From Desulfosediminicola ganghwensis (GTDB lineage: Bacteria > Desulfobacterota > Desulfobulbia > Desulfobulbales > Desulfocapsaceae): DNA of 64,000 nucleotides. Position 1 is the first letter of the stretch. Every line of letters starts with the position of its first letter. Positions 1 to 64,000 of the stretch are shown here, piece after piece. The stretch is from NCBI RefSeq assembly GCF_005116675.2, contig NZ_CP050699.1:5155001-5219000 (forward strand). The letters run 5' to 3'. The position numbers were made by a program, and so were the translations under genes. The notes beneath the pieces are model-generated. The model searched no databases. It was not told the origin of the DNA and saw only the letters and a list, made by a program, of their open reading frames with translations.

Positions 1-147
1 TAAGCGGGAAGCCCACTCTAAGATGAGATTTCCCATGGCATTAGCCATCTGAAGGCTCGTTGTAGACTACAACGTTGATAGGTCAGGTGTGGAAGCGTGG
101 CAACACGTGGAGCTAACTGATACTAATAAGCCGTGCGGCTTATCCAC
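1..147 (+). rRNA. rrl: 23S ribosomal RNA, 3' end (partial)
   Basis: The sequence matches the conserved 3' terminus of bacterial 23S rRNA, including the stretch around 60-95 (GTTGTAGACTACAACGTTGA) and 110-140 (GGAGCTAACTGATACTAATA followed by the closing stem). The gene enters from the left edge of the window. The exact 3' end is estimated from the end of the terminal stem. It is followed by a roughly 200-base AT-rich spacer with no tRNA and then the 5S gene, the usual order of a bacterial rRNA operon. Confidence 0.95.
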
Positions 148-349
148 TTCTTTTGATTAAATACAACTACTACTACCCTACTATTCGATTATCGAACATT
201 TTTGAATATTCGTCAGTATCTCTTAATTGATACGAACGTTCAGCAGCGCTCAATATTTTTACCAGCAGACCGGTTGGTTATACAACCAGGTATGCCGAGC
301 GGGCTGATCGTGAAAAGATTGAGTGCTGATGAAGGTTCGCCGAATTTTT

Positions 350-463
<114 letters not shown>

Positions 464-472
464 TCTTTATAC

Positions 473-512
473 AAAAGCCCCGATCAGATTATTTCTGGTC
501 GGGGCTTTTTGT
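473..512 (+). terminator. rRNA operon Rho-independent terminator
   Basis: A GC-rich hairpin with arms GCCCCGATCAG and CTGGTCGGGGC is followed by a T run, directly after the 5S gene. One G-T pair breaks perfection. A near-identical terminator with a perfect stem is found at 3318-3358 after the duplicated 5S remnant. Confidence 0.93.
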
Positions 513-579
513 TGTGTAAATTGCGATTGAGCACTGGTCTGAGGGTAGAAGTCAGAAGCCAGAGGTAAAACGTAAAGCG

Positions 580-587
580 TTCTTAAA
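580..587. repeat. IS66 target-site duplication, left copy
   Basis: TTCTTAAA at 580-587 is repeated exactly at 2999-3006 on the other side of the IS66 element. The uninterrupted site is visible in the duplicated spacer at 3426-3433. Confidence 0.95.
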
Positions 588-670
588 GTAAGCGACCAAT
601 AAACCCCATCTTTTCAGTCCTATAAATTCATGTTCCAGTATGCCTCACCATAACCAAGGAGGTATACATC

Positions 671-1009
671 GTGAACGGCACAATCTCGAAACTACAGCAG
701 AAGCAGGAATACTGGCAAAAACATATCACTGCTTGGCAATCAAGTAATCTGAGTCAGAAAACCTATTGTCAATCGCACGGCATTGCTCTGGCGACATTTG
801 GCTACTGGAAGCGCAAACTAAAAAACCTGAATGATAGGCAGGTTGCGTTTTACCCACTTACTGTACCAGCAACACTTCCAGATAATCCTGTTACGGCTTC
901 TCCTGCTAGCATCGCAGTACATGTCAATCGATTTAAGCTCGAAATTCAGAGTGACTTCTGCGCCGAACAATTGAAAAAAGCTGTGAAGACCCTGGAGCAG
1001 CTAACATGA
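671..1009 (+). CDS. tnpA: IS66 family accessory protein TnpA
   Basis: This 112-residue protein is the small first product of the IS66 element. It has a helix-turn-helix-like N-terminal half (around residues 20-50, with the SQKTYCQSHGIALATFGYWK region) that is characteristic of IS66 TnpA/OrfA. It starts at a GTG preceded by a strong ribosome-binding site (AAGGAGG, about 8 bases upstream). Its stop overlaps the tnpB start by four bases, so the two are translationally coupled. In IS66 elements TnpA and TnpB are needed for transposition but are not the catalytic subunit; TnpA is probably DNA binding. Confidence 0.9.
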   Translation: MNGTISKLQQKQEYWQKHITAWQSSNLSQKTYCQSHGIALATFGYWKRKLKNLNDRQVAFYPLTVPATLPDNPVTASPASIAVHVNRFKLEIQSDFCAEQLKKAVKTLEQLT

Positions 1010-1353
1010 TTCCCACTCCAGCAAATGTCCGAGTCTACATTGCTCTCGGGGTTACCGATATGCGCAAGTCAATAAACGGTTTGTCTCTTCTTGTTGAAGA
1101 TCAGTTTGACCTCGATCTTTTCTCGGGCAGTCTGTTCGCTTTCTGTAATAGGAAAAGGGATATGGTCAAGATCCTTTACTGGTATCAAAATGGTTTTTGC
1201 ATCTGGCAAAAACGACTTGAGGCAGATGTCTTTCGTTGGCCGGAATCAGAAGAAGAGGTAATTGAAGTCCATGAAACTGCTTTGCAGTGGCTTTTACATG
1301 GGCTTGATGTGCAACAGGCTCACATGCAACTTAGCTACAATTCAGTATCATAA
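1006..1353 (+). CDS. tnpB: IS66 family accessory protein TnpB (Orf2-like)
   Basis: This 115-residue protein has the hallmark IS66 Orf2 segments: GVTDMRKSINGL near residue 16, then LFAFCNRKRDMVKILYW and the C-terminal RLEADVFRWP. It starts within the tnpA stop (ATGA overlap). The family usually has 110-120 residues, so this copy is full length. Its biochemical role is unresolved in the family; it is required for IS66 transposition. The next gene, tnpC, begins about 60 bases downstream. Confidence 0.93.
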   Translation: MIPTPANVRVYIALGVTDMRKSINGLSLLVEDQFDLDLFSGSLFAFCNRKRDMVKILYWYQNGFCIWQKRLEADVFRWPESEEEVIEVHETALQWLLHGLDVQQAHMQLSYNSVS

Positions 1354-1415
1354 TATTTATGGAAATATTGCTTGAACTAGCTGTTATGGCAATGTTTATG
1401 TGGTATATTGCACAC

Positions 1416-2987
1416 ATGAATTTCGATACAGCAAACCTTCCTGATGACCCGGCAGAACTCAAACGACTTCTCGTTGAAACCCAACGTCGTTACGAGCGGG
1501 AAACCGAGCTTTTACGAGAGCAGGTTCGTCTACTCTATGCCAAACTGTTTGGCAAAAAAAGTGAAAAAGGAGGAGCCGAAGCAGGCGTGATGCAACTGCC
1601 TCTCTTTGACATGCCTGAACCTGAGGTTGAGCCAGTTGCCGAGGTTGTTGAAGTCCCTGAACATACTCGAGCGAAACGAGGCCGCAAGCCGTTACCGGCT
1701 AACCTGCCCAGGGTCGAAATCGTACATGACATTCCCGAAGATGATAAAGTCTGCAATTGTGGGGCGGAGCTGGATCGTATAGGTGAGGATATTTCCGAAA
1801 AGTTGGATATCGTCCCAGCTATTATACGGGTTGTGCGTCATATTCGCCCTAAATATGCTTGTAAAGCCTGTGAAGGATTGGAGTCTGAAGGGCCAGTGGT
1901 GAAAATTGCACCACCGCCAAAGCAGATTATCAGCAAGGGAATTGCTACCGCGGGCTTACTCGCCCATATACTTACTGCAAAATTCTGTGATGCACTGCCA
2001 TTTTACCGGCAGGAAAGACAATTTTCCCGGCTGGGAGCTGAAATACCCAGGGCAACCATGGCTAATTGGGCAATGAAAGCTGCCGGTGCCTGCACACCAC
2101 TTCTTGAACTGCTGTGGCGAGAGATTCATTCCGGTCCGTTAATCAATATCGATGAAACCTCGGTTCAGGTTCTGGCTGAACCGGGGCGGTCACCAACAAC
2201 TAAATCGTATATGTGGATATGTCGCGGTGGTGATCCACATCATCCCGGCCTGATCTATCATTATGCTCCAAGTCGTTCAGCCAAAATTGCAAGGGAGCTG
2301 CTTGCGGGATATCGTGGAGCCGTGCAATCAGATGGTTACGCTGGGTACGACTTTCTTGATACGCAACCGAATATTGCCCACGCTGGCTGTTGGGCTCATG
2401 TTCGCCGTAAATTTGTTGATGCACAAAAAGGTCGTGGCAAAACCAAAAAGGCGGGCAGCACCGATGTAGCGCTGAACTATATTCGACAAATTTATGCAAT
2501 TGAAAAAGAGGCAGCTAAACAAGGTCTTGCAGATGAAGACCTGCTTGCCTTGCGTCGAAAAAAGGCTCGGCCGATTCTGGAAGATTTCTTCCTTTGGCTG
2601 AGCAAAAAGTCTAGCCAAGTGACACCGAAGAGTTTGCTTGGATCTGCGGTGAATTATACCCTCAACCAGTGGAAACGCTTATTGGTCTACCTCGATATTC
2701 CTGAAATGACGCCGGACAATAATGCCGCTGAGAACGCAATACGCCCATTTGTCGTTGGCAGAAAAAACTGGCTGTTTGCAGGAACACAGGAAGGTGCTAA
2801 GGCGAGCGCCGTGATCTATAGCCTGGTTGAAACAGCCAAGGCCAATAATTTGGAACCGTATAACTACCTTCGATATCTATTTGAAAAATTACCGTTTGCA
2901 GAATCTCGTTCAGAGCTGTTGAAACTTTTGCCGATGAATTTAAAAGCTGACGATCTACGAATAGCTGGAAATGTGAGTGGGGTTTAA
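1416..2987 (+). CDS. tnpC: IS66 family transposase TnpC
   Basis: This is the DDE transposase of the element, 523 residues from the ATG at 1416; an upstream in-frame ATG at 1359 would add 19 residues and cannot be excluded, as neither has a clear ribosome-binding site. The N-terminus has a leucine-rich coiled coil, then a basic AKRGRKPLP region and a Cys-containing zinc-binding-like segment (VCNCG, KYACKAC). The catalytic DDE region shows NIDETSVQV, VQSDGYAGYD and NNAAENAIRPF, giving the three acidic residues. No frameshift or stop is present, so the element could be active. Confidence 0.95.
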   Translation: MNFDTANLPDDPAELKRLLVETQRRYERETELLREQVRLLYAKLFGKKSEKGGAEAGVMQLPLFDMPEPEVEPVAEVVEVPEHTRAKRGRKPLPANLPRVEIVHDIPEDDKVCNCGAELDRIGEDISEKLDIVPAIIRVVRHIRPKYACKACEGLESEGPVVKIAPPPKQIISKGIATAGLLAHILTAKFCDALPFYRQERQFSRLGAEIPRATMANWAMKAAGACTPLLELLWREIHSGPLINIDETSVQVLAEPGRSPTTKSYMWICRGGDPHHPGLIYHYAPSRSAKIARELLAGYRGAVQSDGYAGYDFLDTQPNIAHAGCWAHVRRKFVDAQKGRGKTKKAGSTDVALNYIRQIYAIEKEAAKQGLADEDLLALRRKKARPILEDFFLWLSKKSSQVTPKSLLGSAVNYTLNQWKRLLVYLDIPEMTPDNNAAENAIRPFVVGRKNWLFAGTQEGAKASAVIYSLVETAKANNLEPYNYLRYLFEKLPFAESRSELLKLLPMNLKADDLRIAGNVSGV

Positions 2988-2998
2988 TTACCGCTTAC

Positions 2999-3006
2999 TT
3001 CTTAAA
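2999..3006. repeat. IS66 target-site duplication, right copy
   Basis: TTCTTAAA, identical to 580-587, directly abuts the right inverted repeat of the IS66 element. Confidence 0.95.
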
Positions 3007-3061
3007 CACTTCTCACTTCTCCCCTCCCCCTATCTGTTCATGGCCAAAAGGTTTTTCTACA

Positions 3062-3307
3062 GTCATAGCGAAGAGGCTCCACCCGTTCCCATCACGAACA
3101 CGGAAGTTTCCTGAAAAGTTCACCCCTTCGGTCGAGTCGATATGGCGCCGCTCGCTGCGTCGCTTGCGAGCCCGGTATATAGCCATATTACCGGGCTCAC
3201 GTCTCCTTACCAGCAGCACCATCCCAACCCGTGACCTTCTCAGGATCAGCTCTTCAGCGCCGATGGTACTGCATGGGAGACTGTGTGGGAGAGTAGGTCG
3301 CCGCCGA
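3062..3307 (+). pseudogene. 5S rRNA pseudogene, copy 2, split by a 137-bp insert
   Basis: The 5' half of 5S (3062-3108) and 3' half (3247-3307) are both recognisable and nearly identical to the intact gene at 350-463, but the middle is interrupted by the inverted-repeat element at 3109-3245. The 5' pairing arm CGGCG is replaced by CTACA, so the closing helix cannot form. The copy keeps its own terminator at 3318-3358 and about 180 bases of downstream spacer identical to those of copy 1, showing that a block of 5S, terminator and spacer was duplicated. Confidence 0.88.
3109..3245. mobile_element. MITE-like inverted-repeat element inside 5S pseudogene
   Basis: This 137-bp insert has terminal inverted repeats: TCCTGAAAAGTTCAC at the left matches the reverse complement of the right end, TCCTGAGAAGGTCAC, at 13 of 15 positions. 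Inside lies a second inverted repeat (GAGCCCGGTATAT against ATATTACCGGGCTC, near 3169-3199). It encodes nothing. Size and ends fit a miniature non-autonomous transposon or a REP/ERIC-like repeat. I see no clear target duplication. A truncated copy is at 3536-3592. Confidence 0.6.
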
Positions 3308-3317
3308 TTTTTTATAC

Positions 3318-3358
3318 AAAAAGCCCCGATCAGATTATTTCTGATCGGGGCTTTTTGT
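3318..3358 (+). terminator. Duplicated rRNA-type terminator
   Basis: AAAAAGCCCCGATCAG (3318-3333) and CTGATCGGGGCTTTTT (3341-3356) form a perfect stem with a T run. It is the copy of the terminator at 473-512 and follows the broken 5S copy 2. Confidence 0.9.
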
Positions 3359-3488
3359 TGTGTAAATTGCGATTGAGCACTGGTCTGAGGGTAGAAGTCA
3401 GAAGCCAGAGGTAAAACGTAAAGCGTTCTTAAACACTTCTCACTTCTCCCCTCCCCCTATCTGTTCACGGCCAAAATGTTTTTCTACA

Positions 3489-3647
3489 GTCATAGCGAAG
3501 AGGCTCCGCCCTTTCCCATCACAAACACGGAAGTTTCCTGAAAAGTTCACCCCTTCGGTCGGGTCGAGATGGCGCCGCTCGCTGCGTCGCTTATCTATCG
3601 CCGATGGTACTGCATGGGAAACTGTGTGGGAGGCAGGGTCGCCGCCA
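3489..3647 (+). pseudogene. 5S rRNA pseudogene, copy 3, truncated
   Basis: A third 5S remnant: 5' part at 3489-3535 and 3' part at about 3599-3647. It is more diverged than copy 2 (for example GCCCTTTCCCATCACAAACA), and about 57 bases of the left end of the insert element replace the centre. The final stem lacks its partner and no terminator follows. The 3007-3062 and 3434-3488 stretches before copies 2 and 3 are nearly identical, marking them as products of the same tandem duplication. Confidence 0.82.
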
Positions 3648-3686
3648 ATTCTTTATACATAAACAAAAAAATCAAACTGTACCTTT

Positions 3687-4124
3687 CTATATCACACACG
3701 ATGTGACAGCAAACCGTTGATGGCCACTCGCTTTACGCTCATACATTTCCTGCACGTCAACACTCATTGTCGCCACTGGACGAGCAAGCAATCGCCTCAA
3801 ACCGATTTCTTCACCACTCACTTCACAATAGCCATATTCCCGATCTGCAATTCGTTCAAGCGCATAATCGATATCCCGTATCAATTTCTGCTGTCGATGT
3901 CTCGTCTGCAAGTCTCGGCTCATATCTGTGTGATTTGAGCTTTGGTCTACCGGATCCGGCTTACGAATATTGGTCTCTTTTAAGTTTTTTGAAAAACCTG
4001 CAATTGAAGCCACCAGTTCAACTCGCCGTGTGACAAGCTGAACTCTGAAAAATTCGAGTTGACGCTCATTCATGTACTCTTCATCTTCAGTTGGCCGGTA
4101 CTCTTTGATCCTCTGTGCTGCCAT
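3687..4124 (-). CDS. DksA/TraR family regulator with degenerate zinc finger
   Basis: A 145-residue DksA-like protein, which in the family binds in the secondary channel of RNA polymerase and acts with ppGpp on rRNA and amino-acid promoters. The coiled-coil tip motif is DPVDQS (57-62), compared with DPVDRA in E. coli, so the tip Ala is Ser. The C-terminal globular domain keeps GEEIGLRRLLARP but only one of four zinc-ligand cysteines: C100 is kept, and positions 103, 121 and 124 are Ser, Ser and Val. This resembles zinc-independent DksA2-type proteins. The start has a strong ribosome-binding site (AAGGAGGGAG). It is a single-gene unit next to the rRNA operon remnant. Confidence 0.88.
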   Translation of the reverse strand: MAAQRIKEYRPTEDEEYMNERQLEFFRVQLVTRRVELVASIAGFSKNLKETNIRKPDPVDQSSNHTDMSRDLQTRHRQQKLIRDIDYALERIADREYGYCEVSGEEIGLRRLLARPVATMSVDVQEMYERKASGHQRFAVTSCVI

Positions 4125-4430
4125 TACTCCCTCCTTCGCATTTATATATCCGCTTTTGAAAATAATGTTCGATGATCAGTCAACCTGGAGCACTACTGTT
4201 TTATTCCTGTCCTATCCTTGTATCTGGTCTCTTTTAGCTTTCTGTTAATTACAGGTAAGAAAATACCCTTTTTCTATTCCTTTTTTGAATGTGGCGTCTG
4301 GCGAGGCTCCGTTTAAATTTCTTTCTGCGTAAAATTGTTATGTTACCCGATGGCACTATGGAGCTATCCATGCTAATCTGGGGCCCAATATAGCACTAAC
4401 CATGATGCAAATTTCTTACCACAGGCCCAA
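4125..4430. other. Divergent intergenic region, nothing recognised
   Basis: About 306 bases between the divergent DksA-like gene and the ABC exporter. It must carry both promoters. I see the DksA ribosome-binding site at its left edge and AT-rich stretches, but no convincing -35/-10 pair, hairpin or RNA gene. Confidence 0.5.
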
Positions 4431-6182
4431 ATGAGTCGAATATCTCAATATATAGCACTTGCTGGAACTATAACTCCCAAACGTGGTGTTCTCCTTCTAC
4501 TCATTGGCCTGATGCTCATTGAAAATGGTCTTGCATTATGCACTCCATGGATTGCCGGACAACTGACCAACACCATCTTAACAGACAGCTCTGATTCGAT
4601 TTTTTCATATCAACAAATATTAGGTATCTGGTTTTTAATAATTATCGTCCAAACCATTTTTGGCTATTTTCACGGCGTTTTGTCCTCTACCACCAGTGAA
4701 AGAATGCTTACCAGAATGCGAAACAGGATTTATACGCATCTGCAAAGTTTGCCGTTATCATTTCACAATGAACGCAAGCACGGTGAGACGCTCGCACTGA
4801 TTACCAATGAAAGCGCGATCATCAGCTTTTTCGTTACTGGCACCTTAATAAGTATTTTGCCACAATTGCTTACCGCTGCTGGTGCAGTTCTCTGCGTCGC
4901 ACTGATTAGCCCTCTTATCGCTTCACTCATCACATTTCTGGTTCCAATTTTTTTTATCGCCATAAAACTGCTGGGGCGGCAAATCAGACCTATTTCCAAA
5001 AAACTCATGGATCAATATGCAGCTACCTTCTCTCTTGCTGAAGAGAACCTCGGAGCGCTTGCACTCATAAAAGCATCTAACAGAGAGCGTCATGAAAACC
5101 AGAGATTTACGGCCAGCAATGAACGACTTTTCAACCTCAACGCTCAATACATTCGAGAACAAGGCCGGTTAGCACCTGTTATAAAATTCCTGGCCACCTC
5201 AATAGTCCTTCTCATTCTATTTCTGGCAGGTGAGCATATTGCTTCTGGTGCTATCAGCACTGGAGAGATAGTCACTGTAGTGATGTATGGTATGCTGCTT
5301 ACCCAGCCCATCAGCAGGCTTGCCGACATTTATGGCCAGATCCAGCGTACCAGAAGTGCAGCCGACAAATTATTGGATGTTCTGCACCTCGCCCCCGAAG
5401 ATCTCGATGGCGGCCCACCGCTTCAGACAGTTGACGGTACAATTTCTTTTGATCGAGTATGCTTTTCCTACCCTGGACGAACGACTATCATCAATGATTT
5501 TTCTCTTTCCATTTCCAAAGGGGAACTGATAGCTATTGTTGGTGAAAACGGTTCCGGAAAATCCACGATTGCTCACCTTCTCATGCGCCTCTATTCCCCG
5601 GACAAAGGTACCATCACCATAGATGGTACAGACATTTCCAGTGTTTCCCTGAATAGCCTGCGCAGGCAGATTGGTTATGTCCAGCAAAACGTGATGCTTT
5701 TCAACACCACGGTTAAAGACAACATCCGTTTCGCCAGGCCTGATGCCAGTGATGAGGAAATTCTCAAGGCAGCACACGCATCTCACTCCAGTAAGTTTAT
5801 TTCCGAACTTCCTGGCGGTTTTGATACCATCATAGGTGATCACGGTGTTAAACTTTCGGGTGGCCAGAAACAAAGGCTTTCGCTTGCACGCGCATTGCTT
5901 ATGAATTCACCAATACTCATTCTGGATGAAGCAACAGCAATGTTCGACCCGGAAGGTGAGATAGCTTTTTTGCAGGAAAACCGCCCTGCATTTCAGCAAA
6001 AAACCGTAATTATCATTACGCACAGACCAGCCAGCCTGCAATTAGCCGATAGAATCATCCATATCGACAAGGGACGTCTGGTTCATATCGAAGAACCGGC
6101 ACTTGCAAAAAACTCATGTCACTCGTATAACTTGCAGGATTCTTATTTACCGTCTCAATCCGCTCAACCGAATTTCTCGTAA
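4431..6182 (+). CDS. ABC transporter, fused permease-ATPase (MsbA-like exporter)
   Basis: A 583-residue half-transporter of the type IV exporter fold. Residues 1-310 form the six-helix membrane domain; the C-terminal ATPase has Walker A GENGSGKST (from residue 371), signature LSGGQKQRL (about 474), Walker B ILILDEATA (about 497-505) and H-loop ITHRP (about 531). The D-loop reads ATAMFDPEGE rather than the common TSALD, a modest variation. Such proteins dimerise and export lipids, peptides or drugs; the substrate cannot be read from sequence. No partner genes are adjacent, and glmU lies 172 bases downstream on the same strand. Confidence 0.88.
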   Translation: MSRISQYIALAGTITPKRGVLLLLIGLMLIENGLALCTPWIAGQLTNTILTDSSDSIFSYQQILGIWFLIIIVQTIFGYFHGVLSSTTSERMLTRMRNRIYTHLQSLPLSFHNERKHGETLALITNESAIISFFVTGTLISILPQLLTAAGAVLCVALISPLIASLITFLVPIFFIAIKLLGRQIRPISKKLMDQYAATFSLAEENLGALALIKASNRERHENQRFTASNERLFNLNAQYIREQGRLAPVIKFLATSIVLLILFLAGEHIASGAISTGEIVTVVMYGMLLTQPISRLADIYGQIQRTRSAADKLLDVLHLAPEDLDGGPPLQTVDGTISFDRVCFSYPGRTTIINDFSLSISKGELIAIVGENGSGKSTIAHLLMRLYSPDKGTITIDGTDISSVSLNSLRRQIGYVQQNVMLFNTTVKDNIRFARPDASDEEILKAAHASHSSKFISELPGGFDTIIGDHGVKLSGGQKQRLSLARALLMNSPILILDEATAMFDPEGEIAFLQENRPAFQQKTVIIITHRPASLQLADRIIHIDKGRLVHIEEPALAKNSCHSYNLQDSYLPSQSAQPNFS

Positions 6183-6354
6183 GTTTTTTGCAGAAACAAT
6201 GAAACGGATGCGATTTTCAGCCAAATCTGCAATTCGCTTCTACTTCAGTATTTTGGTAGTAACCAGATACTCCCGCTGACGGGTATCCTCCCTGCCCCTG
6301 CATGAGCTGATAAGAAATCCGGGAAAAACGCTGAATATCTATCAGAGGAAATCA

Positions 6355-7380
6355 ATGGGTAACACAACACCACTATCAATAATCATACTCGCTGCCGGCA
6401 AAGGCACCCGGATGAAGTCCTTAAAAGCCAAGGTATTGCACCCTGTCTTCGGGGCACCGATGGTCCACCATGTATTGGATGCAGCCAACGGCTTACAGGC
6501 TGCACACACCATTGTCATTGTCGGTCATCAAAAGGAAGAAGTTATTGCAGCTTTGCCACAGTATGATATCACCCCGGTAACCCAAGAAGAGCAACTGGGA
6601 ACAGGTCATGCCGTTCTGATTGCCGAGGATTCAGTACCCGTTGATGTGGAAACCGTCATGGTTCTTTGCGGCGACACTCCGCTGATACAACCGGATACCC
6701 TCATTGAGATGTATAATAAGCATACTGAATCGGGTGCTGTCCTTACGGTGATGACGACCATGCTGGACAATCCCAAAAACTATGGCAGGATTTTGAGTGA
6801 TGCCAATCAGAGAGTTCTTGGCATAGTCGAAGAAAAAGACGCCTCCAGTGAACAGAAAAAAATCTCTGAGATCAACGCCGGGATCTATTGCGTAAAACGT
6901 AAATTTCTCTTTCAGGCCTTAAAACAAGTTGGCACCGATAACAGCCAGGGTGAAGTGTATTTGACCGATATCGTAGCCATTGCTGTGCATCAGGATCTTC
7001 TGGTAGAGAAATACATTGCTCCAAGAAGTGGTGACGTTCTTGGCGTCAATTCCCGGGTGGAACTTGCCCAGGCCGACCGTGAGCTACAGAAACGAAGAAA
7101 CGAGGCTGTCATGATGGAGGGTGTTACACTTCAATTGCCCGAAACTATAACAATATCAAACGACTCAACTGTTGGTGGTGATAGTCTGATCGAAAAAGGT
7201 GTCACAATCACCAAATCTTGCACCGTCGGCGAGCAGTGCCTTATCCGTCAGGGAGTTATCTTAAGAAATTGCCAGGTTGGGAACAATGTTATAGTAGGAG
7301 CCTATTCGGTTCTTGAAGACGTCACGATTGCAGACGATACAGCAGTGGCGCCCTACTCTACCTCCATTATTGCAGATTAG
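6355..7380 (+). CDS. glmU: UDP-N-acetylglucosamine pyrophosphorylase, short GlmU
   Basis: The N-terminal uridyltransferase domain is complete: LAAGKGTRMKSLKAK (residues about 11-25), EEQLGTGHAV, VLCGDTPLI and the GEVYLTDIV segment. It makes UDP-GlcNAc from GlcNAc-1-phosphate and UTP for peptidoglycan and LPS. The protein has 341 residues against about 456 in bifunctional GlmU. Only the first hexapeptide turns of the C-terminal beta helix (about 255-341) remain, so the acetyltransferase active site is missing. No continuation of the domain was seen downstream. Glucosamine-1-phosphate acetylation must be done by another protein. A ribosome-binding site (AGAGGAAAT) precedes the ATG. Confidence 0.9.
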   Translation: MGNTTPLSIIILAAGKGTRMKSLKAKVLHPVFGAPMVHHVLDAANGLQAAHTIVIVGHQKEEVIAALPQYDITPVTQEEQLGTGHAVLIAEDSVPVDVETVMVLCGDTPLIQPDTLIEMYNKHTESGAVLTVMTTMLDNPKNYGRILSDANQRVLGIVEEKDASSEQKKISEINAGIYCVKRKFLFQALKQVGTDNSQGEVYLTDIVAIAVHQDLLVEKYIAPRSGDVLGVNSRVELAQADRELQKRRNEAVMMEGVTLQLPETITISNDSTVGGDSLIEKGVTITKSCTVGEQCLIRQGVILRNCQVGNNVIVGAYSVLEDVTIADDTAVAPYSTSIIAD

Positions 7381-7773
7381 GGCTGACTCATAGGCTCCGG
7401 TACAGATATCGGAAAAGTGGCAAGGCGATCCTGTAAACATCATTGGTTTGACGCTGCTTCATACCGGCAGACCCATGGCCGTGCTTGACATGAAAATACC
7501 GCTGTGCCAAGCTGTTATCTAAAGCGGACCATACCAATCCTACGCCAGAGACATGCCGTATGTTCACCGATGGAGAATCGAGACCTTGCATACCTTCCTG
7601 AACAGCCGGAACGCTAAAGTTCAGGTCTGAATAGGTTGTATTTCAATTTCACCAAATACAGATATTGGTGGTATAGTAGAGTAATTTACTTCAATAACTG
7701 ATCGTAATATTGTAGACAATACACTTCTTAAATTCTCAGCCTTATTTCCATTCAATAGATTACGGAGCCTACC
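7381..7773. other. Intergenic region, no gene recognised
   Basis: A 393-base gap between glmU and the AICAR transformylase gene. It is AT-rich toward its right end and carries the ribosome-binding site (ACGGAGCC) of the next gene. No hairpin, RNA gene or glmU 3' remnant was identified. Confidence 0.5.
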
Positions 7774-9063
7774 ATGAGCGACCTGAAAAAAATGTACTCC
7801 ACCATACTTGGTGATCAGTTCCCGATGGAGATGACCATCAGCTTTGGTGACCAAAAGCTTGTCTACAAAAAACGGACCTGGAAAATCACAGGTGAAGACG
7901 GCACCATAGAAGAGCGCGGTATCCGCTACGGTGAAAACCCTGACCAGGAGGCCGCCCTCTATGAGCTGGTGAACGGTAACCTCGCCCTCGGCGACTGCAA
8001 ATACATTGAGGCCGGCAATGGCCTGGTCTCATCCATCGCTGTTGAGGATATGCTTCAGGTCGGCAAGCACCCTGGCAAAATCAACCTCACCGATATTGAT
8101 AACGGTTTAAATATTCTCAAATACCTGGTGGATAAACCTGCTGCGGTAATACTCAAGCATAATAATCCATGTGGAGCTGCCTATGGTGCAACAATGGCAG
8201 ATGCTTTCAACCGCGCAAACCGTGCAGACAGAATTGCCGCCTTCGGCGGAGCTGTGGTTATGAGCCGTGCTTGTGATCTTGCTACAGCCGAACTCCTTGC
8301 CGGTAACTACCTTGAAGTTGTCTGTGCCCCTGAGTTTGAAGAGGGAACTCTTGAAATTCTCTCACGCCGCAAGAATCTGCGAATTATCAAGATGGACCGA
8401 ATTGATCGTCTCAGCGATTTCGAGAAGCACCGTTTTGTAGACTTCAAGAGTCTCATTGATGGTGGCATCATCGCCCAGCAGTCAGCCGTTAATTCAATCC
8501 GCTCCTTAAGCGATCTACAGCCTGCCGTTTCCACCTGGAAAGGCCAGGAGTATAAATGTGAACGGCAACCTACCCCGCAGGAAATCGATGATATGATTTT
8601 CGGCTGGGCCATTGAGCACGGTGTTACCTCCAACTCTGTTCTTTATGTTAAAGATGGTTGCACCGTCGGCATCGGCACCGGTGAGCAAGATCGGGTTGGT
8701 GTGGCTGAAATTGCGGTTCATAAAGCATATATCAAGTATGCGGATATCATCTGTTTCGACACCCACAACATTTCCTATGCTGACCTTGTGCTGGCTATCA
8801 GTAAAGGTGAGAAGAAAATCGAAGAAAAAGAAGAGATCGACGCCAAAGTCCAGGCCGATCGAGCCGGTTTGCCTGGTTGCACAATGATCTCGGATGCATT
8901 TTTCCCATTCAGGGATGGTGCTGACGTGGGAATCAAGCAAGGCATTACCGCAATTCTCCAGGCAGGTGGTTCCATGCGTGATTTTGAAACCATTGAGGCC
9001 TGCAACGAAGCCGATCCCAAAGTGGCGATGATGTATACCGGCCAGCGCTCTTTTAAGCACTGA
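7774..9063 (+). CDS. purH: Stand-alone AICAR transformylase (PurH C-terminal domain)
   Basis: Catalyses formylation of AICAR to FAICAR with 10-formyl-tetrahydrofolate in purine synthesis. The 429-residue protein contains the transformylase domain only; the N-terminal IMP cyclohydrolase domain of bifunctional PurH (usually about 510-530 residues in total) is absent. Catalytic and binding motifs are visible: GIRYGENPDQEAALY (about 49-63), KHNNPCG (K128, H129) and the C-terminal SDAFFPFRDGAD region. IMP cyclohydrolase must be encoded elsewhere. A terminator follows 35 bases after the stop. Confidence 0.92.
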   Translation: MSDLKKMYSTILGDQFPMEMTISFGDQKLVYKKRTWKITGEDGTIEERGIRYGENPDQEAALYELVNGNLALGDCKYIEAGNGLVSSIAVEDMLQVGKHPGKINLTDIDNGLNILKYLVDKPAAVILKHNNPCGAAYGATMADAFNRANRADRIAAFGGAVVMSRACDLATAELLAGNYLEVVCAPEFEEGTLEILSRRKNLRIIKMDRIDRLSDFEKHRFVDFKSLIDGGIIAQQSAVNSIRSLSDLQPAVSTWKGQEYKCERQPTPQEIDDMIFGWAIEHGVTSNSVLYVKDGCTVGIGTGEQDRVGVAEIAVHKAYIKYADIICFDTHNISYADLVLAISKGEKKIEEKEEIDAKVQADRAGLPGCTMISDAFFPFRDGADVGIKQGITAILQAGGSMRDFETIEACNEADPKVAMMYTGQRSFKH

Positions 9064-9096
9064 TCCGCTCAAAATAATTTACCTGTATCGGCAACG

Positions 9097-9134
9097 AAAA
9101 AAGCAGCCCCTTTTAAAAGGAGCTGCTTTTTTGG
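9097..9134 (+). terminator. Rho-independent terminator after purH
   Basis: AAAAGCAGC at the left pairs with GCTGCTTTTTT at the right around a CCCTTTTAAAAGGA centre, ending in a T run. The A-rich left arm means it could also work for the minus-strand gene at 9169-9477. Confidence 0.88.
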
Positions 9135-9168
9135 TGTGCTTCAGACTGTTGCCACTGAGCTATCGTAT

Positions 9169-9477
9169 TTAATCGATACGAACGGTTACCAGTCCACGAT
9201 CGTGAAGGTCAGCCAGAAAGTCCAGAACATCTTGCCGGCACTCCTCCTGCTCCACCTCATACTCCGATAGAATTTTATCGATAATGTTTTTTACAAGCAC
9301 CGGTTGCTCCAGAACATTCCAGATAATCGTACCTATGGAATCGAGAGAGCTGTAGCCTCCTGTCTGAGTGTCCAATATAACGGTTTCACCATCAAGCTCT
9401 GTAGAAAGTTTTCCTTCCGAACGCTGAATGCGGACAACATGCAGATTTTCATTGTCACTTGAAAACACTTTAGTCAT
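9169..9477 (-). CDS. PqqD family protein
   Basis: A 102-residue protein from the ATG at 9477; an upstream in-frame TTG at 9498 would add seven residues, and neither has a convincing ribosome-binding site. It shows the winged-helix PqqD fold features: GETVILDTQTGGYSSLDSIG, IIWNVLEQPV, a middle helix with IIDKILSEY and the end segment DVLDFLADLHDRGLV. PqqD-like domains bind leader peptides and present them to modifying enzymes. No radical-SAM or precursor gene lies beside it, only purH and dgkA, so its partner is unknown. It is not closely similar to the second PqqD-like protein at 40327-40725. Confidence 0.8.
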   Translation of the reverse strand: MTKVFSSDNENLHVVRIQRSEGKLSTELDGETVILDTQTGGYSSLDSIGTIIWNVLEQPVLVKNIIDKILSEYEVEQEECRQDVLDFLADLHDRGLVTVRID

Positions 9478-9588
9478 AATAACGTACCAGTTTTTCAAAT
9501 ATTTCTTAAAAAATCTTAGCTATTAATGCTGCAGGTAATCAGACCACAGCAACAACCTGGTCGCCTATCCAGCAAATTACAGTCTACT

Positions 9589-9957
9589 ATGAAATCCAAC
9601 AAACGAGGTTTATCTCGCGTCTTTGCAGCATTTTTTTACTCCATGGCAGGAATTCGCTCCGGCCTGAATCATGAAGAGGCTTTCCGTCAGGAAGTTCTTC
9701 TGTTTCTGCTGCTGCTGCCTGCTCTTTATCTGATTCCGGTATCAATCGAATTCAAGGCACTTCTCTTCTCAGCAAATTGTCTGGTATTAGTAGTCGAGCT
9801 TCTGAATTCCGCCATTGAATCCGTCGTAGATCTGGTCTCCCCGGATTACAACATCTATGCCAAGAGGGCCAAGGATATGGGAAGCGCCGCAGTACTTCTC
9901 TCCATCGCCCTTTCGGGAATTCTCTGGTTGGTTGCACTCTATACTGTCTATTTCTAA
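9589..9957 (+). CDS. dgkA: Diacylglycerol kinase DgkA
   Basis: A 122-residue inner-membrane enzyme that phosphorylates diacylglycerol with ATP. The signature VVELLNSAIESVVDLVSP followed by YAKRAKDMGSAAVLLS matches the DgkA active region (E and N residues on helix 2, RAKDMGSAAV on the loop and helix 3). Three transmembrane helices are predicted. An upstream TTG (9526) would add 21 residues of no membrane or conserved character, so I use the ATG at 9589, the usual DgkA length. Confidence 0.92.
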   Translation: MKSNKRGLSRVFAAFFYSMAGIRSGLNHEEAFRQEVLLFLLLLPALYLIPVSIEFKALLFSANCLVLVVELLNSAIESVVDLVSPDYNIYAKRAKDMGSAAVLLSIALSGILWLVALYTVYF

Positions 9958-9983
9958 ACCGGCAAATCCCTGACCACAGGCTG

Positions 9984-10952
9984 CTACAGTGAAACCCACC
10001 CTCCTGTTCTGGCTGAACGCAAACAGGCATCACAAACTTTTACTGTATAGAGACCATCCTCACCAGAGACTGGATTCGGGATTTTGCCCAATAAAAAATC
10101 CCTCCAGTCTGTGAGCAGATGTAAAATAGTGGGCGAAGGTTTGAACTGTTCCTCCTCTGTCTTTTGGGCTCCAACGATCCTGCTGATTCGGTGAAAAATC
10201 TGTTCACCATGGAGCTGGCCTTCCTGACAGATAAATTCCCAACGTCCGCTCCTGGCATTTCCAACTTTCGAGACATCCACGGTACCGATCGTTCCATCTT
10301 CGAATTCAGCCAGCATCGTTACCAGGTCTTCCAACCGTTTGCCGTGGAAAGACCTTGCTGCTGCAATCACCCGTGTAATCTTCTGACCGGTAATAACTCT
10401 CAGGGAATCAAAAATATGGACTGCGGTGTGTATAACTACGCCCGCACCAGCCTCATCCGGATCATCATGCCAGGCGAGGGAAGATGGTTCTATGCGTTGG
10501 TTTACCGCAAAAGAATGCAGTTTACCCATAGTTGGTAACTGGTACTGAAGCGCTTGTATGACAGGGTTATAGCGAAGTGTCTGACCAACTGTAAGCTGGG
10601 ATTTTTGTGCCTCCAGCACCGCCACAATCTCCCCGGCCTCGCCACCGTTTCTCCCCAGCGGTTTCTCCATCAGCAGCGGTTTACCAAGCTCAGCACAATA
10701 TCTGGCAATATCCAGGTTAATTTTGGGAGGAACTACAGCAATAATAGCCTGAACTTCCTCGTTGGACACAAGTTCACGCCAGTCGTCATGGAACGTTGCG
10801 CCCCACTCTTTCGCCTGTTCTTTTCCGTTTATGGAACGGCGGCTGGTTGCCGCAAGAACGAGCCCCTCCACATCGTTCACCACGTGGTTCGCATAACGAG
10901 AACCGTGCGTACCTGTGCCGATAATGCCTACTCGAATCGTGTTGTCTGCCAT
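9984..10952 (-). CDS. Gfo/Idh/MocA family oxidoreductase
   Basis: A 322-residue NAD(P)-dependent sugar or inositol dehydrogenase-like protein. The Rossmann motif GIIGTGTHG is at 9-17, the family EKP motif is E96-K97-P98 (LLMEKPLG), and the C-terminal dimerisation region has the GAGVVIHTAVHIFD segment in place of the usual GGGxxxDxGxHxxD, with the active-site His retained. Substrate cannot be predicted. The gene stands alone, convergent with dgkA. An ATG with AGGAGTG just upstream is a plausible start. Confidence 0.85.
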   Translation of the reverse strand: MADNTIRVGIIGTGTHGSRYANHVVNDVEGLVLAATSRRSINGKEQAKEWGATFHDDWRELVSNEEVQAIIAVVPPKINLDIARYCAELGKPLLMEKPLGRNGGEAGEIVAVLEAQKSQLTVGQTLRYNPVIQALQYQLPTMGKLHSFAVNQRIEPSSLAWHDDPDEAGAGVVIHTAVHIFDSLRVITGQKITRVIAAARSFHGKRLEDLVTMLAEFEDGTIGTVDVSKVGNARSGRWEFICQEGQLHGEQIFHRISRIVGAQKTEEEQFKPSPTILHLLTDWRDFLLGKIPNPVSGEDGLYTVKVCDACLRSARTGGWVSL

Positions 10953-11344
10953 GAATCACTCCTTTTTTGCGCTATGAAGAAGCATTGTTTTTGTGATCCA
11001 GCAAGAAAACAAACTGACCGTAATTCCGTATCCCACACTCTTTACCAGAGTTTTAATTCTATGAGATAGAGCTAGCGTATGAGGTATCGGACCACCCTGG
11101 TATATCAAGCTGTTCGCTGATCGTTACCGGTTAGCCCGAATTTTTCATGTTCTTTTGATTGCGCTAAAGAATAGGCAATTGTTTTAGGACAGTGCCATAA
11201 TTCAATTGCTCTCGTTATTCAACAAGATGTTATCGCAGGTTCGTCTATGTGACGACAGTTTCTAGACAACTCAGTTAGTTAGCCAACAACCATGTTTTAC
11301 TGCCAAACACCCCACAATCTGACGCAGTCTGTTCTAATGATTAA
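10953..11344. other. Intergenic region, no gene recognised
   Basis: A 392-base gap between two minus-strand genes. It should contain the promoter of the oxidoreductase. I saw no open frame with coding character, no tRNA and no strong hairpin. Confidence 0.5.
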
Positions 11345-11566
11345 TCAGGCTAACACCGTTCGAAAGAAAATAACATAACCAACAGCACCCACTGTAATCA
11401 GCAGCAAGGTAAGCAGCGAGATAACTATGAGGAGCGACTTGATCGGAAAAGATCGGCTCTTCTTTTTTTGAGATACTCTTTTTCTGCCGGCAGTAGATTG
11501 AGACCGGGCAGCTCTGGTTTTGCTTTTTGTCGCTTTCCTGACTGTTGTCTTTTGATTAGTTGCCAT
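11345..11566 (-). CDS. Small Lys/Arg-rich single-pass membrane protein
   Basis: A 73-residue hypothetical protein. Residues 1-43 are strongly basic and rich in Lys, Thr, Arg and Ser (KTTVRKATKSKTRAA), and residues about 44-68 form one hydrophobic helix. The tail resembles alanine/lysine-rich histone-like or anchor tails, but no family is recognised. It lies 76 bases from the polyprenyl synthase gene on the same strand. No strong ribosome-binding site is seen. It is plausible as a real gene because of its clear membrane segment, but unproven. Confidence 0.55.
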   Translation of the reverse strand: MATNQKTTVRKATKSKTRAARSQSTAGRKRVSQKKKSRSFPIKSLLIVISLLTLLLITVGAVGYVIFFRTVLA

Positions 11567-11642
11567 TACAGGATACTATCGAAGTCTATCGGAAGAATAG
11601 GAAAATATTTTCTTATTAGGTATCAATCGTCTGATTAGAAGT

Positions 11643-12638
11643 CTACTTGTTACGACTCAAAACATAGTAGGCAAGACCGATGAGAACATCTTTTTCGGCT
11701 GAAGCTGTTTCGTCCCCAAAGATTTCCAACGCCTTTACCGCCTTGGCCACAGCCTCTTCGGCCCGGTGCCTGGTTTCAGTAAAACCATCATACTTCACAA
11801 TCAGCCTGTGAACCTTGTCGAACCCGGCTTCGCGATGTTCTGGAGAGGCAATAATTTTCTCCAACTCCTCCTTATCTGCCTGGTCGGCTCTTGATAAGGC
11901 AATGATAAGCGGCAAGGTCATTTTTCCTTCTGCCAGGTCGTTGCCCACTGCTTTACCTGTGTTGACCTGATCGCCATTATAATCGAGCAAATCGTCAACC
12001 ATCTGAAAAGCGCAACCAAGGCCGACTCCATAATCACGCAAAGCCATACGCTGCTCCGGACTTGCTCCGCCATAGATTGCTCCAACCTCACAGGACGCAG
12101 CAATCAGCACACCAGTTTTGCCCATGATTGCATCATAATAGTCAAGCTCACTGAGGTTCAGTTGGGAGGCATTACGCAGCTGCATGAATTCGCCATCAAC
12201 CATTCCGGCAGTGGCTCCGCAAAATACACGAAGCCCTTCGTCACCGACCAGTTTACCTACGATTTCCATGGAACGGGCATGGAGAAAATCACCAGCCAGG
12301 ATGGCAGAAATAATACCGAATTTTTTATAAACAGAGGGATGCCCCCTTCTGGTATCGGCGTTATCAATGACATCATCGTGAAAAAGGGTTGCTGCGTGCA
12401 GATACTCGAAAGCGGTAGCTAACGAGTAGACGTCACGGCTGTTGCAACCACAAATCCTTGCAGCAAGAACAACAAGCAGTGGTCGCACTCGTTTGCCGCC
12501 CTGGAGCAGGCCATAGCGGAGTACCTCTGTAAGTAACGGATCCACGGTGCCCTGCAGTCGATCTATGTCATCCCCAATGACCGTATCTATGGTCTGTGAT
12601 TCAGCCACAATAGCAGCCATCAGTTGTTGTTTTTCCAT
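11643..12638 (-). CDS. ispB: Polyprenyl diphosphate synthase (octaprenyl-type)
   Basis: A 331-residue trans-isoprenyl diphosphate synthase that lengthens allylic diphosphates with isopentenyl diphosphate, providing the side chain of respiratory quinones. It has GGKRVRP (about 47-53), the first Asp-rich motif DDVID (88-92) followed by TRRGHPSV, and the second Asp-rich motif DDLLD (215-219). The small residues upstream of the first motif suggest a long-chain product; the exact length is inferred. It is 31 bases downstream of the DinG-like helicase gene and probably shares its transcript. Confidence 0.9.
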   Translation of the reverse strand: MEKQQLMAAIVAESQTIDTVIGDDIDRLQGTVDPLLTEVLRYGLLQGGKRVRPLLVVLAARICGCNSRDVYSLATAFEYLHAATLFHDDVIDNADTRRGHPSVYKKFGIISAILAGDFLHARSMEIVGKLVGDEGLRVFCGATAGMVDGEFMQLRNASQLNLSELDYYDAIMGKTGVLIAASCEVGAIYGGASPEQRMALRDYGVGLGCAFQMVDDLLDYNGDQVNTGKAVGNDLAEGKMTLPLIIALSRADQADKEELEKIIASPEHREAGFDKVHRLIVKYDGFTETRHRAEEAVAKAVKALEIFGDETASAEKDVLIGLAYYVLSRNK

Positions 12639-12669
12639 CTGTATTTCTACCCGTTTCTACAAAATCTGT

Positions 12670-14658
12670 TTATTTATCTTCAGAGGATGACGATGCAAAA
12701 AAGTCGGCAATTGGCGAGAGCTTCCGAACAATGGGTGATGACGGCAAACTCTGTCTGAATCGTCGACCGTAGCCCTTGGTAAAGAGCCGCACATCCATAA
12801 TCGCGATGACTCCCCTATCTGTTGCAGCCCTCATCAATCTGCCCACTCCCTGTCGCAGGGTCAAGACAGCACGTGGCACCTGAAAATCAAAAAATGCGTT
12901 ACCGCCCTGCTCATTGATAGATTCAATTCGTGCCTGAATCACCGGATCTGACGGCACTTCGAAAGGAAGTTTATCTATGATAACGCAGCTTAAAGAATCG
13001 CCCTGGACGTCTACACCTTCCCAGAAACTTGCTACAGCTACCAGTACAGAGTTATTCGTTTCCCTGAAACTTTTCAAGAGCGCATTTCTCGCCCCTCTCC
13101 CCTGCACCAGTACAGGATATTCCAATTCCTGCTCCAGATGTGCTGCCAGGTGCTCCATGCCACGAAAACTTGTACAGAGCACCAGCCCCCTGCCTTTACT
13201 CAGTTTCAGGATTTCAGTCACCTGTTCCGCAACACGCTGTTGAAAGTTCTGATCGGAAGGTTCTGGGAAACTTAACGGCGGGATGTAGAGCTTTGTCCTG
13301 TTCTGGTAATCGAAAGGAGACGGAAATCTGAGAAACTCCACAGAATCATCAAGCCCAAGCCGCTTCCGCATATAACTGAAATTGCCGCCGGAAGAAAGTG
13401 TTGCGGAAGTCAATACACACCATTCCACCGTACGATACAGGGTGCGCTGCAAGAGGTTATCCACATTGATTGGTGTGGCTGAGATTGCCACTGACCGCTC
13501 ACGACGCTCATACCAGTAAACGAAACTACTTCCTTCCATACCTGTTTGTTGTTCAGAAAGTGAATCCGGCAACGCTATCGACAACAGATTCGAACGCAAC
13601 TCAAGAGCTCTGTTCTCAAGCGTAGCCCAACCATCTCCTGCACTTTGCATCAAGCCCGCTTCTTCAGCCATACGCTGGATACCCCTGGCGAGCAACTCAA
13701 CTTCAGTACGCCAGGCAGATTGGGAAAACTGGCTGAGGAATTCCTTGAGATGAAATTTTCCTACTGATGCCGGGAACAGTGATGCAAACTCATCAGTCCG
13801 GGTTTTGAGCCCTCGTGCCATGGCGAGTATACGCTCTGTACCCTGTGGATCAAGATCTTGCTCAGCCTGCCTTTCCATATCGGCCAACAGATCAATGAGT
13901 TGATACTGGCTGAATGATTTACCGAAAAAGGAAGTTGCCACATTCTCAATGTGATGGGCTTCATCAAAAATGACTCCCTCATATCTTGGCAGTACTTCAC
14001 CGTAGCCTGCCTGCCGTATGGCCAGATCAGAAAAGAACAGATGATGGTTAACAATCAGTACCGAGGCTGAGCCAGCCTGTTTTCTGAGCTGATTGACGAA
14101 ACAGAGTGCTCCTTCAGGGCAGTCACCTCCGAGGCACTGATTGGAATGGGCGGAGATTTTGGGCCACAAAGGGGATCGCTCGGAGAGCCACTCCAACTCT
14201 GCACGGTCACCTGTTTCAGTTGTGATGAGCCAATCATCAATGCTATCGATTTCTTTTTCTTCAAACAGTGATTGCTGGCCAGTTGAGCGATGCTGGTACC
14301 AACGATACAAACATAAATAGTTTTGCCTGCCTTTGATACAGAGAGCGGGTACTTTTTTGCCGAGAACCTTTTCAATTAAAGGGATCTCTTTGTTCATGAT
14401 CTGATCCTGCAGGTTCAGCGTTGCAGTCGAGATCACGACCCTTTGCCCACTCTCAATGGCAGGTACCAGATATGCAAGGGTTTTCCCTATACCGGTCTCA
14501 GCCTCGACTACCAGAATCCGACCGTGCTCCTGCTCGTACTCGTTCGAATCGTGGATAAGCGCAGCAACGGCTTCGGACATTGCCCGTTGCCCATCCCTGG
14601 GTTCAAAATCATCAAGGTATTGAGCCAGAAGCCCTGTTGGGGAGAAGAAATCAGACAT
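12670..14658 (-). CDS. dinG: DinG/XPD-family Fe-S DNA helicase
   Basis: A 662-residue superfamily 2 helicase. Walker A is ETGIGKT (54-60), the DEAH box DEAHH is at 232-236, and the Fe-S cluster cysteines typical of XPD/DinG lie between them (C116, C175, C180, C186). C-terminal motifs SFWEGVDVQGDSL and RQGVGRLMRA match motifs V-VI. Family members unwind forked DNA, R-loops or G-quadruplexes 5' to 3' during repair. The sequence does not separate DinG from YoaA; the symbol is by overall length. First gene of a two-gene unit with ispB. Confidence 0.9.
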   Translation of the reverse strand: MSDFFSPTGLLAQYLDDFEPRDGQRAMSEAVAALIHDSNEYEQEHGRILVVEAETGIGKTLAYLVPAIESGQRVVISTATLNLQDQIMNKEIPLIEKVLGKKVPALCIKGRQNYLCLYRWYQHRSTGQQSLFEEKEIDSIDDWLITTETGDRAELEWLSERSPLWPKISAHSNQCLGGDCPEGALCFVNQLRKQAGSASVLIVNHHLFFSDLAIRQAGYGEVLPRYEGVIFDEAHHIENVATSFFGKSFSQYQLIDLLADMERQAEQDLDPQGTERILAMARGLKTRTDEFASLFPASVGKFHLKEFLSQFSQSAWRTEVELLARGIQRMAEEAGLMQSAGDGWATLENRALELRSNLLSIALPDSLSEQQTGMEGSSFVYWYERRERSVAISATPINVDNLLQRTLYRTVEWCVLTSATLSSGGNFSYMRKRLGLDDSVEFLRFPSPFDYQNRTKLYIPPLSFPEPSDQNFQQRVAEQVTEILKLSKGRGLVLCTSFRGMEHLAAHLEQELEYPVLVQGRGARNALLKSFRETNNSVLVAVASFWEGVDVQGDSLSCVIIDKLPFEVPSDPVIQARIESINEQGGNAFFDFQVPRAVLTLRQGVGRLMRAATDRGVIAIMDVRLFTKGYGRRFRQSLPSSPIVRKLSPIADFFASSSSEDK

Positions 14659-14920
14659 ACCTGGGCTGCCTATTGTAGCTGTTTAGCCTGTTGGCCATTT
14701 TTCAATATGGAGGAAGTGATCAATACATTTCAAAAAACAATCGGTCGAGTATACAATAGAAAAACAAACAGGAGTAGGCGAAATTCTCATTTCCCCAAAG
14801 CTGTGAAGAGAGATGCGGCTTCATCTCTGACGAAAATTCGCCTCGCGATCGTATTGAGTGTTCTTCAACAAACCGTGCAGCAGAGACCTTGATAGCAGAC
14901 GGATAAGGGTAGCCTCCACC

Positions 14921-16783
14921 ATGGTCAAACTCCTCAGCAGACAAGTTTCAGAGCTCAACCACTCAGCAATGGACCTGCTGGACGAGGATGAATTTGTCGT
15001 CATTGTCGAAGATTCCCCTGAGATCGTCGTTCTGCTGAGTCGCTACATGAATACCCTCGGATTAAGGGTTCTCACTGCAGGTAATGCCACGGAACTCTAC
15101 ACCCTCCTTGAAACCAGCAAAGTCGCGCTCATCCTGCTCGATATCGGCCTCCCGGACAAGGATGGCATAGAGATACTTAAAGATCTGGTACCACGATACC
15201 CTGATCTCGGCATCATCATGGTCACAGGATCAACCGATCTTGCCACTGCGCTCGATTGCCTCCGCGACGGTGCTGATGACTACCTCACTAAACCCGTGCG
15301 CCTTGATCTTTTTAACCATGTTGTAACGTCCACTCTGCAAAAAAGACGACTGGCCATTGAAAACAGAACCTTTCAGCGTAAACTTGAAGCCACCAATTAT
15401 CGCACCCAGTTTCTTCACCGCCTGAACCTGAAAATGAACACGGTCTATCTCAACAATGTTGAATTAACCGGTATACTCCAAGCCATATTGGTTGGCATCA
15501 CTTCTGAAGAAGGTCTGCGGTTCAACCGCGCCTTTCTGGCACTATTGGATGAAGATGACAAGCGCCTTATAGGCCGTCTGGCTCTCGGACCAGCCTGCCG
15601 TGAGGAAGCGGTCAGGGTCTGGGATGCTATCAGGGAAAACGATTTAAACCTTCAGGATATTATCAACCGTATACAATCAACAGACACCGAGGGCGATGAG
15701 GCTGTCAGCAAAATAGCCCGACAATTGCAGATTCCCATAACAGAAGAAAACAATGTACTCATTGCATCATGCCTGCAGAAAAAAACCATAGTTGTCAACA
15801 ATGGCAGGGCGGAGCACTACGATGTTCCGGAGGAAATGCTGAAAATCCTCAATCACGATACCTTTGCGGTGGTTCCGCTATTGTCCCCATCCCGTTCTTT
15901 AGGGGTTATCCTGGTTGACAACTTCGTCACCAGAAAGCCCATCACCAGTGAAGATCTACACTCCCTTGAGGTTTTCGCAAGCCAGGCCAGTCTTGCAATT
16001 GAACACAGTCATCTGTACGAAGATATGATGAGCAAAATAGACGAACTGGAAGAGGTGACCCAGGAACTTGAACTGAATAAGGATTTGCTCGTTGCCTCAG
16101 AGAGATATTCGGCTGTCGGTCATATGTCGGCACAACTTGTTCATATCATAAGAAATCCAGTAACTTCCATCGGGGGTACGGCACGAATGCTGGCCAGAAA
16201 GATAGACGACGGCTATATCCTCAACTTTCTGAACCTGATACGAAAAGAAGCAGCGAAAATAGAAGCAACGCTGGAAGAACTCTTTAGTTTCGTCGAAGAG
16301 ACAGAACTCAATATTGCCCCCCACTCACTGTATCCCCTGCTACGCCGTTCGGTGATGATTTTCTATACCACCATGAAAAAGAGCAGCATCCGTTATAACC
16401 TCGATCTACCCGGCCAAAGTCCCTTGGTTATGGTGGATGGTGGTCGGCTTCGACAGGTCTTTCTCCAATTAGTTAAAAACGGTATAGAAGCGATGCCGGA
16501 CGGTGGTGAACTAACAGTCGAATGCAGAGCAACAGAGGCAGAGATAGTGGTACGGATAATAGATACCGGAAGAGGTACAGGTGGAGCAACATTAAGTCAA
16601 CTTACAGATCCTTTTTTTACCACCAAAACCTATGGGACAGGAATGGGCCTTACCCTGGTACAAAAGATTATCGACCTGCATCATGGGAAGTTTTCTCTGG
16701 AACACAAGGAAGGAAACGGAGTAATCGCCACGGTCACCCTACCCAAAGAAGTCAAATCAGATACGTCAACTTCTGAGCAGTGA
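14921..16783 (+). CDS. Hybrid response regulator / histidine kinase with GAF domain
   Basis: A soluble signalling protein, 620 residues from the ATG at 14921 (a GTG at 14858 could add 21 residues). Order: receiver domain with acidic pocket VEDSP and phospho-acceptor D74 (LLDIGLPDKDG); a GAF-like domain (about 190-370); a coiled coil; a histidine kinase core with H408 in LVHIIRNPVTSIGG; and an ATPase with N-box QLVKNGIEAMP and G-box DTGRGTGG, FFTTK, GTGMGLTL. The receiver sits at the N-terminus, so phosphorylation likely gates the kinase. No membrane segment and no partner regulator nearby. Its 3' end overlaps the convergent MFS gene by 18 bases. Confidence 0.87.
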   Translation: MVKLLSRQVSELNHSAMDLLDEDEFVVIVEDSPEIVVLLSRYMNTLGLRVLTAGNATELYTLLETSKVALILLDIGLPDKDGIEILKDLVPRYPDLGIIMVTGSTDLATALDCLRDGADDYLTKPVRLDLFNHVVTSTLQKRRLAIENRTFQRKLEATNYRTQFLHRLNLKMNTVYLNNVELTGILQAILVGITSEEGLRFNRAFLALLDEDDKRLIGRLALGPACREEAVRVWDAIRENDLNLQDIINRIQSTDTEGDEAVSKIARQLQIPITEENNVLIASCLQKKTIVVNNGRAEHYDVPEEMLKILNHDTFAVVPLLSPSRSLGVILVDNFVTRKPITSEDLHSLEVFASQASLAIEHSHLYEDMMSKIDELEEVTQELELNKDLLVASERYSAVGHMSAQLVHIIRNPVTSIGGTARMLARKIDDGYILNFLNLIRKEAAKIEATLEELFSFVEETELNIAPHSLYPLLRRSVMIFYTTMKKSSIRYNLDLPGQSPLVMVDGGRLRQVFLQLVKNGIEAMPDGGELTVECRATEAEIVVRIIDTGRGTGGATLSQLTDPFFTTKTYGTGMGLTLVQKIIDLHHGKFSLEHKEGNGVIATVTLPKEVKSDTSTSEQ

Positions 16784-18181
16784 ACAAATGACACCGGCAA
16801 TTAATAGCATGAGGGCAATGGTCATTGTCTGTTGCTGAGCATGAATGAAAGCATTGATATGCAACTGAGAGTTAACCATAAATGTATTGAGGCTGGCTCC
16901 ATGGGAATGCTTCTCAAAGAAATAGGAGAAAGCACCGGTAGCAACTCCCGCTCCGGTTAACATGCCGAAATTTCTCGCTGTAGCGAGAATTCCCGATGTT
17001 ATTCCGGCAAAACGGTCTTCTACCCTGGTCAAAACTGAAGCGGAATTTGGTGACAAAAAGACGGACTGCCCCGCGCCAAGGACCACCAGTATCAGAAACA
17101 AGGTACTGGATGCAGTGTCGGCACTCACCCTGCTCAACAAAAAAACCGAACTGCAACTCAGCAATAAACCCGTTGTGGAGATTACTCTGGCACTGCCGAG
17201 ACGATCATAAAGCCATCCGGAAAATGGTGATACAATTACCAGACTCACCGGCACAGCCATCATTATCAGGCCGATTTCGGAGGGTTCGAAGACTTTCACC
17301 AGCTTGAGGAAAAAAGGTACCAGAATGATAACCATAAAAAGGGCTGCAAAGGATAATGAGGCTGCAGCGGCACCGGTCCAGTAATATCTTTTTCTCAGTA
17401 GCGACAGTGGGAGAATCGGGCTTGAAGCGTGTGTCTCAATTACCAGGAAGGTTACCAAAAAAAATAGCAGAAAAAATAGCAGAAACCAGCTGTTTATAAA
17501 ATCATTGTCCGTCAGGAGCAGTACATAACAGCCTACCAGCAACACCCAGGCCAGAGCGCCTTTCCAGTCTGCTGTTTCATGGTTTTTAGTTCCCAGTAAT
17601 GAGTTTTGCCCCTTCATATCCAGCAGTTTTTTACAACCGAGCAGGAAAATCATCGCAGCCAAGGGGACGGAAATTACAAAAATCGCCCTCCAGGAAACAT
17701 ATTGCAACAACATGCCGCTGATTATCGGTCCACTCATGAGGCCAAATGATGTGGCGATACCGACCAGACCAAGGGTGCCACCCAGACTTGCCGCAGGGCT
17801 GGTAAGCTTTAAAATAGCTGGCCCGGCAGCCATTATCATGGCAGCACCAAGAGCCTGGAGCAAGCGGCAACCAATGAGAATATGGAATTCAGGTGAAATA
17901 CTGCAGCCAAGAGCGCCGAGAACGAATATGGTTATCCCGGCCAGGTAAATTCGAATAGGCCCGAATCTATCAGCGACCCGTCCCCAGACAACCAGGGAAG
18001 AGGTGATCACCATCAAATAGACCAACACCACCAACTGCACCTGACTCATGGCAACATTAAAATGCAGCATGATCTCAGGGAGGGCAACATTGATCATGGA
18101 ACTGTCCATGGTGGAGAGCAGCACTCCACCCGCAACCATTACGAGTGCATGCCAGCGGCTGTTGAGTAGTGTTCGTTCCAT
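16766..18181 (-). CDS. MFS transporter, DHA2-like 14-helix family
   Basis: A 471-residue inner-membrane transporter. It has about 14 hydrophobic helices and DHA2-type features: DSSMINVALPEI in helix 1, the WGRVADRFGPIRIYL loop 2-3 motif, and a LASPAASLGG-like turn in helix 5. DHA2 members (EmrB, QacA) use proton exchange to expel drugs or other hydrophobic compounds; the substrate is unknown. No membrane-fusion partner lies beside it. It overlaps the 3' end of the convergent kinase gene by 18 bases. Confidence 0.85.
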   Translation of the reverse strand: MERTLLNSRWHALVMVAGGVLLSTMDSSMINVALPEIMLHFNVAMSQVQLVVLVYLMVITSSLVVWGRVADRFGPIRIYLAGITIFVLGALGCSISPEFHILIGCRLLQALGAAMIMAAGPAILKLTSPAASLGGTLGLVGIATSFGLMSGPIISGMLLQYVSWRAIFVISVPLAAMIFLLGCKKLLDMKGQNSLLGTKNHETADWKGALAWVLLVGCYVLLLTDNDFINSWFLLFFLLFFLVTFLVIETHASSPILPLSLLRKRYYWTGAAAASLSFAALFMVIILVPFFLKLVKVFEPSEIGLIMMAVPVSLVIVSPFSGWLYDRLGSARVISTTGLLLSCSSVFLLSRVSADTASSTLFLILVVLGAGQSVFLSPNSASVLTRVEDRFAGITSGILATARNFGMLTGAGVATGAFSYFFEKHSHGASLNTFMVNSQLHINAFIHAQQQTMTIALMLLIAGVICSLLRS

Positions 18182-18232
18182 ATCTAACTGTTGCCTATTA
18201 CATTGAATTTCACAACCCTTTTTGCCAAACGC

Positions 18233-18266
18233 AAAAAGGCGGGCTTCCCGAAGGAAACCCGCCTTA
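18233..18266 (-). terminator. Terminator of the porin gene
   Basis: On the minus strand AAGGCGGGTTTCC pairs with GGGAAGCCCGCCTT around a TTC loop and is followed by TTTTTG, about 35 bases beyond the porin stop. A strong stem with a short T run. Confidence 0.9.
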
Positions 18267-18299
18267 AAAGACTCGGTTCTAATTTAGATAAGGATCAAA

Positions 18300-19499
18300 T
18301 TAGAAAGAAATCTCGAGGGACAGACCAACACCGAAAGGATCGTCTTCGGTGAGGTCATCGGTGTCGCCGTAAGCGATGATACCGTTCAGCTTAGCGCCAT
18401 CGGTCACTGCGTAGGAAGCGGTTGCACCGATTTCCCATACGGTAGCGTCAGAAGCTTCGGGGTCATAAGCGTCAATATCGATTATAGAAGCAACTGCACC
18501 GAGGGTCAGCTTCTCAGAAGCCTTGAAGGTCGGGTTAACAACGAGGAACAGGGTCTCACCTTCCGCACTGAGGTTAGGACCGGTAGCAATCTGGCTGTAA
18601 TCGTTGAAAATGGCGAACGGACCGAAGTCAGCAGCATCCCACTGGTAACCGTCGAAGGTGGCACCGGCCATTGCGTATACAGAGGCAGGACCAACTGGGA
18701 TGGTGGCGCCAGCGTAGATACCGAAACCATCATCGATGCCATTGATTTCCTCGTCCTGGTAGGCAAGCTCTGCCTCTACAGCGATATCGCCGAAAGCACC
18801 GGTAACTTTAGCGGTTGCCGCGAGTCCATCACTGTCCTCGTTGACGTCATCGATCACATAGTAACCACCCAGATTCATAGCCCAGCCACCAGAGAAACTC
18901 TGGTTGAGGAGGAAACCGAGACGGGTAATATCGTCGTCATTGGTGGTGTTGTATACAGTATCTGCATCCAATCCAATAACATCATTACCGTCATCATCAA
19001 CACCGATATCAGTTACGGTAATCTCAGTTCCGGTAGCCAGGTTCTCATCTACGATATCGTAGAATACAACCAGTCCAGTGTTGTCATTGGTGTACTTCAC
19101 CTGAACGCCCTCTGCACGACCGTCGAAGAAGAGGAACGGGGTGATGTCACGAACCATGCGACCAGCCTCTACGGTCACCGGACCGAAAGGTACACCGATG
19201 TAAGCGTAGTCAGCAGCAAACTGACCTTCCTTCTCACCCTCACCGAATGTACCGTCAGAGTACTTGATACGAGATTTCATGTATGCGCCACCCTTAGTGG
19301 TAGCCTCTACCTTCACACGTACACGCGAGTTCCAACGAGTATCGCTGTCGCTTATCTTACCTTCTCTGAACTCGTCGTAGTTGTCCTGATAGTAAAAACG
19401 TGCACGAGCGTCTCCGCTGAACTTGAACTCTGCCATAGCAGTGGTAGCCATGGTACCTACCAGCATAAGGCCGGCAGCAGCAACAATAACTTTTTTCAT
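18300..19499 (-). CDS. Outer-membrane porin
   Basis: A 399-residue protein with a classic signal peptide (MKKVIVAAAGLMLVGTMATTAMA, given in parts: basic start, hydrophobic core, TMA-like end near residue 24). The mature part is acidic, rich in Gly, Asp and Tyr, with alternating beta strands such as FKFSGDARARFYYQ and a C-terminal LSLEISF ending in Phe, the BAM recognition signal. This is the pattern of a 16-stranded porin of deltaproteobacteria. It has a strong ribosome-binding site (AAGGAGAAAAG), a near-consensus promoter and its own terminator, which suggests an abundant protein. Substrate is unknown. Confidence 0.88.
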   Translation of the reverse strand: MKKVIVAAAGLMLVGTMATTAMAEFKFSGDARARFYYQDNYDEFREGKISDSDTRWNSRVRVKVEATTKGGAYMKSRIKYSDGTFGEGEKEGQFAADYAYIGVPFGPVTVEAGRMVRDITPFLFFDGRAEGVQVKYTNDNTGLVVFYDIVDENLATGTEITVTDIGVDDDGNDVIGLDADTVYNTTNDDDITRLGFLLNQSFSGGWAMNLGGYYVIDDVNEDSDGLAATAKVTGAFGDIAVEAELAYQDEEINGIDDGFGIYAGATIPVGPASVYAMAGATFDGYQWDAADFGPFAIFNDYSQIATGPNLSAEGETLFLVVNPTFKASEKLTLGAVASIIDIDAYDPEASDATVWEIGATASYAVTDGAKLNGIIAYGDTDDLTEDDPFGVGLSLEISF

Positions 19500-19608
19500 C
19501 TCTTTTCTCCTTAAGGATTATACGCCCCACAACGAGGCCTGTTGTATAATTTGCCAAGGCTCCAATCCCCAGCAAAGTCTTTTACAATACTTACAAAAGT
19601 TACAGAGA

Positions 19609-19637
19609 TTATTAGCCGCGAGCGGCAAAGGTGTCAA
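19609..19637 (-). promoter_or_regulatory. Sigma-70-type promoter of the porin gene
   Basis: Reading on the minus strand, -35 TTGACA (19632-19637), a 17-base spacer and -10 TAATAA (19609-19614). It predicts a transcript leader of about 100 bases before the porin ATG. A palindrome lies just upstream of the -35 box. Confidence 0.8.
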
Positions 19638-19642
19638 GGTTT

Positions 19643-19659
19643 TTTTACCTTAGGTAAAA
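19643..19659. promoter_or_regulatory. Perfect palindrome abutting the porin -35 box
   Basis: TTTTACCTTAGGTAAAA has two perfect 8-base arms around a single central base. It lies five bases upstream of the -35 hexamer at 19632-19637. The position fits an activator site; alternatively it terminates the upstream minus-strand gene, since it has flanking T and A runs, though the GC content is low. The cognate regulator is unknown. Confidence 0.6.
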
Positions 19660-19747
19660 TTTTTTATACTTTTTATTGCACCTTCCTGAAATGGTTTATG
19701 AAACCAAATCCAAACCACAACATACAACTGGAGTTCTGTTCAATTTT

Positions 19748-21487
19748 TTATTCCTGCTCTACAAGGTCGAGTACATAGCGTAACAGCTTACTTTTACTGC
19801 GCATAGAGAGACCAAACATAAAATTGTCCGGGATTTGGCTGATATATAAAGTGCTCACACTATCACCCGAAAAAGGTCTGAAAGAGCTATGTACGGAATC
19901 AATAAAATCATAATCGGCTATATAACCGTCAATTTTATTGGTCTGCCAGACTTCAACCATCTCGGTTTCATTCCAGCTCAAGCCAACGACCTTGCCGCCA
20001 TCGTATTCTCTGAAATTGACCATGGCCATTGGCGTGGTTCTTTCATTATTTGCAACAATGATCTCCTGCTTGCCATCACCGTTTAAATCGGCGGTCAGCA
20101 GTCTGGTTGGGATGAAAAGCACCTGGCGTTCCGCCTTGGCATCATCTCCCTTGCCGATCATGTCTTTTATCGAGGTCGTAGCACTCTGCGCCGGTCCAAA
20201 GAAATTACGGCTGCCGCCATAATTTTTTTCGCTCACATACATCAGGCTGTTGCTGCTGTCGTAGACCAGCAATTTCTCCCTGCTGTCGATGGCTACAATC
20301 TCAGCTGAGCCGTTACCATCAAGATCCGCCCATATGAAATCAAAAAGTCGAAGATTACGTGGTAAAGCAAGGTCTGTGCTCTTTTTTATCCCGGTAAATC
20401 CTTCGCCCAGTTCCAGGGAGACGACTTTTTCGCCGATATAACCTCTACGCGGGTCAGTATTCCCTATCTGACCAGCAAGAATTGCCCCCACACCAGGCTG
20501 AACCATCGGCCGTATATACCAATCAATGTCTGTGAGTAACGGAATTAGCCCTGTGGCAGCGTCCCATCTGAAAATGGCTGAGGCCACAGATTTTCCTTTG
20601 TTGCCGCTCACATAAATCTCGACATTGCCGTTGCCATCGAGATCGGCAACATTTACAGCATGTATCTTATAGTTCTTAGGAAATGCATATCCCCCGAGTT
20701 TCACAAAACGGGTATCGTCGAACCGAAAAATTTCCACAGCAGTTCTTGAAGCAGCTACAACCTCCAGATTACCGTCGCCATTCAGGTCCGCACTGGCCAT
20801 GGAGACCAGCATAGAGGGCAGATCAGAGCTTTTCCGCACACCAAGGGCTCGAACAGCCACCCCATCTTCAGCAGTGATAGAGCCGCCATAAACACCCTTT
20901 TTAAATACTTTTTCAGGATGCTCGGTACTAAATGCCTCAATGCCGGTAGAACCTGAAGAAACATTCGCAGCAACAGCCGGAGATCTGTCGGATACCCCAA
21001 GTGCACGTACCGCAATATCCTCTACCAGATGCTCCACTGATTCCAGTATATGATCTTCGCTCACTGCAAGTGAAGTAAAAGTTCCTCCGCCAGAGGCCGC
21101 GATATCATTACCGGCTACGTTGATTTGGATTTTCAGGCCAGTCTGCAGTGAATAGAGCGCACCGGAAACAAGATAGTCGGTATTGAGGTTATGCAAAACC
21201 TGCAGATACTCACCATCTTCCATATCATCCTTGTTCAACAGGATAATATCATCAGCAGTCAACACTTTATCCACAACCTCAATACCCTCTTTTACTGCAA
21301 GCCGGGTAGAAAGCATGGTTCTGATGCTGTCGGTCAAGTAGCTAAAATCGCCACTTGAGTCTCCGTTAAACGGCAGTACAATAATTCGCACATCTTTTGC
21401 CTGGGCGGCTTGAGTGTTAGACGTAATTCCGATGATTATCAGGAATACTGTGAAAAGTGCCGCTAAAAATTTGTTCTTATCGATCAT
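19748..21487 (-). CDS. Secreted protein: TolB/CsgG-like N-domain plus FG-GAP/VCBS repeats
   Basis: A 579-residue envelope protein from the ATG at 21487 (ribosome-binding site AGGTG); a GTG at 21508 is less likely. A signal peptide is followed by an alpha/beta domain (about 33-160) resembling the TolB N-terminal or CsgG-type domain (VRIIVLPFNGDSSGD). The rest carries FG-GAP-like calcium-binding loops: ADLNGDGNLEVV, ADLDGNGNVEIY, ADLDGNGSAEIV, ADLNGDGKQEII, spaced for a beta-propeller. It is transcribed toward the porin gene. Function unknown; a role in the outer membrane or periplasm is inferred. Confidence 0.8.
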   Translation of the reverse strand: MIDKNKFLAALFTVFLIIIGITSNTQAAQAKDVRIIVLPFNGDSSGDFSYLTDSIRTMLSTRLAVKEGIEVVDKVLTADDIILLNKDDMEDGEYLQVLHNLNTDYLVSGALYSLQTGLKIQINVAGNDIAASGGGTFTSLAVSEDHILESVEHLVEDIAVRALGVSDRSPAVAANVSSGSTGIEAFSTEHPEKVFKKGVYGGSITAEDGVAVRALGVRKSSDLPSMLVSMASADLNGDGNLEVVAASRTAVEIFRFDDTRFVKLGGYAFPKNYKIHAVNVADLDGNGNVEIYVSGNKGKSVASAIFRWDAATGLIPLLTDIDWYIRPMVQPGVGAILAGQIGNTDPRRGYIGEKVVSLELGEGFTGIKKSTDLALPRNLRLFDFIWADLDGNGSAEIVAIDSREKLLVYDSSNSLMYVSEKNYGGSRNFFGPAQSATTSIKDMIGKGDDAKAERQVLFIPTRLLTADLNGDGKQEIIVANNERTTPMAMVNFREYDGGKVVGLSWNETEMVEVWQTNKIDGYIADYDFIDSVHSSFRPFSGDSVSTLYISQIPDNFMFGLSMRSKSKLLRYVLDLVEQE

Positions 21488-21751
21488 ATGAACACCTGTA
21501 CAGATCACTAATAGTATTTAATGGTGGGCTTAGAAAAATCTTTTTAAGGCTGTACCTATATCTCACTTTCCGACCTTCAGCAAGAGAACTCTTCCTCCCC
21601 AAAGATCCCCGCTTTACGCCAAATTTTCAGGAGGTTCAGCCAAATTTCTGAATTATCTCTTTAATACCTTTATCTTCAGCCAATTTTAGCCTTGACATTT
21701 TGTCTTTTCAGATCCATTATGTAATTTCAGTATAATTTTTTGTACCTGAGC

Positions 21752-21781
21752 TTGACATTCGGAATACATGTTACGTATACT
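21752..21781 (+). promoter_or_regulatory. Sigma-70-type promoter for the 21826 gene
   Basis: -35 TTGACA at 21752-21757, an 18-base spacer and -10 TATACT at 21776-21781, ending 44 bases before the ATG. Nearly consensus in both boxes. Confidence 0.78.
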
Positions 21782-21825
21782 TAAGTCAAACTCCAAGCAA
21801 ACAGACGTAAGTAGTAAACAGGACC

Positions 21826-22395
21826 ATGATAAATCATAGAAAATTCACATACAGCCTGGTACTTGGCACACTGCTCAGCTTGAGTGCGGCAACGCAGCTC
21901 ATTTTCTGCGATAGCGCCAATGCCGCTGATCTGGAAACGCACAGCGTATACAAGGTTACCACATATGACCTTGGTGCATTGCTCGGTGAGGCAGAGCAAT
22001 CCGGACTGAGAATTCGAAACTATGAACCATTGCTTATTACCGGCACCAAATCGGATATTTTATCCGGGGATCCGCTAAAAACCACATCTCTTGCCGCTCA
22101 GCCCGACCAGGAACCCATTAAAGGATTTGCAATCGCGGCAGAGTACAGTGCAACTGCAAATTTCACCGTACAGGGTGCACTCGGTTTTGCCCAGAACCGA
22201 TGGCAGACAGATCAAGTAAGCAATGAAGGGAGCTGGGAAGCCAATCTTGGCCTTGTATACAGATTTCTGGATAACCTGAGTTACGAGATACATTTCGGCT
22301 ACATGGAGACGGGCGATCTTTTTAAAGAGCGCAGCACCTATAGTGATATAGAAAATATTATCATGGTCAGCAACAAACTCACCATGAGCTTTTAA
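21826..22395 (+). CDS. Small outer-membrane beta-barrel-like protein
   Basis: A 189-residue hypothetical protein with a signal peptide (residues 1-34, ending in ANA) and a C-terminal half of amphipathic strands (YSATANFTVQGALGFAQ, WEANLGLVYRFL, LSYEIHFGYMET, NKLTMSF). The last residue is Phe, preceded by alternating hydrophobic positions, typical of an 8-stranded barrel or a surface-lipid binding protein. It has its own promoter and terminator, so it is a single-gene unit. No specific family is recognised. Confidence 0.7.
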   Translation: MINHRKFTYSLVLGTLLSLSAATQLIFCDSANAADLETHSVYKVTTYDLGALLGEAEQSGLRIRNYEPLLITGTKSDILSGDPLKTTSLAAQPDQEPIKGFAIAAEYSATANFTVQGALGFAQNRWQTDQVSNEGSWEANLGLVYRFLDNLSYEIHFGYMETGDLFKERSTYSDIENIIMVSNKLTMSF

Positions 22396-22426
22396 CAGCT
22401 AACAAGCTGACTTACCTATCAAATAT

Positions 22427-22463
22427 AAAGCCCATTATCCGCATTCGGATAATAGGCTTTTTT
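22427..22463 (+). terminator. Rho-independent terminator
   Basis: AAAGCC then ATTATCCG at the left pair with CGGATAAT and GGCTTT at the right around a four-base loop, with one C-A mismatch, ending in TTTTTT. It lies 32 bases after the 21826 gene. Confidence 0.9.
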
Positions 22464-22547
22464 CGTCTATTGCCTCATCATCACTTCACGCTGTTTTTAG
22501 GGGAATAATTCTGCGGCCAACCCTGTCTCATTTCGACAAACAGGCGC

Positions 22548-22576
22548 TTGACAATTATCTTACCGTGAGATAAACG
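22548..22576 (+). promoter_or_regulatory. Likely promoter of the glycosyltransferase operon
   Basis: -35 TTGACA at 22548-22553, a 17-base spacer and a weak -10 TAAACG at 22571-22576. It lies about 60 bases before the first gene and after the previous terminator. Confidence 0.5.
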
Positions 22577-22634
22577 TTTAAAACCATCTCCCCCCGAACG
22601 TCAGGCAACATATTAAATTCCTTTACTATTGGTG

Positions 22635-23891
22635 ATGCAGTTGGGTGATTCTTCGACCTTTAATATATTGATGTATTCCCACGACACATATGGGCTGGGC
22701 CATATCCGTCGTACCATGGCCATAGCAAGCCATCTGCGTAGTGAGAATACCAATGTCCTGATCCTTACCGGATCTCCAATCGCTGGGCGCTTTCCATTTC
22801 CCGAGCAAGTTGACTTCGTTCGTATCCCCGGAATGATCAAAAAGACCAACGATGACTATCAATCCCTTTCCATTCGCATTGAGCAGGAACAGGCACTGAG
22901 CATTCGTACCAATATAATTCTGGCCACTGCAAAAACTTTTCGCCCGGATCTGTTCATTGTCGATAAAGAGCCCCATGGCCTGAAAAAAGAAGTGCTGCCG
23001 ACCCTGGAATGGCTGAAAACAGACAGTCCTAAAACCACATCTATTCTTGGCCTGAGAGATATTCTCGATGATGACACCACCATCCGCCAGGACTGGCAGG
23101 CAAAAGGTGTCTATCAATCGCTGGAAAATCTCTATGACCAAATATGGGTGTATGGAGACCAGGATATTTATGACCCTATCAGTCATTATCAGATACCTGA
23201 AAGTGTTCAGCACAAGGTAACCTTTACCGGTTATATCCCGCGCAAAACCCTGCCGACCAATACCTGGAGCAAAGTGAGAAAACGTTACCGGATTCTCGAC
23301 ACTGATCTTTTTGTACTGGTAACCACAGGTGGCGGCGGTGATGGCAAAGAGGTGGTTGAACATTTTCTGGCCATGCACGATTACTATCCTACCTCACTGC
23401 CTTTCAAATCGATTATCATCACCGGCCCATTCATGCCTAAAGAGCAGCGCTACAAAATCCAGGCCCGTGCCAAGCAGCACGGCATAAAAACACTTCACTT
23501 TCATCCTCGAATTGAAGAACTGATAAATGCATCTGACCTCGTTATCTCGATGGGTGGCTATAATACCATTTGTGAAATTCTTACTCAGAAAACCCCAGCC
23601 CTGATCGTCCCCAGAGAAACTCCCAGGAAAGAACAGCTGATTCGGGCAACCTGCCTTGAGACCAAAGGACTTCTCGACTACATCCCATGGAGCGAAGTCA
23701 CGCCCCAATTGCTGAGGGAAAAAATCTTCTCTATGATCCAAAACCGCACCAGTTATGTCTCGGCAATGAACAGTTTCCAACTTTCAGGTCTTGCTACCAT
23801 GCAGTCTCAACTTGAGTCGCTGCAACAGACGACTCTTAAGCAGACCACGTTTTCGCCGGCGCTGACACACGACCATTCAAACGATTCCTGA
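22635..23891 (+). CDS. GT28-like glycosyltransferase (COG4671 type), first copy
   Basis: A 418-residue protein resembling predicted glycosyltransferases related to MurG. The N-terminal half opens with MYSHDTYGLGHIRRTMAIA, the donor-side GLGH motif; the C-terminal half has a Gly-rich loop (VLVTTGGGGDGKE) and the nucleotide-sugar region LVISMGGYNTICEIL followed by PRETPRKEQ. These are the hallmarks of GT-B enzymes of the MurG class. The ATG at 22635 is preferred to TTG and GTG codons just upstream. First gene of a five-gene cluster; a second, diverged paralogue is at 25797-26981. Acceptor and donor are unknown. Confidence 0.82.
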   Translation: MQLGDSSTFNILMYSHDTYGLGHIRRTMAIASHLRSENTNVLILTGSPIAGRFPFPEQVDFVRIPGMIKKTNDDYQSLSIRIEQEQALSIRTNIILATAKTFRPDLFIVDKEPHGLKKEVLPTLEWLKTDSPKTTSILGLRDILDDDTTIRQDWQAKGVYQSLENLYDQIWVYGDQDIYDPISHYQIPESVQHKVTFTGYIPRKTLPTNTWSKVRKRYRILDTDLFVLVTTGGGGDGKEVVEHFLAMHDYYPTSLPFKSIIITGPFMPKEQRYKIQARAKQHGIKTLHFHPRIEELINASDLVISMGGYNTICEILTQKTPALIVPRETPRKEQLIRATCLETKGLLDYIPWSEVTPQLLREKIFSMIQNRTSYVSAMNSFQLSGLATMQSQLESLQQTTLKQTTFSPALTHDHSNDS

Positions 23892-23902
23892 TTCCTACTT
23901 AA

Positions 23903-25162
23903 ATGAATTACACAACTTCCAAGATTGCATATATATTGAAAGGGTACCCCAGAATTTCTGAGACTTTTATTTCCAATGAGATTCTGCAGCTGGAACAACA
24001 CGGCTTTTCCCTGAGAATTTTCTCCATGCGGCATCCACGGGAAAACTTTAGTCACGATTCTGTAAAGAAAATCAAAGCTCGAGTCGACTATCTGCCGACA
24101 GAACTTTTGCTTGATTTCCCCAGACTCATCACTCCAAATATTTTTCTTGCGGCTCAATGCCCTTCCGCATATCGCGCTGCTCTCAAACTCGCCAGACGCA
24201 GGTTCAACAGGACCAGAAAACTCGCTACGTTAAAGCATATGCTGCAAGCAGGGTATATGACATGGCACTTTCTACGCACTGACTCCACCATACATCATCT
24301 ACACGGCCACTTTGCCCATTCTCCCACCTCGGTTACGATGTTTGCGGCAATTCTTGCCAATAAACCATTTAGTTTCACCGCTCATGCCAAGGATATCTAC
24401 ACCTCAAACCCCAACCAACTGGCCGAGAAAATTGAAGCGGCTGATTTCGTAGTAACCTGCACCCAGGCTAACGAAAAATATCTTCAGTCAATCTCGGGTG
24501 GATGCAACACGCCAATACACTGCATTTACCATGGTATTGATCTGGCTCTCTTTAACAATATCAAGCAACCGCATCCGGTCCGGGAACCATACAAGTTTTT
24601 TACCATCGCAAGGCTTACCGAGAAAAAAGGGCTGCCAACCCTCTACCAGGCACTGGCAATCCTCAAGCAACAGGGAGTGGCTTTCAATCATGTTCTCATC
24701 GGTGACGGTGACGACAGAGAAAAAATTCTCGATCTTATCTGTACGCTTAATTTGACCGATTCGTGTTCCTGGCTTGGCACCCGCACTCACGATGACGTCC
24801 TCACCCAGTTCAGCCAGACAGACCTTTTTATACTGCCCTGTGAGATCGCAGAAAACGGAGATCGCGATGGTATTCCCAATGTGTTGGTTGAGAGTCTTGC
24901 CATGGGGGTACCTGCCATTTCGACCAATGTTTCTGCAATCCCGGAAATCATCATAGACGGGCAGACTGGTCGAACAGTCGAGCCTCGTAATCCTGATCAG
25001 CTCGCCAGGGCAATACTTGAGATCATGGAAGACGAATCTCTCAGAAATACCTTTATCAGCAACGGTAAAGAATGGGTGAACGAACGCTTCGACAATACGC
25101 GTTGGCTGCTGAAACTGGCAGAGATCTTCGAAAATCAACCGCACCTGAGAATGATCAACTGA
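23903..25162 (+). CDS. GT4-family glycosyltransferase
   Basis: A 419-residue retaining GT-B glycosyltransferase. N-terminal KGYPRISETFISNEI, central FTAHAKDIY, donor-binding TIARLTEKKG, and the E-x7-E region PNVLVESLAMGVPAISTNVS leading to PEII. GT4 enzymes transfer sugars from nucleotide sugars to polysaccharide or lipid acceptors. It starts 11 bases after the upstream GT28-like gene, in the same operon. No membrane segments. Confidence 0.9.
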   Translation: MNYTTSKIAYILKGYPRISETFISNEILQLEQHGFSLRIFSMRHPRENFSHDSVKKIKARVDYLPTELLLDFPRLITPNIFLAAQCPSAYRAALKLARRRFNRTRKLATLKHMLQAGYMTWHFLRTDSTIHHLHGHFAHSPTSVTMFAAILANKPFSFTAHAKDIYTSNPNQLAEKIEAADFVVTCTQANEKYLQSISGGCNTPIHCIYHGIDLALFNNIKQPHPVREPYKFFTIARLTEKKGLPTLYQALAILKQQGVAFNHVLIGDGDDREKILDLICTLNLTDSCSWLGTRTHDDVLTQFSQTDLFILPCEIAENGDRDGIPNVLVESLAMGVPAISTNVSAIPEIIIDGQTGRTVEPRNPDQLARAILEIMEDESLRNTFISNGKEWVNERFDNTRWLLKLAEIFENQPHLRMIN

Positions 25163-25170
25163 AGGCAGTC

Positions 25171-25800
25171 ATGGATTTATCATCTCGTAGCACTTTCAAA
25201 TACGGCCTGTTCAGACATGGGGAAACAACCTGGAATAAAGAAAAGCGAGTCCAGGGCCACGGCGACTCACCTCTTACCGACAAGGGAATCGCTACCCTCA
25301 GGCAGTGGGCTGTGCAGCTTCAGCGCCAGAACTGGCAGCATATCCTCTGCAGCGACCTTGGCAGAGTGCAGCAGTCGGTCGGGATACTGAATGAAATACT
25401 CAAGCTGCCAGTCACCACTGACCAGAATCTCCGGGAACAGAACTGGGGGAAATGGGAAGGGATGAGGGTTAAGGATGTGTACCAGCAGTTCCCTGAGGAA
25501 CTTGGGCTTCAAGTCAAAAGGGGCTGGGATTTCCAGGCACCTGGAGGCGAGAGCCGTAGGGCGGTACGTGATCGCCTTTTTCAAGCCCTGCTCAATCACC
25601 GGCTCAGCAACCCGGCAGACAACACCCTGGTAGTCTGTCATCTGGGTGTCATAAAGTGTGCCATCTATGCTATTGCAAATCGAAAATTTATGGAGGATGA
25701 GCCACCTCTCCTGCAAAAGGACACTATGCATACTATCGCCTACCACAAAAATTATACCCTCGGCCAACTCAACATTCCCCTGGAGCAAGACGAGTCATGA
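25171..25800 (+). CDS. Histidine phosphatase family protein
   Basis: A 209-residue phosphoglycerate-mutase-like phosphatase. Catalytic RHGETTWN (phospho-His at about residue 17), the acid LREQNWGKWEGM region, and the second catalytic His in VVCHLGVIKC are present. I use the ATG at 25171, eight bases after the GT4 stop, because the upstream in-frame starts overlap that gene. Its stop overlaps the next gene's start by four bases (ATGA). In this operon it may remove a phosphate from a sugar or lipid intermediate; that is inference. Confidence 0.88.
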   Translation: MDLSSRSTFKYGLFRHGETTWNKEKRVQGHGDSPLTDKGIATLRQWAVQLQRQNWQHILCSDLGRVQQSVGILNEILKLPVTTDQNLREQNWGKWEGMRVKDVYQQFPEELGLQVKRGWDFQAPGGESRRAVRDRLFQALLNHRLSNPADNTLVVCHLGVIKCAIYAIANRKFMEDEPPLLQKDTMHTIAYHKNYTLGQLNIPLEQDES

Positions 25801-26981
25801 GCTCATTGAGAATTGCCTATTACTGTCAGCATGTACTTGGAATCGGTCATGTACACCGCAGTATTGCAATTTGCCAGGCTCTGGCGCTTCGTCATGAGGT
25901 CACCCTGATTCTTGGCGGACCTGCGGTCTCGGAAATTCCTGATACGCTCTCAGTTTTTCAGCTTCCCGGCCTGAAAATGGATGCCGAGTTTAAGAATCTG
26001 CAACCAGTCGACAACGACCTCGAACTCAGCGATGTCAAAAAACTGCGACTCGCAAATTTAAGACAATTTTTCACCGACTGGGCCCCAGAGATCTTCATCG
26101 TCGAGCTGTATCCGTTTGGCAGAAAAGCCTTTCGCTTTGAACTCGATCCATTGCTCAGGGACATCCGCAATGGCCTCTACAATCCTGATTGCAAATGTTA
26201 TATCAGCTTACGGGATATCCTTGTCGAACGCCCTGATGACAAAGAAAAATTTGAAGCACGGGCGCTTGACACCACAAACAGTTTGTTTGATGGGCTGCTC
26301 ATTCATTCAGATCCTGAAGTCATTACGCTTGATGAAACGTTTTCAAGGTATAATGATATTACGATCCCTATCGCCTATACCGGGTTTGTGACCAAAAGTT
26401 ATCAGCCGGGTTTTCGTCCCAAACTTCGCCATGAATTGGGATTGGGAGGTAAAGATAAACTTATTGTCGTCAGCATTGGCGGCGGCAATGTAGGGTCACA
26501 GCTCCTGAAGCTCAGTCTTGCCGCGTTTAATCAACTGCCAGATGATGAGTATTTTTATCATCTGGTCGCGTTTGCCGGCCCGTATCTGGATGAACATATT
26601 TTCCAGACTCTCAGTGCAGAGCTTCCTGAGCGGGCGACACTGCTCCGCTTCAGCAACAGGTTTCAGGACTGGTTACAGGCGGCCGATCTTTCCATCTCCA
26701 TGGCCGGGTACAACACCTGCATGGATATTGTACAGTGCGGCGTTCCAGCCATCGTTTTACCTTTTGCGCAAAACCAGGAACAAAGATTTCGTGCAGAGCG
26801 GCTCAGCACAAAGGGTGCTATAAAGGTTTTAACCAACGATGAACTGGTAGCTGAGAATTTGCAGGACCTCATGCGGCTGATGACACTACTGCCCAGGACA
26901 CGTTCAACAATAGACCTGGATGGTGCCAACAATACTCTGGCCATTATTGAAACCTTCCATCAAAAAGTTGGGCGAACCTGA
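25797..26981 (+). CDS. GT28-like glycosyltransferase (COG4671 type), second copy
   Basis: A 394-residue paralogue-like partner of the 22635 gene. It has YYCQHVLGIGHVHRSIAIC at the N-terminus, the Gly-rich IVVSIGGGNVGSQ loop and SISMAGYNTCMDIVQCGVPA at the donor site, followed by PFAQNQEQ. The two proteins are only distantly similar overall, so they probably use different donors or acceptors. Four-base overlap with the phosphatase and one-base overlap with the next gene show translational coupling. Confidence 0.82.
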   Translation: MSSLRIAYYCQHVLGIGHVHRSIAICQALALRHEVTLILGGPAVSEIPDTLSVFQLPGLKMDAEFKNLQPVDNDLELSDVKKLRLANLRQFFTDWAPEIFIVELYPFGRKAFRFELDPLLRDIRNGLYNPDCKCYISLRDILVERPDDKEKFEARALDTTNSLFDGLLIHSDPEVITLDETFSRYNDITIPIAYTGFVTKSYQPGFRPKLRHELGLGGKDKLIVVSIGGGNVGSQLLKLSLAAFNQLPDDEYFYHLVAFAGPYLDEHIFQTLSAELPERATLLRFSNRFQDWLQAADLSISMAGYNTCMDIVQCGVPAIVLPFAQNQEQRFRAERLSTKGAIKVLTNDELVAENLQDLMRLMTLLPRTRSTIDLDGANNTLAIIETFHQKVGRT

Positions 26982-27778
26982 TGAATTACACTATCCCGAT
27001 TCTTTACCAGAAAGAAATCCCCAACCTCTCAAACAGATTAGGAACGATCTTTGACCAGGCAATTGACAACTGGCAAAGATCTGCTGCCCATGATGCCAAA
27101 ATACGGGTCTTCTTCCGGGCAGATGATATCGGCGTTCCCTCGAAGAAGTTCACAAAACTCATTCAGCTTTTCCAAAAACATTACATGCCACTCTGCCTTG
27201 CTGTAGTGCCGGCCTGGCTCACTGCCCGGCGAACCCGGGAACTTCTCAGCCTAACCGGCTCAGACGATTCACAATGGTGCTGGCATCAACATGGCAGATT
27301 ACATAAAAATTTTGAACCATCGGGTAAAAAACAGGAATTCGGTCCTGCCCGCTCGCGGGAAGAGGTAGGCCATCATCTCGAACTGGGCCAGAGCCGTTTA
27401 CAGGAGCTGCTGCAGGATAAGTTTTCTCCCTATTTTACCCCGCCCTGGAATCGTTGCAGCCTGGACACCGCCCAGATTCTGAAATCCCTCAATTTTAATG
27501 CGATATCGCGGTTTACAGGAGCACAACCTGATTTCACAGACACTATTGCCGGTATTGATGTCAATGTCGACCTCCATACCGGAAAAGAGAACTCATCCGA
27601 GCGTGCTGCCGACAAGTTGTTCGACCAGCTCCACACTGCTCTTGGCAGCGGCTACTGTGGTATAATGATCCATCATCAGCTGATGAACGATCATGCCTTT
27701 CATCTGCTTGATCTGCTGCTCACTGAAGTTGCGCAAAAAAACACGTGCGAGCCATGCCTCTTTCAGGACTTTTCATAA
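26981..27778 (+). CDS. Polysaccharide deacetylase-like (NodB-fold) protein
   Basis: A 265-residue protein with the CE4 pattern: FFRADDIGVP (catalytic Asp pair near 46-47), WHQHGRLHKN (H-x4-H metal ligands) and FTPPWNRCS (motif 3), plus IMIHHQLM at the end. Such enzymes remove acetyl groups from N-acetylated sugars using a metal ion. No signal peptide, so a cytoplasmic substrate, possibly a nucleotide- or lipid-linked sugar, is suggested. Last gene of the glycosyltransferase cluster. The deacetylase assignment is by motifs; the family also contains enzymes with other activities. Confidence 0.75.
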   Translation: MNYTIPILYQKEIPNLSNRLGTIFDQAIDNWQRSAAHDAKIRVFFRADDIGVPSKKFTKLIQLFQKHYMPLCLAVVPAWLTARRTRELLSLTGSDDSQWCWHQHGRLHKNFEPSGKKQEFGPARSREEVGHHLELGQSRLQELLQDKFSPYFTPPWNRCSLDTAQILKSLNFNAISRFTGAQPDFTDTIAGIDVNVDLHTGKENSSERAADKLFDQLHTALGSGYCGIMIHHQLMNDHAFHLLDLLLTEVAQKNTCEPCLFQDFS

Positions 27779-27842
27779 GAGACATCACACATAGGAATAC
27801 TCACATAAGCCGCTCTGGTTCAGCGACACCAACTGCCGCTGA

Positions 27843-27877
27843 GTGAATACCTATATTCACCTGCTATAGGTATTCAC
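27843..27877. repeat. Perfect 13-bp inverted repeat between operons
   Basis: GTGAATACCTATA (27843-27855) and TATAGGTATTCAC (27865-27877) are perfect complements around a nine-base loop. It lies 65 bases after the deacetylase gene and about 180 before the FtsX-like gene. No T run follows on either strand, so a classic intrinsic terminator is not supported; it may be a protein-binding site, a Rho-dependent 3' end or an mRNA-stability hairpin. Confidence 0.75.
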
Positions 27878-28058
27878 TGTTTCAAAAAAACCAGCCAGAT
27901 CGAAATACAGATAACTTAAACTAAACCGTACAGATAAAGGCTTATTGACAACCGGGCCTGCCACCTTAGTTTATTGCTAACGTGCAGGGATGTTGAATAA
28001 CCACACTGCGATGAGCGAACAAACCATCGTTACCTGATACCGGCATGAGGCTCTCACC

Positions 28059-28721
28059 ATGGCAGAGAACATTCACCGCATTGTCAGTTTACCACTGGGG
28101 AAGTCTATACAGATTGCCTTTCAGTCAATAAAGGTTCGCTTTTTTCGTTCTCTCATCACCACAACCAGCCTGGTTCTGGCCGTTGCCTTTCTCTGCTTCA
28201 TTTTTACCGGTAATGATCTCGCTGAAAGTCTGCTGCAATCGGGCGAGCCAAACAACATTCAACAGCTGCAAAATGCCGGGTACGACATTAAACCAGGTCA
28301 ATCCGCCCTCGGCACTTCAGCGAAACAGCGCTGGATAGTTTTCCTCTCCCTGCTGGTCTGTGTTGTCGGAATTGTCAACGCCCAGCTGATGTCGGTTACC
28401 GAACGATTCAGAGAAATTGGCACGTTGAAATGCCTGGGAGCTCTCGACAGCATTATAGTTCGACTTTTTGTCCTTGAAGCAATCATGCAGGGAGTTACCG
28501 GTTCACTGGCAGGAGTTGTACTTGGCGTTATTGCAGCTGTAACCAATGGGTTGTTTCGTTTTGGCTTAACCATTTTTGCCAACTTTCCCGTTTCGGATCT
28601 GCTCGTCAGTATGGGCATCACCCTGGCAACCGGTACCGTGCTCAGCCTGCTTGGCGTGCTTTACCCCGCTCTGCTGGCAGCAAAAATGCAACCTGTCGAC
28701 GCCATGAGGGTGGAACAATGA
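28059..28721 (+). CDS. Minimal FtsX-like ABC permease
   Basis: A 220-residue membrane protein of the FtsX/MacB/LolC superfamily. Predicted helices near 28-50, 88-112, 135-160 and 180-205, with the FtsX-typical SVTERFREIGTLKCLGA cytoplasmic coupling segment and the closing AAKMQPVDAMRVEQ tail. The large periplasmic domain usually placed between helices 1 and 2 is reduced to about 40 residues, so it cannot work like MacB on its own. The ATPase gene lies 145 bases downstream and a second permease is in the fusion protein at 29641. Start ATG follows a GAGG-like site. Confidence 0.82.
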   Translation: MAENIHRIVSLPLGKSIQIAFQSIKVRFFRSLITTTSLVLAVAFLCFIFTGNDLAESLLQSGEPNNIQQLQNAGYDIKPGQSALGTSAKQRWIVFLSLLVCVVGIVNAQLMSVTERFREIGTLKCLGALDSIIVRLFVLEAIMQGVTGSLAGVVLGVIAAVTNGLFRFGLTIFANFPVSDLLVSMGITLATGTVLSLLGVLYPALLAAKMQPVDAMRVEQ

Positions 28722-28866
28722 TCTTGCCAATGATAGCCGATACGAAACCGGCCGACTGTGGCCCAGGGTGAACATTCTGAAAACTTAATAATCGCAAAAG
28801 GTTGATAGATTTACAGGTGTTCAAGAGGAATTCGGGCTAACCCATAAATAGAAAAGGCTCAGCAGC

Positions 28867-29604
28867 ATGACTAAAAAGCATATCGTCCGCGTTACCGGAG
28901 TTACCAAGGACTTCGATTTGGGCAAACATGTCATACAAGTTCTCAAGGGCATAGATCTGGAAATCGAGACGGGAAAGTATATTTCTATAATGGGCCCTTC
29001 CGGCTCAGGCAAATCAACTCTTTTCAACATGATAGGTGGGCTGGATAAGCCCAGTGGCGGCAAGGTTTTCATCGACGAGGTAGATATCGCTCAGCTGGAC
29101 GCGTATGAACTTGCCTGGCTCAGGTGTCGTAAAATCGGCTATATCTTTCAAACCTTCAACCTGATCCCGGTTATGACGGCACTCGAAAATGTTACTATCC
29201 CCATGACCTTTGCCGGAGCATCACATGATGATTCCCTGGAGCGAGGGATGGAGTTATTGGAACTGGTAGGCCTGGAGAACAGACACAGCCATCGGCCTTC
29301 TGAGCTTTCCGGTGGCCAGCAGCAACGTGTCGCGGTTGCCCGGGCACTTGCAAATAACCCCTCAATAATTCTTGCCGATGAGCCCACCGGCAATCTCGAT
29401 CTGAAAACAGGCGAAGACATTATCAAGCTGCTCAAGGAACTCAGCACCGCCTATGGGGTTACCGTTATTTCTGCTACCCATGATTATAAGATGCTCAATG
29501 TTTCCGATCAGGTGGTCTGGATTCGTGACGGCAGGATAGACAAAATTCAGGAACGATCTGAACTGGAAATTAAAACTGGAGGGTTGGAAAGTTCCAACTC
29601 GTAA
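28867..29604 (+). CDS. ABC transporter ATPase, LolD/MacB-N type
   Basis: A 245-residue ATPase of the family that drives FtsX-like mechanotransmission permeases. Walker [10 protein letters not shown] (about 40-48), Q-loop [10 protein letters not shown], signature [11 protein letters not shown], Walker [13 protein letters not shown] and an H-loop SATHD are complete. The neighbours on both sides carry FtsX-type permease domains, so it most probably powers a heteromeric permease made of the 28059 product and the C-terminal part of the 29641 product. Located in the cytoplasm at the membrane. Confidence 0.9.
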
Positions 29605-29640
29605 AAGAAACTACCCGAATTGATCTTGTTGAGGATTCGT

Positions 29641-32600
29641 ATGCAGCGATTCTCCCATCTTCATATAGCCACGCTGCTGCAGTTGATATGTGGCGCTCTG
29701 CTGCTCTTTGCACCGGAAGCTCAGAGCTCTGCCCAATCAGCAGGGCCTGAATTTATACGAGAAACACTCAACAAAGTCAGCACATTTTCCAGTAGAGCCA
29801 TAGGCAGCGAAGGTGTCGAATCTGCTGCCCGCCTGATAGAAGATCATTTCATCTCTCTGGGTCTCAAACCCGAAAGTCATAATTTTGAGATTACCTCACG
29901 TCAATCCCGGGGGGCCACCATCAATTTCAAGGGAGTGACGCACCCTCTCCACCCCTTTCCTAATAACGCCATCACCCCGGGCGCCACTGGTGAAAAAGAC
30001 GGTACCCTTGAGGGACCACTCTACTACGTAGGAAAAGGTTCACTCGAAGAGTTGAACGGCAAGGATATTGCCGGCGCTATCGTCCTGATGGAGTTCAATT
30101 CATCACGTAACTGGCAGACTCTCGCCAGCCTTGGCGCCCGCGCTCTCATTTTTATCGATAGGGAGGCCACCCGCGCCAGCTTCTACTTTTGGGAAAAACA
30201 GGAACTCTCTCCTTTGCAATTTCCCTGTTTCTGGCTTGATGAAGGGATGACCGAGACCATTTTCGGTAATAGCCTGCCCGGCCAGGCCGATGGCGGTAAA
30301 ATTGCCGATTCCGTTACCCTCACTGCTGACATAGCCTGGAAAAATGGAATCACCAGAAATATCTATGCAGTTATCAACGGCAGCGATGAGGACTTGCAGG
30401 ATGAGCTTCTCATAATCGAAGCTTTTTATGATACGCCCGAGTTTGTTACAGGCCGCGCGCCCGGGGCCGATGCCGCACTCTCGCTTGCCACCCTGCTCTA
30501 TCTTGCCGAGGAGCTGGTTGAAAATCCGCCGGCCAGATCCGTGCTGCTGGTTGCTACCAGCGGCCATGCCCAATCCCTTGCCGGTATGCGGGAGATGATC
30601 TGGTCCCTTGATACGCGCTCCAGAGAACTGCGCAACACCCGTCGGGAACTGGAAAAAGATATCAAGACGCTTGAGGAACAAAGCGCTCTCCTCCGAAGCC
30701 TTGAATTCCCGCTCGGCGAGGATAAAGAACGAGATAAGGTGCTGGCCCAGATCATCAATAAACACCTCAAGTATCAGATTGACACTATCTCTCGCGATCT
30801 TATGCAATTGCGTTTAGCCGGAGATCGTGAGAAATACCGATCAGAGATAGCCACGCAGGCCACCACACGTTTTGCACTCAGGCAATTGAGCTGGGCCGAA
30901 ACATTTCATGATCTTGACACAGGTGGTGAAGAAACTCTTCAATCCATTATTCCGGATGCACTCTCCGATAACCAGGAACTACTCTCTCAGCTGAACATTC
31001 AATACCAGAACCTCATCAGCGCCACCCGCTTCAGGCAGACGGTCAGGGGATTTGATATTGCCGCAGTTGTCAGCCTGCATCTCTCGAGTCATGGTAGCGG
31101 AGTTGGCGGGTTTCATCGCGGCTGGCTCTATAAGCTTAAACCAACCATCAATCGCACGGGAATCTATTCAACCATCGCCGATGTACTCAAGGAAGCCGGC
31201 GAAGCGTCCCCCGCCAGCTACAACTATTATGACACCTTGCGCCCGGGACGGCTGAGACCTTGGGACTCCTGGTTTCTTGACAACCCGCAGCTTGGAGGTG
31301 AAGTAAGCTCCCTCGCCGGATTTATAGGCATCAGTCTGGTGACCGTCGGTGACGGTCGATTATCATGGGGCACGCCATGGGATACAGTGGACAAAGTCGA
31401 CCTGACCAACGGTTCCAACCAGGCAGCACTGGTGGCCGATCTCGTTTACGGCCTGGCCAGGGCTCCAACCCTAAACTCCGGCAGGTTGCCAAGAGATGGG
31501 CTGGCGGATGCCACCGCCAGGACAAACCTGCTGCTGCAAGGCGAGTTATTTGCCGATTTTCCCGCGGCCGGAACGACCATCCTCGCCTATCAGGGGCTCA
31601 ATCGTTTCTACGCCACCGTTGATGGTCGCGGGCAATTTCAGATTCGTGGTCTCGCCGACAAAAAGAACGTCTTTGACAAGCTGATCATCGAAGGCTACAA
31701 ATTCGATCCCAAGAGTGGTAGCGTTATCTGGGCTATCGATAAAAACACGACCGGCAAGAACAATTATCGTCTGAAAATGCTCAGAAAATCGATGCGTACC
31801 GACCTGGTCATGTTCAATAGCCGGGAAACAACATTCTTCGACTTGCTTGAGCCTCGCAATTTTCAGTACATGACGAAATTGCAACTCTACGACGGTCGTC
31901 GTGACGCGCCACCACAGCATTTCTGGTATAGTCGAATCGATACCAGAAAATCAAACATCGCCTCAATTTATCTCGAGCCTGGCGCCCTGCTCAAGATGAC
32001 GCTTTCAGATACCATCCTTACCACCAAAATGATTCTCACCAATGGCACTGAGGATCGGCCTCTGGGGTTAGGGTACCCTGTCAATGACTACAGCAAACTT
32101 CCCAACACCACGCTCCATGCCGCCCACGATGCCTGGTCACTCTTGCAGCCAAGAATAAGAAACCTCGAATCCCACGGTATATTTGATGAAAAAATCAATG
32201 GACTGGAGCAAAGGGGCATCGAGGCCCTCAAAACCAGCCAAAATGGTTTTGCCGCACTCAACTACTCCATCGGCAGAGAAAAAGCCTCTGAATCTCTGGC
32301 CATTGCTTCCCGTGTATATTCCCAGATTGAAAAAAGCCAGAAAGACGTATTATTCGGAGTACTGTTCTACATCGCTCTCTTTATTCCCTTCGCTTTTTGC
32401 ATGGAGCGTTTTCTTTTTAACTTCAATAATATCTATAAACGAATACTCGGGTTCAGTGGTATTCTCATCGTCCTGATTGCCATTATTTACCAGGTACACC
32501 CGGCCTTTCAGCTCACCTACAGCCCACTTGTGGTAATACTCGCCTTTTTTATAATAGGCCTGTCACTTATGGTCACCCTTATCATCTTCTTTCGGTTCGA

Positions 32601-34518
32601 AAAAGAGATGGCACTGCTGCAGCAGCGGTCCACCCATAAACGACCGGATGAGATCAGTCGCTGGAAAGCATTTGTGGCGGCATTCTTCCTCGGCGTCTCC
32701 AATCTCAGGAGGAGAAGACTCAGGACTATTCTTACCTGCACCACCCTGATTATTCTCACCTTCACCATAATGAGCTTTACCACCATCAAATCCAATCGTG
32801 AAGAAAACAGGCTCCAGCTCCAGCCACAGGCACCGTACCAGGGATTGCTGCTCAAAAAGCTGAACTGGGCAAGTCTGCCGCCACAGGCCACTGACATCCT
32901 GGTCAACTCGATGAAATCGATCGAGCAACCTGCCACCCGCGTATGGCTTGAGGCGGGTAACCCATCACAAACCATCCATGCCCCCCTGGTCCGTGATGGA
33001 CGAGACGCATCCATACAGGGATTAATAGGCCTTACCGCCCAGGAACCTTCGGTGACCGGCCTGGATTACATCCTTACCAGTGGCAGATGGTTCACCGATG
33101 ATGACAACTCTGTAATTTTACTTGAAGATGATACCGCCAGGCGGCTCGGGATCGATCCGTCTGTCATGAGAGACAAGCTGACATACAAGGTTAAACTCTG
33201 GGGGGCAGACTTTACCGTTGTCGGCACCTTTTCGGCAGAAAAACTTGAAAAGGCCATAGACCTCAATGGTGAGCCCCTGACTCCGGTCACGTTCCCCCAG
33301 GAAGCCGGGGCAACAACCACAGAAACAGAGCAGGAAGCGCTTGAATCCGGTGAAGACATCAGGCTCTTTCAAAGCCGATATACCCATATTCCAGCGAGCC
33401 AGGTCGCCATTATCCCTGCGAATTCCCTCCTGGCTGCAGGCGGCAGCTTAAAGAGTATCGCAGTTAAGCCAGAGTCCGGCGAGGCGATAGACAAACTGGC
33501 AAAAGAGCTGTCTGACCGTTTCAGCCTGGCCATTTTCACCGGTGAGAACGACGGAGTCTTTCTCTACAACGTCAGTGATACCATCAATTACAGTGGTGTT
33601 CCCAATATCATTGTACCGCTTCTCATCTCCGTGCTGATCGTACTGAACACCATGATCAGCTCTGTTTACGAACGAAAAAACGAAATAGCAATCTATACTT
33701 CCGTCGGCCTTGCACCCTCGCACGTAGCGTTTCTGTTTGTGGCTGAGGCTATTGCCCTGGCAGTAATCTCCGTCGTACTCGGCTATGTGATAGCTCAAGT
33801 CTCTGCATTCCTCTTATCACACACCACACTCTGGCAGGGCATAACGGTCAATTATTCATCGCTGGCCGGTGTTGCTGCCATGGCCCTGGTAATTCTGGTG
33901 GTTCTGGTCTCAGTTATCTACCCTGCCAAAGTTGCTTCGCGAATAGCGATACCCGACGTAGAACGCACCTTTACCTTGCCCCAACCTGTCAATAACACCA
34001 TCTCCGTAACATTACCATTTCTCATGAAATATCATGAACATGAAAGTATTGGCGGCTTCATTCACGAATATTTCACAGGGCATCAGGATATCTCACACGG
34101 CATTTTCTCAACCGGCCCTGTAGATGTCATTTTCAGCTGTTCAACCCTGGACGAACTGCGCCAGATGGTAGACAATTCATCAAAACCGAGTGAACTTCTA
34201 TGCCTGCACCTGCGCGCCAACGTCTGGCTTGCACCTTTTGATTTTGGCATAATGCAACTTGTTGATGTTCAATTCTGTCCAGCCCAGGAGGGACGTGAGT
34301 ATCTGTCCATCAAAGTAACTCTCAAGCGTAAATCCGGAGAAGCCCAAATCTGGCGCAGGATTAACACTGTATTCCTTAATGATCTGCGCAAACAGTTGTT
34401 GGTCTGGCGATCCCTTACCCCTGAAGAGCATGCTGATCTTGCCGCAGCATTCCAACTCGTTTCAGCGGGAAAAGAGTCTGGAACCGAGGGAGCACACATC
34501 ACCATGGAGACCGCCTGA
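29641..34518 (+). CDS. Giant M28-pseudopeptidase / FtsX permease fusion
   Basis: About 1625 residues from the ATG at 29641 (GAGG seven bases upstream); an upstream TTG would add seven. Order: signal peptide; M28-like aminopeptidase fold with PA-type insert (about 30-320); a long region with coiled coil and beta parts (320-880); about 3 membrane helices (890-990); an FtsX unit with TM (RRRRLRTILTCTTLIIL), a MacB-like periplasmic domain and three closing helices; and a C-terminal cytoplasmic tail. The M28 part lacks zinc ligands: the usual H-x-D, DD and EE positions read EAFYD, GADAAL and SGHAQS, so it is probably inactive. It is likely one permease half of the neighbouring ATPase. Its exact substrate is unknown. 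Confidence 0.8.
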   Translation: MQRFSHLHIATLLQLICGALLLFAPEAQSSAQSAGPEFIRETLNKVSTFSSRAIGSEGVESAARLIEDHFISLGLKPESHNFEITSRQSRGATINFKGVTHPLHPFPNNAITPGATGEKDGTLEGPLYYVGKGSLEELNGKDIAGAIVLMEFNSSRNWQTLASLGARALIFIDREATRASFYFWEKQELSPLQFPCFWLDEGMTETIFGNSLPGQADGGKIADSVTLTADIAWKNGITRNIYAVINGSDEDLQDELLIIEAFYDTPEFVTGRAPGADAALSLATLLYLAEELVENPPARSVLLVATSGHAQSLAGMREMIWSLDTRSRELRNTRRELEKDIKTLEEQSALLRSLEFPLGEDKERDKVLAQIINKHLKYQIDTISRDLMQLRLAGDREKYRSEIATQATTRFALRQLSWAETFHDLDTGGEETLQSIIPDALSDNQELLSQLNIQYQNLISATRFRQTVRGFDIAAVVSLHLSSHGSGVGGFHRGWLYKLKPTINRTGIYSTIADVLKEAGEASPASYNYYDTLRPGRLRPWDSWFLDNPQLGGEVSSLAGFIGISLVTVGDGRLSWGTPWDTVDKVDLTNGSNQAALVADLVYGLARAPTLNSGRLPRDGLADATARTNLLLQGELFADFPAAGTTILAYQGLNRFYATVDGRGQFQIRGLADKKNVFDKLIIEGYKFDPKSGSVIWAIDKNTTGKNNYRLKMLRKSMRTDLVMFNSRETTFFDLLEPRNFQYMTKLQLYDGRRDAPPQHFWYSRIDTRKSNIASIYLEPGALLKMTLSDTILTTKMILTNGTEDRPLGLGYPVNDYSKLPNTTLHAAHDAWSLLQPRIRNLESHGIFDEKINGLEQRGIEALKTSQNGFAALNYSIGREKASESLAIASRVYSQIEKSQKDVLFGVLFYIALFIPFAFCMERFLFNFNNIYKRILGFSGILIVLIAIIYQVHPAFQLTYSPLVVILAFFIIGLSLMVTLIIFFRFEKEMALLQQRSTHKRPDEISRWKAFVAAFFLGVSNLRRRRLRTILTCTTLIILTFTIMSFTTIKSNREENRLQLQPQAPYQGLLLKKLNWASLPPQATDILVNSMKSIEQPATRVWLEAGNPSQTIHAPLVRDGRDASIQGLIGLTAQEPSVTGLDYILTSGRWFTDDDNSVILLEDDTARRLGIDPSVMRDKLTYKVKLWGADFTVVGTFSAEKLEKAIDLNGEPLTPVTFPQEAGATTTETEQEALESGEDIRLFQSRYTHIPASQVAIIPANSLLAAGGSLKSIAVKPESGEAIDKLAKELSDRFSLAIFTGENDGVFLYNVSDTINYSGVPNIIVPLLISVLIVLNTMISSVYERKNEIAIYTSVGLAPSHVAFLFVAEAIALAVISVVLGYVIAQVSAFLLSHTTLWQGITVNYSSLAGVAAMALVILVVLVSVIYPAKVASRIAIPDVERTFTLPQPVNNTISVTLPFLMKYHEHESIGGFIHEYFTGHQDISHGIFSTGPVDVIFSCSTLDELRQMVDNSSKPSELLCLHLRANVWLAPFDFGIMQLVDVQFCPAQEGREYLSIKVTLKRKSGEAQIWRRINTVFLNDLRKQLLVWRSLTPEEHADLAAAFQLVSAGKESGTEGAHITMETA

Positions 34519-36519
34519 ATGAGCGAAAATTCCACAGCCAGAGATGCTCTCCCTATCAGGTTTCGGGCGCCATTGCTCGGGCTTGTCATGGCTATCGGCA
34601 TTTGCGCCATTACCCCGTTCAATAACATTTACCTCCAGGCTACTCCATTAGGCGGCGGGCACTTCCCCCTCGCACCCTTTTTTGTTTTCCTTCTGCTGTC
34701 TCTTCTCGTCTACCTGCTCGGCAAGATCCACTCATCACTGCAAATTCTCACCGGTGTGGAGTTGCTCATCGTCTGGATGCAGATGGTTATCGGCTCCGGA
34801 ATAGCCTACACAGGCCTGGCACGGACATTTTTAATCAATTTGACCGCACCGTATCATTACGCCACCCTGGGCAACCGCTGGCAACAGACACTTCATCCGC
34901 TGCTTCCACCAGCGCTCAGCCCCACCGATCCTGAATCCATAGAGCTCCTATACACGGGTATTCCGGGTGGCCGTGGTATGGGATGGTTTGAACTTGCCGG
35001 GCAGATTCCCTGGGTAGACTGGTTGAAGCCCTTGTTACTCTGGAGTGTGTTTATCTTTCTCAGTTACGGAGTCATGATTTGCCTGGTGAATCTCATTTCA
35101 CGACAATGGATCCACAATGAGCGTATGAATTTTCCATTGCTCAAGGTACCACAAACCATCAGCAGCGCCCTGGACAACAATGAATTTGGTGCGCTCTTTT
35201 TCAATAAGTTCCTGATCGCCGGCATCAGCCTGCCAGTGTTCCTGCATCTCATCAATGGCCTCAGTGTTTATTATCCAACTATCCCTCCGATACCAACCTT
35301 ACTGCTGGCTGCACCCTATATAGCAGAAAGCGGTCTGCTGGTTGGATTCAGTAAACTCAAACTCTATTTTTATCCTGCCTTCATAGGCTTCGCCTTTCTC
35401 ACCTCCCGCCAGATCTCTTTCTCTTTCTGGTTCTTTTTTCTGATTGGCGGGCTGTTCTTTGGAGTGCTGAACCTGCTCGGCTACTCCATCCCTCAATCGG
35501 AACTCGGCATTACCTTTGGCCCAACCCTGACACGCCCGGAAGAAATGCAGATGATCGGTGCCTATGGAGTGTTTTTTCTGTTTCTGGTCTGGCTTGCCCG
35601 TCATCACCTGTTGACGGTAACCAAACAATCATTCCTGCTGATGCCACCATCAGCCGTTCGCTCCGAGTGGTTTGATGTCCGCTTATCGTTTTGGGGACTT
35701 TTTCTGGGAGGAGCCGGCATAATAGCCTGGTACGTCTGGTTGGGGATGAACGTCGTCACCGCGGGTCTGCTGGTTGGCGCATTCTTCATGATCAGCCTGG
35801 TCGCAGCCCGCATTATCTGCCAGGGTGGTCTGGCCTATTTTACCCTGACCGCCGCTCCCATGGATGGCCTCATTGCCCTGTTCGGTACCAAGCTCTTTGC
35901 CGGCACCGGAGGTCTACTGGCCGGCATGAGCCAGAAAGCTCTTTTTGTCGACTTACGCGAATCCCTCATGCCCTCCCTGGTTCATGGCAGGAGTATTCAT
36001 CAGAATCGTCAACCGGCATTCATACTCTTCGGTTCACTTGTATTGACCATACTACTCAGCACCGTTGCCTCAGTAGTTGCCATGATGCTGCTCTGCTATC
36101 GATTCGGCATCAGGGAGCTCCAGCTCGAATGGGCAAATCGGACGACACTGGCGGTTTTTGAAAACATTAACAGACTCATCTCCGCACCAGTGGAGTCCGG
36201 AACCTGGGTCTTTATCTTCGCCTTGATCGGTGCGCTCATCATGCTGGTGCTGGTTGTCTGCTACCACCGGCTCTACTGGTGGCCAATTCACCCCATCGGC
36301 TACCTTACCGCATATAGCTCAGCGATGCGTATCCTCTGGGTCAGCTTTTTTATTGGCTGGGCATGCAATGCCCTCTGCATGCGCTATGGCGGGATACACC
36401 TGTTTCGAAAGCTGCAGTTCTTCTTCATTGGCCTGATTATCGGAGACTTCCTGATGGGCGGGGGCTGGGCTATTGTCGGCCTGTATACCGGTACCAGCTA
36501 CAAGGTGCTGCCCGATTAG
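34519..36519 (+). CDS. OPT-like multi-pass membrane protein, first copy
   Basis: A 666-residue integral membrane protein with about 14-15 hydrophobic helices. Segments such as NNIYLQATPLGGGHFPL near the N-terminus and RIICQGGLAYFTLTAAPMD near 435-455 recall an uncharacterised oligopeptide-transporter-like group (from memory, the DUF6785/DUF6784 type). The gene starts directly after the stop of the M28-FtsX fusion (TGAATG), which couples their translation. A transport role, possibly for peptides or lipid-linked compounds, is inferred from fold alone. No signal peptide or catalytic motif was recognised. Confidence 0.72.
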   Translation: MSENSTARDALPIRFRAPLLGLVMAIGICAITPFNNIYLQATPLGGGHFPLAPFFVFLLLSLLVYLLGKIHSSLQILTGVELLIVWMQMVIGSGIAYTGLARTFLINLTAPYHYATLGNRWQQTLHPLLPPALSPTDPESIELLYTGIPGGRGMGWFELAGQIPWVDWLKPLLLWSVFIFLSYGVMICLVNLISRQWIHNERMNFPLLKVPQTISSALDNNEFGALFFNKFLIAGISLPVFLHLINGLSVYYPTIPPIPTLLLAAPYIAESGLLVGFSKLKLYFYPAFIGFAFLTSRQISFSFWFFFLIGGLFFGVLNLLGYSIPQSELGITFGPTLTRPEEMQMIGAYGVFFLFLVWLARHHLLTVTKQSFLLMPPSAVRSEWFDVRLSFWGLFLGGAGIIAWYVWLGMNVVTAGLLVGAFFMISLVAARIICQGGLAYFTLTAAPMDGLIALFGTKLFAGTGGLLAGMSQKALFVDLRESLMPSLVHGRSIHQNRQPAFILFGSLVLTILLSTVASVVAMMLLCYRFGIRELQLEWANRTTLAVFENINRLISAPVESGTWVFIFALIGALIMLVLVVCYHRLYWWPIHPIGYLTAYSSAMRILWVSFFIGWACNALCMRYGGIHLFRKLQFFFIGLIIGDFLMGGGWAIVGLYTGTSYKVLPD

Positions 36520-36544
36520 CTTTAAATAATACAATTACGCGACC

Positions 36545-38503
36545 ATGTATGATGACAAGGAATTAAAAGAATATCGGGATCTGCTTCCACCGCCAACCCA
36601 CTTTGAGGAGGGTTTTGACTGGAAGACCATCATCGGCGCCATCTTCATCGGCTTCCTGATGATGCCCGGTTCCATGTACCTGCAGCTTGTCATCGGCCAG
36701 GGTATTGGTCCTGCCGCCCGCTGGGTTACCATCATACTCTTTGCCGAAATCGCTAAGCGTGCCCACTCCGACCTTAAACAACAGGAAATTTTCCTGCTTT
36801 ATTATATGGCAGGTGCCGCACTTGCCTCCCCTTTTTCCGGTTTGCTATGGAACCAGTACCTGGTTCAATCTGATGCATCACGCATGCTCGGAGTCACCGA
36901 GTTCATTCCCACCTGGGTGGCACCGGGCGCTGACTCTGCCTCCATGGTTGAGCGGACCTTTTTCCATCGTGACTGGCTGATCCCTATATTGCTGTTGGTC
37001 GGCTCCCAGATCATTCAGCGCATCGATCACTTTGGTCTCGGTTACGCGTTGTACAGGATAACTTCGGATGTGGAACGGCTGCCTTTTCCAATGGCACCTG
37101 TTGCCGCTCTCGGCACAATGGCGCTGGCCGAGTCGACAGAAGAGCGTGAAAAAAGCTGGAAATGGCGGGTATTTTCCATCGGCGGAATGATTGGACTTAT
37201 TTTCGGGAGCATCTATGTGGTGCTGCCCATCATCACCGGACTCATTTTCACAGAACAGATCCGACTGATTCCCATCCCCTGGATAGAACTGACCAGTTAC
37301 ACCGAAGGCTTCCTTCCCGCAGTGGCAACGGGGCTGCAGCTCGACCTCGGCCTCATGTTCGTAGGCATGGTTCTCCCCTTCTGGGCAGTAATTGGCGGGC
37401 TTATCGGTTTGATAATTACCATCATTCTCAACCCGCTCCTCTATTCATGGGGCATTCTTGAACGATGGCATCCGGGCATGGCCACGGTAGACACCGTATT
37501 TGCCAATAATTTTGATTTTTATATGAGCTTCGGCATCGGTCTGGGCCTTGCGATTGGCTGCATCGGTGTCTGGTCGGTTGTCCGCTCGTTCAGAGCCGGC
37601 AAAGACCAGCGCGGTTCACTGCACGATCTTTTCAACCCGCCTCCGGGGAGGGGGGATTTCAACTTCTGGATATCCATCGCTATCTATCTATTTTCCACCC
37701 TAGCCTACGTTGGGCTCTGTGTCTGGCTGGTACCGTCATTCCCCTGGATTTTCTTCCTTGCCTATGGCTTTATCTACACCCCGATAATCAGTTACATAAC
37801 CGCACGCATGGAAGGAATAGCCGGCCAGTTTGTCAGCCTGCCACTGGTACGAGAGGCGAGTTTCATTGCCGGGGCACGTTTTTTCGGCTATCAGGGCATC
37901 GAGATCTGGTACGCCCCTATCCCTATCCACAATTACGGTGAAGCAACCGTACAATTCAGGCAGATAGAACTGACCGGTACCTCGATCCGTGGAATCATCA
38001 AAGCAGAGCTGCTGGTTTTCCCTGTGGTGATGATCGCCAGCCTGATGTTTTCCCAGTTTATCTGGCGACTGGCTCCCATCCCATCTGCCAGCTATCCTTT
38101 CGCCCAGGAACTCTGGCATCTCCAAGCCCTGAATACTTTACTGATGCAGACCTCCACCCTGGAAGGCAACTCCATGTTCTACCAGGCGCTGGACGGCTCA
38201 ACCATCTTTACCGGTCTTGGCTTTGGTCTGCTGATGTATATGATGCTCAGTTTTCTGGGACTTCCTATACTGCTCATTTACGGTGTAGTGCGTGGCCTTG
38301 GCCAATCAACTCCTCACGGTATGGTCCTTGAAGTCGCCGGCGCTCTGCTGGGAAGATATTTTTTCCTGAAAAAATTCGGGCCGATGTGGCGTCAGTATGC
38401 ACCGGTGCTCCTTGCAGGGTTTTCATGTGGCATGGGGCTATCCGGCATGTTCGCCATGGGTTTCGCCCTTATCATGAAATCCCTCAACTATATGGCGTAC
38501 TAG
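36545..38503 (+). CDS. OPT-like multi-pass membrane protein, second copy
   Basis: A 652-residue multi-pass protein of the same OPT-like type as its left neighbour, starting 25 bases after it. It opens with a cytoplasmic stretch (EYRDLLPPPTHFEEGFDW) and then about 14 helices, including MMPGSMYLQLVIGQGIGPAARW and FGLGYALYRITSDVERLPFPMAPVAALG (quoted in part). Sequence identity to the 34519 product is low by eye, so the pair may form a heterodimer rather than be recent duplicates. Function unknown. Confidence 0.72.
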   Translation: MYDDKELKEYRDLLPPPTHFEEGFDWKTIIGAIFIGFLMMPGSMYLQLVIGQGIGPAARWVTIILFAEIAKRAHSDLKQQEIFLLYYMAGAALASPFSGLLWNQYLVQSDASRMLGVTEFIPTWVAPGADSASMVERTFFHRDWLIPILLLVGSQIIQRIDHFGLGYALYRITSDVERLPFPMAPVAALGTMALAESTEEREKSWKWRVFSIGGMIGLIFGSIYVVLPIITGLIFTEQIRLIPIPWIELTSYTEGFLPAVATGLQLDLGLMFVGMVLPFWAVIGGLIGLIITIILNPLLYSWGILERWHPGMATVDTVFANNFDFYMSFGIGLGLAIGCIGVWSVVRSFRAGKDQRGSLHDLFNPPPGRGDFNFWISIAIYLFSTLAYVGLCVWLVPSFPWIFFLAYGFIYTPIISYITARMEGIAGQFVSLPLVREASFIAGARFFGYQGIEIWYAPIPIHNYGEATVQFRQIELTGTSIRGIIKAELLVFPVVMIASLMFSQFIWRLAPIPSASYPFAQELWHLQALNTLLMQTSTLEGNSMFYQALDGSTIFTGLGFGLLMYMMLSFLGLPILLIYGVVRGLGQSTPHGMVLEVAGALLGRYFFLKKFGPMWRQYAPVLLAGFSCGMGLSGMFAMGFALIMKSLNYMAY

Positions 38504-38605
38504 CTGCTCTCCACCGTTGTCCGGGGCCTGCAGCAGCCAGGTGAACCGACTGAACAGGTTGTGCCCCTTCATTCATTGTTCGATTTACAGCCACAATACA
38601 TTGTC

Positions 38606-38634
38606 TTGACATGATGGTCCGATATGAGCATATT
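38606..38634 (+). promoter_or_regulatory. Possible internal promoter before the 38777 gene
   Basis: -35 TTGACA at 38606-38611, 17-base spacer, -10-like CATATT at 38629-38634, about 140 bases before the ATG. It sits in the only long gap (273 bases) inside the 28059-40725 locus. Confidence 0.42.
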
Positions 38635-38776
38635 TGATATAGAGCTCTGGAAATACAGCAGATTCAAGCCCATTTGATTATATCTCATCCTAATCTCGCA
38701 CCAACTTCATCAATGGGCAGCACATTTCTTACCGCTCTTATCCACATATAGCCTTAACGAGCCTGCAGGAGTGATT

Positions 38777-39382
38777 ATGTCAAAACTCTATATACTGACC
38801 CTTTTATCAACGCTGACGATCTTCACCCTTTCTTACTCTGGTGCATCGCTTGCAACATCTGAGGTACCACTCGGGGTTGGCGGCTTTGCCCTCGGTAATA
38901 ATATTGACAACTACCCGGACCTGATGGAGACCAATTACCTCCAGGAGACAGTCGTTACCGACTGGAGAGGGTTTCGTAAAGGTGTCCTCAGCTACGGGAC
39001 CTGCAAATACAACAGGCAGATCCTCAAAATACAAATGAAGTACGTCGATTCAAGCCAGGACTTTTATGAAACTCTTCTGCAAAAGTTCAAGGCCAAATTT
39101 GGGCCCCCGGACGAATGGAAAGGCGATTCGTTTGGCATTCTCAGGAACTGGAAATGGTATTTTACAGACAGTCAGGACAGATCTGTCAGCCTGGTTCTGC
39201 AACACAACCTTCGTAACCCCAACGAGACCACTGGTAACATGGTTAAGATTTCCTTTCCACAACTACTCGAGGAAGAGCGACTTTGCTTCAACAGGAAATG
39301 CGAGGAAATGAGAAACGACCACGACCGGGAGCGTATTGAAGAGATAAAAAAGCCAGACTGGAAATTTATGATCCCAGACTAA
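38777..39382 (+). CDS. Secreted hypothetical protein
   Basis: A 201-residue protein from the ATG at 38777 (CAGGAG seven bases upstream). A signal peptide covers residues 1-26 (hydrophobic core then SLA-like end). The mature part is a compact alpha/beta region with GVGGFALGNNIDNYPDL, KFKAKFGPPDEWKGD, KWYFTDSQDRSVSLVLQHN and a charged C-terminal helix containing two cysteines (LCFNRKC). The start resembles periplasmic proteins with a G-x-x-LG repeat that measure mismatch in a domain, but no family is recognised. It begins the second part of the unusual locus. Confidence 0.7.
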   Translation: MSKLYILTLLSTLTIFTLSYSGASLATSEVPLGVGGFALGNNIDNYPDLMETNYLQETVVTDWRGFRKGVLSYGTCKYNRQILKIQMKYVDSSQDFYETLLQKFKAKFGPPDEWKGDSFGILRNWKWYFTDSQDRSVSLVLQHNLRNPNETTGNMVKISFPQLLEEERLCFNRKCEEMRNDHDRERIEEIKKPDWKFMIPD

Positions 39383-39413
39383 AAAAATTAACCATCGTTT
39401 TTTTTATAACATC

Positions 39414-40376
39414 ATGCTGACATTCGATACCACCGAGCCAATCCGGCGAATTGGCTGGAACAATATCCAGCTTGAACTTCCCAGTGGCTGGGAAACCATC
39501 GTATCAGGTGACAGGAACCTGCTCATTGAACAAAACTTCAAGCCGCTCATTGACTTACGCTGGGAAAAAGACAATGGCAGACGCGACCTTTCCGATGTGT
39601 TTCTCTCTATCCAGAACGTTCTTGGTAAACGCTCGGGATGCCCAGTGGATAAAGTAGATGTGCCGGATGAGCTTGCCCGGCTTGCCTCCCAGACAGGCTG
39701 TATAGCGTTCAGCTGGGCAGCAACAGCTGGACCTCAGTGTCAGGATAGTGAACAAAAAATCAATGGTGTACTCTGGCGTTGCCCGGATTGTGATACTATC
39801 GTGATCGGCCAGTTATACAATCACCCGACTATCGGCCTGAACGCACTCGTCTCTGCTCTCGCCTCAATCCGTTGCCACCAAGATGATGCCGACGCCGACG
39901 CGAGCGACTCAAGTTATTGGTCAATTCAGGACATCAAATTAACCCTGCCTGCCTCCTGCAGGATGTCAGCTCACTCCTTTCAGGCTGGCCTGACCCGGCT
40001 GACTTTTCAGGAAAACGATATGCAGCTTCATTTCTGCCGCCTAGCCCCAGCCAGGCAGAGATTACAACAAGGCTCTATATCTCAATTACTCACCAATCTT
40101 CTGGGTAAAGATTCTGAGTACCAGGGGCTCTACGAATCATCTCATCTTTATGAGTGTATAAGTTCTCCACCGCTCACCCAGCAAATGTTGAAGAGATTGA
40201 AGCGACAGCATCCATTTCGCTGGGGTCGAATCTGGCATGATGAAGGCTCTAACCGCCTCCTCTCTGTGATTGCAGAAAGCAGCCACCCCATAGACCTCGA
40301 AAAGGTCCACAGACTTTGCGATAAATATGAAATTATTGACTCCCGGAAAGAGCACAAAGCCTCAGAGTCCCCCTAA
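39414..40376 (+). CDS. Hypothetical protein, co-transcribed with PqqD-like protein
   Basis: A 320-residue soluble protein of no recognised family. It seems to have two related halves: an N-terminal domain opening with WNNIQLELPSGWETI (about 15-150) and a C-terminal domain with SIQDIKLTLPASCRMS (about 168-300), both resembling a beta-rich fold. A CPDCD motif occurs near 123-127. No signal peptide or membrane segment. Its 3' end overlaps the PqqD-like gene by 50 bases, so the two products are probably made together and may interact. Confidence 0.68.
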   Translation: MLTFDTTEPIRRIGWNNIQLELPSGWETIVSGDRNLLIEQNFKPLIDLRWEKDNGRRDLSDVFLSIQNVLGKRSGCPVDKVDVPDELARLASQTGCIAFSWAATAGPQCQDSEQKINGVLWRCPDCDTIVIGQLYNHPTIGLNALVSALASIRCHQDDADADASDSSYWSIQDIKLTLPASCRMSAHSFQAGLTRLTFQENDMQLHFCRLAPARQRLQQGSISQLLTNLLGKDSEYQGLYESSHLYECISSPPLTQQMLKRLKRQHPFRWGRIWHDEGSNRLLSVIAESSHPIDLEKVHRLCDKYEIIDSRKEHKASESP

Positions 40377-40725
40377 ACCGAGCAGATCCGAGGCGCTGGC
40401 CTGTGTTCCGGTAATTATGCCCCAGGCCCAGTGGGTTAAACAGGAAAACGGTGATATTCTGGTCGAATACCCCTTTGTTGCCAAGCCACTGTTACAAGCA
40501 ATTTTCAACCGCTTCAACGGTGCAAATCAACAGAAATTAACCAGAAAACTACAATTGGATGGTCTTGGCAGCCAGGTATGGGCAGCCATCGATGGTGAAA
40601 AATCGGTTGCGGAACTTATCAGGGATTTCGCAGAATCCTCAACAATGTCAATGCAGGAAGCGGAATTATCGGTAACGACCTTTCTACGGGAACTGGGAAA
40701 GCGAGGCCTCATTCTATTGCGTTAA
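40327..40725 (+). CDS. PqqD-like protein
   Basis: A 132-residue protein. Residues 1-28 are a Pro/Lys-rich tail, then a PqqD-type winged helix: VKQENGDILVEYP, QLDGLGSQVWAAIDGEKSV, LIRDFAESSTMS and VTTFLRELGKRGLILL. It starts inside the end of the preceding gene. PqqD-like domains recognise leader peptides for modifying enzymes, but no such enzyme is in the locus, so here it may act as a protein-protein adaptor. It is the last plus-strand gene of the unusual locus. Confidence 0.8.
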   Translation: MKLLTPGKSTKPQSPPKPSRSEALACVPVIMPQAQWVKQENGDILVEYPFVAKPLLQAIFNRFNGANQQKLTRKLQLDGLGSQVWAAIDGEKSVAELIRDFAESSTMSMQEAELSVTTFLRELGKRGLILLR

Positions 40726-40775
40726 CAACCGCGCTTTTGGACAACAATACTCAACCCCGGTCAGCAGCAACCTGA

Positions 40776-41612
40776 TCATGAGAGGTCAATGCCTAATTGA
40801 CGCGCCAGCATTTGCAGATCAACCCAGGTCGCGCGTTTCATCTCGGGATTCTGCAGTAAATATGTAGGATGATAGGTTGCTATCAGGGGAATGCGTTTCC
40901 CCTCGCCCAGCTGGTAGCTGTGCAATCTGCCACGTAACCGGGAAAGAGACTCAGAACGGTTGAGCAGTGCTTTGGTCGCTATAACCCCCATGGAGAAAAT
41001 CACTTCAGGTTCTACCGCCATAACCTGGCGCTGCAGATAACCAAAGCAGGCACGGGCATGCTCCGCCTTCGGTTGCTCAGACCTGGCAATGCCGCATTTA
41101 ATCACATTGGTTATAAATACGTCCTCGGGCTTTATGGTGATAGCGCCCATCATCTTGCCAAGCATCCTGTCCTGCTCTATGCCAAACAGCGTATTACTGA
41201 CCAGATTATCCGGATTCTCCACCGCCAGCCAGTCACCTACTATTGCAATACGCACCTTTGGCTTGCCGCTACCGGGAACCGCCACAATCCTCTTTTCACC
41301 CAAGCCGCACCGCTTACAGTTTTTGACCTCAACCGCAATTTCTTCAAGCAATGCCCCCTTCTGCTCGGCTGTCCTGTTGTCAACTCGAAGTGACGGTGCG
41401 GGCGAGGGAGTTTCTATCCCTGTTACGCCGGGGCGAACCGGCTTGCTAACCACAGCCTGAGGTCGCATCTCTTCTGCCAAAGCTGGAGATACAACCCTGG
41501 TATTCAGAAATTTCCGGACATCATCACCGGCGGGATAATTCTCGATACCGAGCAGGCTGTGATATTTAAGCGTCGCCTGAATATCCCGAACAATGGAAAA
41601 GTGATCTGACAT
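40776..41612 (-). CDS. Uracil-DNA glycosylase superfamily protein, Fe-S (family 4-like)
   Basis: A 278-residue protein. After an N-terminal extension of about 85 residues comes CKRCGLG, then VRIAIVGDWLAVENPD, VFITNVIKCG, ACFGYLQRQV, VIFSMGVIATKALL and ATYHPTYLLQNP. Four cysteines placed as in family 4 enzymes would bind a 4Fe-4S cluster. Motif 1 departs from the usual GEAPGxxED, reading GDWLAVEN, while motif 2 (HPTYLL) is normal, so activity on uracil is not certain. Removal of uracil or another deaminated base from DNA is the family role. Confidence 0.8.
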   Translation of the reverse strand: MSDHFSIVRDIQATLKYHSLLGIENYPAGDDVRKFLNTRVVSPALAEEMRPQAVVSKPVRPGVTGIETPSPAPSLRVDNRTAEQKGALLEEIAVEVKNCKRCGLGEKRIVAVPGSGKPKVRIAIVGDWLAVENPDNLVSNTLFGIEQDRMLGKMMGAITIKPEDVFITNVIKCGIARSEQPKAEHARACFGYLQRQVMAVEPEVIFSMGVIATKALLNRSESLSRLRGRLHSYQLGEGKRIPLIATYHPTYLLQNPEMKRATWVDLQMLARQLGIDLS

Positions 41613-41912
41613 GAAATTTTATTTAAATACGAAGATTGATAGGTGCATTGACTACCACAAGTTGACTGTTACTTTACCACACTGTGTTTACCGGCGCCAC
41701 TCACTACAAGGTACTACAGATGACCGCTACTACACAGTAGCAATTCCATGCTTTTTTTACAAAAGTACTACAAAAAGAGAAGCATTTTTTATGAGCATAT
41801 GCTAACGTGATGTGACACGCTGTGGTTGTAATTGTTATGACCTGCTCCTCAAGTTTGCAGTTTTGGTTCCTCCGGGCAGAAACCCCATCACAAGCAATAC
41901 AAGGACAATGAC
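41613..41912. other. Divergent intergenic region, nothing firm
   Basis: A 300-base AT-rich gap between the divergent glycosylase-like gene and the HTH gene. It has repeated TACTACA-like words (ACTACAAGG, TACTACAG, CTACTACACAG, GTACTACAAAAAG) at about 41704-41780 and an imperfect ATGCTT/AAGCAT inverted repeat near 41750-41786. No clear promoter pair is seen. Confidence 0.45.
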
Positions 41913-42284
41913 ATGGACAAACAGGAATTCAGGAAGTCTCGCAAAAAACTCGCCAAGACCCAAAAGCAACTCTCCGAATTGTTGGGAATGTCACTAAAAA
42001 CGATACACAGCTATGAACAGGGCTGGCGGACCATTCCGACCCATATCGAACGCCAGCTTTACTTCCTGCTTATCCATCAACGAGGCCGCAACAACCACCT
42101 TACACCGTGCTGGGATAAAAAACAGTGTGATGTGAAGGAGCAGTGTCCGGCATATGAATATCAGTCAGGTCATCTTTGCTGGTTCCTCTGCGGCACCCTC
42201 TGCGAATGCACCCAGGACGCTACCAATAAAAGTAAGCTGAGTGTTTGTAGAGAGTGTGAGATCTTCACCTCACTGCTTGATTAA
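41913..42284 (+). CDS. HTH (XRE-like) regulator with Cys-rich C-terminal domain
   Basis: A 123-residue protein. Residues 5-50 are an XRE-type helix-turn-helix (KLAKTQKQLSELLGMSLKTI, then YEQGWRTIPTHIERQ). The C-terminal half has eight or more cysteines: CWDKKQC, VKEQCPAY, HLCWFLCGTLCEC and SVCRECEIF. The CW...C...CPAY...CW...C...C..C pattern recurs in many deltaproteobacterial proteins and probably binds zinc or an Fe-S cluster, giving a metal, redox or oxygen sensor. The binding ligand is inferred. Ribosome-binding site AAGGA. Confidence 0.8.
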   Translation: MDKQEFRKSRKKLAKTQKQLSELLGMSLKTIHSYEQGWRTIPTHIERQLYFLLIHQRGRNNHLTPCWDKKQCDVKEQCPAYEYQSGHLCWFLCGTLCECTQDATNKSKLSVCRECEIFTSLLD

Positions 42285-42721
42285 TTTCCCATCGTTGTCT
42301 GTTTCAGGGCATTGTTCAGTGCCCTGAAACAGAAACCCAATCTTCATCTCCATTGCTTCCGCCAACAATTCCTTCCGGTGTCCTTGCTCTCTTTTCAAGC
42401 AATACCTATACTTAAGCCAAAGATTTCGTGATTACTTGCACAATTTTCGCACCCTATTGAAACCTATCACACTTACGTTTCAATTTGTGGTGCTTTTCAG
42501 GGCGACAATATGCACTCTGTAACTGTAAATCTTATTTTAGCCATTCGAGGATACGACAACTGCCCCCATACGCTCAGTGATCAGGTATGTGCGGCAGATT
42601 ATATCGCTATTCCCTTGATATCTCGATTATTGAATCAGAAAGCACATGAACGTCGGGTTAACTGACTTTAACAGGAAATATGGTTACTATTTCCGGAATT
42701 TCGTACAGACAGGAGAAGCAA
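42285..42721. other. 437-base intergenic region with two inverted repeats
   Basis: Besides the hairpin at 42301-42330 the region holds a nested inverted repeat at 42449-42493: outer arms GCACC/GGTGC and inner arms ATTGAAAC/GTTTCAAT around a 13-base loop. The rest is AT-rich. It ends with the ribosome-binding site (AGGAG) of the FmdB gene. A small RNA or an operator is possible but not shown. Confidence 0.5.
42301..42330. repeat. 11-bp perfect hairpin after the HTH gene
   Basis: GTTTCAGGGCA (42301-42311) and TGCCCTGAAAC (42320-42330) are perfect complements around an eight-base loop, 16 bases after the HTH stop. There is no T run downstream, so it may end transcription only weakly or stabilise the mRNA 3' end. 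Confidence 0.75.
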
Positions 42722-42928
42722 ATGCCGATGTATGAGTTTGAATGTCTCGACTGCAACAACGTATTTGAGGTAATCGTGCGCAACGCCGATGCAGCCAAAG
42801 ACGTGACATGCAAAAGCTGTAACAGCGCCAATATCAGAAAGAACCTTTCCGCTGGAAGTTTTCACTCAAAGAGCAAGGGTACCGCTCTGCCCGGCGCCGG
42901 ATGCACCGCAAGGGGAGGATTTACCTGA
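42722..42928 (+). CDS. FmdB family zinc-ribbon protein
   Basis: A 68-residue protein from the ATG at 42722, which has a good ribosome-binding site (AGGAG). It begins MPMYEFECLDCNNVFE and contains the second pair CKSC, giving the CxxC...CxxC zinc ribbon of the FmdB/RPA12-like family. The tail is Gly- and Ser-rich (KSKGTALPGAGC). The family is widespread and of uncertain role, originally linked to formamidase expression. The upstream in-frame start at 42680 is less likely. Confidence 0.85.
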   Translation: MPMYEFECLDCNNVFEVIVRNADAAKDVTCKSCNSANIRKNLSAGSFHSKSKGTALPGAGCTARGGFT

Positions 42929-42963
42929 GGTTAATGTTCTGTACTGTGCTCCCGTGGGGAGTC

Positions 42964-43302
42964 TCACCTCTTTTTTGCCTGGGCGGGTTTTGAGAAATCA
43001 TATACCCGCTCATTTGGTTTCAGCATGTCGTAATCGCGTCGTGCCACCTCTTCCAGGTATACCCTGTCATTTTCAAGCCGCCCGATCTCCGCTTCCATTC
43101 TCTTGTTCTCCCTGGCAATGGCCTCGGTTTCAGACTCCAGATTCTTTACTTCGGCTCTTTTCTTAAGCAGCGCCATAACGCCTGATTGAGGGGCAAACAC
43201 TATCCACAACAAGGCAAAAAGTGTCATTACCACAGCCATTTTCTTCAATTGACTGTTCTGTAAATAGGGCGGAGACTTCCTGTTAACTGGGTTTCGTTTC
43301 AT
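42964..43302 (-). CDS. ftsB: Septum formation initiator FtsB/DivIC-like
   Basis: A 112-residue bitopic membrane protein. A basic N-terminus is followed by one transmembrane helix (about 24-46), a periplasmic coiled coil (KKRAEVKNLESETEAIARE) and the conserved closing region YLEEVARRDYDMLKPNERVY. This is the DivIC/FtsB family, a part of the FtsQLB division complex that activates septal peptidoglycan synthesis. Converges with FmdB; no fts genes adjacent. The symbol is by family. Confidence 0.85.
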   Translation of the reverse strand: MKRNPVNRKSPPYLQNSQLKKMAVVMTLFALLWIVFAPQSGVMALLKKRAEVKNLESETEAIARENKRMEAEIGRLENDRVYLEEVARRDYDMLKPNERVYDFSKPAQAKKR

Positions 43303-43515
43303 ATATTCGTGTACTATGGAATCTCGGTGGATTATCTACTTATCAAAGATTCTGTGTATATCAACAGAGTCAATGTTTGAACAGTGACGAACCGAGCTCC
43401 CTAAAGACTCATCCTGACTGAGGTATTGGATTTAGGTAGTGAAGACTGTTATATTCAGCGTTTATTAATGAAACTTCATCACAATCACAAACAGAATGCC
43501 CTGATACGTTCTATA

Positions 43516-43947
43516 ATGCAAGACTCTCATATTAAAAAGAAAACCACCTATCTTGTCAGCAGTTGCCTTATTGGCCTCTGCACCCGCTACGACGGCGCGA
43601 TCAGCCCTGACCAGAAATGTATTGAATTTCTCGAGGGGACAAACTGGATACCAGTCTGCCCTGAACAACTTGGCGGACTTGCGACTCCTCGTCCCAAAGC
43701 GATGTTGTGCGAAGGAAATGGACATGATGTTCTTCAGGGAAATGCCAGGGTGATTACTGAAGATGGTGAAAACGTCTCAGACAATTTTATCCGGGGCGCA
43801 GAACAGGTACTCGATCTGGCCAGACGTCTTGCAGTCGACAGAATCGTATTGAAATCACGCTCTCCGTCGTGCGCGGTGCATGGCAACACAGGAGTTACAG
43901 CGGCGTTACTGCAACTCCACAATTATCAGTTAATTGAATTCGGCTAA
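43516..43947 (+). CDS. DUF523 / TudS-like protein
   Basis: A 143-residue protein from the ATG at 43516; two earlier in-frame starts (43426 and 43468) add tails that lack family character. Conserved segments are SSCLIGLCTRYDG, CPEQLGGLATPRP and LKSRSPSCAVHG. The three cysteines (in SCLIG, VCPEQ and SCAVH) match the 4Fe-4S cluster site of TudS thiouracil desulfidase, a member of this family. A role in removing sulfur from damaged thiolated nucleobases is inferred from the family. No clear ribosome-binding site. Confidence 0.82.
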   Translation: MQDSHIKKKTTYLVSSCLIGLCTRYDGAISPDQKCIEFLEGTNWIPVCPEQLGGLATPRPKAMLCEGNGHDVLQGNARVITEDGENVSDNFIRGAEQVLDLARRLAVDRIVLKSRSPSCAVHGNTGVTAALLQLHNYQLIEFG

Positions 43948-43957
43948 GGGGAGTCGG

Positions 43958-44653
43958 CTACTGAATCCGCATAACCCTCAGAATTATAATGCCCGCCTCA
44001 TACAGGAAATAGAGCGGCCCTCCCATGAGGCCCATATTGATAATGTCGGGGGTCGGGGTAATAAGTGCGGCAATAATTGCAATTCCCAACACGGCAAACC
44101 GTCTGTTTCTCTCAAAAAATTTCCTGGTACAGATACCAACCCTGCCCATGAAAACCATGAAAATGGGCAATTCAAACGCCAGGCCGAAGGCAAGAACGAA
44201 AATCGTAACGAATGTAACGAAGCGACTTATTGATATGACCGGTTGCAATTCTGCTGAACCGAACCCGAGCAGGAATTTTATGCCAAGAGGTAAAGTCACG
44301 AAATAACAAAAAATAGTTCCTACATAAAACAATATACAGGTGAAAAAGACAAAGAAAAAGATCTGCCCTTTGCCCATCTTAAACGGTTTGCCCATGGCAC
44401 TCCAGAGAACTGTTAGAAACCAGGGCATGAGCAGAAAAACAGCCCCAAAAAGTGACAATTTCACATGGGAGAGAAAAGGACCTGCCACTGAAAAGAAATA
44501 TAATTTCTCGGAAAGATGCTCCTGAACCGCTTTCAACAGTTCAGGGGAGAGGAAAAAAATCACAAGTGTCAAAAGAAACAGTGATATTCCGAGGCGATGA
44601 ACTGATTTTTGTAATGCTAAAATGAATATAGCGAGCTTATTTTGATCGACCAT
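43958..44653 (-). CDS. tatC: Twin-arginine translocase subunit TatC
   Basis: A 231-residue inner-membrane protein with six transmembrane helices. The conserved TatC segments are FGLAFELPIFMVFMGRVGI (helix 4 region, with the conserved Glu) and ALITPTPDIINMGLMGGPLY (helix 5). TatC recognises RR signal peptides and starts export of folded cofactor-bearing proteins. It is slightly shorter than E. coli TatC (258). In this window the formate dehydrogenase FdhA (55125-55721 part) and FdhX carry RRSFLK signals and would be its clients. TatA and TatB are not here. Confidence 0.92.
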   Translation of the reverse strand: MVDQNKLAIFILALQKSVHRLGISLFLLTLVIFFLSPELLKAVQEHLSEKLYFFSVAGPFLSHVKLSLFGAVFLLMPWFLTVLWSAMGKPFKMGKGQIFFFVFFTCILFYVGTIFCYFVTLPLGIKFLLGFGSAELQPVISISRFVTFVTIFVLAFGLAFELPIFMVFMGRVGICTRKFFERNRRFAVLGIAIIAALITPTPDIINMGLMGGPLYFLYEAGIIILRVMRIQ

Positions 44654-44886
44654 CTGCTGAAATACTACTCTGTGGATATTACGATTTAATGAGAACGTAA
44701 CTGAATAAAAGCCTCAGTTCCTCCCGGAATTACAACCTCTCAAAATATCAGAAGCAGGAGTGAAATGCAATTTGATTGAGGTTGCTTTCAGATACCAGCC
44801 ATGATAAACATGGATGTACTTACCATAGGTTATGTATATCCTGTACACATATTGTAAAATTTCAACTTCAGCTCCACGAAAACATC

Positions 44887-46164
44887 ATGCTTGAACTACG
44901 ATTTATTCGAGAAAACATAGAGCTTGTAAAGGAAAAAACCGCCCTTCGCGGTGCGGACACGACTCCGCTTGATACCTTTATGGAAATTGACCAGCGCAGA
45001 CTGCAGATTCTGGGCGAGGTTGAAAGCTTAAAAAATAAGAGAAACGTCGCTTCCAAAGAGATAGCACGCCTGAAGCAGGGCTCGGACGAAGAAAAGTCCC
45101 AGGCTGAGCCAATGATCATCGAGATGCGGGACATCGGTCAGAAGATCAAGGAACTCGATACTGAGTTGGCGGAAATTCAGGAAAAACTGCAAACCATCGT
45201 CATGGCGATTCCCAACCTCTGTCATGACTCTGTTCCCGTCGGCAACGATGAAAGCGATAACATCGAAGTTCGCACCTGGGGAACCAAAAGGGAGTATTCA
45301 TTTGAGCCCAAACCACACTGGGAAGTCGGGGAGAATCTCAACGTTCTCGACTTTGAGCGCGCGGCCAAACTCTCAGGATCCCGCTTTGCGCTGCTGAGCG
45401 GTTTTGCCTCCAGACTCTCCAGAGCTCTGGTGAATTTCATGCTCGATCTGCATACCCAGAAGCATGGTTACACTGAGTTTATGCCCCCGTTTCTGGTCAA
45501 CACTCCGACCATGACCGCCACTGGTCAATTGCCGAAGTTTGAGGAAGATCTCTTCAAGATCGCTGAATGGGATCTCTACCTGATACCAACCGCGGAAGTA
45601 CCCATAACCAACATCCACCGCGATGAGACCATCGACGAAAAGGACCTTCCGCTCAACTATACCGCCTACACACCGTGTTTTCGTTCTGAGGCTGGCTCCC
45701 ACGGTCGCGATACCCGCGGCCTGATACGTCAGCATCAGTTTGAGAAGGTTGAGCTTGTTAAAATAACCACCCCTGAGACTTCAATGGATGCTCTGGAAGA
45801 TCTGACCAGGGAAGCTGAAACAGTGCTACAGATGCTCGGTCTTCATTACCGTGTGGTCACCCTGTGTTCCGGCGATCTCGGCTTCTCGGCCACCAAGACC
45901 TATGACATTGAAGTATGGTTGCCTGGGCAGCAGGCATATCGCGAGATATCCTCCTGCTCCAACACCCTCGACTTCCAGGCCCGACGCGGTTCTATCCGGT
46001 ATCGTCCCGAGGGGCAGAAGAAGTCCAAACTCGTTCACACCTTAAACGGTTCCGGCCTGGCAGTGGGTAGAACACTACTGGCGATTCTAGAGACATACCA
46101 GCAGGAAGACGGCTCTGTCGCCATCCCTGAAGTGCTGAAACCATACTTCGAAAAACGATTTTAG
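44887..46164 (+). CDS. serS: Serine-tRNA ligase SerS
   Basis: Charges tRNA-Ser, and also tRNA-Sec before selenylation, which is relevant to the selenoprotein in this window. The 425-residue protein from the ATG at 44887 has the long N-terminal coiled-coil arm (about 25-105), class II motif 2 ([21 protein letters not shown], given in parts: FRSEAG and RGLIRQHQF) and motif 3 ([13 protein letters not shown]). The upstream ATG-containing extension to 44776 lacks family character. Ribosome-binding site is weak. Confidence 0.95.
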
Positions 46165-46203
46165 AGCTGACCGGGCACGGTCGACCTCTTTGAATTTCGC
46201 ATT

Positions 46204-46232
46204 CCCTGGCTGGCAGTCCATGCCTGCCAGGG
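46204..46232. repeat. Hairpin after serS
   Basis: CCCTGGC (46204-46210) and GCCAGGG (46226-46232) are complements, and an inner CTGGCAG/CTGCCAG pair competes with them. No T run follows. It may form part of the serS 3' end. Confidence 0.55.
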
Positions 46233-46350
46233 AAACTCTCCCCCACTGTGATAATCTGTCTCTCTAATTAGGATTTATTGTTTTCTTGCCATATAATTTA
46301 TACCAGCAGTAACGGAATTCAGACATTAACACCTGTCTCCTGGAGGGATC

Positions 46351-48720
46351 ATGCAATTATCGTTTTCGAGGTGTGCTCTGCCTGCACATCAGCTCATCGT
46401 TGCAACTTTCGTTATCTTCGCCATTATCCTCTTCCAGCCGCTCTTGTCAGATGCCTGGTATAGTATCGCCCAGGAAACTCCGCAAAATGCACCTTCATCG
46501 GAAGCAGATATTCATACCTTACTATCCGGACTCAGCGATGAACAGGTTCGCCGTCTGCTCATTGATGAACTAAAAAAAGACAGTACTGCCCTGGAAAGCT
46601 CTGCCGACACAACCGGACCTGACATATTCCTGGGCAAAATTCTGTATAGCTTAAGTTCCCAATCCGACACATCTGAGCAACACGTACGTCAACTTTTCAG
46701 CCATATTCCCCAGGTAATCCCTGACCTTAAAAAAGCCTTTATCAAACTTTGTCCATACGGCACCCACACTGGTGCCCTCAAAAACTTTCTGTGGGTACTT
46801 TTTTTCATAGGTATCGGCCTGCTTACAGAACTCGTCTTCAATCGCATAGTTTTATGGAAACTCTTCAACAAAAGGGCTGAATTTCAAGAGAACCAGAGTG
46901 CCTCTGAAAAAATTGTTTCCGCGATTATCAACGAAGTTCCGACGCTGCTCTCACTATTTATCTTCTCCGTTGCCGCGTATTTTTCCTATCTTGCCTTTAT
47001 CTGGACTGATTCTCCTCTTGTCCAGCTCTTATTTCTGGCAGTTCTACTGTCAATCATCATGATCCGTTTGGTTGCAATTGTTTCGAGACTCATATTCTCC
47101 CCTTCATCTGAACATCTGCGCATTGTACCTTTAGATTGTAAAATAGCAGGTTCGATGCACCGGCTTTTCAGCGGGGCTGCAGCCTATCTTACCCTGGGGG
47201 TGATGCTTGCTGTCACGCTCAAGCGACTGGGAGCGCATAGCACCACCATTGCATTGATCATGCTGGTCCTTGCCTCAATATTGTTGATCGCCGCTGCGGT
47301 TGCGGTCCTGATCTTTAAGAACAGGGTTAGAGAGCAGATCATTGCCGGCTCAACGGCGAGTGGTGATTCAATCAGCTGGGGACGCCAGCAGTTTGCCTCA
47401 ATGTGGCACCTGCTGGCTCTGGCATATTTATTTGTCCTCTGGTTGCTGCTTTTCAACGATTTGATAGATCCCACTCACCGCAGTAAGGGCGCGTTCATTC
47501 TCAGTTTTTTTGTTGTCCCAATCTGGATGTTGAGTGACAAGCTCCTGCAGTGGATCGTCCTCTACGCGGTCGATACACTGAAAATCCACCAGGAACATTA
47601 CGACCAGGAAGAGGATGTGGATGACGAGGAACTGGAAAAACGTGAAAAGGGCAAAAAAACCTACCTGAGAGCACTGGCGATTTCCAGGGTCGGTCTTGTT
47701 GGGTCGCTGGTAATCTGGGTCGCCACCCTCTGGAATATTAAAATACCCATTTTTTCCAACCTCTCCTCAGTGGTATTCGATGCACTGATCGTGATGACTC
47801 TGGCCCTGATGTTCTGGAAATTTATCAGCAACTGGATTGAACGAAAAATCCAGGAGTCGATCCCGGAGGAGGACGAAAAAAACGAGGAAGAGCAGGATGA
47901 GTGGGGCTCAGCTTCTGCCCGCGGCCGCTCATACACCCTGTTGCCGATGATTCGCAGGTTTCTCGGCACAGTACTTATGGTGATGGTGACCATGACAATC
48001 CTTTCATCCACAGGTGTGGACATTGGCCCGTTACTGGCTGGTGCCGGTGTTGTCGGTCTGGCCGTCGGCTTTGGTGCACAAAAACTCGTGGCCGATATGT
48101 TCTCAGGCTTTTTCTATCTACTGGACGACGCCTTTCGGGTTGGAGAATATGTGGAAGCTGGTGGTATTTCCGGTACTGTTGAAAATATCAGCCTGCGCAA
48201 CGTGATGTTGAGACACCATCGCGGCATGTTGCAGATTGTCCCCCACAGTGAACTCGGGGCAATAACCAACTACATGCGCGGCGGGATTGTCGTTAAGTTT
48301 AACCTTGATTTCCCCTATGATGCCGATATCGACCAGATCCGAAAAGTTATAAAGAAAGTGGGTCAGGCTATGCTCCAGGAAGAGGAGTTTGCCGAGGATT
48401 TCATTCGTCCTGTGAAATCCCAGGGCGTGCGTGAAATCAGCAACTCCGTAATGACTATCAGAGTGAAATTCACCGCTAAACCCGGTGCTCACTTTATCAT
48501 CCGCCGGGAAGCGTATAAACGGATTACCGAAGCGTTACGGGCAAAAGGTATCCATTACGCCCATAAAAAAGTCATTGTGGATATACCGCAATCAAGTGGT
48601 GAAGAGGAAGATAGCGAACAGCTCGCCAAAGCTGCCGGTGCCGCCACCAGACAAATCATGGATGAGGAAAGCAAGGCGGCAGGCGCCCCCAAGACAGAAT
48701 CACCTGCTTTCGATCGATAA
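46351..48720 (+). CDS. MscS-family mechanosensitive channel, large N-terminal extension
   Basis: A 789-residue membrane protein. A signal-like N-terminus, a periplasmic region, about seven membrane helices, an acidic stretch (EEDVDDEELEKREKGKK near 425-440), then the MscS core. The pore helix is GAGVVGLAVGFGAQKLVADM (about 563-582), followed by the typical GEYVEAGGISGTVENISLR. The family opens under membrane tension to release solutes during osmotic downshift. The long front region resembles MscK/MscM-type channels. Start has a good ribosome-binding site (GGAGGGA). Confidence 0.88.
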   Translation: MQLSFSRCALPAHQLIVATFVIFAIILFQPLLSDAWYSIAQETPQNAPSSEADIHTLLSGLSDEQVRRLLIDELKKDSTALESSADTTGPDIFLGKILYSLSSQSDTSEQHVRQLFSHIPQVIPDLKKAFIKLCPYGTHTGALKNFLWVLFFIGIGLLTELVFNRIVLWKLFNKRAEFQENQSASEKIVSAIINEVPTLLSLFIFSVAAYFSYLAFIWTDSPLVQLLFLAVLLSIIMIRLVAIVSRLIFSPSSEHLRIVPLDCKIAGSMHRLFSGAAAYLTLGVMLAVTLKRLGAHSTTIALIMLVLASILLIAAAVAVLIFKNRVREQIIAGSTASGDSISWGRQQFASMWHLLALAYLFVLWLLLFNDLIDPTHRSKGAFILSFFVVPIWMLSDKLLQWIVLYAVDTLKIHQEHYDQEEDVDDEELEKREKGKKTYLRALAISRVGLVGSLVIWVATLWNIKIPIFSNLSSVVFDALIVMTLALMFWKFISNWIERKIQESIPEEDEKNEEEQDEWGSASARGRSYTLLPMIRRFLGTVLMVMVTMTILSSTGVDIGPLLAGAGVVGLAVGFGAQKLVADMFSGFFYLLDDAFRVGEYVEAGGISGTVENISLRNVMLRHHRGMLQIVPHSELGAITNYMRGGIVVKFNLDFPYDADIDQIRKVIKKVGQAMLQEEEFAEDFIRPVKSQGVREISNSVMTIRVKFTAKPGAHFIIRREAYKRITEALRAKGIHYAHKKVIVDIPQSSGEEEDSEQLAKAAGAATRQIMDEESKAAGAPKTESPAFDR

Positions 48721-48980
48721 TTCAGCTCAAGCACCTTCAGGCCAGATTGCAATGGCTTGTCACTGCAACCACTTTATCATCTGCTTCCCACCATCTTCTG
48801 CCTGAACAGGTGAGGGGGCGGAGGCGTGGCAGATGGGCAATTGATCACTTCCAGAAGAAAAACATATGCCTTTGTCAGGGAAAGCTTCTTGATCTTTAAG
48901 CTGTTACTCCTAACTCACCCCCCTTCACGCCTCACTTCAAGAAGCTGTGTTTTAGTGGTAATCGGACAGTACTCAAAATA

Positions 48981-49637
48981 TTATTTGTCAAACTTGATAC
49001 GGATCTCGATCTCGTTAATTTTATCCACGAGTTTCAGGGAAGTGACAAAGCCGTGAACTGTGGCGGCCAGCGCCTCCTGGACAAACCCCTTTATCGGCAC
49101 TTTGTTGCCATTTACCAGAAGCGCGGTTTTATCCAGTACCCTTCCCTGCCCCGACAGCAACCGTTTCTCTATAAACTGCGCGATCTCGAGGCTTTCATTC
49201 AATCGAAAAATATAGTCGCCGCCAATATCCGCAATATCAGTAGCCACGGCAATTACCCCATGAACTTCATTACGCAACATCTGCTCCGGATTCCTGGCCA
49301 CCTCTATCTTAGGAATTTTTCTGGCCGCCTTGAAGCCCTCACCAATAACAATATCCGCATCCGGAAAATAACGATGTGCCAGGGTGCGTAATGACAGGTC
49401 CCGATTGACAGTCTGCAGCACCATCTGGTCGGGTCCGACAAACATTACACTGTCTGCTCCGGCTTCTTTATAGATCGAGGTATCCGTGCCTTCACAATCA
49501 AACTGAACCCCAGGCTCACAACTCGACTTTATTACCGCGACCCTGTAACCCATTTCCCGAAGATGACGTACGACCTTACTAACCAGCACACTTTTATCGC
49601 TATCGTGCCACCCTATGAATGTTACTATCGCCGACAT
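48981..49637 (-). CDS. mobB: MobB-like molybdopterin-guanine dinucleotide synthesis protein
   Basis: A 218-residue protein. The N-terminal half has MobB character: VTFIGWHDSDKSVLVSKVVR at the P-loop place, a VAVIKSSCE strand and IVIGEGFKAARKIPKIEV near 103-120. The Walker A reads GWHDSDKS instead of the normal GxxxSGKT, an unusual Gly-to-Asp change. A C-terminal domain (about 165-218, LVNGNKVPIKGFVQEALAATVHG) is common in deltaproteobacterial MobB. It supports MGD cofactor formation for molybdoenzymes such as FdhA at 52917. Convergent neighbour is the MscS channel. Confidence 0.8.
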   Translation of the reverse strand: MSAIVTFIGWHDSDKSVLVSKVVRHLREMGYRVAVIKSSCEPGVQFDCEGTDTSIYKEAGADSVMFVGPDQMVLQTVNRDLSLRTLAHRYFPDADIVIGEGFKAARKIPKIEVARNPEQMLRNEVHGVIAVATDIADIGGDYIFRLNESLEIAQFIEKRLLSGQGRVLDKTALLVNGNKVPIKGFVQEALAATVHGFVTSLKLVDKINEIEIRIKFDK

Positions 49638-50013
49638 ATCCTGATCCCTGAAACTAACGTTTTTATCTTAAATTTTAGTCAATTGTGGTACTCGAGCAGT
49701 ACAAGAAGCACGACGCATATTACACAACTTTTTCGCTTTCTGATACGTATACTCAATAAATGACTCCTGCCGACAGCAACGGAGTATACTTTTAAACTAT
49801 AACCGATGCGGATATCATAATAAGACAATAACAGAACGTTCAGAAAAGTTTTGCGGTGAACCTGCCCATGCATTAAGCTGCAATACATCGTGAAAGCACG
49901 CCTCAATTTTATTAACCATCTATGTTTTCGCTCTCAATCACGATAGCCAGATATTACACTTTGAGGACATAGACCCTTTTCACCTATCCCGCTGTCGTTC
50001 TGGAGGGGGCTCA
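49638..50013. other. Divergent intergenic region
   Basis: A 376-base gap between mobB and the redoxin gene. It contains a small inverted repeat GTACT/AGTAC (49688-49702) and the ribosome-binding site (TGGAGGGGG) before the redoxin ATG. No promoter pair was convincing. Confidence 0.45.
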
Positions 50014-50586
50014 ATGATACGATACGTTGCTTTTGTTCTACTATTTACCCTTACCATCCTGCCTGTTTGTTCGGGAGTTGCCGCTGAATCCGTTAGTGGC
50101 GAGCAACTGCCGCCGGTTACGCTTGCCATACCTGAAGATGCGGATCACAGAAGCTACCTTGGCCTAAACGGTCAACCCGGTGAATCTTTTGATCTGAAAA
50201 ATATTGACGCGGATGTACTGCTTATACAGTTTTTCAGCATGTACTGTCCGTTCTGTCAAGAAGAAGCTCCCCTGATAAATGAGCTGTTTCAGACAATCCT
50301 GGATTTCTCATCTGATGATTTCAGTGTTAAGATGATAGGTATCGGAACCAACAATACCAATTTCGAGGTAGGTCATTATCGCAGCACATACGATATTCAG
50401 TTCCCGGTATTCCCAGACCTGGATATGCAGAGCTATAATGCGCTTGGAGGGAAAGGAACACCAAGTTTCATCGCCTGCCGAAAGACAGATGACTCAGAGT
50501 GTACAATCATCCTGAGGCAGTCAGGCGGATTCAACACTGTCGAAGAGTTTTTCAACCAGCTACTGCGTAAAAGTGGCTACAGATGA
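50014..50586 (+). CDS. Periplasmic thioredoxin-fold protein (TlpA/redoxin-like)
   Basis: A 190-residue exported thioredoxin-like protein. Signal peptide to about residue 24; active site CPFC (C78, C81) in FFSMYCPFCQEE, and the cis-Pro segment GTPSF near 152. Such proteins reduce or shuffle disulfides in the envelope. Strong ribosome-binding site (GGAGGGGG). A peroxiredoxin gene follows 12 bases later, so the two probably form a reductant-peroxidase pair. Confidence 0.82.
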   Translation: MIRYVAFVLLFTLTILPVCSGVAAESVSGEQLPPVTLAIPEDADHRSYLGLNGQPGESFDLKNIDADVLLIQFFSMYCPFCQEEAPLINELFQTILDFSSDDFSVKMIGIGTNNTNFEVGHYRSTYDIQFPVFPDLDMQSYNALGGKGTPSFIACRKTDDSECTIILRQSGGFNTVEEFFNQLLRKSGYR

Positions 50587-50598
50587 TCCGGAGGAGCC

Positions 50599-51207
50599 AT
50601 GGTTCTACCGAGCCCCGCGAAACTCCTGCAGGTAATTGTAAATATTATCTCGCTGGTGCTGTTTTCCAGCTTGATCCAGGCAAAGCCTTTCACTGATTAT
50701 GGTTATGATCCCGGGGTACTGAAACCTGTCGACAGTACCTTGAAAGTCTCACCTGGGGAACCCGCTCCGGATTTCACCCTCACCGCCATTGATGGCAAAC
50801 AAGTCCGCCTCAGCCAATTCAAGAACCAGAGAAACGTTGTCCTCTCGTTTGTGCCGTCGGCGTGGACCCCGATCTGCTCGGGACAATGGCCCGGCTACAA
50901 TATTTCACGGATTTTCTTCGAGCAGCATGACGCTATCCTGCTGGGTATCACCGTCGACAATATCCCCACGCTCTACAGCTGGACCCGACAGATGGGTGAA
51001 CTCTGGTTCGATGTACTGTCTGATTTCTGGCCCCATGGTGAAGTTGCCGGTAAATATGGCCTGCTGCGTTCAGACGGCACAGCAGAACGGGCCCTGGTAT
51101 TTATTGACAAAAGCGGCATCATCAGCGCCATCCATGTCTCTGACATCAATGTTCGCCCACCTCTGGAAATGATCGTCACTGAGCTTTCAAAATTCAATAC
51201 CAGATAA
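50599..51207 (+). CDS. Exported peroxiredoxin (AhpC/TSA-like)
   Basis: A 202-residue protein with a signal or anchor sequence (about 8-28) followed by a peroxiredoxin fold. The peroxidatic site is PSAWTPIC, with P86, T90 and C93 matching PxxxTxxC. A second, resolving cysteine is not obvious, so it may be a one-Cys type that relies on the CPFC partner upstream. It would remove peroxides in the envelope, useful to an anaerobe exposed to oxygen. Ribosome-binding site GGAGG. Confidence 0.82.
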   Translation: MVLPSPAKLLQVIVNIISLVLFSSLIQAKPFTDYGYDPGVLKPVDSTLKVSPGEPAPDFTLTAIDGKQVRLSQFKNQRNVVLSFVPSAWTPICSGQWPGYNISRIFFEQHDAILLGITVDNIPTLYSWTRQMGELWFDVLSDFWPHGEVAGKYGLLRSDGTAERALVFIDKSGIISAIHVSDINVRPPLEMIVTELSKFNTR

Positions 51208-51237
51208 GCGGCGCTCTCTATTCTGTTTTTTTCAAGA

Positions 51238-51287
51238 CAAAAAAAAGAGCGTGCCTTCTCGATGAAGAAGGATCACACTCTTTTCTC
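51238..51287. terminator. Bidirectional terminator between peroxiredoxin and fdh operon
   Basis: AAAAAAAGAGCGTG-CCTTCT and AGAAGG-CACACTCTTTT arms form a hairpin; on the minus strand the stem is followed by TTTTTTTT, on the plus strand by TTTTCTC. It can end both the redoxin operon and the fdh operon that converge here. One internal mismatch pair is present. Confidence 0.82.
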
Positions 51288-51294
51288 ATATTCC

Positions 51295-51336
51295 CTGCCT
51301 GTCTTGGGACTTGCTCAGCCCGACAAGACTAGGCAG
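51295..51336. repeat. Bulged 12-bp hairpin downstream of fdhC
   Basis: CTGCCTGTCTTG (51295-51306) pairs with CAAGAC and AGGCAG (51324-51336) with one bulged base. It lies between the fdhC stop and the bidirectional terminator and may stabilise the fdh mRNA 3' end. Confidence 0.6.
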
Positions 51337-51345
51337 CCCAAAATA

Positions 51346-52221
51346 TTAATACTTGTACAGACTGTGCAGAATATCGACCTCGTCCTTTGGCTTGTAACCG
51401 GTCTTCATGGACTCGAGAGAGCCAGCGATTGCGAAGACAGACATATAGCAATGGGTAAGGTAAAAAGCCACGATGCCTACACCGAGTACGTTATGTACCA
51501 TGGCGAAAATACGCACCATATCTACACTGGCACCCATACCCCAGATAATATAACCGGTGTATGCCATAATACCGCCGCCTAAAGTGGCGAACCAGAAATA
51601 CATTTTCTGGCCTGCATTGAACTTCGCAGCAGGAACCGGCTTTTTCGCTTTGCTCAGGTAGCCGCCGAGAATAAACATCCATTTGATGTCATGCAGTTGC
51701 GGCAGCATTTCCTTGAACCACATGATAAACATCAACAGACCCGGAAGCGCAAAAACGATCGCGGAAATGAGGTGAATATAACGAGCAGTCCGGATAACGA
51801 CTCCACCACCAAAGAATGATCCGAAAATGATCATCAAGCCGGTAATGACCAGCAGTGAAAAGGAAATCGCTGCAACAAAGTGAACAATACGGGCAAACAG
51901 ACTGAAAAAGTAGATCTGCTCACCATGGTGATCAAAGTGCTTTGCACCAATGATCAGGTAATGCAACAAAAATACCGCAGGTACAGCTGTGATGACTACA
52001 AGAAAAATCTTGCTGAACCACTCACCCTGCAGCATCGTGAAAAGTTGACCATATTCCTGCCAGTTACCGCCGGTTATATTGGCGATCAACTGTGCGAAAT
52101 AATCGGCTGAAGAACCGCCTGCTAGCCCTGCGGCCTGCAGATCTTGAGCTACAGCTGTTCCCAAGCTGCCTGCCACAAGTATTATTCCAAGCAGAAACAC
52201 AGATGCGCACAACTTCTGCAT
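51346..52221 (-). CDS. fdhC: Formate dehydrogenase cytochrome b subunit FdhC
   Basis: A 291-residue membrane subunit from the ATG at 52221, which has AGGAG upstream. It has a signal-like N-terminus, an extra N-terminal helix segment (VTGGNW-like region, about 50-85), then four transmembrane helices of the FdnI cytochrome b556 type: LHYLIIGAKHFDHHGEQ, FARIVHFVAAISFSLLVITG, ARYIHLISAIVFALPG and MVHNVLGVGIVAFYLTHCYM. The His residues in these helices bind two hemes b. It passes electrons from FdhB to the quinone pool. The signal-bearing, longer form resembles epsilonproteobacterial and Shewanella FdhC. Confidence 0.9.
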   Translation of the reverse strand: MQKLCASVFLLGIILVAGSLGTAVAQDLQAAGLAGGSSADYFAQLIANITGGNWQEYGQLFTMLQGEWFSKIFLVVITAVPAVFLLHYLIIGAKHFDHHGEQIYFFSLFARIVHFVAAISFSLLVITGLMIIFGSFFGGGVVIRTARYIHLISAIVFALPGLLMFIMWFKEMLPQLHDIKWMFILGGYLSKAKKPVPAAKFNAGQKMYFWFATLGGGIMAYTGYIIWGMGASVDMVRIFAMVHNVLGVGIVAFYLTHCYMSVFAIAGSLESMKTGYKPKDEVDILHSLYKY

Positions 52222-52251
52222 AGTATGCTCCTGTTTAAGCAAAATTATAAA

Positions 52252-52284
52252 CTGACCATCCCCGAGAAAATGGAGATGGTCAGT
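52252..52284 (-). repeat. Perfect 10-bp hairpin between fdhB and fdhC
   Basis: ACTGACCATC and GATGGTCAGT (with the first base at 52251) are perfect complements around a 14-base loop in the 92-base gap between fdhB and fdhC. Lacking a T run, it looks like an mRNA processing or stability hairpin that adjusts subunit levels. Confidence 0.7.
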
Positions 52285-52313
52285 CGTTAACGACCAGCGA
52301 TCCGCAAACAGGA

Positions 52314-52901
52314 TTACTTGCCCTTGTATGCTTTATTCCAGCCCCAGGCGTTCACGCCTGAACCACGCTGAAATACGCGCTCTCTGTAAACGTCGGCTAC
52401 AACATCCGCGTCACCTGCGAGCAATGCCTTGGTAGCACACATGCCTGCACACAGAGGTACTTTGCCCTCAGCGATACGGTTCTGGCCATAGAGATGTTTC
52501 TCCTCAGCAGAGAAGGTCTCTTCAGGGCCACCGGCACAGAAAGTACACTTGTCCATGGCACCACGCGCGCCGAACACCTGTCCCTTAGGGAACTGCGGTG
52601 CGCCGAACGGGCAGGCCATGAAGCAGTAACCACAACCGATACAGGTCTTCTTGTCCACCAGAACAATTCCATCCTCACGCTGGTAAATTGCATTTACCGG
52701 GCAAACTGCCTTGCATGGTGAATCTGCACAGTGCATGCAGGAAACTGAAATGGACTTCTCGCCAGGCCTACCCTGATCAAGGGTAATCACCCGACGACGG
52801 TTTACACCGACAGGAATGTGATTTCCTTCCTTACAGGCGACAACGCAGCCACTACAATCGATACAACGCTCTGTATCACATAAGAATTTTACTCTAGCCA
52901 T
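52314..52901 (-). CDS. fdhB: Formate dehydrogenase Fe-S subunit FdhB
   Basis: A 195-residue ferredoxin-type protein. Cys motifs: CIDCSGCVVAC, CMHCADSPCKAVCP, CIGCGYCFMACPFG and CTFC with a later CAGMC, enough for four 4Fe-4S clusters. It relays electrons from FdhA to FdhC. It lacks the C-terminal membrane helix of E. coli FdnH, as in other short FdhB types, and has no signal peptide, so it is carried out with FdhA by Tat. It follows fdhA by 15 bases. Confidence 0.92.
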   Translation of the reverse strand: MARVKFLCDTERCIDCSGCVVACKEGNHIPVGVNRRRVITLDQGRPGEKSISVSCMHCADSPCKAVCPVNAIYQREDGIVLVDKKTCIGCGYCFMACPFGAPQFPKGQVFGARGAMDKCTFCAGGPEETFSAEEKHLYGQNRIAEGKVPLCAGMCATKALLAGDADVVADVYRERVFQRGSGVNAWGWNKAYKGK

Positions 52902-52916
52902 GTCATTTCCTCCTCA

Positions 52917-55721
52917 TCAGGCCTTAGTGACTTTACACAGTCCATCTTTAGTGGCCTGAATCTGTGTGACAATGTCGTATCCGTAGTTAGTTACCACGTT
53001 ACCAGGCTCACCAACAACAAACGGTGCGTGCCCTTCTGGATACTTATCAACCAGAGATTCGCCCATCAGCACACCGGCAAAATGGTACGGCAGGAAGATG
53101 GTTTTATCATCAACCCTCTCGGTGAGGAACGCTTTGACCTTGATCTTGCCGCCTTCCGGAGACTCGATCCAGACCATTTCACCATCCCGGAAACCGAGGT
53201 TATTGGCCAGACGCGGATTGATCTCTGCGTACATATCAGGCTGAAGCTCAGCAAGATACTGGTTGCTTCTGGTCTCAGCGCCTGCACCCATATGCTCGAC
53301 CATACGACCGGTTGTAATAACGTACGGGAATTCCTTAACAAGCTCAGGATTCTGTTCGCTCTTGAAACGGGTATCGATACGGTAATGAGCTTTCTTGTCC
53401 TCGTATGTCGGGAATTTCTCAATCAGATCCGGACGTGGAGTATGCAGCGGCTCACGATGAATCGGTACCTGATCAGGGAAGTTCCATACCACACAACGGG
53501 CACGGGCGTTACCGAACGGTGCCATACCTTTAGCGATAGCAACTTTCAGGGTTTTCTGGGAAAGATCTGTCTTCCAGTTGGTTCCGGGAACAACGTCCTT
53601 GAACTCTGGGTAACCACCCTTAACCTCTGAACCTGGATTGTATACGCCTTCTGCAGCCAGCTGGTTCTCGGTACGACCCGATGCATCGTAGGTCTTCTCG
53701 ACACCAAAGCGGTTTCTGAATGGCAGACCACCTTTGGCGACAGGTTTGGAGACGTCATAGAGAATCGGGGTACCTGGATGCTCGTCGGTCCAACATGGCC
53801 AAGGCATACCGTAGTACTCACCATCACACGGTCCACCATTTGCCTGCAGGGTATCAATGTCGAAGGTATGCCAGTTGGCCATATGCTTCTTGATACGCTC
53901 AGGGGTCTGGCCGTTGTAACCAATGGTCAGACAACCACCACCAAGCTCACGGGTGATATCTTCAGGAGACTGCTTGATATTCGCGTAAAACTCATTGGCA
54001 AAACCGAGCTTGTTAACGAAGAGCTCCATGATCTGGTAATCATCTTTTGAGTCATATACCGGATCAACAACCTTGTAGCGCCACTGGATCTGACGGGAAG
54101 TTGAGGTGACACTACCGGAGGTCTCGTACTGCGAGGCAGATGGCAACAGATAGATATTGTCAGAATCACAGGCAGCGGCTGCCATGGTTGGGAAAGGATC
54201 AACAATCACCAGCAGATCGAGTTTATTGTATGCATCAACGACCTTGTGATACTGGGAGTTGGAATTTGCACCGCAACCCCACTGGATCATTGCCTTGATA
54301 GGTGTGTACTGATGGATCTGATCCACATCTTCCACGCCTTCAACACCAGAGTACCAGCGAGACAGGGTAAAGCCCGGCTTGTGCATCCACTCTTTATCCT
54401 TAAAGCGGGAGACCATCCAGTCAAACTCAACACCCCATACACGGCACCAGTGTTTCCAGGCACCCTCGGAGAGGCCGTAGTAGCCAGGCAGAGAGTGGGA
54501 AAGGATACACATATCTGTGGAACCCTGAACATTGTCATGGCCACGGAAGATGTTGGTACCACCACCGGATTTACCCATGTTGCCGAGCACGAGCTGCAGC
54601 AGACAGAAGGTACGGGTGATGGAAGAACCGATGGAGTGCTGAGTACCACCCATACACCAGGTAAGTGATGTCGGACGATTCTCGGCGAGGGTTCGTGCTA
54701 CGTGATGAATCTGATCAACAGGGATACCTGTTACATCCGAAACAATCTCTGGAGTATAGTTCTTGACGACTTCGAGCATTTCCTCGTAACCGGCAACGCG
54801 GGTACGGATAAACTCTTTGTCTTCCCAGCCATTGGCCACGATCACGTTGATGAGACCGAGCATGAAGGCTGCATCGGTACCAGGACGGATCTGGCAGAAG
54901 TCTGATGCCTTTGCGGCAAGTTTCGATCTGCGCGGGTCAACCACGATGATCGGCGCATTGTTCTTCTCTTTCGCATGCAGAATGTGCTGCATGGATACCG
55001 GATGCGCCTCCGGTGGATTTGAGCCGATGAATATGAAACTCTTCGCGTGTCTCATATCGTTCAGGCTGTTGGTCATTGCTCCGTAACCCCAAGTATTGGC
55101 GACACCTGCCACCGTTGCGGAGTGTCAGATTCGGGCCTGGTGGTCGACGTTATTCGTCCCCCAGAAGGCTGCGAATTTACGGTGCTGGTATGCCATCTCG
55201 GTGGAGACCTTGGCACTACCGTTGAAGTGCAGTGCATCGGGACCATCATTCTCACGAATTTTGAGCAGCTTATCGCCGATCTCATTCATCGCCTGATCCC
55301 AACTGATGGTGGTCCACTTGCCGCCCACTTTTTTCATTGGGCTCTTGAGACGTTTCGGGCTGGTAACCATATCAATGGCACCGGCACCCTTACAACAGTG
55401 TGCACCACGGGAGACAGGATGATCAGCAGCGATATCCTGGCGTACCCAAACACCGTTTTGTACCTCAGCTTCAATACCACAACCAACAGAACAGTAGGTA
55501 CAAATAGTCTGTACCTTCTTGGAACCTTCGTACTGGGCGGTCTTGCCTGCAGCATGCGCCTTACGGGTCATCTTGCTGGTCATTGACACGCCGGTCAGAG
55601 CCGCAGTTGCAGCAGAGATCTTCAGAAAAGATCGCCTCGCAACTTTCGGGTTCAAAGTCACCCTGCGACCAGTGCTGACCACACTGTCGCCTGAGGACTT
55701 CCTCAGTTTCATTCTGGCCAT
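52917..55721 (-). CDS. fdhA: Formate dehydrogenase alpha subunit FdhA (selenoprotein)
   Basis: The 934-residue catalytic subunit oxidises formate to CO2 with a molybdenum (or tungsten) bis-MGD cofactor. The reading frame contains one in-frame UGA at 55125-55127 (residue 199), in the context HQARI-Sec-HSATVAGVANTW, which matches the Sec site of known FdhG/FdnG. Before it, a Tat signal RRSFLKISAATAALTG near residue 30 and the 4Fe-4S ligands CTYCSVGC with CCKGAG. After it, the MGD-binding domains (GSNPPEAHP, PRRSKLA, GGTQHSIGS). A SECIS-like hairpin follows the UGA. Read as two pieces it would look broken; the two parts are in frame. Periplasmic, in complex with FdhB and FdhC. Confidence 0.95.
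55098..55113 (-). promoter_or_regulatory. SECIS-like hairpin after the FdhA UGA codon
   Basis: On the minus strand GGUGGC (55113-55108) pairs with GUCGCC (55103-55098), including two G-U pairs, around an AGGU loop, starting 11 bases after the UGA. Bacterial SECIS elements bind SelB through a stem with GGU in the loop at about this distance, as in E. coli fdhF (context GGUUGCAGGUCUGCACC). It overlaps the coding frame as expected. Confidence 0.78.
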
Positions 55722-55756
55722 TTTTTGTTCTCCTTAAATGTCCTAACTTCGTTTCA

Positions 55757-55785
55757 AGCAGTTCACTTTCGTCTGCCGAACTGCT
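55757..55785 (-). repeat. Hairpin between fdhX and fdhA
   Basis: AGCAGTTC and GAACTGCT are perfect 8-base complements around a 13-base loop in the gap between fdhX and fdhA. No T run follows on the minus strand. It may protect or process the fdhA mRNA. Confidence 0.6.
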
Positions 55786-55800
55786 AAAACTCCCTGGCTA

Positions 55801-55992
55801 TTATGAGCGCAACGTTTTGTAATACTTGTCGAAGTCTGCACTTTTGGTGTACAGCACTTCTTTGGAATCAACCCGGGCTTCAACCTGTTTGGCTTTGGCT
55901 GGCTTGATTGCGGCCGCTGCTCCCACAACCACAGCGCCGCCCGCCAGGATGTGTTTGAGGAATGAACGCCGCTTGTCCTGTTCCTGTTTCAT
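55801..55992 (-). CDS. fdhX: Formate-dehydrogenase-associated Tat protein FdhX
   Basis: A 63-residue protein. MKQEQDKRRSFLKHILAGG is a Tat signal, followed by a hydrophobic stretch (AVVVGAAAAIKPAKA) and a soluble tail with VLYTKSADFDKYYKTLR. This is the small 'formate dehydrogenase region TAT target' family, normally next to formate dehydrogenase operons. Its role is unknown; it may be a membrane-anchored part of the complex or a maturation factor. Between torD and fdhA. Confidence 0.85.
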   Translation of the reverse strand: MKQEQDKRRSFLKHILAGGAVVVGAAAAIKPAKAKQVEARVDSKEVLYTKSADFDKYYKTLRS

Positions 55993-56062
55993 AATTTTCC
56001 CTCCTTTGAGTTCGGGATGTTAAAGGTACCTTGCCTCCGCCATTTACCGGCAGAAGCGTGTT

Positions 56063-56683
56063 TTATGCCTGCGAAACATCTACCAGGCTTTTCTCAAGAT
56101 CGAGGTAGCCGCATAACAGGCGGCAACACGATCTATAGAACTGAGCTGCTTCAACACCGTTGACCGCTTCACTAAACTCTTTGCTGAAAGGCACAAGGTA
56201 ATTGGTCAGCAGCCGTCCCTGCAGCTGGCGGATAGAATCGCTGTCACTGTTTTTTTCTTCCTCGATGAGTCGGGCGAAGATGTCGAGCAACATCGGCAGA
56301 GAATCTTCACTGTCTACCACACCTTCTTCACGTTGGAGCTTGGCCTCGGCCAAAAGCTCTCTGAGCTCCACCAGGCTTTCACCGAAACTCCGGCCATCGA
56401 GATAATAGGATGCGAGAGTATTCACCTGGGACTTTGAAAAAGGGTTGGTAAATAACTCATAATATTCATTCTGAATGTCTGTGAGACTCATCCCGTTGAC
56501 GCGCTCGTTGAGTTCGCGTACAGCGTTGTCAAACAGTGGGCTCACCTGCTCTCTGGCAAGAGCTGAGAACGTTCCACGCCAACGGCTCATGCATTCAGAG
56601 TCAGGTTCAGACTGATAAAAAGATTTCAGGAGATCCACAAAGAGCAGCCTCACCCGAAAGATTTCCCTGTTATTGGTTTCCAT
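56063..56683 (-). CDS. TorD/DmsD-family chaperone for formate dehydrogenase
   Basis: A 206-residue all-helical protein of the TorD family. The conserved region is YYELFTNPF, with QVNTLASYYLDGRSFGES near 92-105 and the typical DHLS/FA-like end replaced by helices. Such chaperones bind the Tat signal of a molybdoenzyme until its cofactor is in place. Position, 2 bases after the stop of the upstream Fe-S gene and directly before fdhX and fdhA, indicates FdhA as client. Confidence 0.82.
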   Translation of the reverse strand: METNNREIFRVRLLFVDLLKSFYQSEPDSECMSRWRGTFSALAREQVSPLFDNAVRELNERVNGMSLTDIQNEYYELFTNPFSKSQVNTLASYYLDGRSFGESLVELRELLAEAKLQREEGVVDSEDSLPMLLDIFARLIEEEKNSDSDSIRQLQGRLLTNYLVPFSKEFSEAVNGVEAAQFYRSCCRLLCGYLDLEKSLVDVSQA

Positions 56684-56685
56684 AC

Positions 56686-58548
56686 TTATTCACCTTCGAA
56701 GAGATTGATAACTCTACAATCTTCACAGTATTCAAAATGGCTGGTATCGACCGACTCTTTGCTGGCAAGTATGCCCATCACCTTCTCAAATGTTTTCTTG
56801 CTGCCAAACACCTTGCCACAACGCTTACACTTCATAGGCTCGGCCTCGGCGATGGTCTGGGGTTCAAACCAGGTATCGTCCAGGGTAGCGCCCGGAGTGA
56901 GGCTCAGCACCTTTTCCGGACAGACCCGCACACAACCACCACAGCCTACACAGAGCGCTCCTTTAGAACGCAGAACCAACTGATCTTCATTGGTGGAAAG
57001 TGCCTGGATACGGCACATATTCAGACAGGCAAAACACTGGGTGCATCCTTCAGCGTTGCATGACACTGTCGCAAAAGGAAGCTGCGGATGCCCCTTGATA
57101 CGGGCCTGACGACCGCTCTTTTCGGTAAGGTATTGAAGGATAACCGCCAGATTTTCACGACGATTGCCGGTAAAAGCTTCAGTAAATGTCTCTGCAAGGG
57201 GATAGTGAGCTGGCGCAAACTGCTTGCCGGTAAAATCGGAAACGTTAGAGATAACTACTGGTTCCGGCACCTCGCAGTAGGTCTTGATAAGCGAGGTCGC
57301 GAGAGTAGCCTGCCGCTTGAGGTCTTCAAAATGGGCCTGGTCTTCGTCTACCAACAGCACCATCCTGCCCGCCCCGAGAACATAGAGGGCAAGGAGATGG
57401 AACAGCGAAAGCGCCCTCACCTCATCATGACAAATATAGAGACAGTTCCCCTCAATCTCTGAACCACGCTGCCACCAGAGTTTATGTAAAGCTTTCTCAC
57501 TGCCAAGCACAACTGTGCAACCAGCCTCAAGCCCTACTGTCTGCAGGTAATTAATAAACGACTCATCTGTGAAACGCTGATATTGCATAGCTCCGGTCGG
57601 GCACGTTGCTATACAACCACCACACTCTTCGCACTTCAGGCTATCAACCTTAATGCCGTTACCGGTAGCTTGTATCGCGCCGTGGGGACAACTCCCGATA
57701 CACATGCCACAGCCATAACCGAGCTTACCACTGTATTGACAGATAGACGTGTCGCAGGTGACAACCTCATCTACCTGGCAGGAGTACTGGGTAGCCCAGA
57801 ACTTCTCCAATTCCTGCTCTGTATAAATCCCGGCATAATTTTCAGGCAGGTCCACCTCAGTGCCATCCATAATCAGGATTGCCGGGATTCGCATCACACG
57901 ACGCTCAGCGCCATAAACGTCGAGGGCATCATGCGGGCAAGCCTTTTCGCACTCTTTGCAAAAAGTGCACAGGGGGTAATCTATGAAAAGTTGCTCATCA
58001 AGACAGGACTCGGGGCATGCCTGACCACAGGCACCGCAGTAGGTACAGCGACCGCTGTTCACCGGCACCCGCACCGAGTATTCAATACTAAAACCATCTG
58101 CATCGCGTGAAAGCGCTATTTCTGTAGCGGTGGGAATCTCAGGATCAAAGCCTTTCAGTAGAATCGGCTCTACTTCCAGGACTCCACCGTAGGTATCTGC
58201 AAACTTTTTGATGGCTGCCACATCTGAACCAATCACACATAAACGTGGATCATGGTCGACGCTAAAGCTCCTGAAATTGACTGCTCTCAGCTTATCAAGC
58301 TCTGCCTGACCTATGCGGGAAAGCAGTTCTTCATCATGTCTCGCAAGATCAGCATTTATCTGTAATGTCGGCGACAGGGGGAAGCCCATGTTGGGAGTCA
58401 CTGCAGGAAAGCCGCTGGCCAGAAGAATTGATTCCAGGCTATCAACTTCAAATGGGTGTCCAGGGCGGAGGTTGACTTCGGAACGCAGAAGTTCTGGTTG
58501 TGATCCACTCCGTTGGGTGAACAAATACATGGAAAAATTATCACTCAT
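56686..58548 (-). CDS. Multi-cluster 4Fe-4S protein of the formate dehydrogenase operon
   Basis: A 620-residue cytoplasmic protein with at least six 4Fe-4S binding sets. Pairs occur at about 165-215 (CTYCGACGQACPESC, CTFCKECEKACP), 265-320 (CGMCIGSCP, CEECGGCIATCP) and 505-560 (CTQCFACLNMCR, CVGCGGCVRVCP). A C-terminal zinc-like CKRCGKVF...CEDCR follows. It is related to the Fe-S protein encoded first in formate dehydrogenase operons of Shewanella and epsilonproteobacteria. It probably moves electrons or inserts sulfur during FdhA maturation. First gene of the operon; no signal peptide. Confidence 0.82.
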   Translation of the reverse strand: MSDNFSMYLFTQRSGSQPELLRSEVNLRPGHPFEVDSLESILLASGFPAVTPNMGFPLSPTLQINADLARHDEELLSRIGQAELDKLRAVNFRSFSVDHDPRLCVIGSDVAAIKKFADTYGGVLEVEPILLKGFDPEIPTATEIALSRDADGFSIEYSVRVPVNSGRCTYCGACGQACPESCLDEQLFIDYPLCTFCKECEKACPHDALDVYGAERRVMRIPAILIMDGTEVDLPENYAGIYTEQELEKFWATQYSCQVDEVVTCDTSICQYSGKLGYGCGMCIGSCPHGAIQATGNGIKVDSLKCEECGGCIATCPTGAMQYQRFTDESFINYLQTVGLEAGCTVVLGSEKALHKLWWQRGSEIEGNCLYICHDEVRALSLFHLLALYVLGAGRMVLLVDEDQAHFEDLKRQATLATSLIKTYCEVPEPVVISNVSDFTGKQFAPAHYPLAETFTEAFTGNRRENLAVILQYLTEKSGRQARIKGHPQLPFATVSCNAEGCTQCFACLNMCRIQALSTNEDQLVLRSKGALCVGCGGCVRVCPEKVLSLTPGATLDDTWFEPQTIAEAEPMKCKRCGKVFGSKKTFEKVMGILASKESVDTSHFEYCEDCRVINLFEGE

Positions 58549-58797
58549 ACGCTTTTCAAGACCCTTTTATGGTCGCTGACGCAGGCTTCCCCCTGCTGCC
58601 AACTTCTCTCGTAAAACCAAACAGTCAGGCAAAAACCACACCCAACCTGCTGGATTTTAATGAACAAACCGGTGTAGAAAGCACCGTTTGCACACCTGAA
58701 TACTCAGTTTTGCGAGTGAGTATAAGGGAGTTAGCTCATTCTTGGTATCAGCCACTCCCCTTTTCTTGCGTAGGGATAATATTGAAGGGGCTGTAGG

Positions 58798-59475
58798 TTA
58801 TTTGCCTACAATCTTGGTATCCGACTGGATAGTGTGAGATTTTTCGGTCCAGAGAACGGCCCGACGGGTGAGTTCTGCAGCATTCTTTATGAAGAGTTTC
58901 TGTTTAATTCTATCGCGATAAGTACCTATGGTTTTCACACCGAGGTTCATGCGTTCAGCAATCTCCCTGGTCGACAGACCGGTGCCGATCAAGCGAAACA
59001 CCTCCAGCTCCCTGTCGGTGAGAACTTCTTCGGTAGGTGCCCCTTGAGTTGCCGGGTTGACATGAAGCTTATCCAGCAGGATGGCCATCATGTTGGCACT
59101 GACATGGATGCGGCCGCTGGAAATATTCCGTAGTGCGGAGATGACTGACTCGGAGGCCTCTTTTTTCATGATATAGCCTTTTGCCCCGGCACGAATTGCC
59201 CTCTCTGCCCAGACAGACTCATCATGCATGGAGAGCACGAGTACAGGAATAGGCCGGTCACTGGCAGTAATTTCCTTCACCAGGTCCAGACCGTTTTCTT
59301 TCGCCAGGGTTATGTCAATAATTGCCATATCCGGTTCATGCTCGCACAAAGCTTTCCGAGCCTCACCAATATCTTCCGCCACTGCACAGACAGAAAAATC
59401 TTTTTCCTGGTTCAGCAGTTCTGCCATTCCCATTCTGAATATCGGGTGATCGTCGACTATCAGTATTTTGGACAT
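58798..59475 (-). CDS. NarL/FixJ-type response regulator
   Basis: A 225-residue regulator. Receiver domain with DDHP (7-10), phospho-acceptor D54 in IIDIT and the K switch in GYIMKK, then a LuxR-type helix-turn-helix (LTDRELEVFRLIGTGLSTREIA, near 150). It pairs with the kinase encoded just upstream (TAATG overlap). The target is unknown; the next genes in the same direction are the fdh operon, and fdhD is divergent at the other side, so formate-metabolism genes are candidates. Confidence 0.9.
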   Translation of the reverse strand: MSKILIVDDHPIFRMGMAELLNQEKDFSVCAVAEDIGEARKALCEHEPDMAIIDITLAKENGLDLVKEITASDRPIPVLVLSMHDESVWAERAIRAGAKGYIMKKEASESVISALRNISSGRIHVSANMMAILLDKLHVNPATQGAPTEEVLTDRELEVFRLIGTGLSTREIAERMNLGVKTIGTYRDRIKQKLFIKNAAELTRRAVLWTEKSHTIQSDTKIVGK

Positions 59476-61976
59476 TAACTGTGTACCTCTCCGGAAATTG
59501 ATATAATTGTTCCACCCTGCAAATCAGACTTGATGTTCAATTCAGCACCAATAGCCTTGGCCCGGTACTGCATGGTATGACAGCCAAGCCCTTTTCTTGT
59601 GCTCGAAACATCGAAACCGCTACCGTCATCTACGATACGCACTGTGAAGTTATCCGACCATGTTCGCATGAAAATTCCTATATTATCAGGTCGTCCATGA
59701 CGAGCTGCGTTAAAAACCGCTTCCCGGATAATATAATAAACATGGGTCGCCACCGCATTATCAACCCACTCACGACCACCTTCAAACGAATAGGTACACT
59801 GCACCCGGAAGAGATTTTCCACTTCATTTACCAACTCTTCAACCGCTGCCTCCAGTCCATGCTCAATAACATGGGCCGGATAGAGCCCCTGAGCCAGCCT
59901 TCGTGTCTTTTCAATCGCATCCCTGATCAAGCCGCGAATTGAACCCATCTGCTCTGCCTTTTCAGGGTCATCCTGCTCCAGCTTCTGCTGCAGTACCTTG
60001 CTGAGCAGTTCGATGCCGGTGAGATGGGAACCGAGATCGTCATGCAGATCACGGCCGATGTTCGATCGTTCTTCCTCGCTGACCGCAATAATCTGCCGCT
60101 CAAGCCTCGCCATTTCTTCCTCTGAGCAGGTCTTCAGAACATGGAGCCACATTCCTTCAAGCAGCATTTTCACCTGGCGAACGTCGCTGTTGTCATACTT
60201 TGTACTGTTATTGCAGACACCGGCTATCATGACAATCTTGCCATCACTATGGACTGGGATGTCCATGTGCCGGTTGATCTCCCGCAGGTATGGAAAAATA
60301 TCATCTTCTTTATTACACGTTGCATAATCGTTGCAGATAACTTCTCCACCATACATCACTGCCGCTCCGGCAAGACCGGCCTTGAAGGTCGATCTTGATA
60401 TGCTCATGTGCTGCTCACGAAGTTTGATATCCCGCTCTTCAGCCACAGCCAGGGAGCAGAGGGTAATATGGGTATGGGTTGAGTTTACCATCGCCAGGTA
60501 GCCCTCTTCACTACGGGTTATCTGCACTATTCTTCTCAAGACAAAGTCATATTTCTCCTGCAGGGAATGATTCTCCATCATCCCCAGCCGGAGGAGTGTA
60601 TCAAGTCGCAACTCATCCCGGCGAAGCAGCAATTCTTTCTGAATCCGATCGTCGACCATACGGTTGGCGAGTATTCGCAAATCCTCAAACTCTGCAAATG
60701 CAAGGTCGGTATTTCTGATTTTTTTCTTGGAAACAGCAGCCTGGCGAAGGAAGTTCGTAAAGAGGTCTATGCCATATTTAATCTTCAGCGAATACACATA
60801 GGAGGTGAGCAGCAGCATGGAGACCGCCACAATAAAGAGTATAATAAAAGCGGAGACATTCTTGAAGGCAATATCACGGTACGACTTGGTCTCAAACGCA
60901 ATGGCATCCTCCATCTCTTCCATGGACATGGTAGCCCCGAACACCCAGCCCCAGTCCCGGTATGGATTGACATAAATCAGATTCAGATGGGCATCACCTT
61001 CCTGTGACTCCTCGCTGAAACGAACATACTCACCAGCTGCATTTTTTGCTGCGTGTAACAGCATCGCGCCGTAATGAACCCCTTTGGCATCGATAAAATC
61101 TTCAACAGAGCGACCTATCAGTCTTTCATCCTGACTGCATATAATGGTGCCATCCTGACGGAAACCAAATACCTCGCCATTTTCGGCAAAATCCATACTG
61201 CGTACGCGGGAGAGAATGTCCTGCTGCAGGCTTTTCTCAGCCGCCATGGTATAAACACCGGCTCCAATAAACCAGTCAAACGGCTCGAAATACTTGATAA
61301 AAGCCACTTTTGAGAAATACGTCTCTGAAAACTCGGGCTTTACCAGTTTATAACTGTATACACCGGCACCTTTGTCCCTGACCATGGCAGAAATATCACC
61401 AACCACATCCCTGCCTACAGTTTGCTGGATCTCTCTACCGCTTTTGCCCTCAAACCATGGGTCGTCGGCAAAAAGGTCAATCCTGGATTCATTGACACTG
61501 CCGGCAAAATAATAGCCATTGCCATTATTCCAGCGAATTGGACGCAATACCTCGGCAACCATGGAGCGAAGCTCTTCAACGCTCTTTTCATCTTTGTATA
61601 AACTGTAAACATGTGAGGCAATGGTATAGGCAGCCTGAACTTTGTCACGCATCTCGTCTTCCATGCGCAGATCGGTCTGCTTTCGTTTGTACTCGATAAA
61701 ATCTATGACCTTGGCATGCTCTTCCTTAACCCTGCGCTCATAACGATCTTTATAGTTTTTACGGATACTTTCAATGGACTCCTGATATGCCTGGTACTCG
61801 TTCACCATCCAGAAAATCCCGATAAACAACGTCATACCGAAAACAACCAGAACTGAAGCGTAAAGGGGTGCAGCAGAAATGGATATGCGTTTGGCTCCGG
61901 GACCAGGCGTCAGCAAACCACTCAACATTTCCTTGAACTGTTCGAGATGATCGCGCTTATTACTTATCCGGGTCAT
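59475..61976 (-). CDS. Membrane sensor histidine kinase with Cache and GAF domains
   Basis: An 833-residue sensor kinase. TM1 (about 35-58), two periplasmic Cache-type units (WNNGNGYYFAGSV, then WFIGAGVYTM and WGWVFGATMSME), TM2 (about 380-402), a GAF-like domain (450-610) and a HisKA_3 kinase core with H645 (GRDLHDDLGSHLTG). The ATPase has NAARHG, DDGSGF and KGLGCHTMQYRA. NarX-type output. Its gene overlaps the upstream binding-protein gene by 17 bases, so a ligand-binding partner is encoded with it. The sensed small molecule is unknown. Confidence 0.88.
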   Translation of the reverse strand: MTRISNKRDHLEQFKEMLSGLLTPGPGAKRISISAAPLYASVLVVFGMTLFIGIFWMVNEYQAYQESIESIRKNYKDRYERRVKEEHAKVIDFIEYKRKQTDLRMEDEMRDKVQAAYTIASHVYSLYKDEKSVEELRSMVAEVLRPIRWNNGNGYYFAGSVNESRIDLFADDPWFEGKSGREIQQTVGRDVVGDISAMVRDKGAGVYSYKLVKPEFSETYFSKVAFIKYFEPFDWFIGAGVYTMAAEKSLQQDILSRVRSMDFAENGEVFGFRQDGTIICSQDERLIGRSVEDFIDAKGVHYGAMLLHAAKNAAGEYVRFSEESQEGDAHLNLIYVNPYRDWGWVFGATMSMEEMEDAIAFETKSYRDIAFKNVSAFIILFIVAVSMLLLTSYVYSLKIKYGIDLFTNFLRQAAVSKKKIRNTDLAFAEFEDLRILANRMVDDRIQKELLLRRDELRLDTLLRLGMMENHSLQEKYDFVLRRIVQITRSEEGYLAMVNSTHTHITLCSLAVAEERDIKLREQHMSISRSTFKAGLAGAAVMYGGEVICNDYATCNKEDDIFPYLREINRHMDIPVHSDGKIVMIAGVCNNSTKYDNSDVRQVKMLLEGMWLHVLKTCSEEEMARLERQIIAVSEEERSNIGRDLHDDLGSHLTGIELLSKVLQQKLEQDDPEKAEQMGSIRGLIRDAIEKTRRLAQGLYPAHVIEHGLEAAVEELVNEVENLFRVQCTYSFEGGREWVDNAVATHVYYIIREAVFNAARHGRPDNIGIFMRTWSDNFTVRIVDDGSGFDVSSTRKGLGCHTMQYRAKAIGAELNIKSDLQGGTIISISGEVHS

Positions 61977-63132
61977 GTATTACCTCTATTTCCGGATAAA
62001 TACTGGTGAGGTAAATCTCATCCGAGCCCTGGTGGTCGTCGGGACCGAACTGCAGGACAACACCTCCCAGATCAAAGCGCCCTACACTGTGCATGGTTTC
62101 AATAAATTTTTCGCGGGTCAACGGCTGTGGGACTTCCCTGGCAATCATGGCAAAGAGTTTACCTGCGATATACCCTTCCAGGGAGGTAAAGCTTAACGGT
62201 ACATCATGCTGGTATTTGCCCATTGCCCGCTCATACTCACGGACCAGGGGCAGTTTGTTATCGGTTGGAAGTGGCACTACCTGAGAAACGATCACGTTTT
62301 TGCCGTATCCGCCCAGGGTCTCTTTGAGACTTTCCGTGCCAACAAAACTAATTGAGCCATAAATAAGCTCACCACTATATTTATTTTTGCTGAGCTTGAT
62401 GAATTCAGCACAGGCCGAGTATGTACCGACCAGCACCACCGCTTCCGGCCTGGCTGCGTGAATCTCCTCAAGGCCGCCGATCACAGCTACGGTGTTACGT
62501 TCGTAACTGGCGGTAGAAACCAGTTCCACCCCCCGTCTCTCAAGAGCAAGCTCAAGACCTTTCAAACCGGCATAGCCATAACTGTCATTCTGGTAGAAGC
62601 ATGCTATCCTCTTGATACCTTTCACATTTACCAGGTAAGATGCGACCCGCTCTATCTCCTGATAATAACTGCCGCGAACATTGATCACATATCTGCGGAA
62701 GGGAGATCTCAGCAAATCCGCACCACTGAATGGTGCGAAAAATGGTATCTCATACTTTTCAACCAGAGGAATAACAGCTTTGGAGGTCGGAGTGCCCACT
62801 TCACCGATCAACATCAGCACGTGATCGGTATTGATAAGCTCCAGGGTATTTCGTATTGCCCGGTCCGGCTCATAGCCATCATCCCTGCTCAATAACCGAA
62901 CCTCCCGGCCATGGACACCACCTTCCTCATTCACCTTGGAAAAGGCGGCAAGCAACCCCCCCCGAAGTTCAAGACCCAGATCCTTGGATGGGCCGGTCAA
63001 GGCACAGGACTGCCCAAGCACTATCGGGTATGGTTTCATCTTCCCCTCTGCCCTGACCTCGGTCAGCACACCACTGACCATCACAAAGGACAGCACAACC
63101 AGCAAACATGCAAAATATTGATTTTTTTTCAT
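61960..63132 (-). CDS. Periplasmic ligand-binding protein (branched-chain amino-acid type)
   Basis: A 390-residue type I periplasmic binding protein from the ATG at 63132 (signal peptide MKKNQYFACLLVV-like start); the upstream in-frame ATG would add 17 residues. It contains IVLGQSCALTGPSKDLGLEL, LLSRDDGYEP, LIGEVGTPTSKAVIPLVE and the closing PEIEVIHDPD. No permease or ATPase genes accompany it; instead a Cache-type sensor kinase follows with overlapping frames. It thus probably presents a ligand to the kinase, as in some chemosensory and two-component modules. Ligand unknown. Confidence 0.85.
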   Translation of the reverse strand: MKKNQYFACLLVVLSFVMVSGVLTEVRAEGKMKPYPIVLGQSCALTGPSKDLGLELRGGLLAAFSKVNEEGGVHGREVRLLSRDDGYEPDRAIRNTLELINTDHVLMLIGEVGTPTSKAVIPLVEKYEIPFFAPFSGADLLRSPFRRYVINVRGSYYQEIERVASYLVNVKGIKRIACFYQNDSYGYAGLKGLELALERRGVELVSTASYERNTVAVIGGLEEIHAARPEAVVLVGTYSACAEFIKLSKNKYSGELIYGSISFVGTESLKETLGGYGKNVIVSQVVPLPTDNKLPLVREYERAMGKYQHDVPLSFTSLEGYIAGKLFAMIAREVPQPLTREKFIETMHSVGRFDLGGVVLQFGPDDHQGSDEIYLTSIYPEIEVIHDPDK

Positions 63133-63563
63133 ACTACAATTCACACCATACCCGGTCTTCAGCTTCCTGCCGTTCGTCCCCAAAGACGATGAATAAACGT
63201 AAAAGAAACACTATCGGCCATACCTGGAAATCTTCAGTGATCCTCTCAGCACTCCATCAAAAAAAGTAGTTAAGATTTCAATGAAAAGCAAGACCATTGA
63301 TGCTCACCACTCGCAACATAGTCCAATCTGTAATAGCCGGTGCACCAGATAACCGATTTAACCCCGATATCACATCGGCGGATACCATTGTGGCAATTGA
63401 CGAATCATAACTGCCCGACGATGAGTACTTTAGACAGATGCAGTTGTGTAATTACACATTGTTCATAAGAAATATGGGTTAACGGTTGAAATAATGCCAC
63501 ACTATCTATATTTTGTAGCTTCTTTGCGTACCACTGCTATAACGAATACACTAGGGACACACT
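63133..63563. other. Divergent intergenic region before fdhD
   Basis: A 431-base divergent region. It holds the perfect 14-bp palindrome TGTGTAATTACACA (63445-63458) and, downstream on the plus strand, a possible promoter (TTGAAA at 63486-63491 and TATATT at 63507-63512 or TATTTT at 63509-63514). The rest shows no gene. Confidence 0.5.
63445..63458. promoter_or_regulatory. Perfect palindrome upstream of fdhD
   Basis: TGTGTAATTACACA reads the same on both strands. It lies about 28 bases before a possible -35 box and about 105 before the fdhD ATG, a position suited to an activator. The adjacent two-component regulator is a plausible binder, but NarL-type sites are usually heptamer pairs, so this is a guess. 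Confidence 0.5.
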
Positions 63564-64000
63564 ATGTCAGACATGCGACCGACCCCTTCCACTCATACCA
63601 TGAGTCATTCCACCACCATTGTTACCCCCGACAGCAGGGTAGAACAATACGAGCAGGTGGCTATCGAGACTCCATATTCCATTGCCCTCAATGACGAAAC
63701 CATCGGTTCATCAATGGTCCTGCCCATAGGTCTTGAGGAATTCGGCGTGGGCTTTCTTTTTGGCCAGGGCTATATCTCATCGCCTGAAGAGGTGAAAGAG
63801 GTAATAGTTTGCCCCGAAGGAAGGATAGCAGTCTATGCTGACGTTGAACGCACTGAACCCAAAGAGGTCATCATCACCTCCGGTTGCGGCGGTACCGGAA
63901 AGATTTCGAGAGAGATGCTGGAAGGCGCCTTCGATCCTCTACAGGAAACCACAATTACCTTTCCTGAAGTCCGGCAGTTCATCAGACAGTCACTGCACTA
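63564..64000 (+). CDS. fdhD: Formate dehydrogenase accessory sulfurtransferase FdhD (partial)
   Basis: The gene starts at the ATG at 63564 and runs off the right edge, giving 145 codons. FdhD passes sulfur to the molybdenum cofactor and is needed for formate dehydrogenase activity. Conserved segments: YSIALNDETIGSSM, IGLEEFGVGFLFGQGYISS and ITSGCGGTGKIS. The CxxC sulfur-carrier motif of E. coli FdhD reads CGGT here (C108 only), as in some other bacteria. It stands divergent to the sensor operon and serves the FdhA at 52917. Confidence 0.9.
   Translation, partial: MSDMRPTPSTHTMSHSTTIVTPDSRVEQYEQVAIETPYSIALNDETIGSSMVLPIGLEEFGVGFLFGQGYISSPEEVKEVIVCPEGRIAVYADVERTEPKEVIITSGCGGTGKISREMLEGAFDPLQETTITFPEVRQFIRQSLH

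Follow-up and report, generated by a model that had tools for sequence, protein, structure and literature searches.

The window, a 64,000-nucleotide stretch of the Desulfosediminicola ganghwensis genome (contig NZ_CP050699.1, positions 5,155,001 to 5,219,000), carries eight plus-strand genes, A to H, that together span positions 28059 to 40725 (Table 1). A check of the open reading frames bore out the coordinates given for this cluster in a first-pass annotation, while its count of nine plus-strand genes had to be lowered to eight, the next gene being on the minus strand. That gene, directly after H, encodes a family-4 uracil-DNA glycosylase (40776-41612) and is convergent with H in several related loci; a small HTH protein with a cysteine-rich tail, encoded at 41913-42284, is 67 to 72% identical to proteins encoded beside the glycosylase gene in relatives. 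Just upstream of A lies a colinear block of genes, O, M, L, K, and J (22629-27778), which fell outside the earlier bounds and to which the functional unit extends. Just upstream of O, positions 19748-22395 encode a secreted FG-GAP repeat protein on the minus strand together with a small outer-membrane β-barrel-like protein, an arrangement also seen for homologues in several relatives. Scans for promoters and terminators showed no excess over shuffled sequences.

Table 1. Genes of the cluster and of the glycosyltransferase block upstream of it
Gene	Product	Positions	Strand	Basis
O	GT28-like glycosyltransferase, paralogue of K	22629-23891	+	Pfam
M	GT4 glycosyltransferase (EpsE-like)	23903-25162	+	O-M-K order in relatives
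L	Histidine phosphatase (branch 1), between M and K	25072-25800	+	
K	MurG-like (GT28) glycosyltransferase	25797-26981	+	Obligate co-occurring partner
J	DUF2334-type polysaccharide deacetylase-like protein	26981-27778	+	Pfam DUF2334 8e-6, just below cut-off
A	Minimal FtsX-type half-permease, 220 aa	28059-28721	+	Pfam FtsX 1.2e-15
B	Type VII ABC ATPase, LolD/MacB/YbbA-like, 245 aa	28867-29604	+	Motifs, profiles
C	M28-FtsX fusion permease	29620-34518	+	Pfam, profile search, hydropathy
D	DUF6785/DUF6784 membrane protein, OPT fold (predicted)	34519-36519	+	Pfam 3e-161, AF2 model, Foldseek
E	Highly conserved polytopic membrane protein	36545-38503	+	No Pfam match
F	Small secreted protein, signal-peptide-like N-terminus	38771-39382	+	Orthologues in relatives
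G	Soluble protein of unknown fold, partner of H	39414-40376	+	Co-occurrence
H	PqqD-like (RRE-type) domain protein, overlaps G	40327-40725	+	Pfam PqqD 4e-8

B carries intact Walker A, LSGGQ, and Walker B motifs. Its earlier assignment as a LolD-type ATPase holds in the wider sense of a LolD/MacB/YbbA-like protein, but its score of 230.6 bits against the LolD model does not reach the equivalog cut-off of 307.75; likewise, A scores 54.5 against the LolCE equivalog cut-off of 362. In profile comparisons A resembles the C-terminal part of LolC/E, and it has a loop of about 40 aa instead of a periplasmic domain. The FtsX C-terminal permease domain of Pfam is over its cut-off both in A, as expected for the small FtsX permease reported at first pass, and in C (1.4e-10). 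Nearly all relatives have A next to B, and the trees of A and C agree closely (correlation of the distance matrices, 0.90). These features, together with the missing periplasmic domain, make the previously suggested heteromeric FtsX permease plausible, but in two genomes that have B and C (G342 and G382) A was not found beside B, so it may be dispensable or replaced there.

C is 1625 aa long if read from the ATG at 29641, or 1632 aa from the TTG at 29620. Its description as a 1625-residue M28-FtsX fusion was confirmed, with MacB_PCD and FtsX recognized by Pfam and M28 by profile. The MacB_PCD match (2.8e-7) corresponds to a periplasmic core domain between TM1 and TM2. In PDB searches, the N-terminal profile matches an M28 aminopeptidase with a PA domain (2ek8; 1.6e-13), as well as the transferrin receptor and nicastrin. 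Judging by hydropathy, C has a signal or anchor at its N-terminus, ahead of the PA plus M28-like pseudo-peptidase part and a beta-rich region, and further on it appears to have three extra TM helices (residues 910-989), an FtsX unit with a periplasmic domain, and a cytoplasmic tail. In the M28 part, the His of the HxD motif, both Glu of the EE pair, and the His of the HTPxDT motif are replaced in 13 of 13 aligned sequences, all of which retain the two Asp residues. Loss of the zinc-ligand His and the catalytic Glu makes peptidase-based maturation unlikely, and the replaced residues suggest that this part is most likely a receptor or gate rather than a peptidase. The transferrin receptor and nicastrin are pseudo-M28 receptors that also combine the PA and M28 fold with lost catalytic residues, but they are eukaryotic proteins and lack the ABC permease to which this part is joined in C.

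The permease part of C (about residues 840-1500) matches the PADLOC model CARF_m8 LolE_TM (1.8e-60; “CARF_LolE_TM,” PDLC01991 and PDLC01990), aligning to model positions 10-618 of 810, and judging by sequence it is a member of a wider permease family that PADLOC labels with this name. A CARF_m8 variant named after beta-galactosidase has a large N-terminal part, as does C. In contrast to the CARF_m8 proteins, C has no CARF domain and no CRISPR context was seen; its C-terminal domain (residues 1438-1632) matched no PADLOC model at E ≤ 10. Assignment of the locus to a defense system was therefore rejected, the CARF_m8 permease domain being the sole match.

Both D and E had been described as OPT-like membrane proteins, which agrees with the predicted fold of D, whereas E displays only a weak colinear profile similarity. 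The AF2 model of D (pLDDT 88.7, pTM 0.89) has an OPT fold: in Foldseek searches its only significant PDB matches are two structures of the barley Yellow stripe 1 transporter (HvYS1), 7wst (E 3e-8) and 7wsr (1e-7), with probability 1.00, TM scores of 0.60-0.66, and a best E value of 3.4e-8. E has no Pfam match and is 70-92% identical across families, diverging about as slowly as the ATPase B. When aligned with real OPT proteins by hhalign, E gives a weak match (P = 4e-4, probability 34%) over about 410 colinear columns, and D covers the same columns (P = 7e-4, probability 27%); two unrelated transporters gave P values of 0.72 and 0.78, weaker controls than matched profiles because both are single sequences. 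E may be a distant OPT relative. An AF2 model of E built from 35 sequences (pLDDT 40) was discarded, profile comparison revealed no direct similarity between D and E, and PDB sequence searches with D, E, F, and G returned nothing credible. Both proteins stay below the cut-off of the OPT superfamily model (PF03169), which has no match at that level in the window's own genome or in 57 relatives and a single sub-cut-off one, to the E protein of G167. HvYS1, which belongs to the OPT transporters of peptides or metal chelates, is a homodimer (PMC9691689), whereas D and E differ from each other, are obligately paired, and are tied to an ABC machine. D-like proteins may also occur elsewhere, since Pfam has DUF6785 as a family.

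Thirty loci, retrieved from named Desulfobacterota genomes with a single-protein query that reaches close relatives only, show A-B-C-D-E in this order as far as their contigs extend, usually with G-H after them and often with F. More distant families also keep A-B-C-D-E and have K directly upstream, with a 4-bp overlap between K and A in one of them (L094). Desulfobacula-type loci still have the glycosyltransferase block close by, but in the opposite orientation. No relatives of the locus were found among plasmids or viral contigs. Some relatives have an MsbA-like ABC exporter with an interruption of about 250 residues in its nucleotide-binding domain; its gene is located between E and F or else past H in minus-strand orientation, accompanied by a cyclic-nucleotide-binding-like gene (L031:18782-21355, L033:18784-21360, L055:18753-21320, L046:21995-24526 on the minus strand, and G000:C1:956479-958980). 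The window's genome lacks this exporter at the locus and has only a 42% identical homologue elsewhere, so it is not part of the core.

Four independent profile searches over the same 297 genomes, all from the phylum Desulfobacterota, detected E, full-length C, D (above its cut-off), and K (E ≤ 1e-97) in 20 genomes each. These are the identical 20 genomes, with one copy of each gene, full-length for C, D, and E, from about 12 families. For two genes, such an identical set has a log10 p of about -31 assuming independent genomes, a value that overstates the significance because the genomes share ancestry; nevertheless, the association of C, D, E, and K is far beyond chance. The neighborhood check suggested at first pass thus came out strongly in favor of a conserved envelope system. 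All four genes are also present in genomes where they are not linked (G364, G167, G199, G342, and G382): in G364, K is found at 3185 kb and C at 1963 kb; in G167, E is on contig C25, C and D on C31, and K on C26; and in G342 and G382 the genes are on different contigs. Presence is patchy within families, with G089 positive and five genomes of the same family negative. Correlations of the distance matrices are 0.95 for C-E, 0.96 for C-D, and 0.93 for D-E, and those involving K (0.61-0.70, with one misassigned row dropped) are clearly lower. In G167, the isolated E gene directly follows a branched-chain amino-acid type ABC transporter operon (L098:8599-13945).

The remaining genes of the cluster have a narrower distribution. 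F, the secreted protein of the first-pass annotation, indeed has a signal-peptide-like N-terminus, and its orthologues lie between E and G in 12 of the loci examined. G has a CxxC motif in most orthologues. G and H occur in the same 10 of the 20 positive genomes and in none of 20 negative ones, also when they are away from the cluster, and are thus a dependent pair. H was correctly recognized as a PqqD-like protein overlapping G; in PDB searches it is closest to lasso-peptide RRE proteins (TbiB1, 5e-6). The observation that this domain stands here without a modifying enzyme or precursor was likewise sustained: the intergenic stretches tested held no conserved precursor-peptide ORF, the matches being pieces or antisense of known genes, and in most genomes no modifying enzyme lies beside the core genes. 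Radical-SAM genes near the glycosyltransferase or ABC block were seen in a few genomes only (L155:9563-10531 and, on the minus strand, L095:1728-2669 and L057:5928-6878).

The first-pass annotation missed both the obligate glycosyltransferase link and the glycan-building operon, which shift the likely substrate towards a glycoconjugate. The next-best matches of the K profile, near 1e-57 and weaker, are to its paralogue O, and such second-tier matches occur in 20 of 20 positive genomes and 5 others. The order O-M-K is kept in relatives, J (no signal peptide evident) adjoins K in many of them, and in another family L is replaced by a methyltransferase-like gene. Exopolysaccharide clusters with ABC export and GT4/GT28 enzymes resemble this block in joining glycosyltransferases to a deacetylase-like gene; here, however, no Wzx, Wzy, or initiating transferase was found, and the export candidates are the OPT-fold proteins and the type VII ABC unit. 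The block 22629-27778 revealed no initiating sugar-phosphate transferase, flippase, or polymerase, and no periplasmic carrier or outer-membrane partner is common to all.

The reading that we tentatively favor, at a little short of an even chance, is a co-inherited inner-membrane machine for an envelope glycoconjugate, composed of a type VII ABC unit (B with A and C), the OPT-fold pair, and the linked glycosyltransferases. The cytoplasmic glycosyltransferases K, O, and M, with L and J, would build a glycan or glycolipid, which D and E, acting as a pair, would move across the inner membrane; the ATPase B would then drive the half-permease A and the fusion permease C, pulling the glycoconjugate off the periplasmic face. 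The PA/M28-like domain of C may serve as a docking or gating receptor that cuts no peptide, and F, G, and H would be accessory in part of the lineages, with H possibly recruiting a client protein through its PqqD fold. In this scheme we infer what is carried and which way, that D pairs with E and A with C, and the sequence of events, whereas the composition of the cluster, its shared distribution, the D fold, and the loss of M28 catalytic residues are shown by the analysis. In its favor, C, D, E, and K are always inherited together in the genomes searched, even when scattered, which points to an undescribed system translocating a sugar-containing molecule; co-occurrence, however, shows partnership and not substrate. 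The 4-bp overlap of K with A in L094, the high distance correlations among C, D, and E and between A and C, the OPT fold of D, and the lost M28 ligands also speak for it. Against it stand the initiating transferase, flippase, and polymerase not identified in the block, the lack of a common periplasmic carrier or outer-membrane partner, the lower distance correlations of K, and the fact that known OPT transporters carry peptides or metal chelates, not glycans. A bolder version, which we consider possible but rather unlikely, is a new class of envelope glycoconjugate translocator, in which an obligate heteromeric OPT-fold pair would replace the flippase or exporter, and its energy or gating would come from an asymmetric type VII ABC unit that bears a repurposed pseudo-peptidase receptor.

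It is unlikely that D and E instead transport a peptide or peptide-like metal chelate, which the ABC unit and the PA/M28-like receptor would capture or release in the periplasm and H would bind as a PqqD-type domain. The OPT fold of D, the historically peptide-binding M28 fold, and the kinship of H to lasso-peptide RRE proteins would fit, but the strict glycosyltransferase co-occurrence would be unexplained, the intergenic stretches tested lack a conserved precursor ORF, and H is missing from half of the positive genomes. We give even less weight to FtsEX-like mechanotransmission, in which B would use ATP hydrolysis to move the periplasmic domains of A and C, with the pseudo-peptidase switching on a cell-wall- or glycan-modifying enzyme. 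Degenerate EnvC activates amidases in this way, and an FtsX/MacB-type permease fused to an apparently dead peptidase domain recalls that arrangement; yet no hydrolase recurs in the neighborhoods, and the obligate pair D/E would have no explanation. A Lol-like machine for lipoprotein release or maturation, as proposed at first pass, is very improbable: B does resemble LolD, and A the C-terminal part of LolC/E, but both score below the equivalog cut-offs, A has no periplasmic domain, the M28 domain is predicted to be inactive, and D, E, and K would have no role. The broader proposal of peptide or lipoprotein maturation finds no support, given the M28 ligands lost in all 13 sequences, core genes that in most genomes have no modifying enzyme next to them, and the intergenic stretches tested, in which no conserved precursor ORF was found. 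That the genes are neighbors without a common function is scarcely credible, because, although the sampled genomes are related and the counts not independent, presence and absence are identical in about 12 families, patchy within families, and maintained when the genes are unlinked, which, at the level tested, already refutes shared ancestry alone for C, D, E, and K.

To return to the putative glycoconjugate machine, its ATPase and MacB/FtsX-type permease are shared with the type VII ABC systems LolCDE, MacAB-TolC, FtsEX-EnvC, and YbbAP-TesA, of which YbbAP is paired with a separate periplasmic hydrolase (PMC12646458). It differs from them in that one permease half is minimal, that C has three additional TM helices and, fused to it, a PA/M28 domain that is catalytically dead, and that a putative OPT-fold pair and a glycosyltransferase are obligate. 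The open-access literature searched yielded nothing on DUF6785 and nothing matching the gene combination, in keeping with the earlier statement that no described system has this set. If the favored reading is true, it would add a further type of type VII ABC machine, extend the roles of the OPT fold to envelope biogenesis, assign the unannotated DUF6785/DUF6784 family to a system, and name E, a membrane protein conserved as tightly as the ATPase and without a Pfam family. For cultivable sulfate reducers, such as Desulfopila and Desulfogranum, the locus would also offer a concrete target for genetics.

Elsewhere in the window, positions 1-464 cover the last part of a 23S rRNA gene plus a 5S rRNA gene, and in the gene for the formate dehydrogenase alpha subunit (52917-55721, minus strand) the reading frame is interrupted by an in-frame TGA (ARIUHSATV) that most likely encodes selenocysteine.

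Follow-up and report, generated by a model that had tools for sequence, protein, structure and literature searches.

Does an M28-type peptidase domain that is joined to an FtsX permease still cut its substrate, or does it serve the cell envelope in another way? The question is raised by a giant inner-membrane permease encoded in the window (the 64,000-nucleotide stretch of Desulfosediminicola ganghwensis DNA analysed here). In a sequence-only reading, its zinc ligands had appeared to be missing and the protein was taken for a pseudo-enzyme fused to a mechanotransmission permease, which would bind a peptide rather than cleave it. The ORF list gives the gene as 29620/29641-34518 on the forward strand (1632 aa). 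Two in-frame starts are present, ATG at 29641 and, upstream of it, TTG at 29620; the ATG is the likelier start, and the signal peptide lies after it. Residue numbers of the giant permease are counted from TTG 29620.

Hydropathy indicated an N-terminal signal peptide and eight more hydrophobic segments. Two Pfam models (PF12704, PF02687) scored above their curated cut-offs, MacB_PCD at residues 1051-1298 and FtsX at 1332-1442, and they identify a type VII permease unit with a MacB-like periplasmic domain. FtsX was present in all 26 members of the C-terminal alignment. The curated NCBIfam cut-offs for MacB, LolC/E, FtsX and ADOP were not reached by the giant permease, the best scores being 27.7 bits for MacB (cut-off 966) and 21.3 for ADOP (cut-off 622). 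The layout of the protein and of the genes around it is given in the table. The best conserved stretches, expressed as mean majority-residue frequency, are the extra TM helices (0.79) and FtsX TM1 (0.87); conservation of the beta domain and the membrane helices equals or exceeds that of the M28 core, and the C-terminal extension is the least conserved part apart from the signal peptide. An origin of the extra TM helices as the leftover of a duplicated FtsX unit was considered and rejected, as they have no profile similarity to FtsX.

Table. Coordinates in the window of the parts of the giant permease and of the other genes of the block; residue numbers refer to the giant permease.
Feature	Position	Strand	Basis
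Small FtsX-type permease, 220 aa	28059..28721	+	Pfam, profile comparison
LolD/MacB-like ABC ATPase	28867..29604	+	NCBIfam scan, motif check
Signal peptide, hydrophobic 14-32	29641..29733	+	hydropathy, ORF list
M28 fold, N-terminal part, residues 46-116	29755..29967	+	profile search, AF2 model, Foldseek
PA-domain-like insert, residues 117-236, boundary approximate	29968..30327	+	PA PF02225 in 5/27 relatives; alignment to BSAP, TfR
M28 core: degenerate HxD (F269, D271), bridging D284 (probably retained), EE (H316 A317)	30328..30609	+	alignments
Long helical (coiled-coil-like) insertion inside the M28 fold, 331-476	30610..31047	+	AF2 secondary structure
M28 core, second half: SLHLSSHG strand and WGTPxDT loop	31048..31494	+	profile and hhalign alignments
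Beta-rich domain, unnamed, well conserved, 626-830	31495..32109	+	AF2 model, conservation
Helical stalk, 831-905	32110..32334	+	AF2 model
Three extra TM helices ahead of FtsX TM1, 906-992	32335..32595	+	hydropathy, conservation
MacB/FtsX permease unit: TM1, MacB_PCD-like periplasmic domain, TM2-4	32710..33954	+	Pfam, C-terminal alignment
C-terminal cytoplasmic extension, 1446-1632	33955..34515	+	conservation
DUF6785/DUF6784 polytopic protein	34519..36519	+	Pfam, AF2 model, Foldseek
652-aa polytopic membrane protein without known family	36545..38503	+	Pfam, NCBIfam, PDB scans, relatives

The window protein alone gave no match to the Pfam Peptidase_M28 model, and its N-terminal half was matchless on its own, which could favour a spurious resemblance to M28. 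That explanation is already contradicted by the relatives and by the structure model, and we give it virtually no credence. PF04389 was matched by 23 of the 27 members of the N-terminal alignment (the PA domain by five), and in a scan of 58 related genomes M28 exceeded the curated cut-off at the same place in at least ten relatives. A profile of residues 36-690 searched against solved structures matched 2ek8 (E 1.8e-11) and 6hc6 (E 6.9e-9), and also leucyl aminopeptidase (AAP) and the transferrin receptor; hhalign of the family profile against catalytically intact M28s gave 96%. The AlphaFold2 model of residues 36-905 was confident (pLDDT 87.3, pTM 0.87), and Foldseek paired it at a probability of 1.00 with 2ek8, BSAP, the transferrin receptor, PaAP and GCPII (E 8e-19 to M28). 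The ectodomain thus belongs to M28 as a fold and sequence family. The proposed union of an M28 fold with an FtsX permease is borne out by Pfam, profile, model and Foldseek alike, and the HMM searches recovered the domain order M28 (in relatives), MacB_PCD and FtsX.

Five residues act as ligands in an M28 metal site, namely the HxD His, a bridging Asp, the latter Glu of the EE pair, an Asp on a following strand and a C-terminal His; the first Glu of the pair is the catalytic base. The corresponding positions of the giant permease were mapped on sequence and profile alignments rather than on coordinates. The HxD His is replaced by F269; H316 sits at the position of the catalytic Glu and A317 at that of the zinc Glu; H487, in the SLHLSSHG strand, stands in place of the metal Asp; and in the WGTPxDT loop W583-G584 take the place of YH, so that G584 replaces the C-terminal His. 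The Asp of HxD is kept as D271. HMMER and hhalign, allowing for a deletion of one residue, align the invariant D284 with the bridging Asp (another hhalign run sets it one residue earlier), and one of the five ligands is therefore probably retained. These alignments suggest that the catalytic Glu and at least three, probably four, of the five zinc ligands have been lost. A co-catalytic zinc site of the active M28 type is absent, and the same pattern is seen in relatives. The sequence-only reading was thus right in part about the missing ligands: the HxD His and the EE pair are gone, but the DD motif, read as GADAAL, probably keeps D284. Its EAFYD at HxD has lost the His and kept the Asp, and SGHAQS at EE is confirmed.

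Decay of the site extends over the family, which was sampled across Desulfobacterota. Relatives 43-68% identical were found in Desulfopila, Desulforhopalus, Desulfofustis, Desulfogranum, Desulfobacula and Desulfospira, and 297 Desulfobacterota genomes yielded 20 full-length giant permeases, 19 besides the window's own. The same decay was seen in about 45 relatives and in 19 remote ones, whose ectodomains are 26-41% identical where measured. The catalytic Glu position holds H, N, Q, Y, K, S, G or D in relatives and never E. Among the remote members, position 269 is F, P, S or R, position 316 is H, Q, N, Y, K, G or S, and position 487 is H, N, Y or S and once D. D271 and D284 are near-invariant over the combined set (at least 97%), and the near-invariant residues of the cleft region comprise these two with L486, S489, W583 and TP.D. 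The 297-genome sample yielded no FtsX fusion whose M28 site is intact; homologues with an intact site and ligands displaced elsewhere in the sequence were both sought within Desulfobacterota and not found. Judged from these alignments, the metal site is dead family-wide, and the earlier claim of a pseudo-enzyme fused to a mechanotransmission-type permease holds in every examined relative over a wide divergence. A literature search returned no paper on an M28-FtsX fusion.

Long ORFs with an intact site (L052, L101-L110) were considered as active fusions and rejected, since they consist of a gluzincin-like part, M28 and PDZ and have no FtsX. The intact HxD, DD and EE motifs were seen in L052, L101, L102, L104, L106, L107, L109 and L110, all of this gluzincin-like, M28 and PDZ type.

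Beyond the initial observation, a conserved five-gene block was found around the pseudo-M28 permease, in the order small FtsX permease, LolD/MacB-type ATPase, pseudo-M28 permease, DUF6785/6784 protein and 652-aa membrane protein. The small permease has just a short loop where a periplasmic domain would be, and profile comparison relates it to the FtsX part of the giant permease; it is the probable heterodimer partner. The cognate ATPase carries intact Walker A, LSGGQ and Walker B motifs here and in relatives. The five-gene order is kept in Desulfobacterota loci long enough to show it, with the exception of two long loci (L035, L050) in which the downstream pair does not adjoin the giant gene. 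The small permease and the ATPase lie directly 5' of the giant gene in all nine remote genomes examined; in the G161 genome the final pair of the block is about 17 kb away. The giant permease, the DUF6785 protein and the 652-aa protein occur in the identical 20 of 297 genomes, one copy each, and are absent elsewhere in the sample; this count is uncorrected for shared ancestry, and the 20 genomes span 17 genera.

The AF2 model of the DUF6785 protein (pLDDT 76.7) was matched by Foldseek to barley Yellow Stripe 1 (YS1, 7wst/7wsr) at a probability of 1.00 and TM 0.54-0.59, the next unrelated match having a probability of 0.09. The protein is thus predicted to have the OPT/YSL fold, which is that of oligopeptide and metal-chelate transporters. 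Pfam OPT (PF03169) gave no match in it, nor in the 58 related genomes, this one included, and a literature search found no paper on DUF6785/6784. The 652-aa protein had no match in Pfam, NCBIfam or PDB. Its hhalign probability against OPT or DUF6785 was below 1%, no similarity to DUF6785 appeared when remote members were added, and no copy of the protein was found on plasmids. It is 79-92% identical among nearer relatives and still 70-73% identical where the giant permease is 33-37% and the neighbours 33-48% identical, which makes it the most constrained member of the block.

What could a dead peptidase domain do in such a system? Wherever the giant permease is present in the phylum sample, the same two multi-pass membrane proteins accompany it, so its ectodomain probably serves to bind, and not to cleave, something at the cell envelope. 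The near-invariance of D271, D284, W583 and their surroundings despite lost catalysis would be expected of an old cleft that remains in use, and suggests that the former active site still binds something. OPT transporters are usually secondary carriers that need no ABC partner, a point which counts against the reading proposed here. In Myxococcus xanthus, OPT proteins are considered the chief porters for peptide uptake (PMC3924187), and type VII ABC systems perform ATP-driven work on the periplasmic side, the partner defining the function (PMC12646458). Our best reading, which we consider evenly poised between right and wrong, is that the giant permease forms the larger half of a type VII ABC heterodimer, in which the dead M28 domain serves as a module for binding or docking and works together with the OPT-fold transporter. 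By analogy with type VII systems, the small and the giant permease would form a membrane heterodimer served by two ATPase copies. Binding and hydrolysis of ATP would move the stalk and the MacB-type domain, and the motion would be passed on to the dead M28 domain. This domain would act in the periplasm to capture a ligand or the partner transporter, and the mechanical stroke would hand the ligand over or gate the OPT-fold transporter, with proteolysis playing no part. As the partner is predicted to be OPT-fold, a peptide, a peptide-like compound or a metal chelate is the likeliest ligand class. For the five-gene system, the substrate, the transport direction, binding, handover and complex formation are inferred. 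The suggestion of peptide binding without cleavage is therefore compatible with the data and gains indirect support from the predicted OPT fold of the strictly co-occurring partner, but a docking or scaffold role fits about equally well.

A pure docking role is the main rival to this reading. The M28 domain would then be a scaffold for the two polytopic partners with no small ligand, and the ABC stroke would gate the partners allosterically. The ligand-site residues other than D271 and D284 drift in remote members, the beta domain and membrane helices are conserved as much as or above the M28 core, co-occurrence with the partners is obligate, and the transferrin receptor is among the closest solved relatives. 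The invariant D271, D284, L486, S489, W583 and TP.D of the cleft, however, seemingly go beyond the needs of a scaffold, and we treat the pure docking role as a tentative possibility. Because remote members vary at H316 and H487, the family shows no one conserved binding chemistry, which weighs against the binding reading. The same two positions bear on the idea that the domain is still an enzyme with a rearranged site (for example D271, D284, H316 and H487) for metal-dependent or other hydrolysis. D271 and D284 are invariant, and H316 and H487 are frequent in the nearer group; but remote members change H316 to Q, N, Y, K, S or G and H487 to N, Y, S or D, and all members lack the catalytic Glu together with three or four of the zinc ligands, which makes residual hydrolysis very improbable.

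In many loci glycosyltransferase genes lie nearby, a hint at a role in envelope glycans instead, and this too counts against binding and handover to an OPT-fold partner. The system could extract or export an envelope lipid, lipoprotein or lipid-linked glycan in the manner of Lol, MacB or YbbAP, its substrate being made by MurG-type glycosyltransferases and a DUF2334 protein. In many loci, remote ones (L153, L154, L158) among them, the gene immediately upstream is a GT25797 homologue, and hydrophobic molecules are extracted by type VII ABC systems (PMC12646458). Several remote genomes (L155, L156, L162), however, keep the core block without nearby glycosyltransferases, so this route is less likely, and the constant partner is predicted to be OPT-like in fold; we regard it as unlikely. 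A bolder version of the preferred binding reading is an ABC-energised OPT system, in which a type VII mechanotransmitter with a dead-peptidase receptor would power or gate the OPT-fold transporter and the second membrane protein. Such a system, a transport machine of five proteins that would resemble neither the known secondary OPT carriers nor known type VII systems, appears doubtful.

The PA-containing M28 aminopeptidases (B. subtilis YwaD/BSAP, 6hc6; Aneurinibacillus, 2ek8) share with the giant permease the M28 fold, the PA insert, the HxD Asp and probably the bridging Asp. Unlike them, it has lost the catalytic Glu along with three or four of the zinc ligands, carries the long helical insertion, and continues into a beta domain, a stalk, TM helices and an FtsX permease. 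The M28-like ectodomains of the transferrin receptor and nicastrin serve protein-protein contacts. Like transferrin receptor 1 and nicastrin, which itself resembles M28 (PMC2647162), the giant permease has a membrane-anchored M28-type ectodomain without peptidase activity, as judged in its case from sequence; but it is bacterial where they are eukaryotic, and its anchor is an ABC permease instead of a single TM helix. Activity was likely lost independently of these two. With MacB, LolCDE, FtsEX and YbbAP-TesA the system shares an FtsX permease with a MacB_PCD-like domain and a LolD/MacB-like ATPase, and E. coli YbbAP likewise has a periplasmic hydrolase partner, TesA, with which it works (PMC12646458). 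It differs from type VII systems in its covalently fused dead peptidase, the three extra TM helices, the putative pairing with a permease that has no periplasmic domain and the obligate partner of predicted OPT fold. The DUF6785/6784 partner resembles OPT/YSL proteins (barley YS1, 7wst/7wsr) in predicted fold, but has no Pfam OPT sequence match and always stands alongside the ABC system in the phylum sample.

With the giant permease, the few M28 pseudo-peptidases on record gain a bacterial member that is coupled to ATP. The five genes of the block make up an envelope system that is strictly inherited together, and its most conserved member belongs to no known family. If the OPT link holds, two transporter classes thought separate, the mechanical type VII ABC systems and the OPT carriers, would be joined. 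Sulfate reducers that can be cultivated, Desulfopila or Desulfogranum for example, make the system open to testing.

Other genes flank the block in the window. Upstream, positions 22629-27778 encode glycosyltransferases (two GT28-type, one group 1), a histidine-phosphatase-family protein and a DUF2334 protein, which are conserved in many, not all, loci of the block. Downstream come three more: a small protein that looks exported (38771-39382), one of 320 aa that Pfam does not match (39414-40376) and one that is PqqD-like (40327-40725). Of these, the first two are conserved 3' of the block in several relatives.
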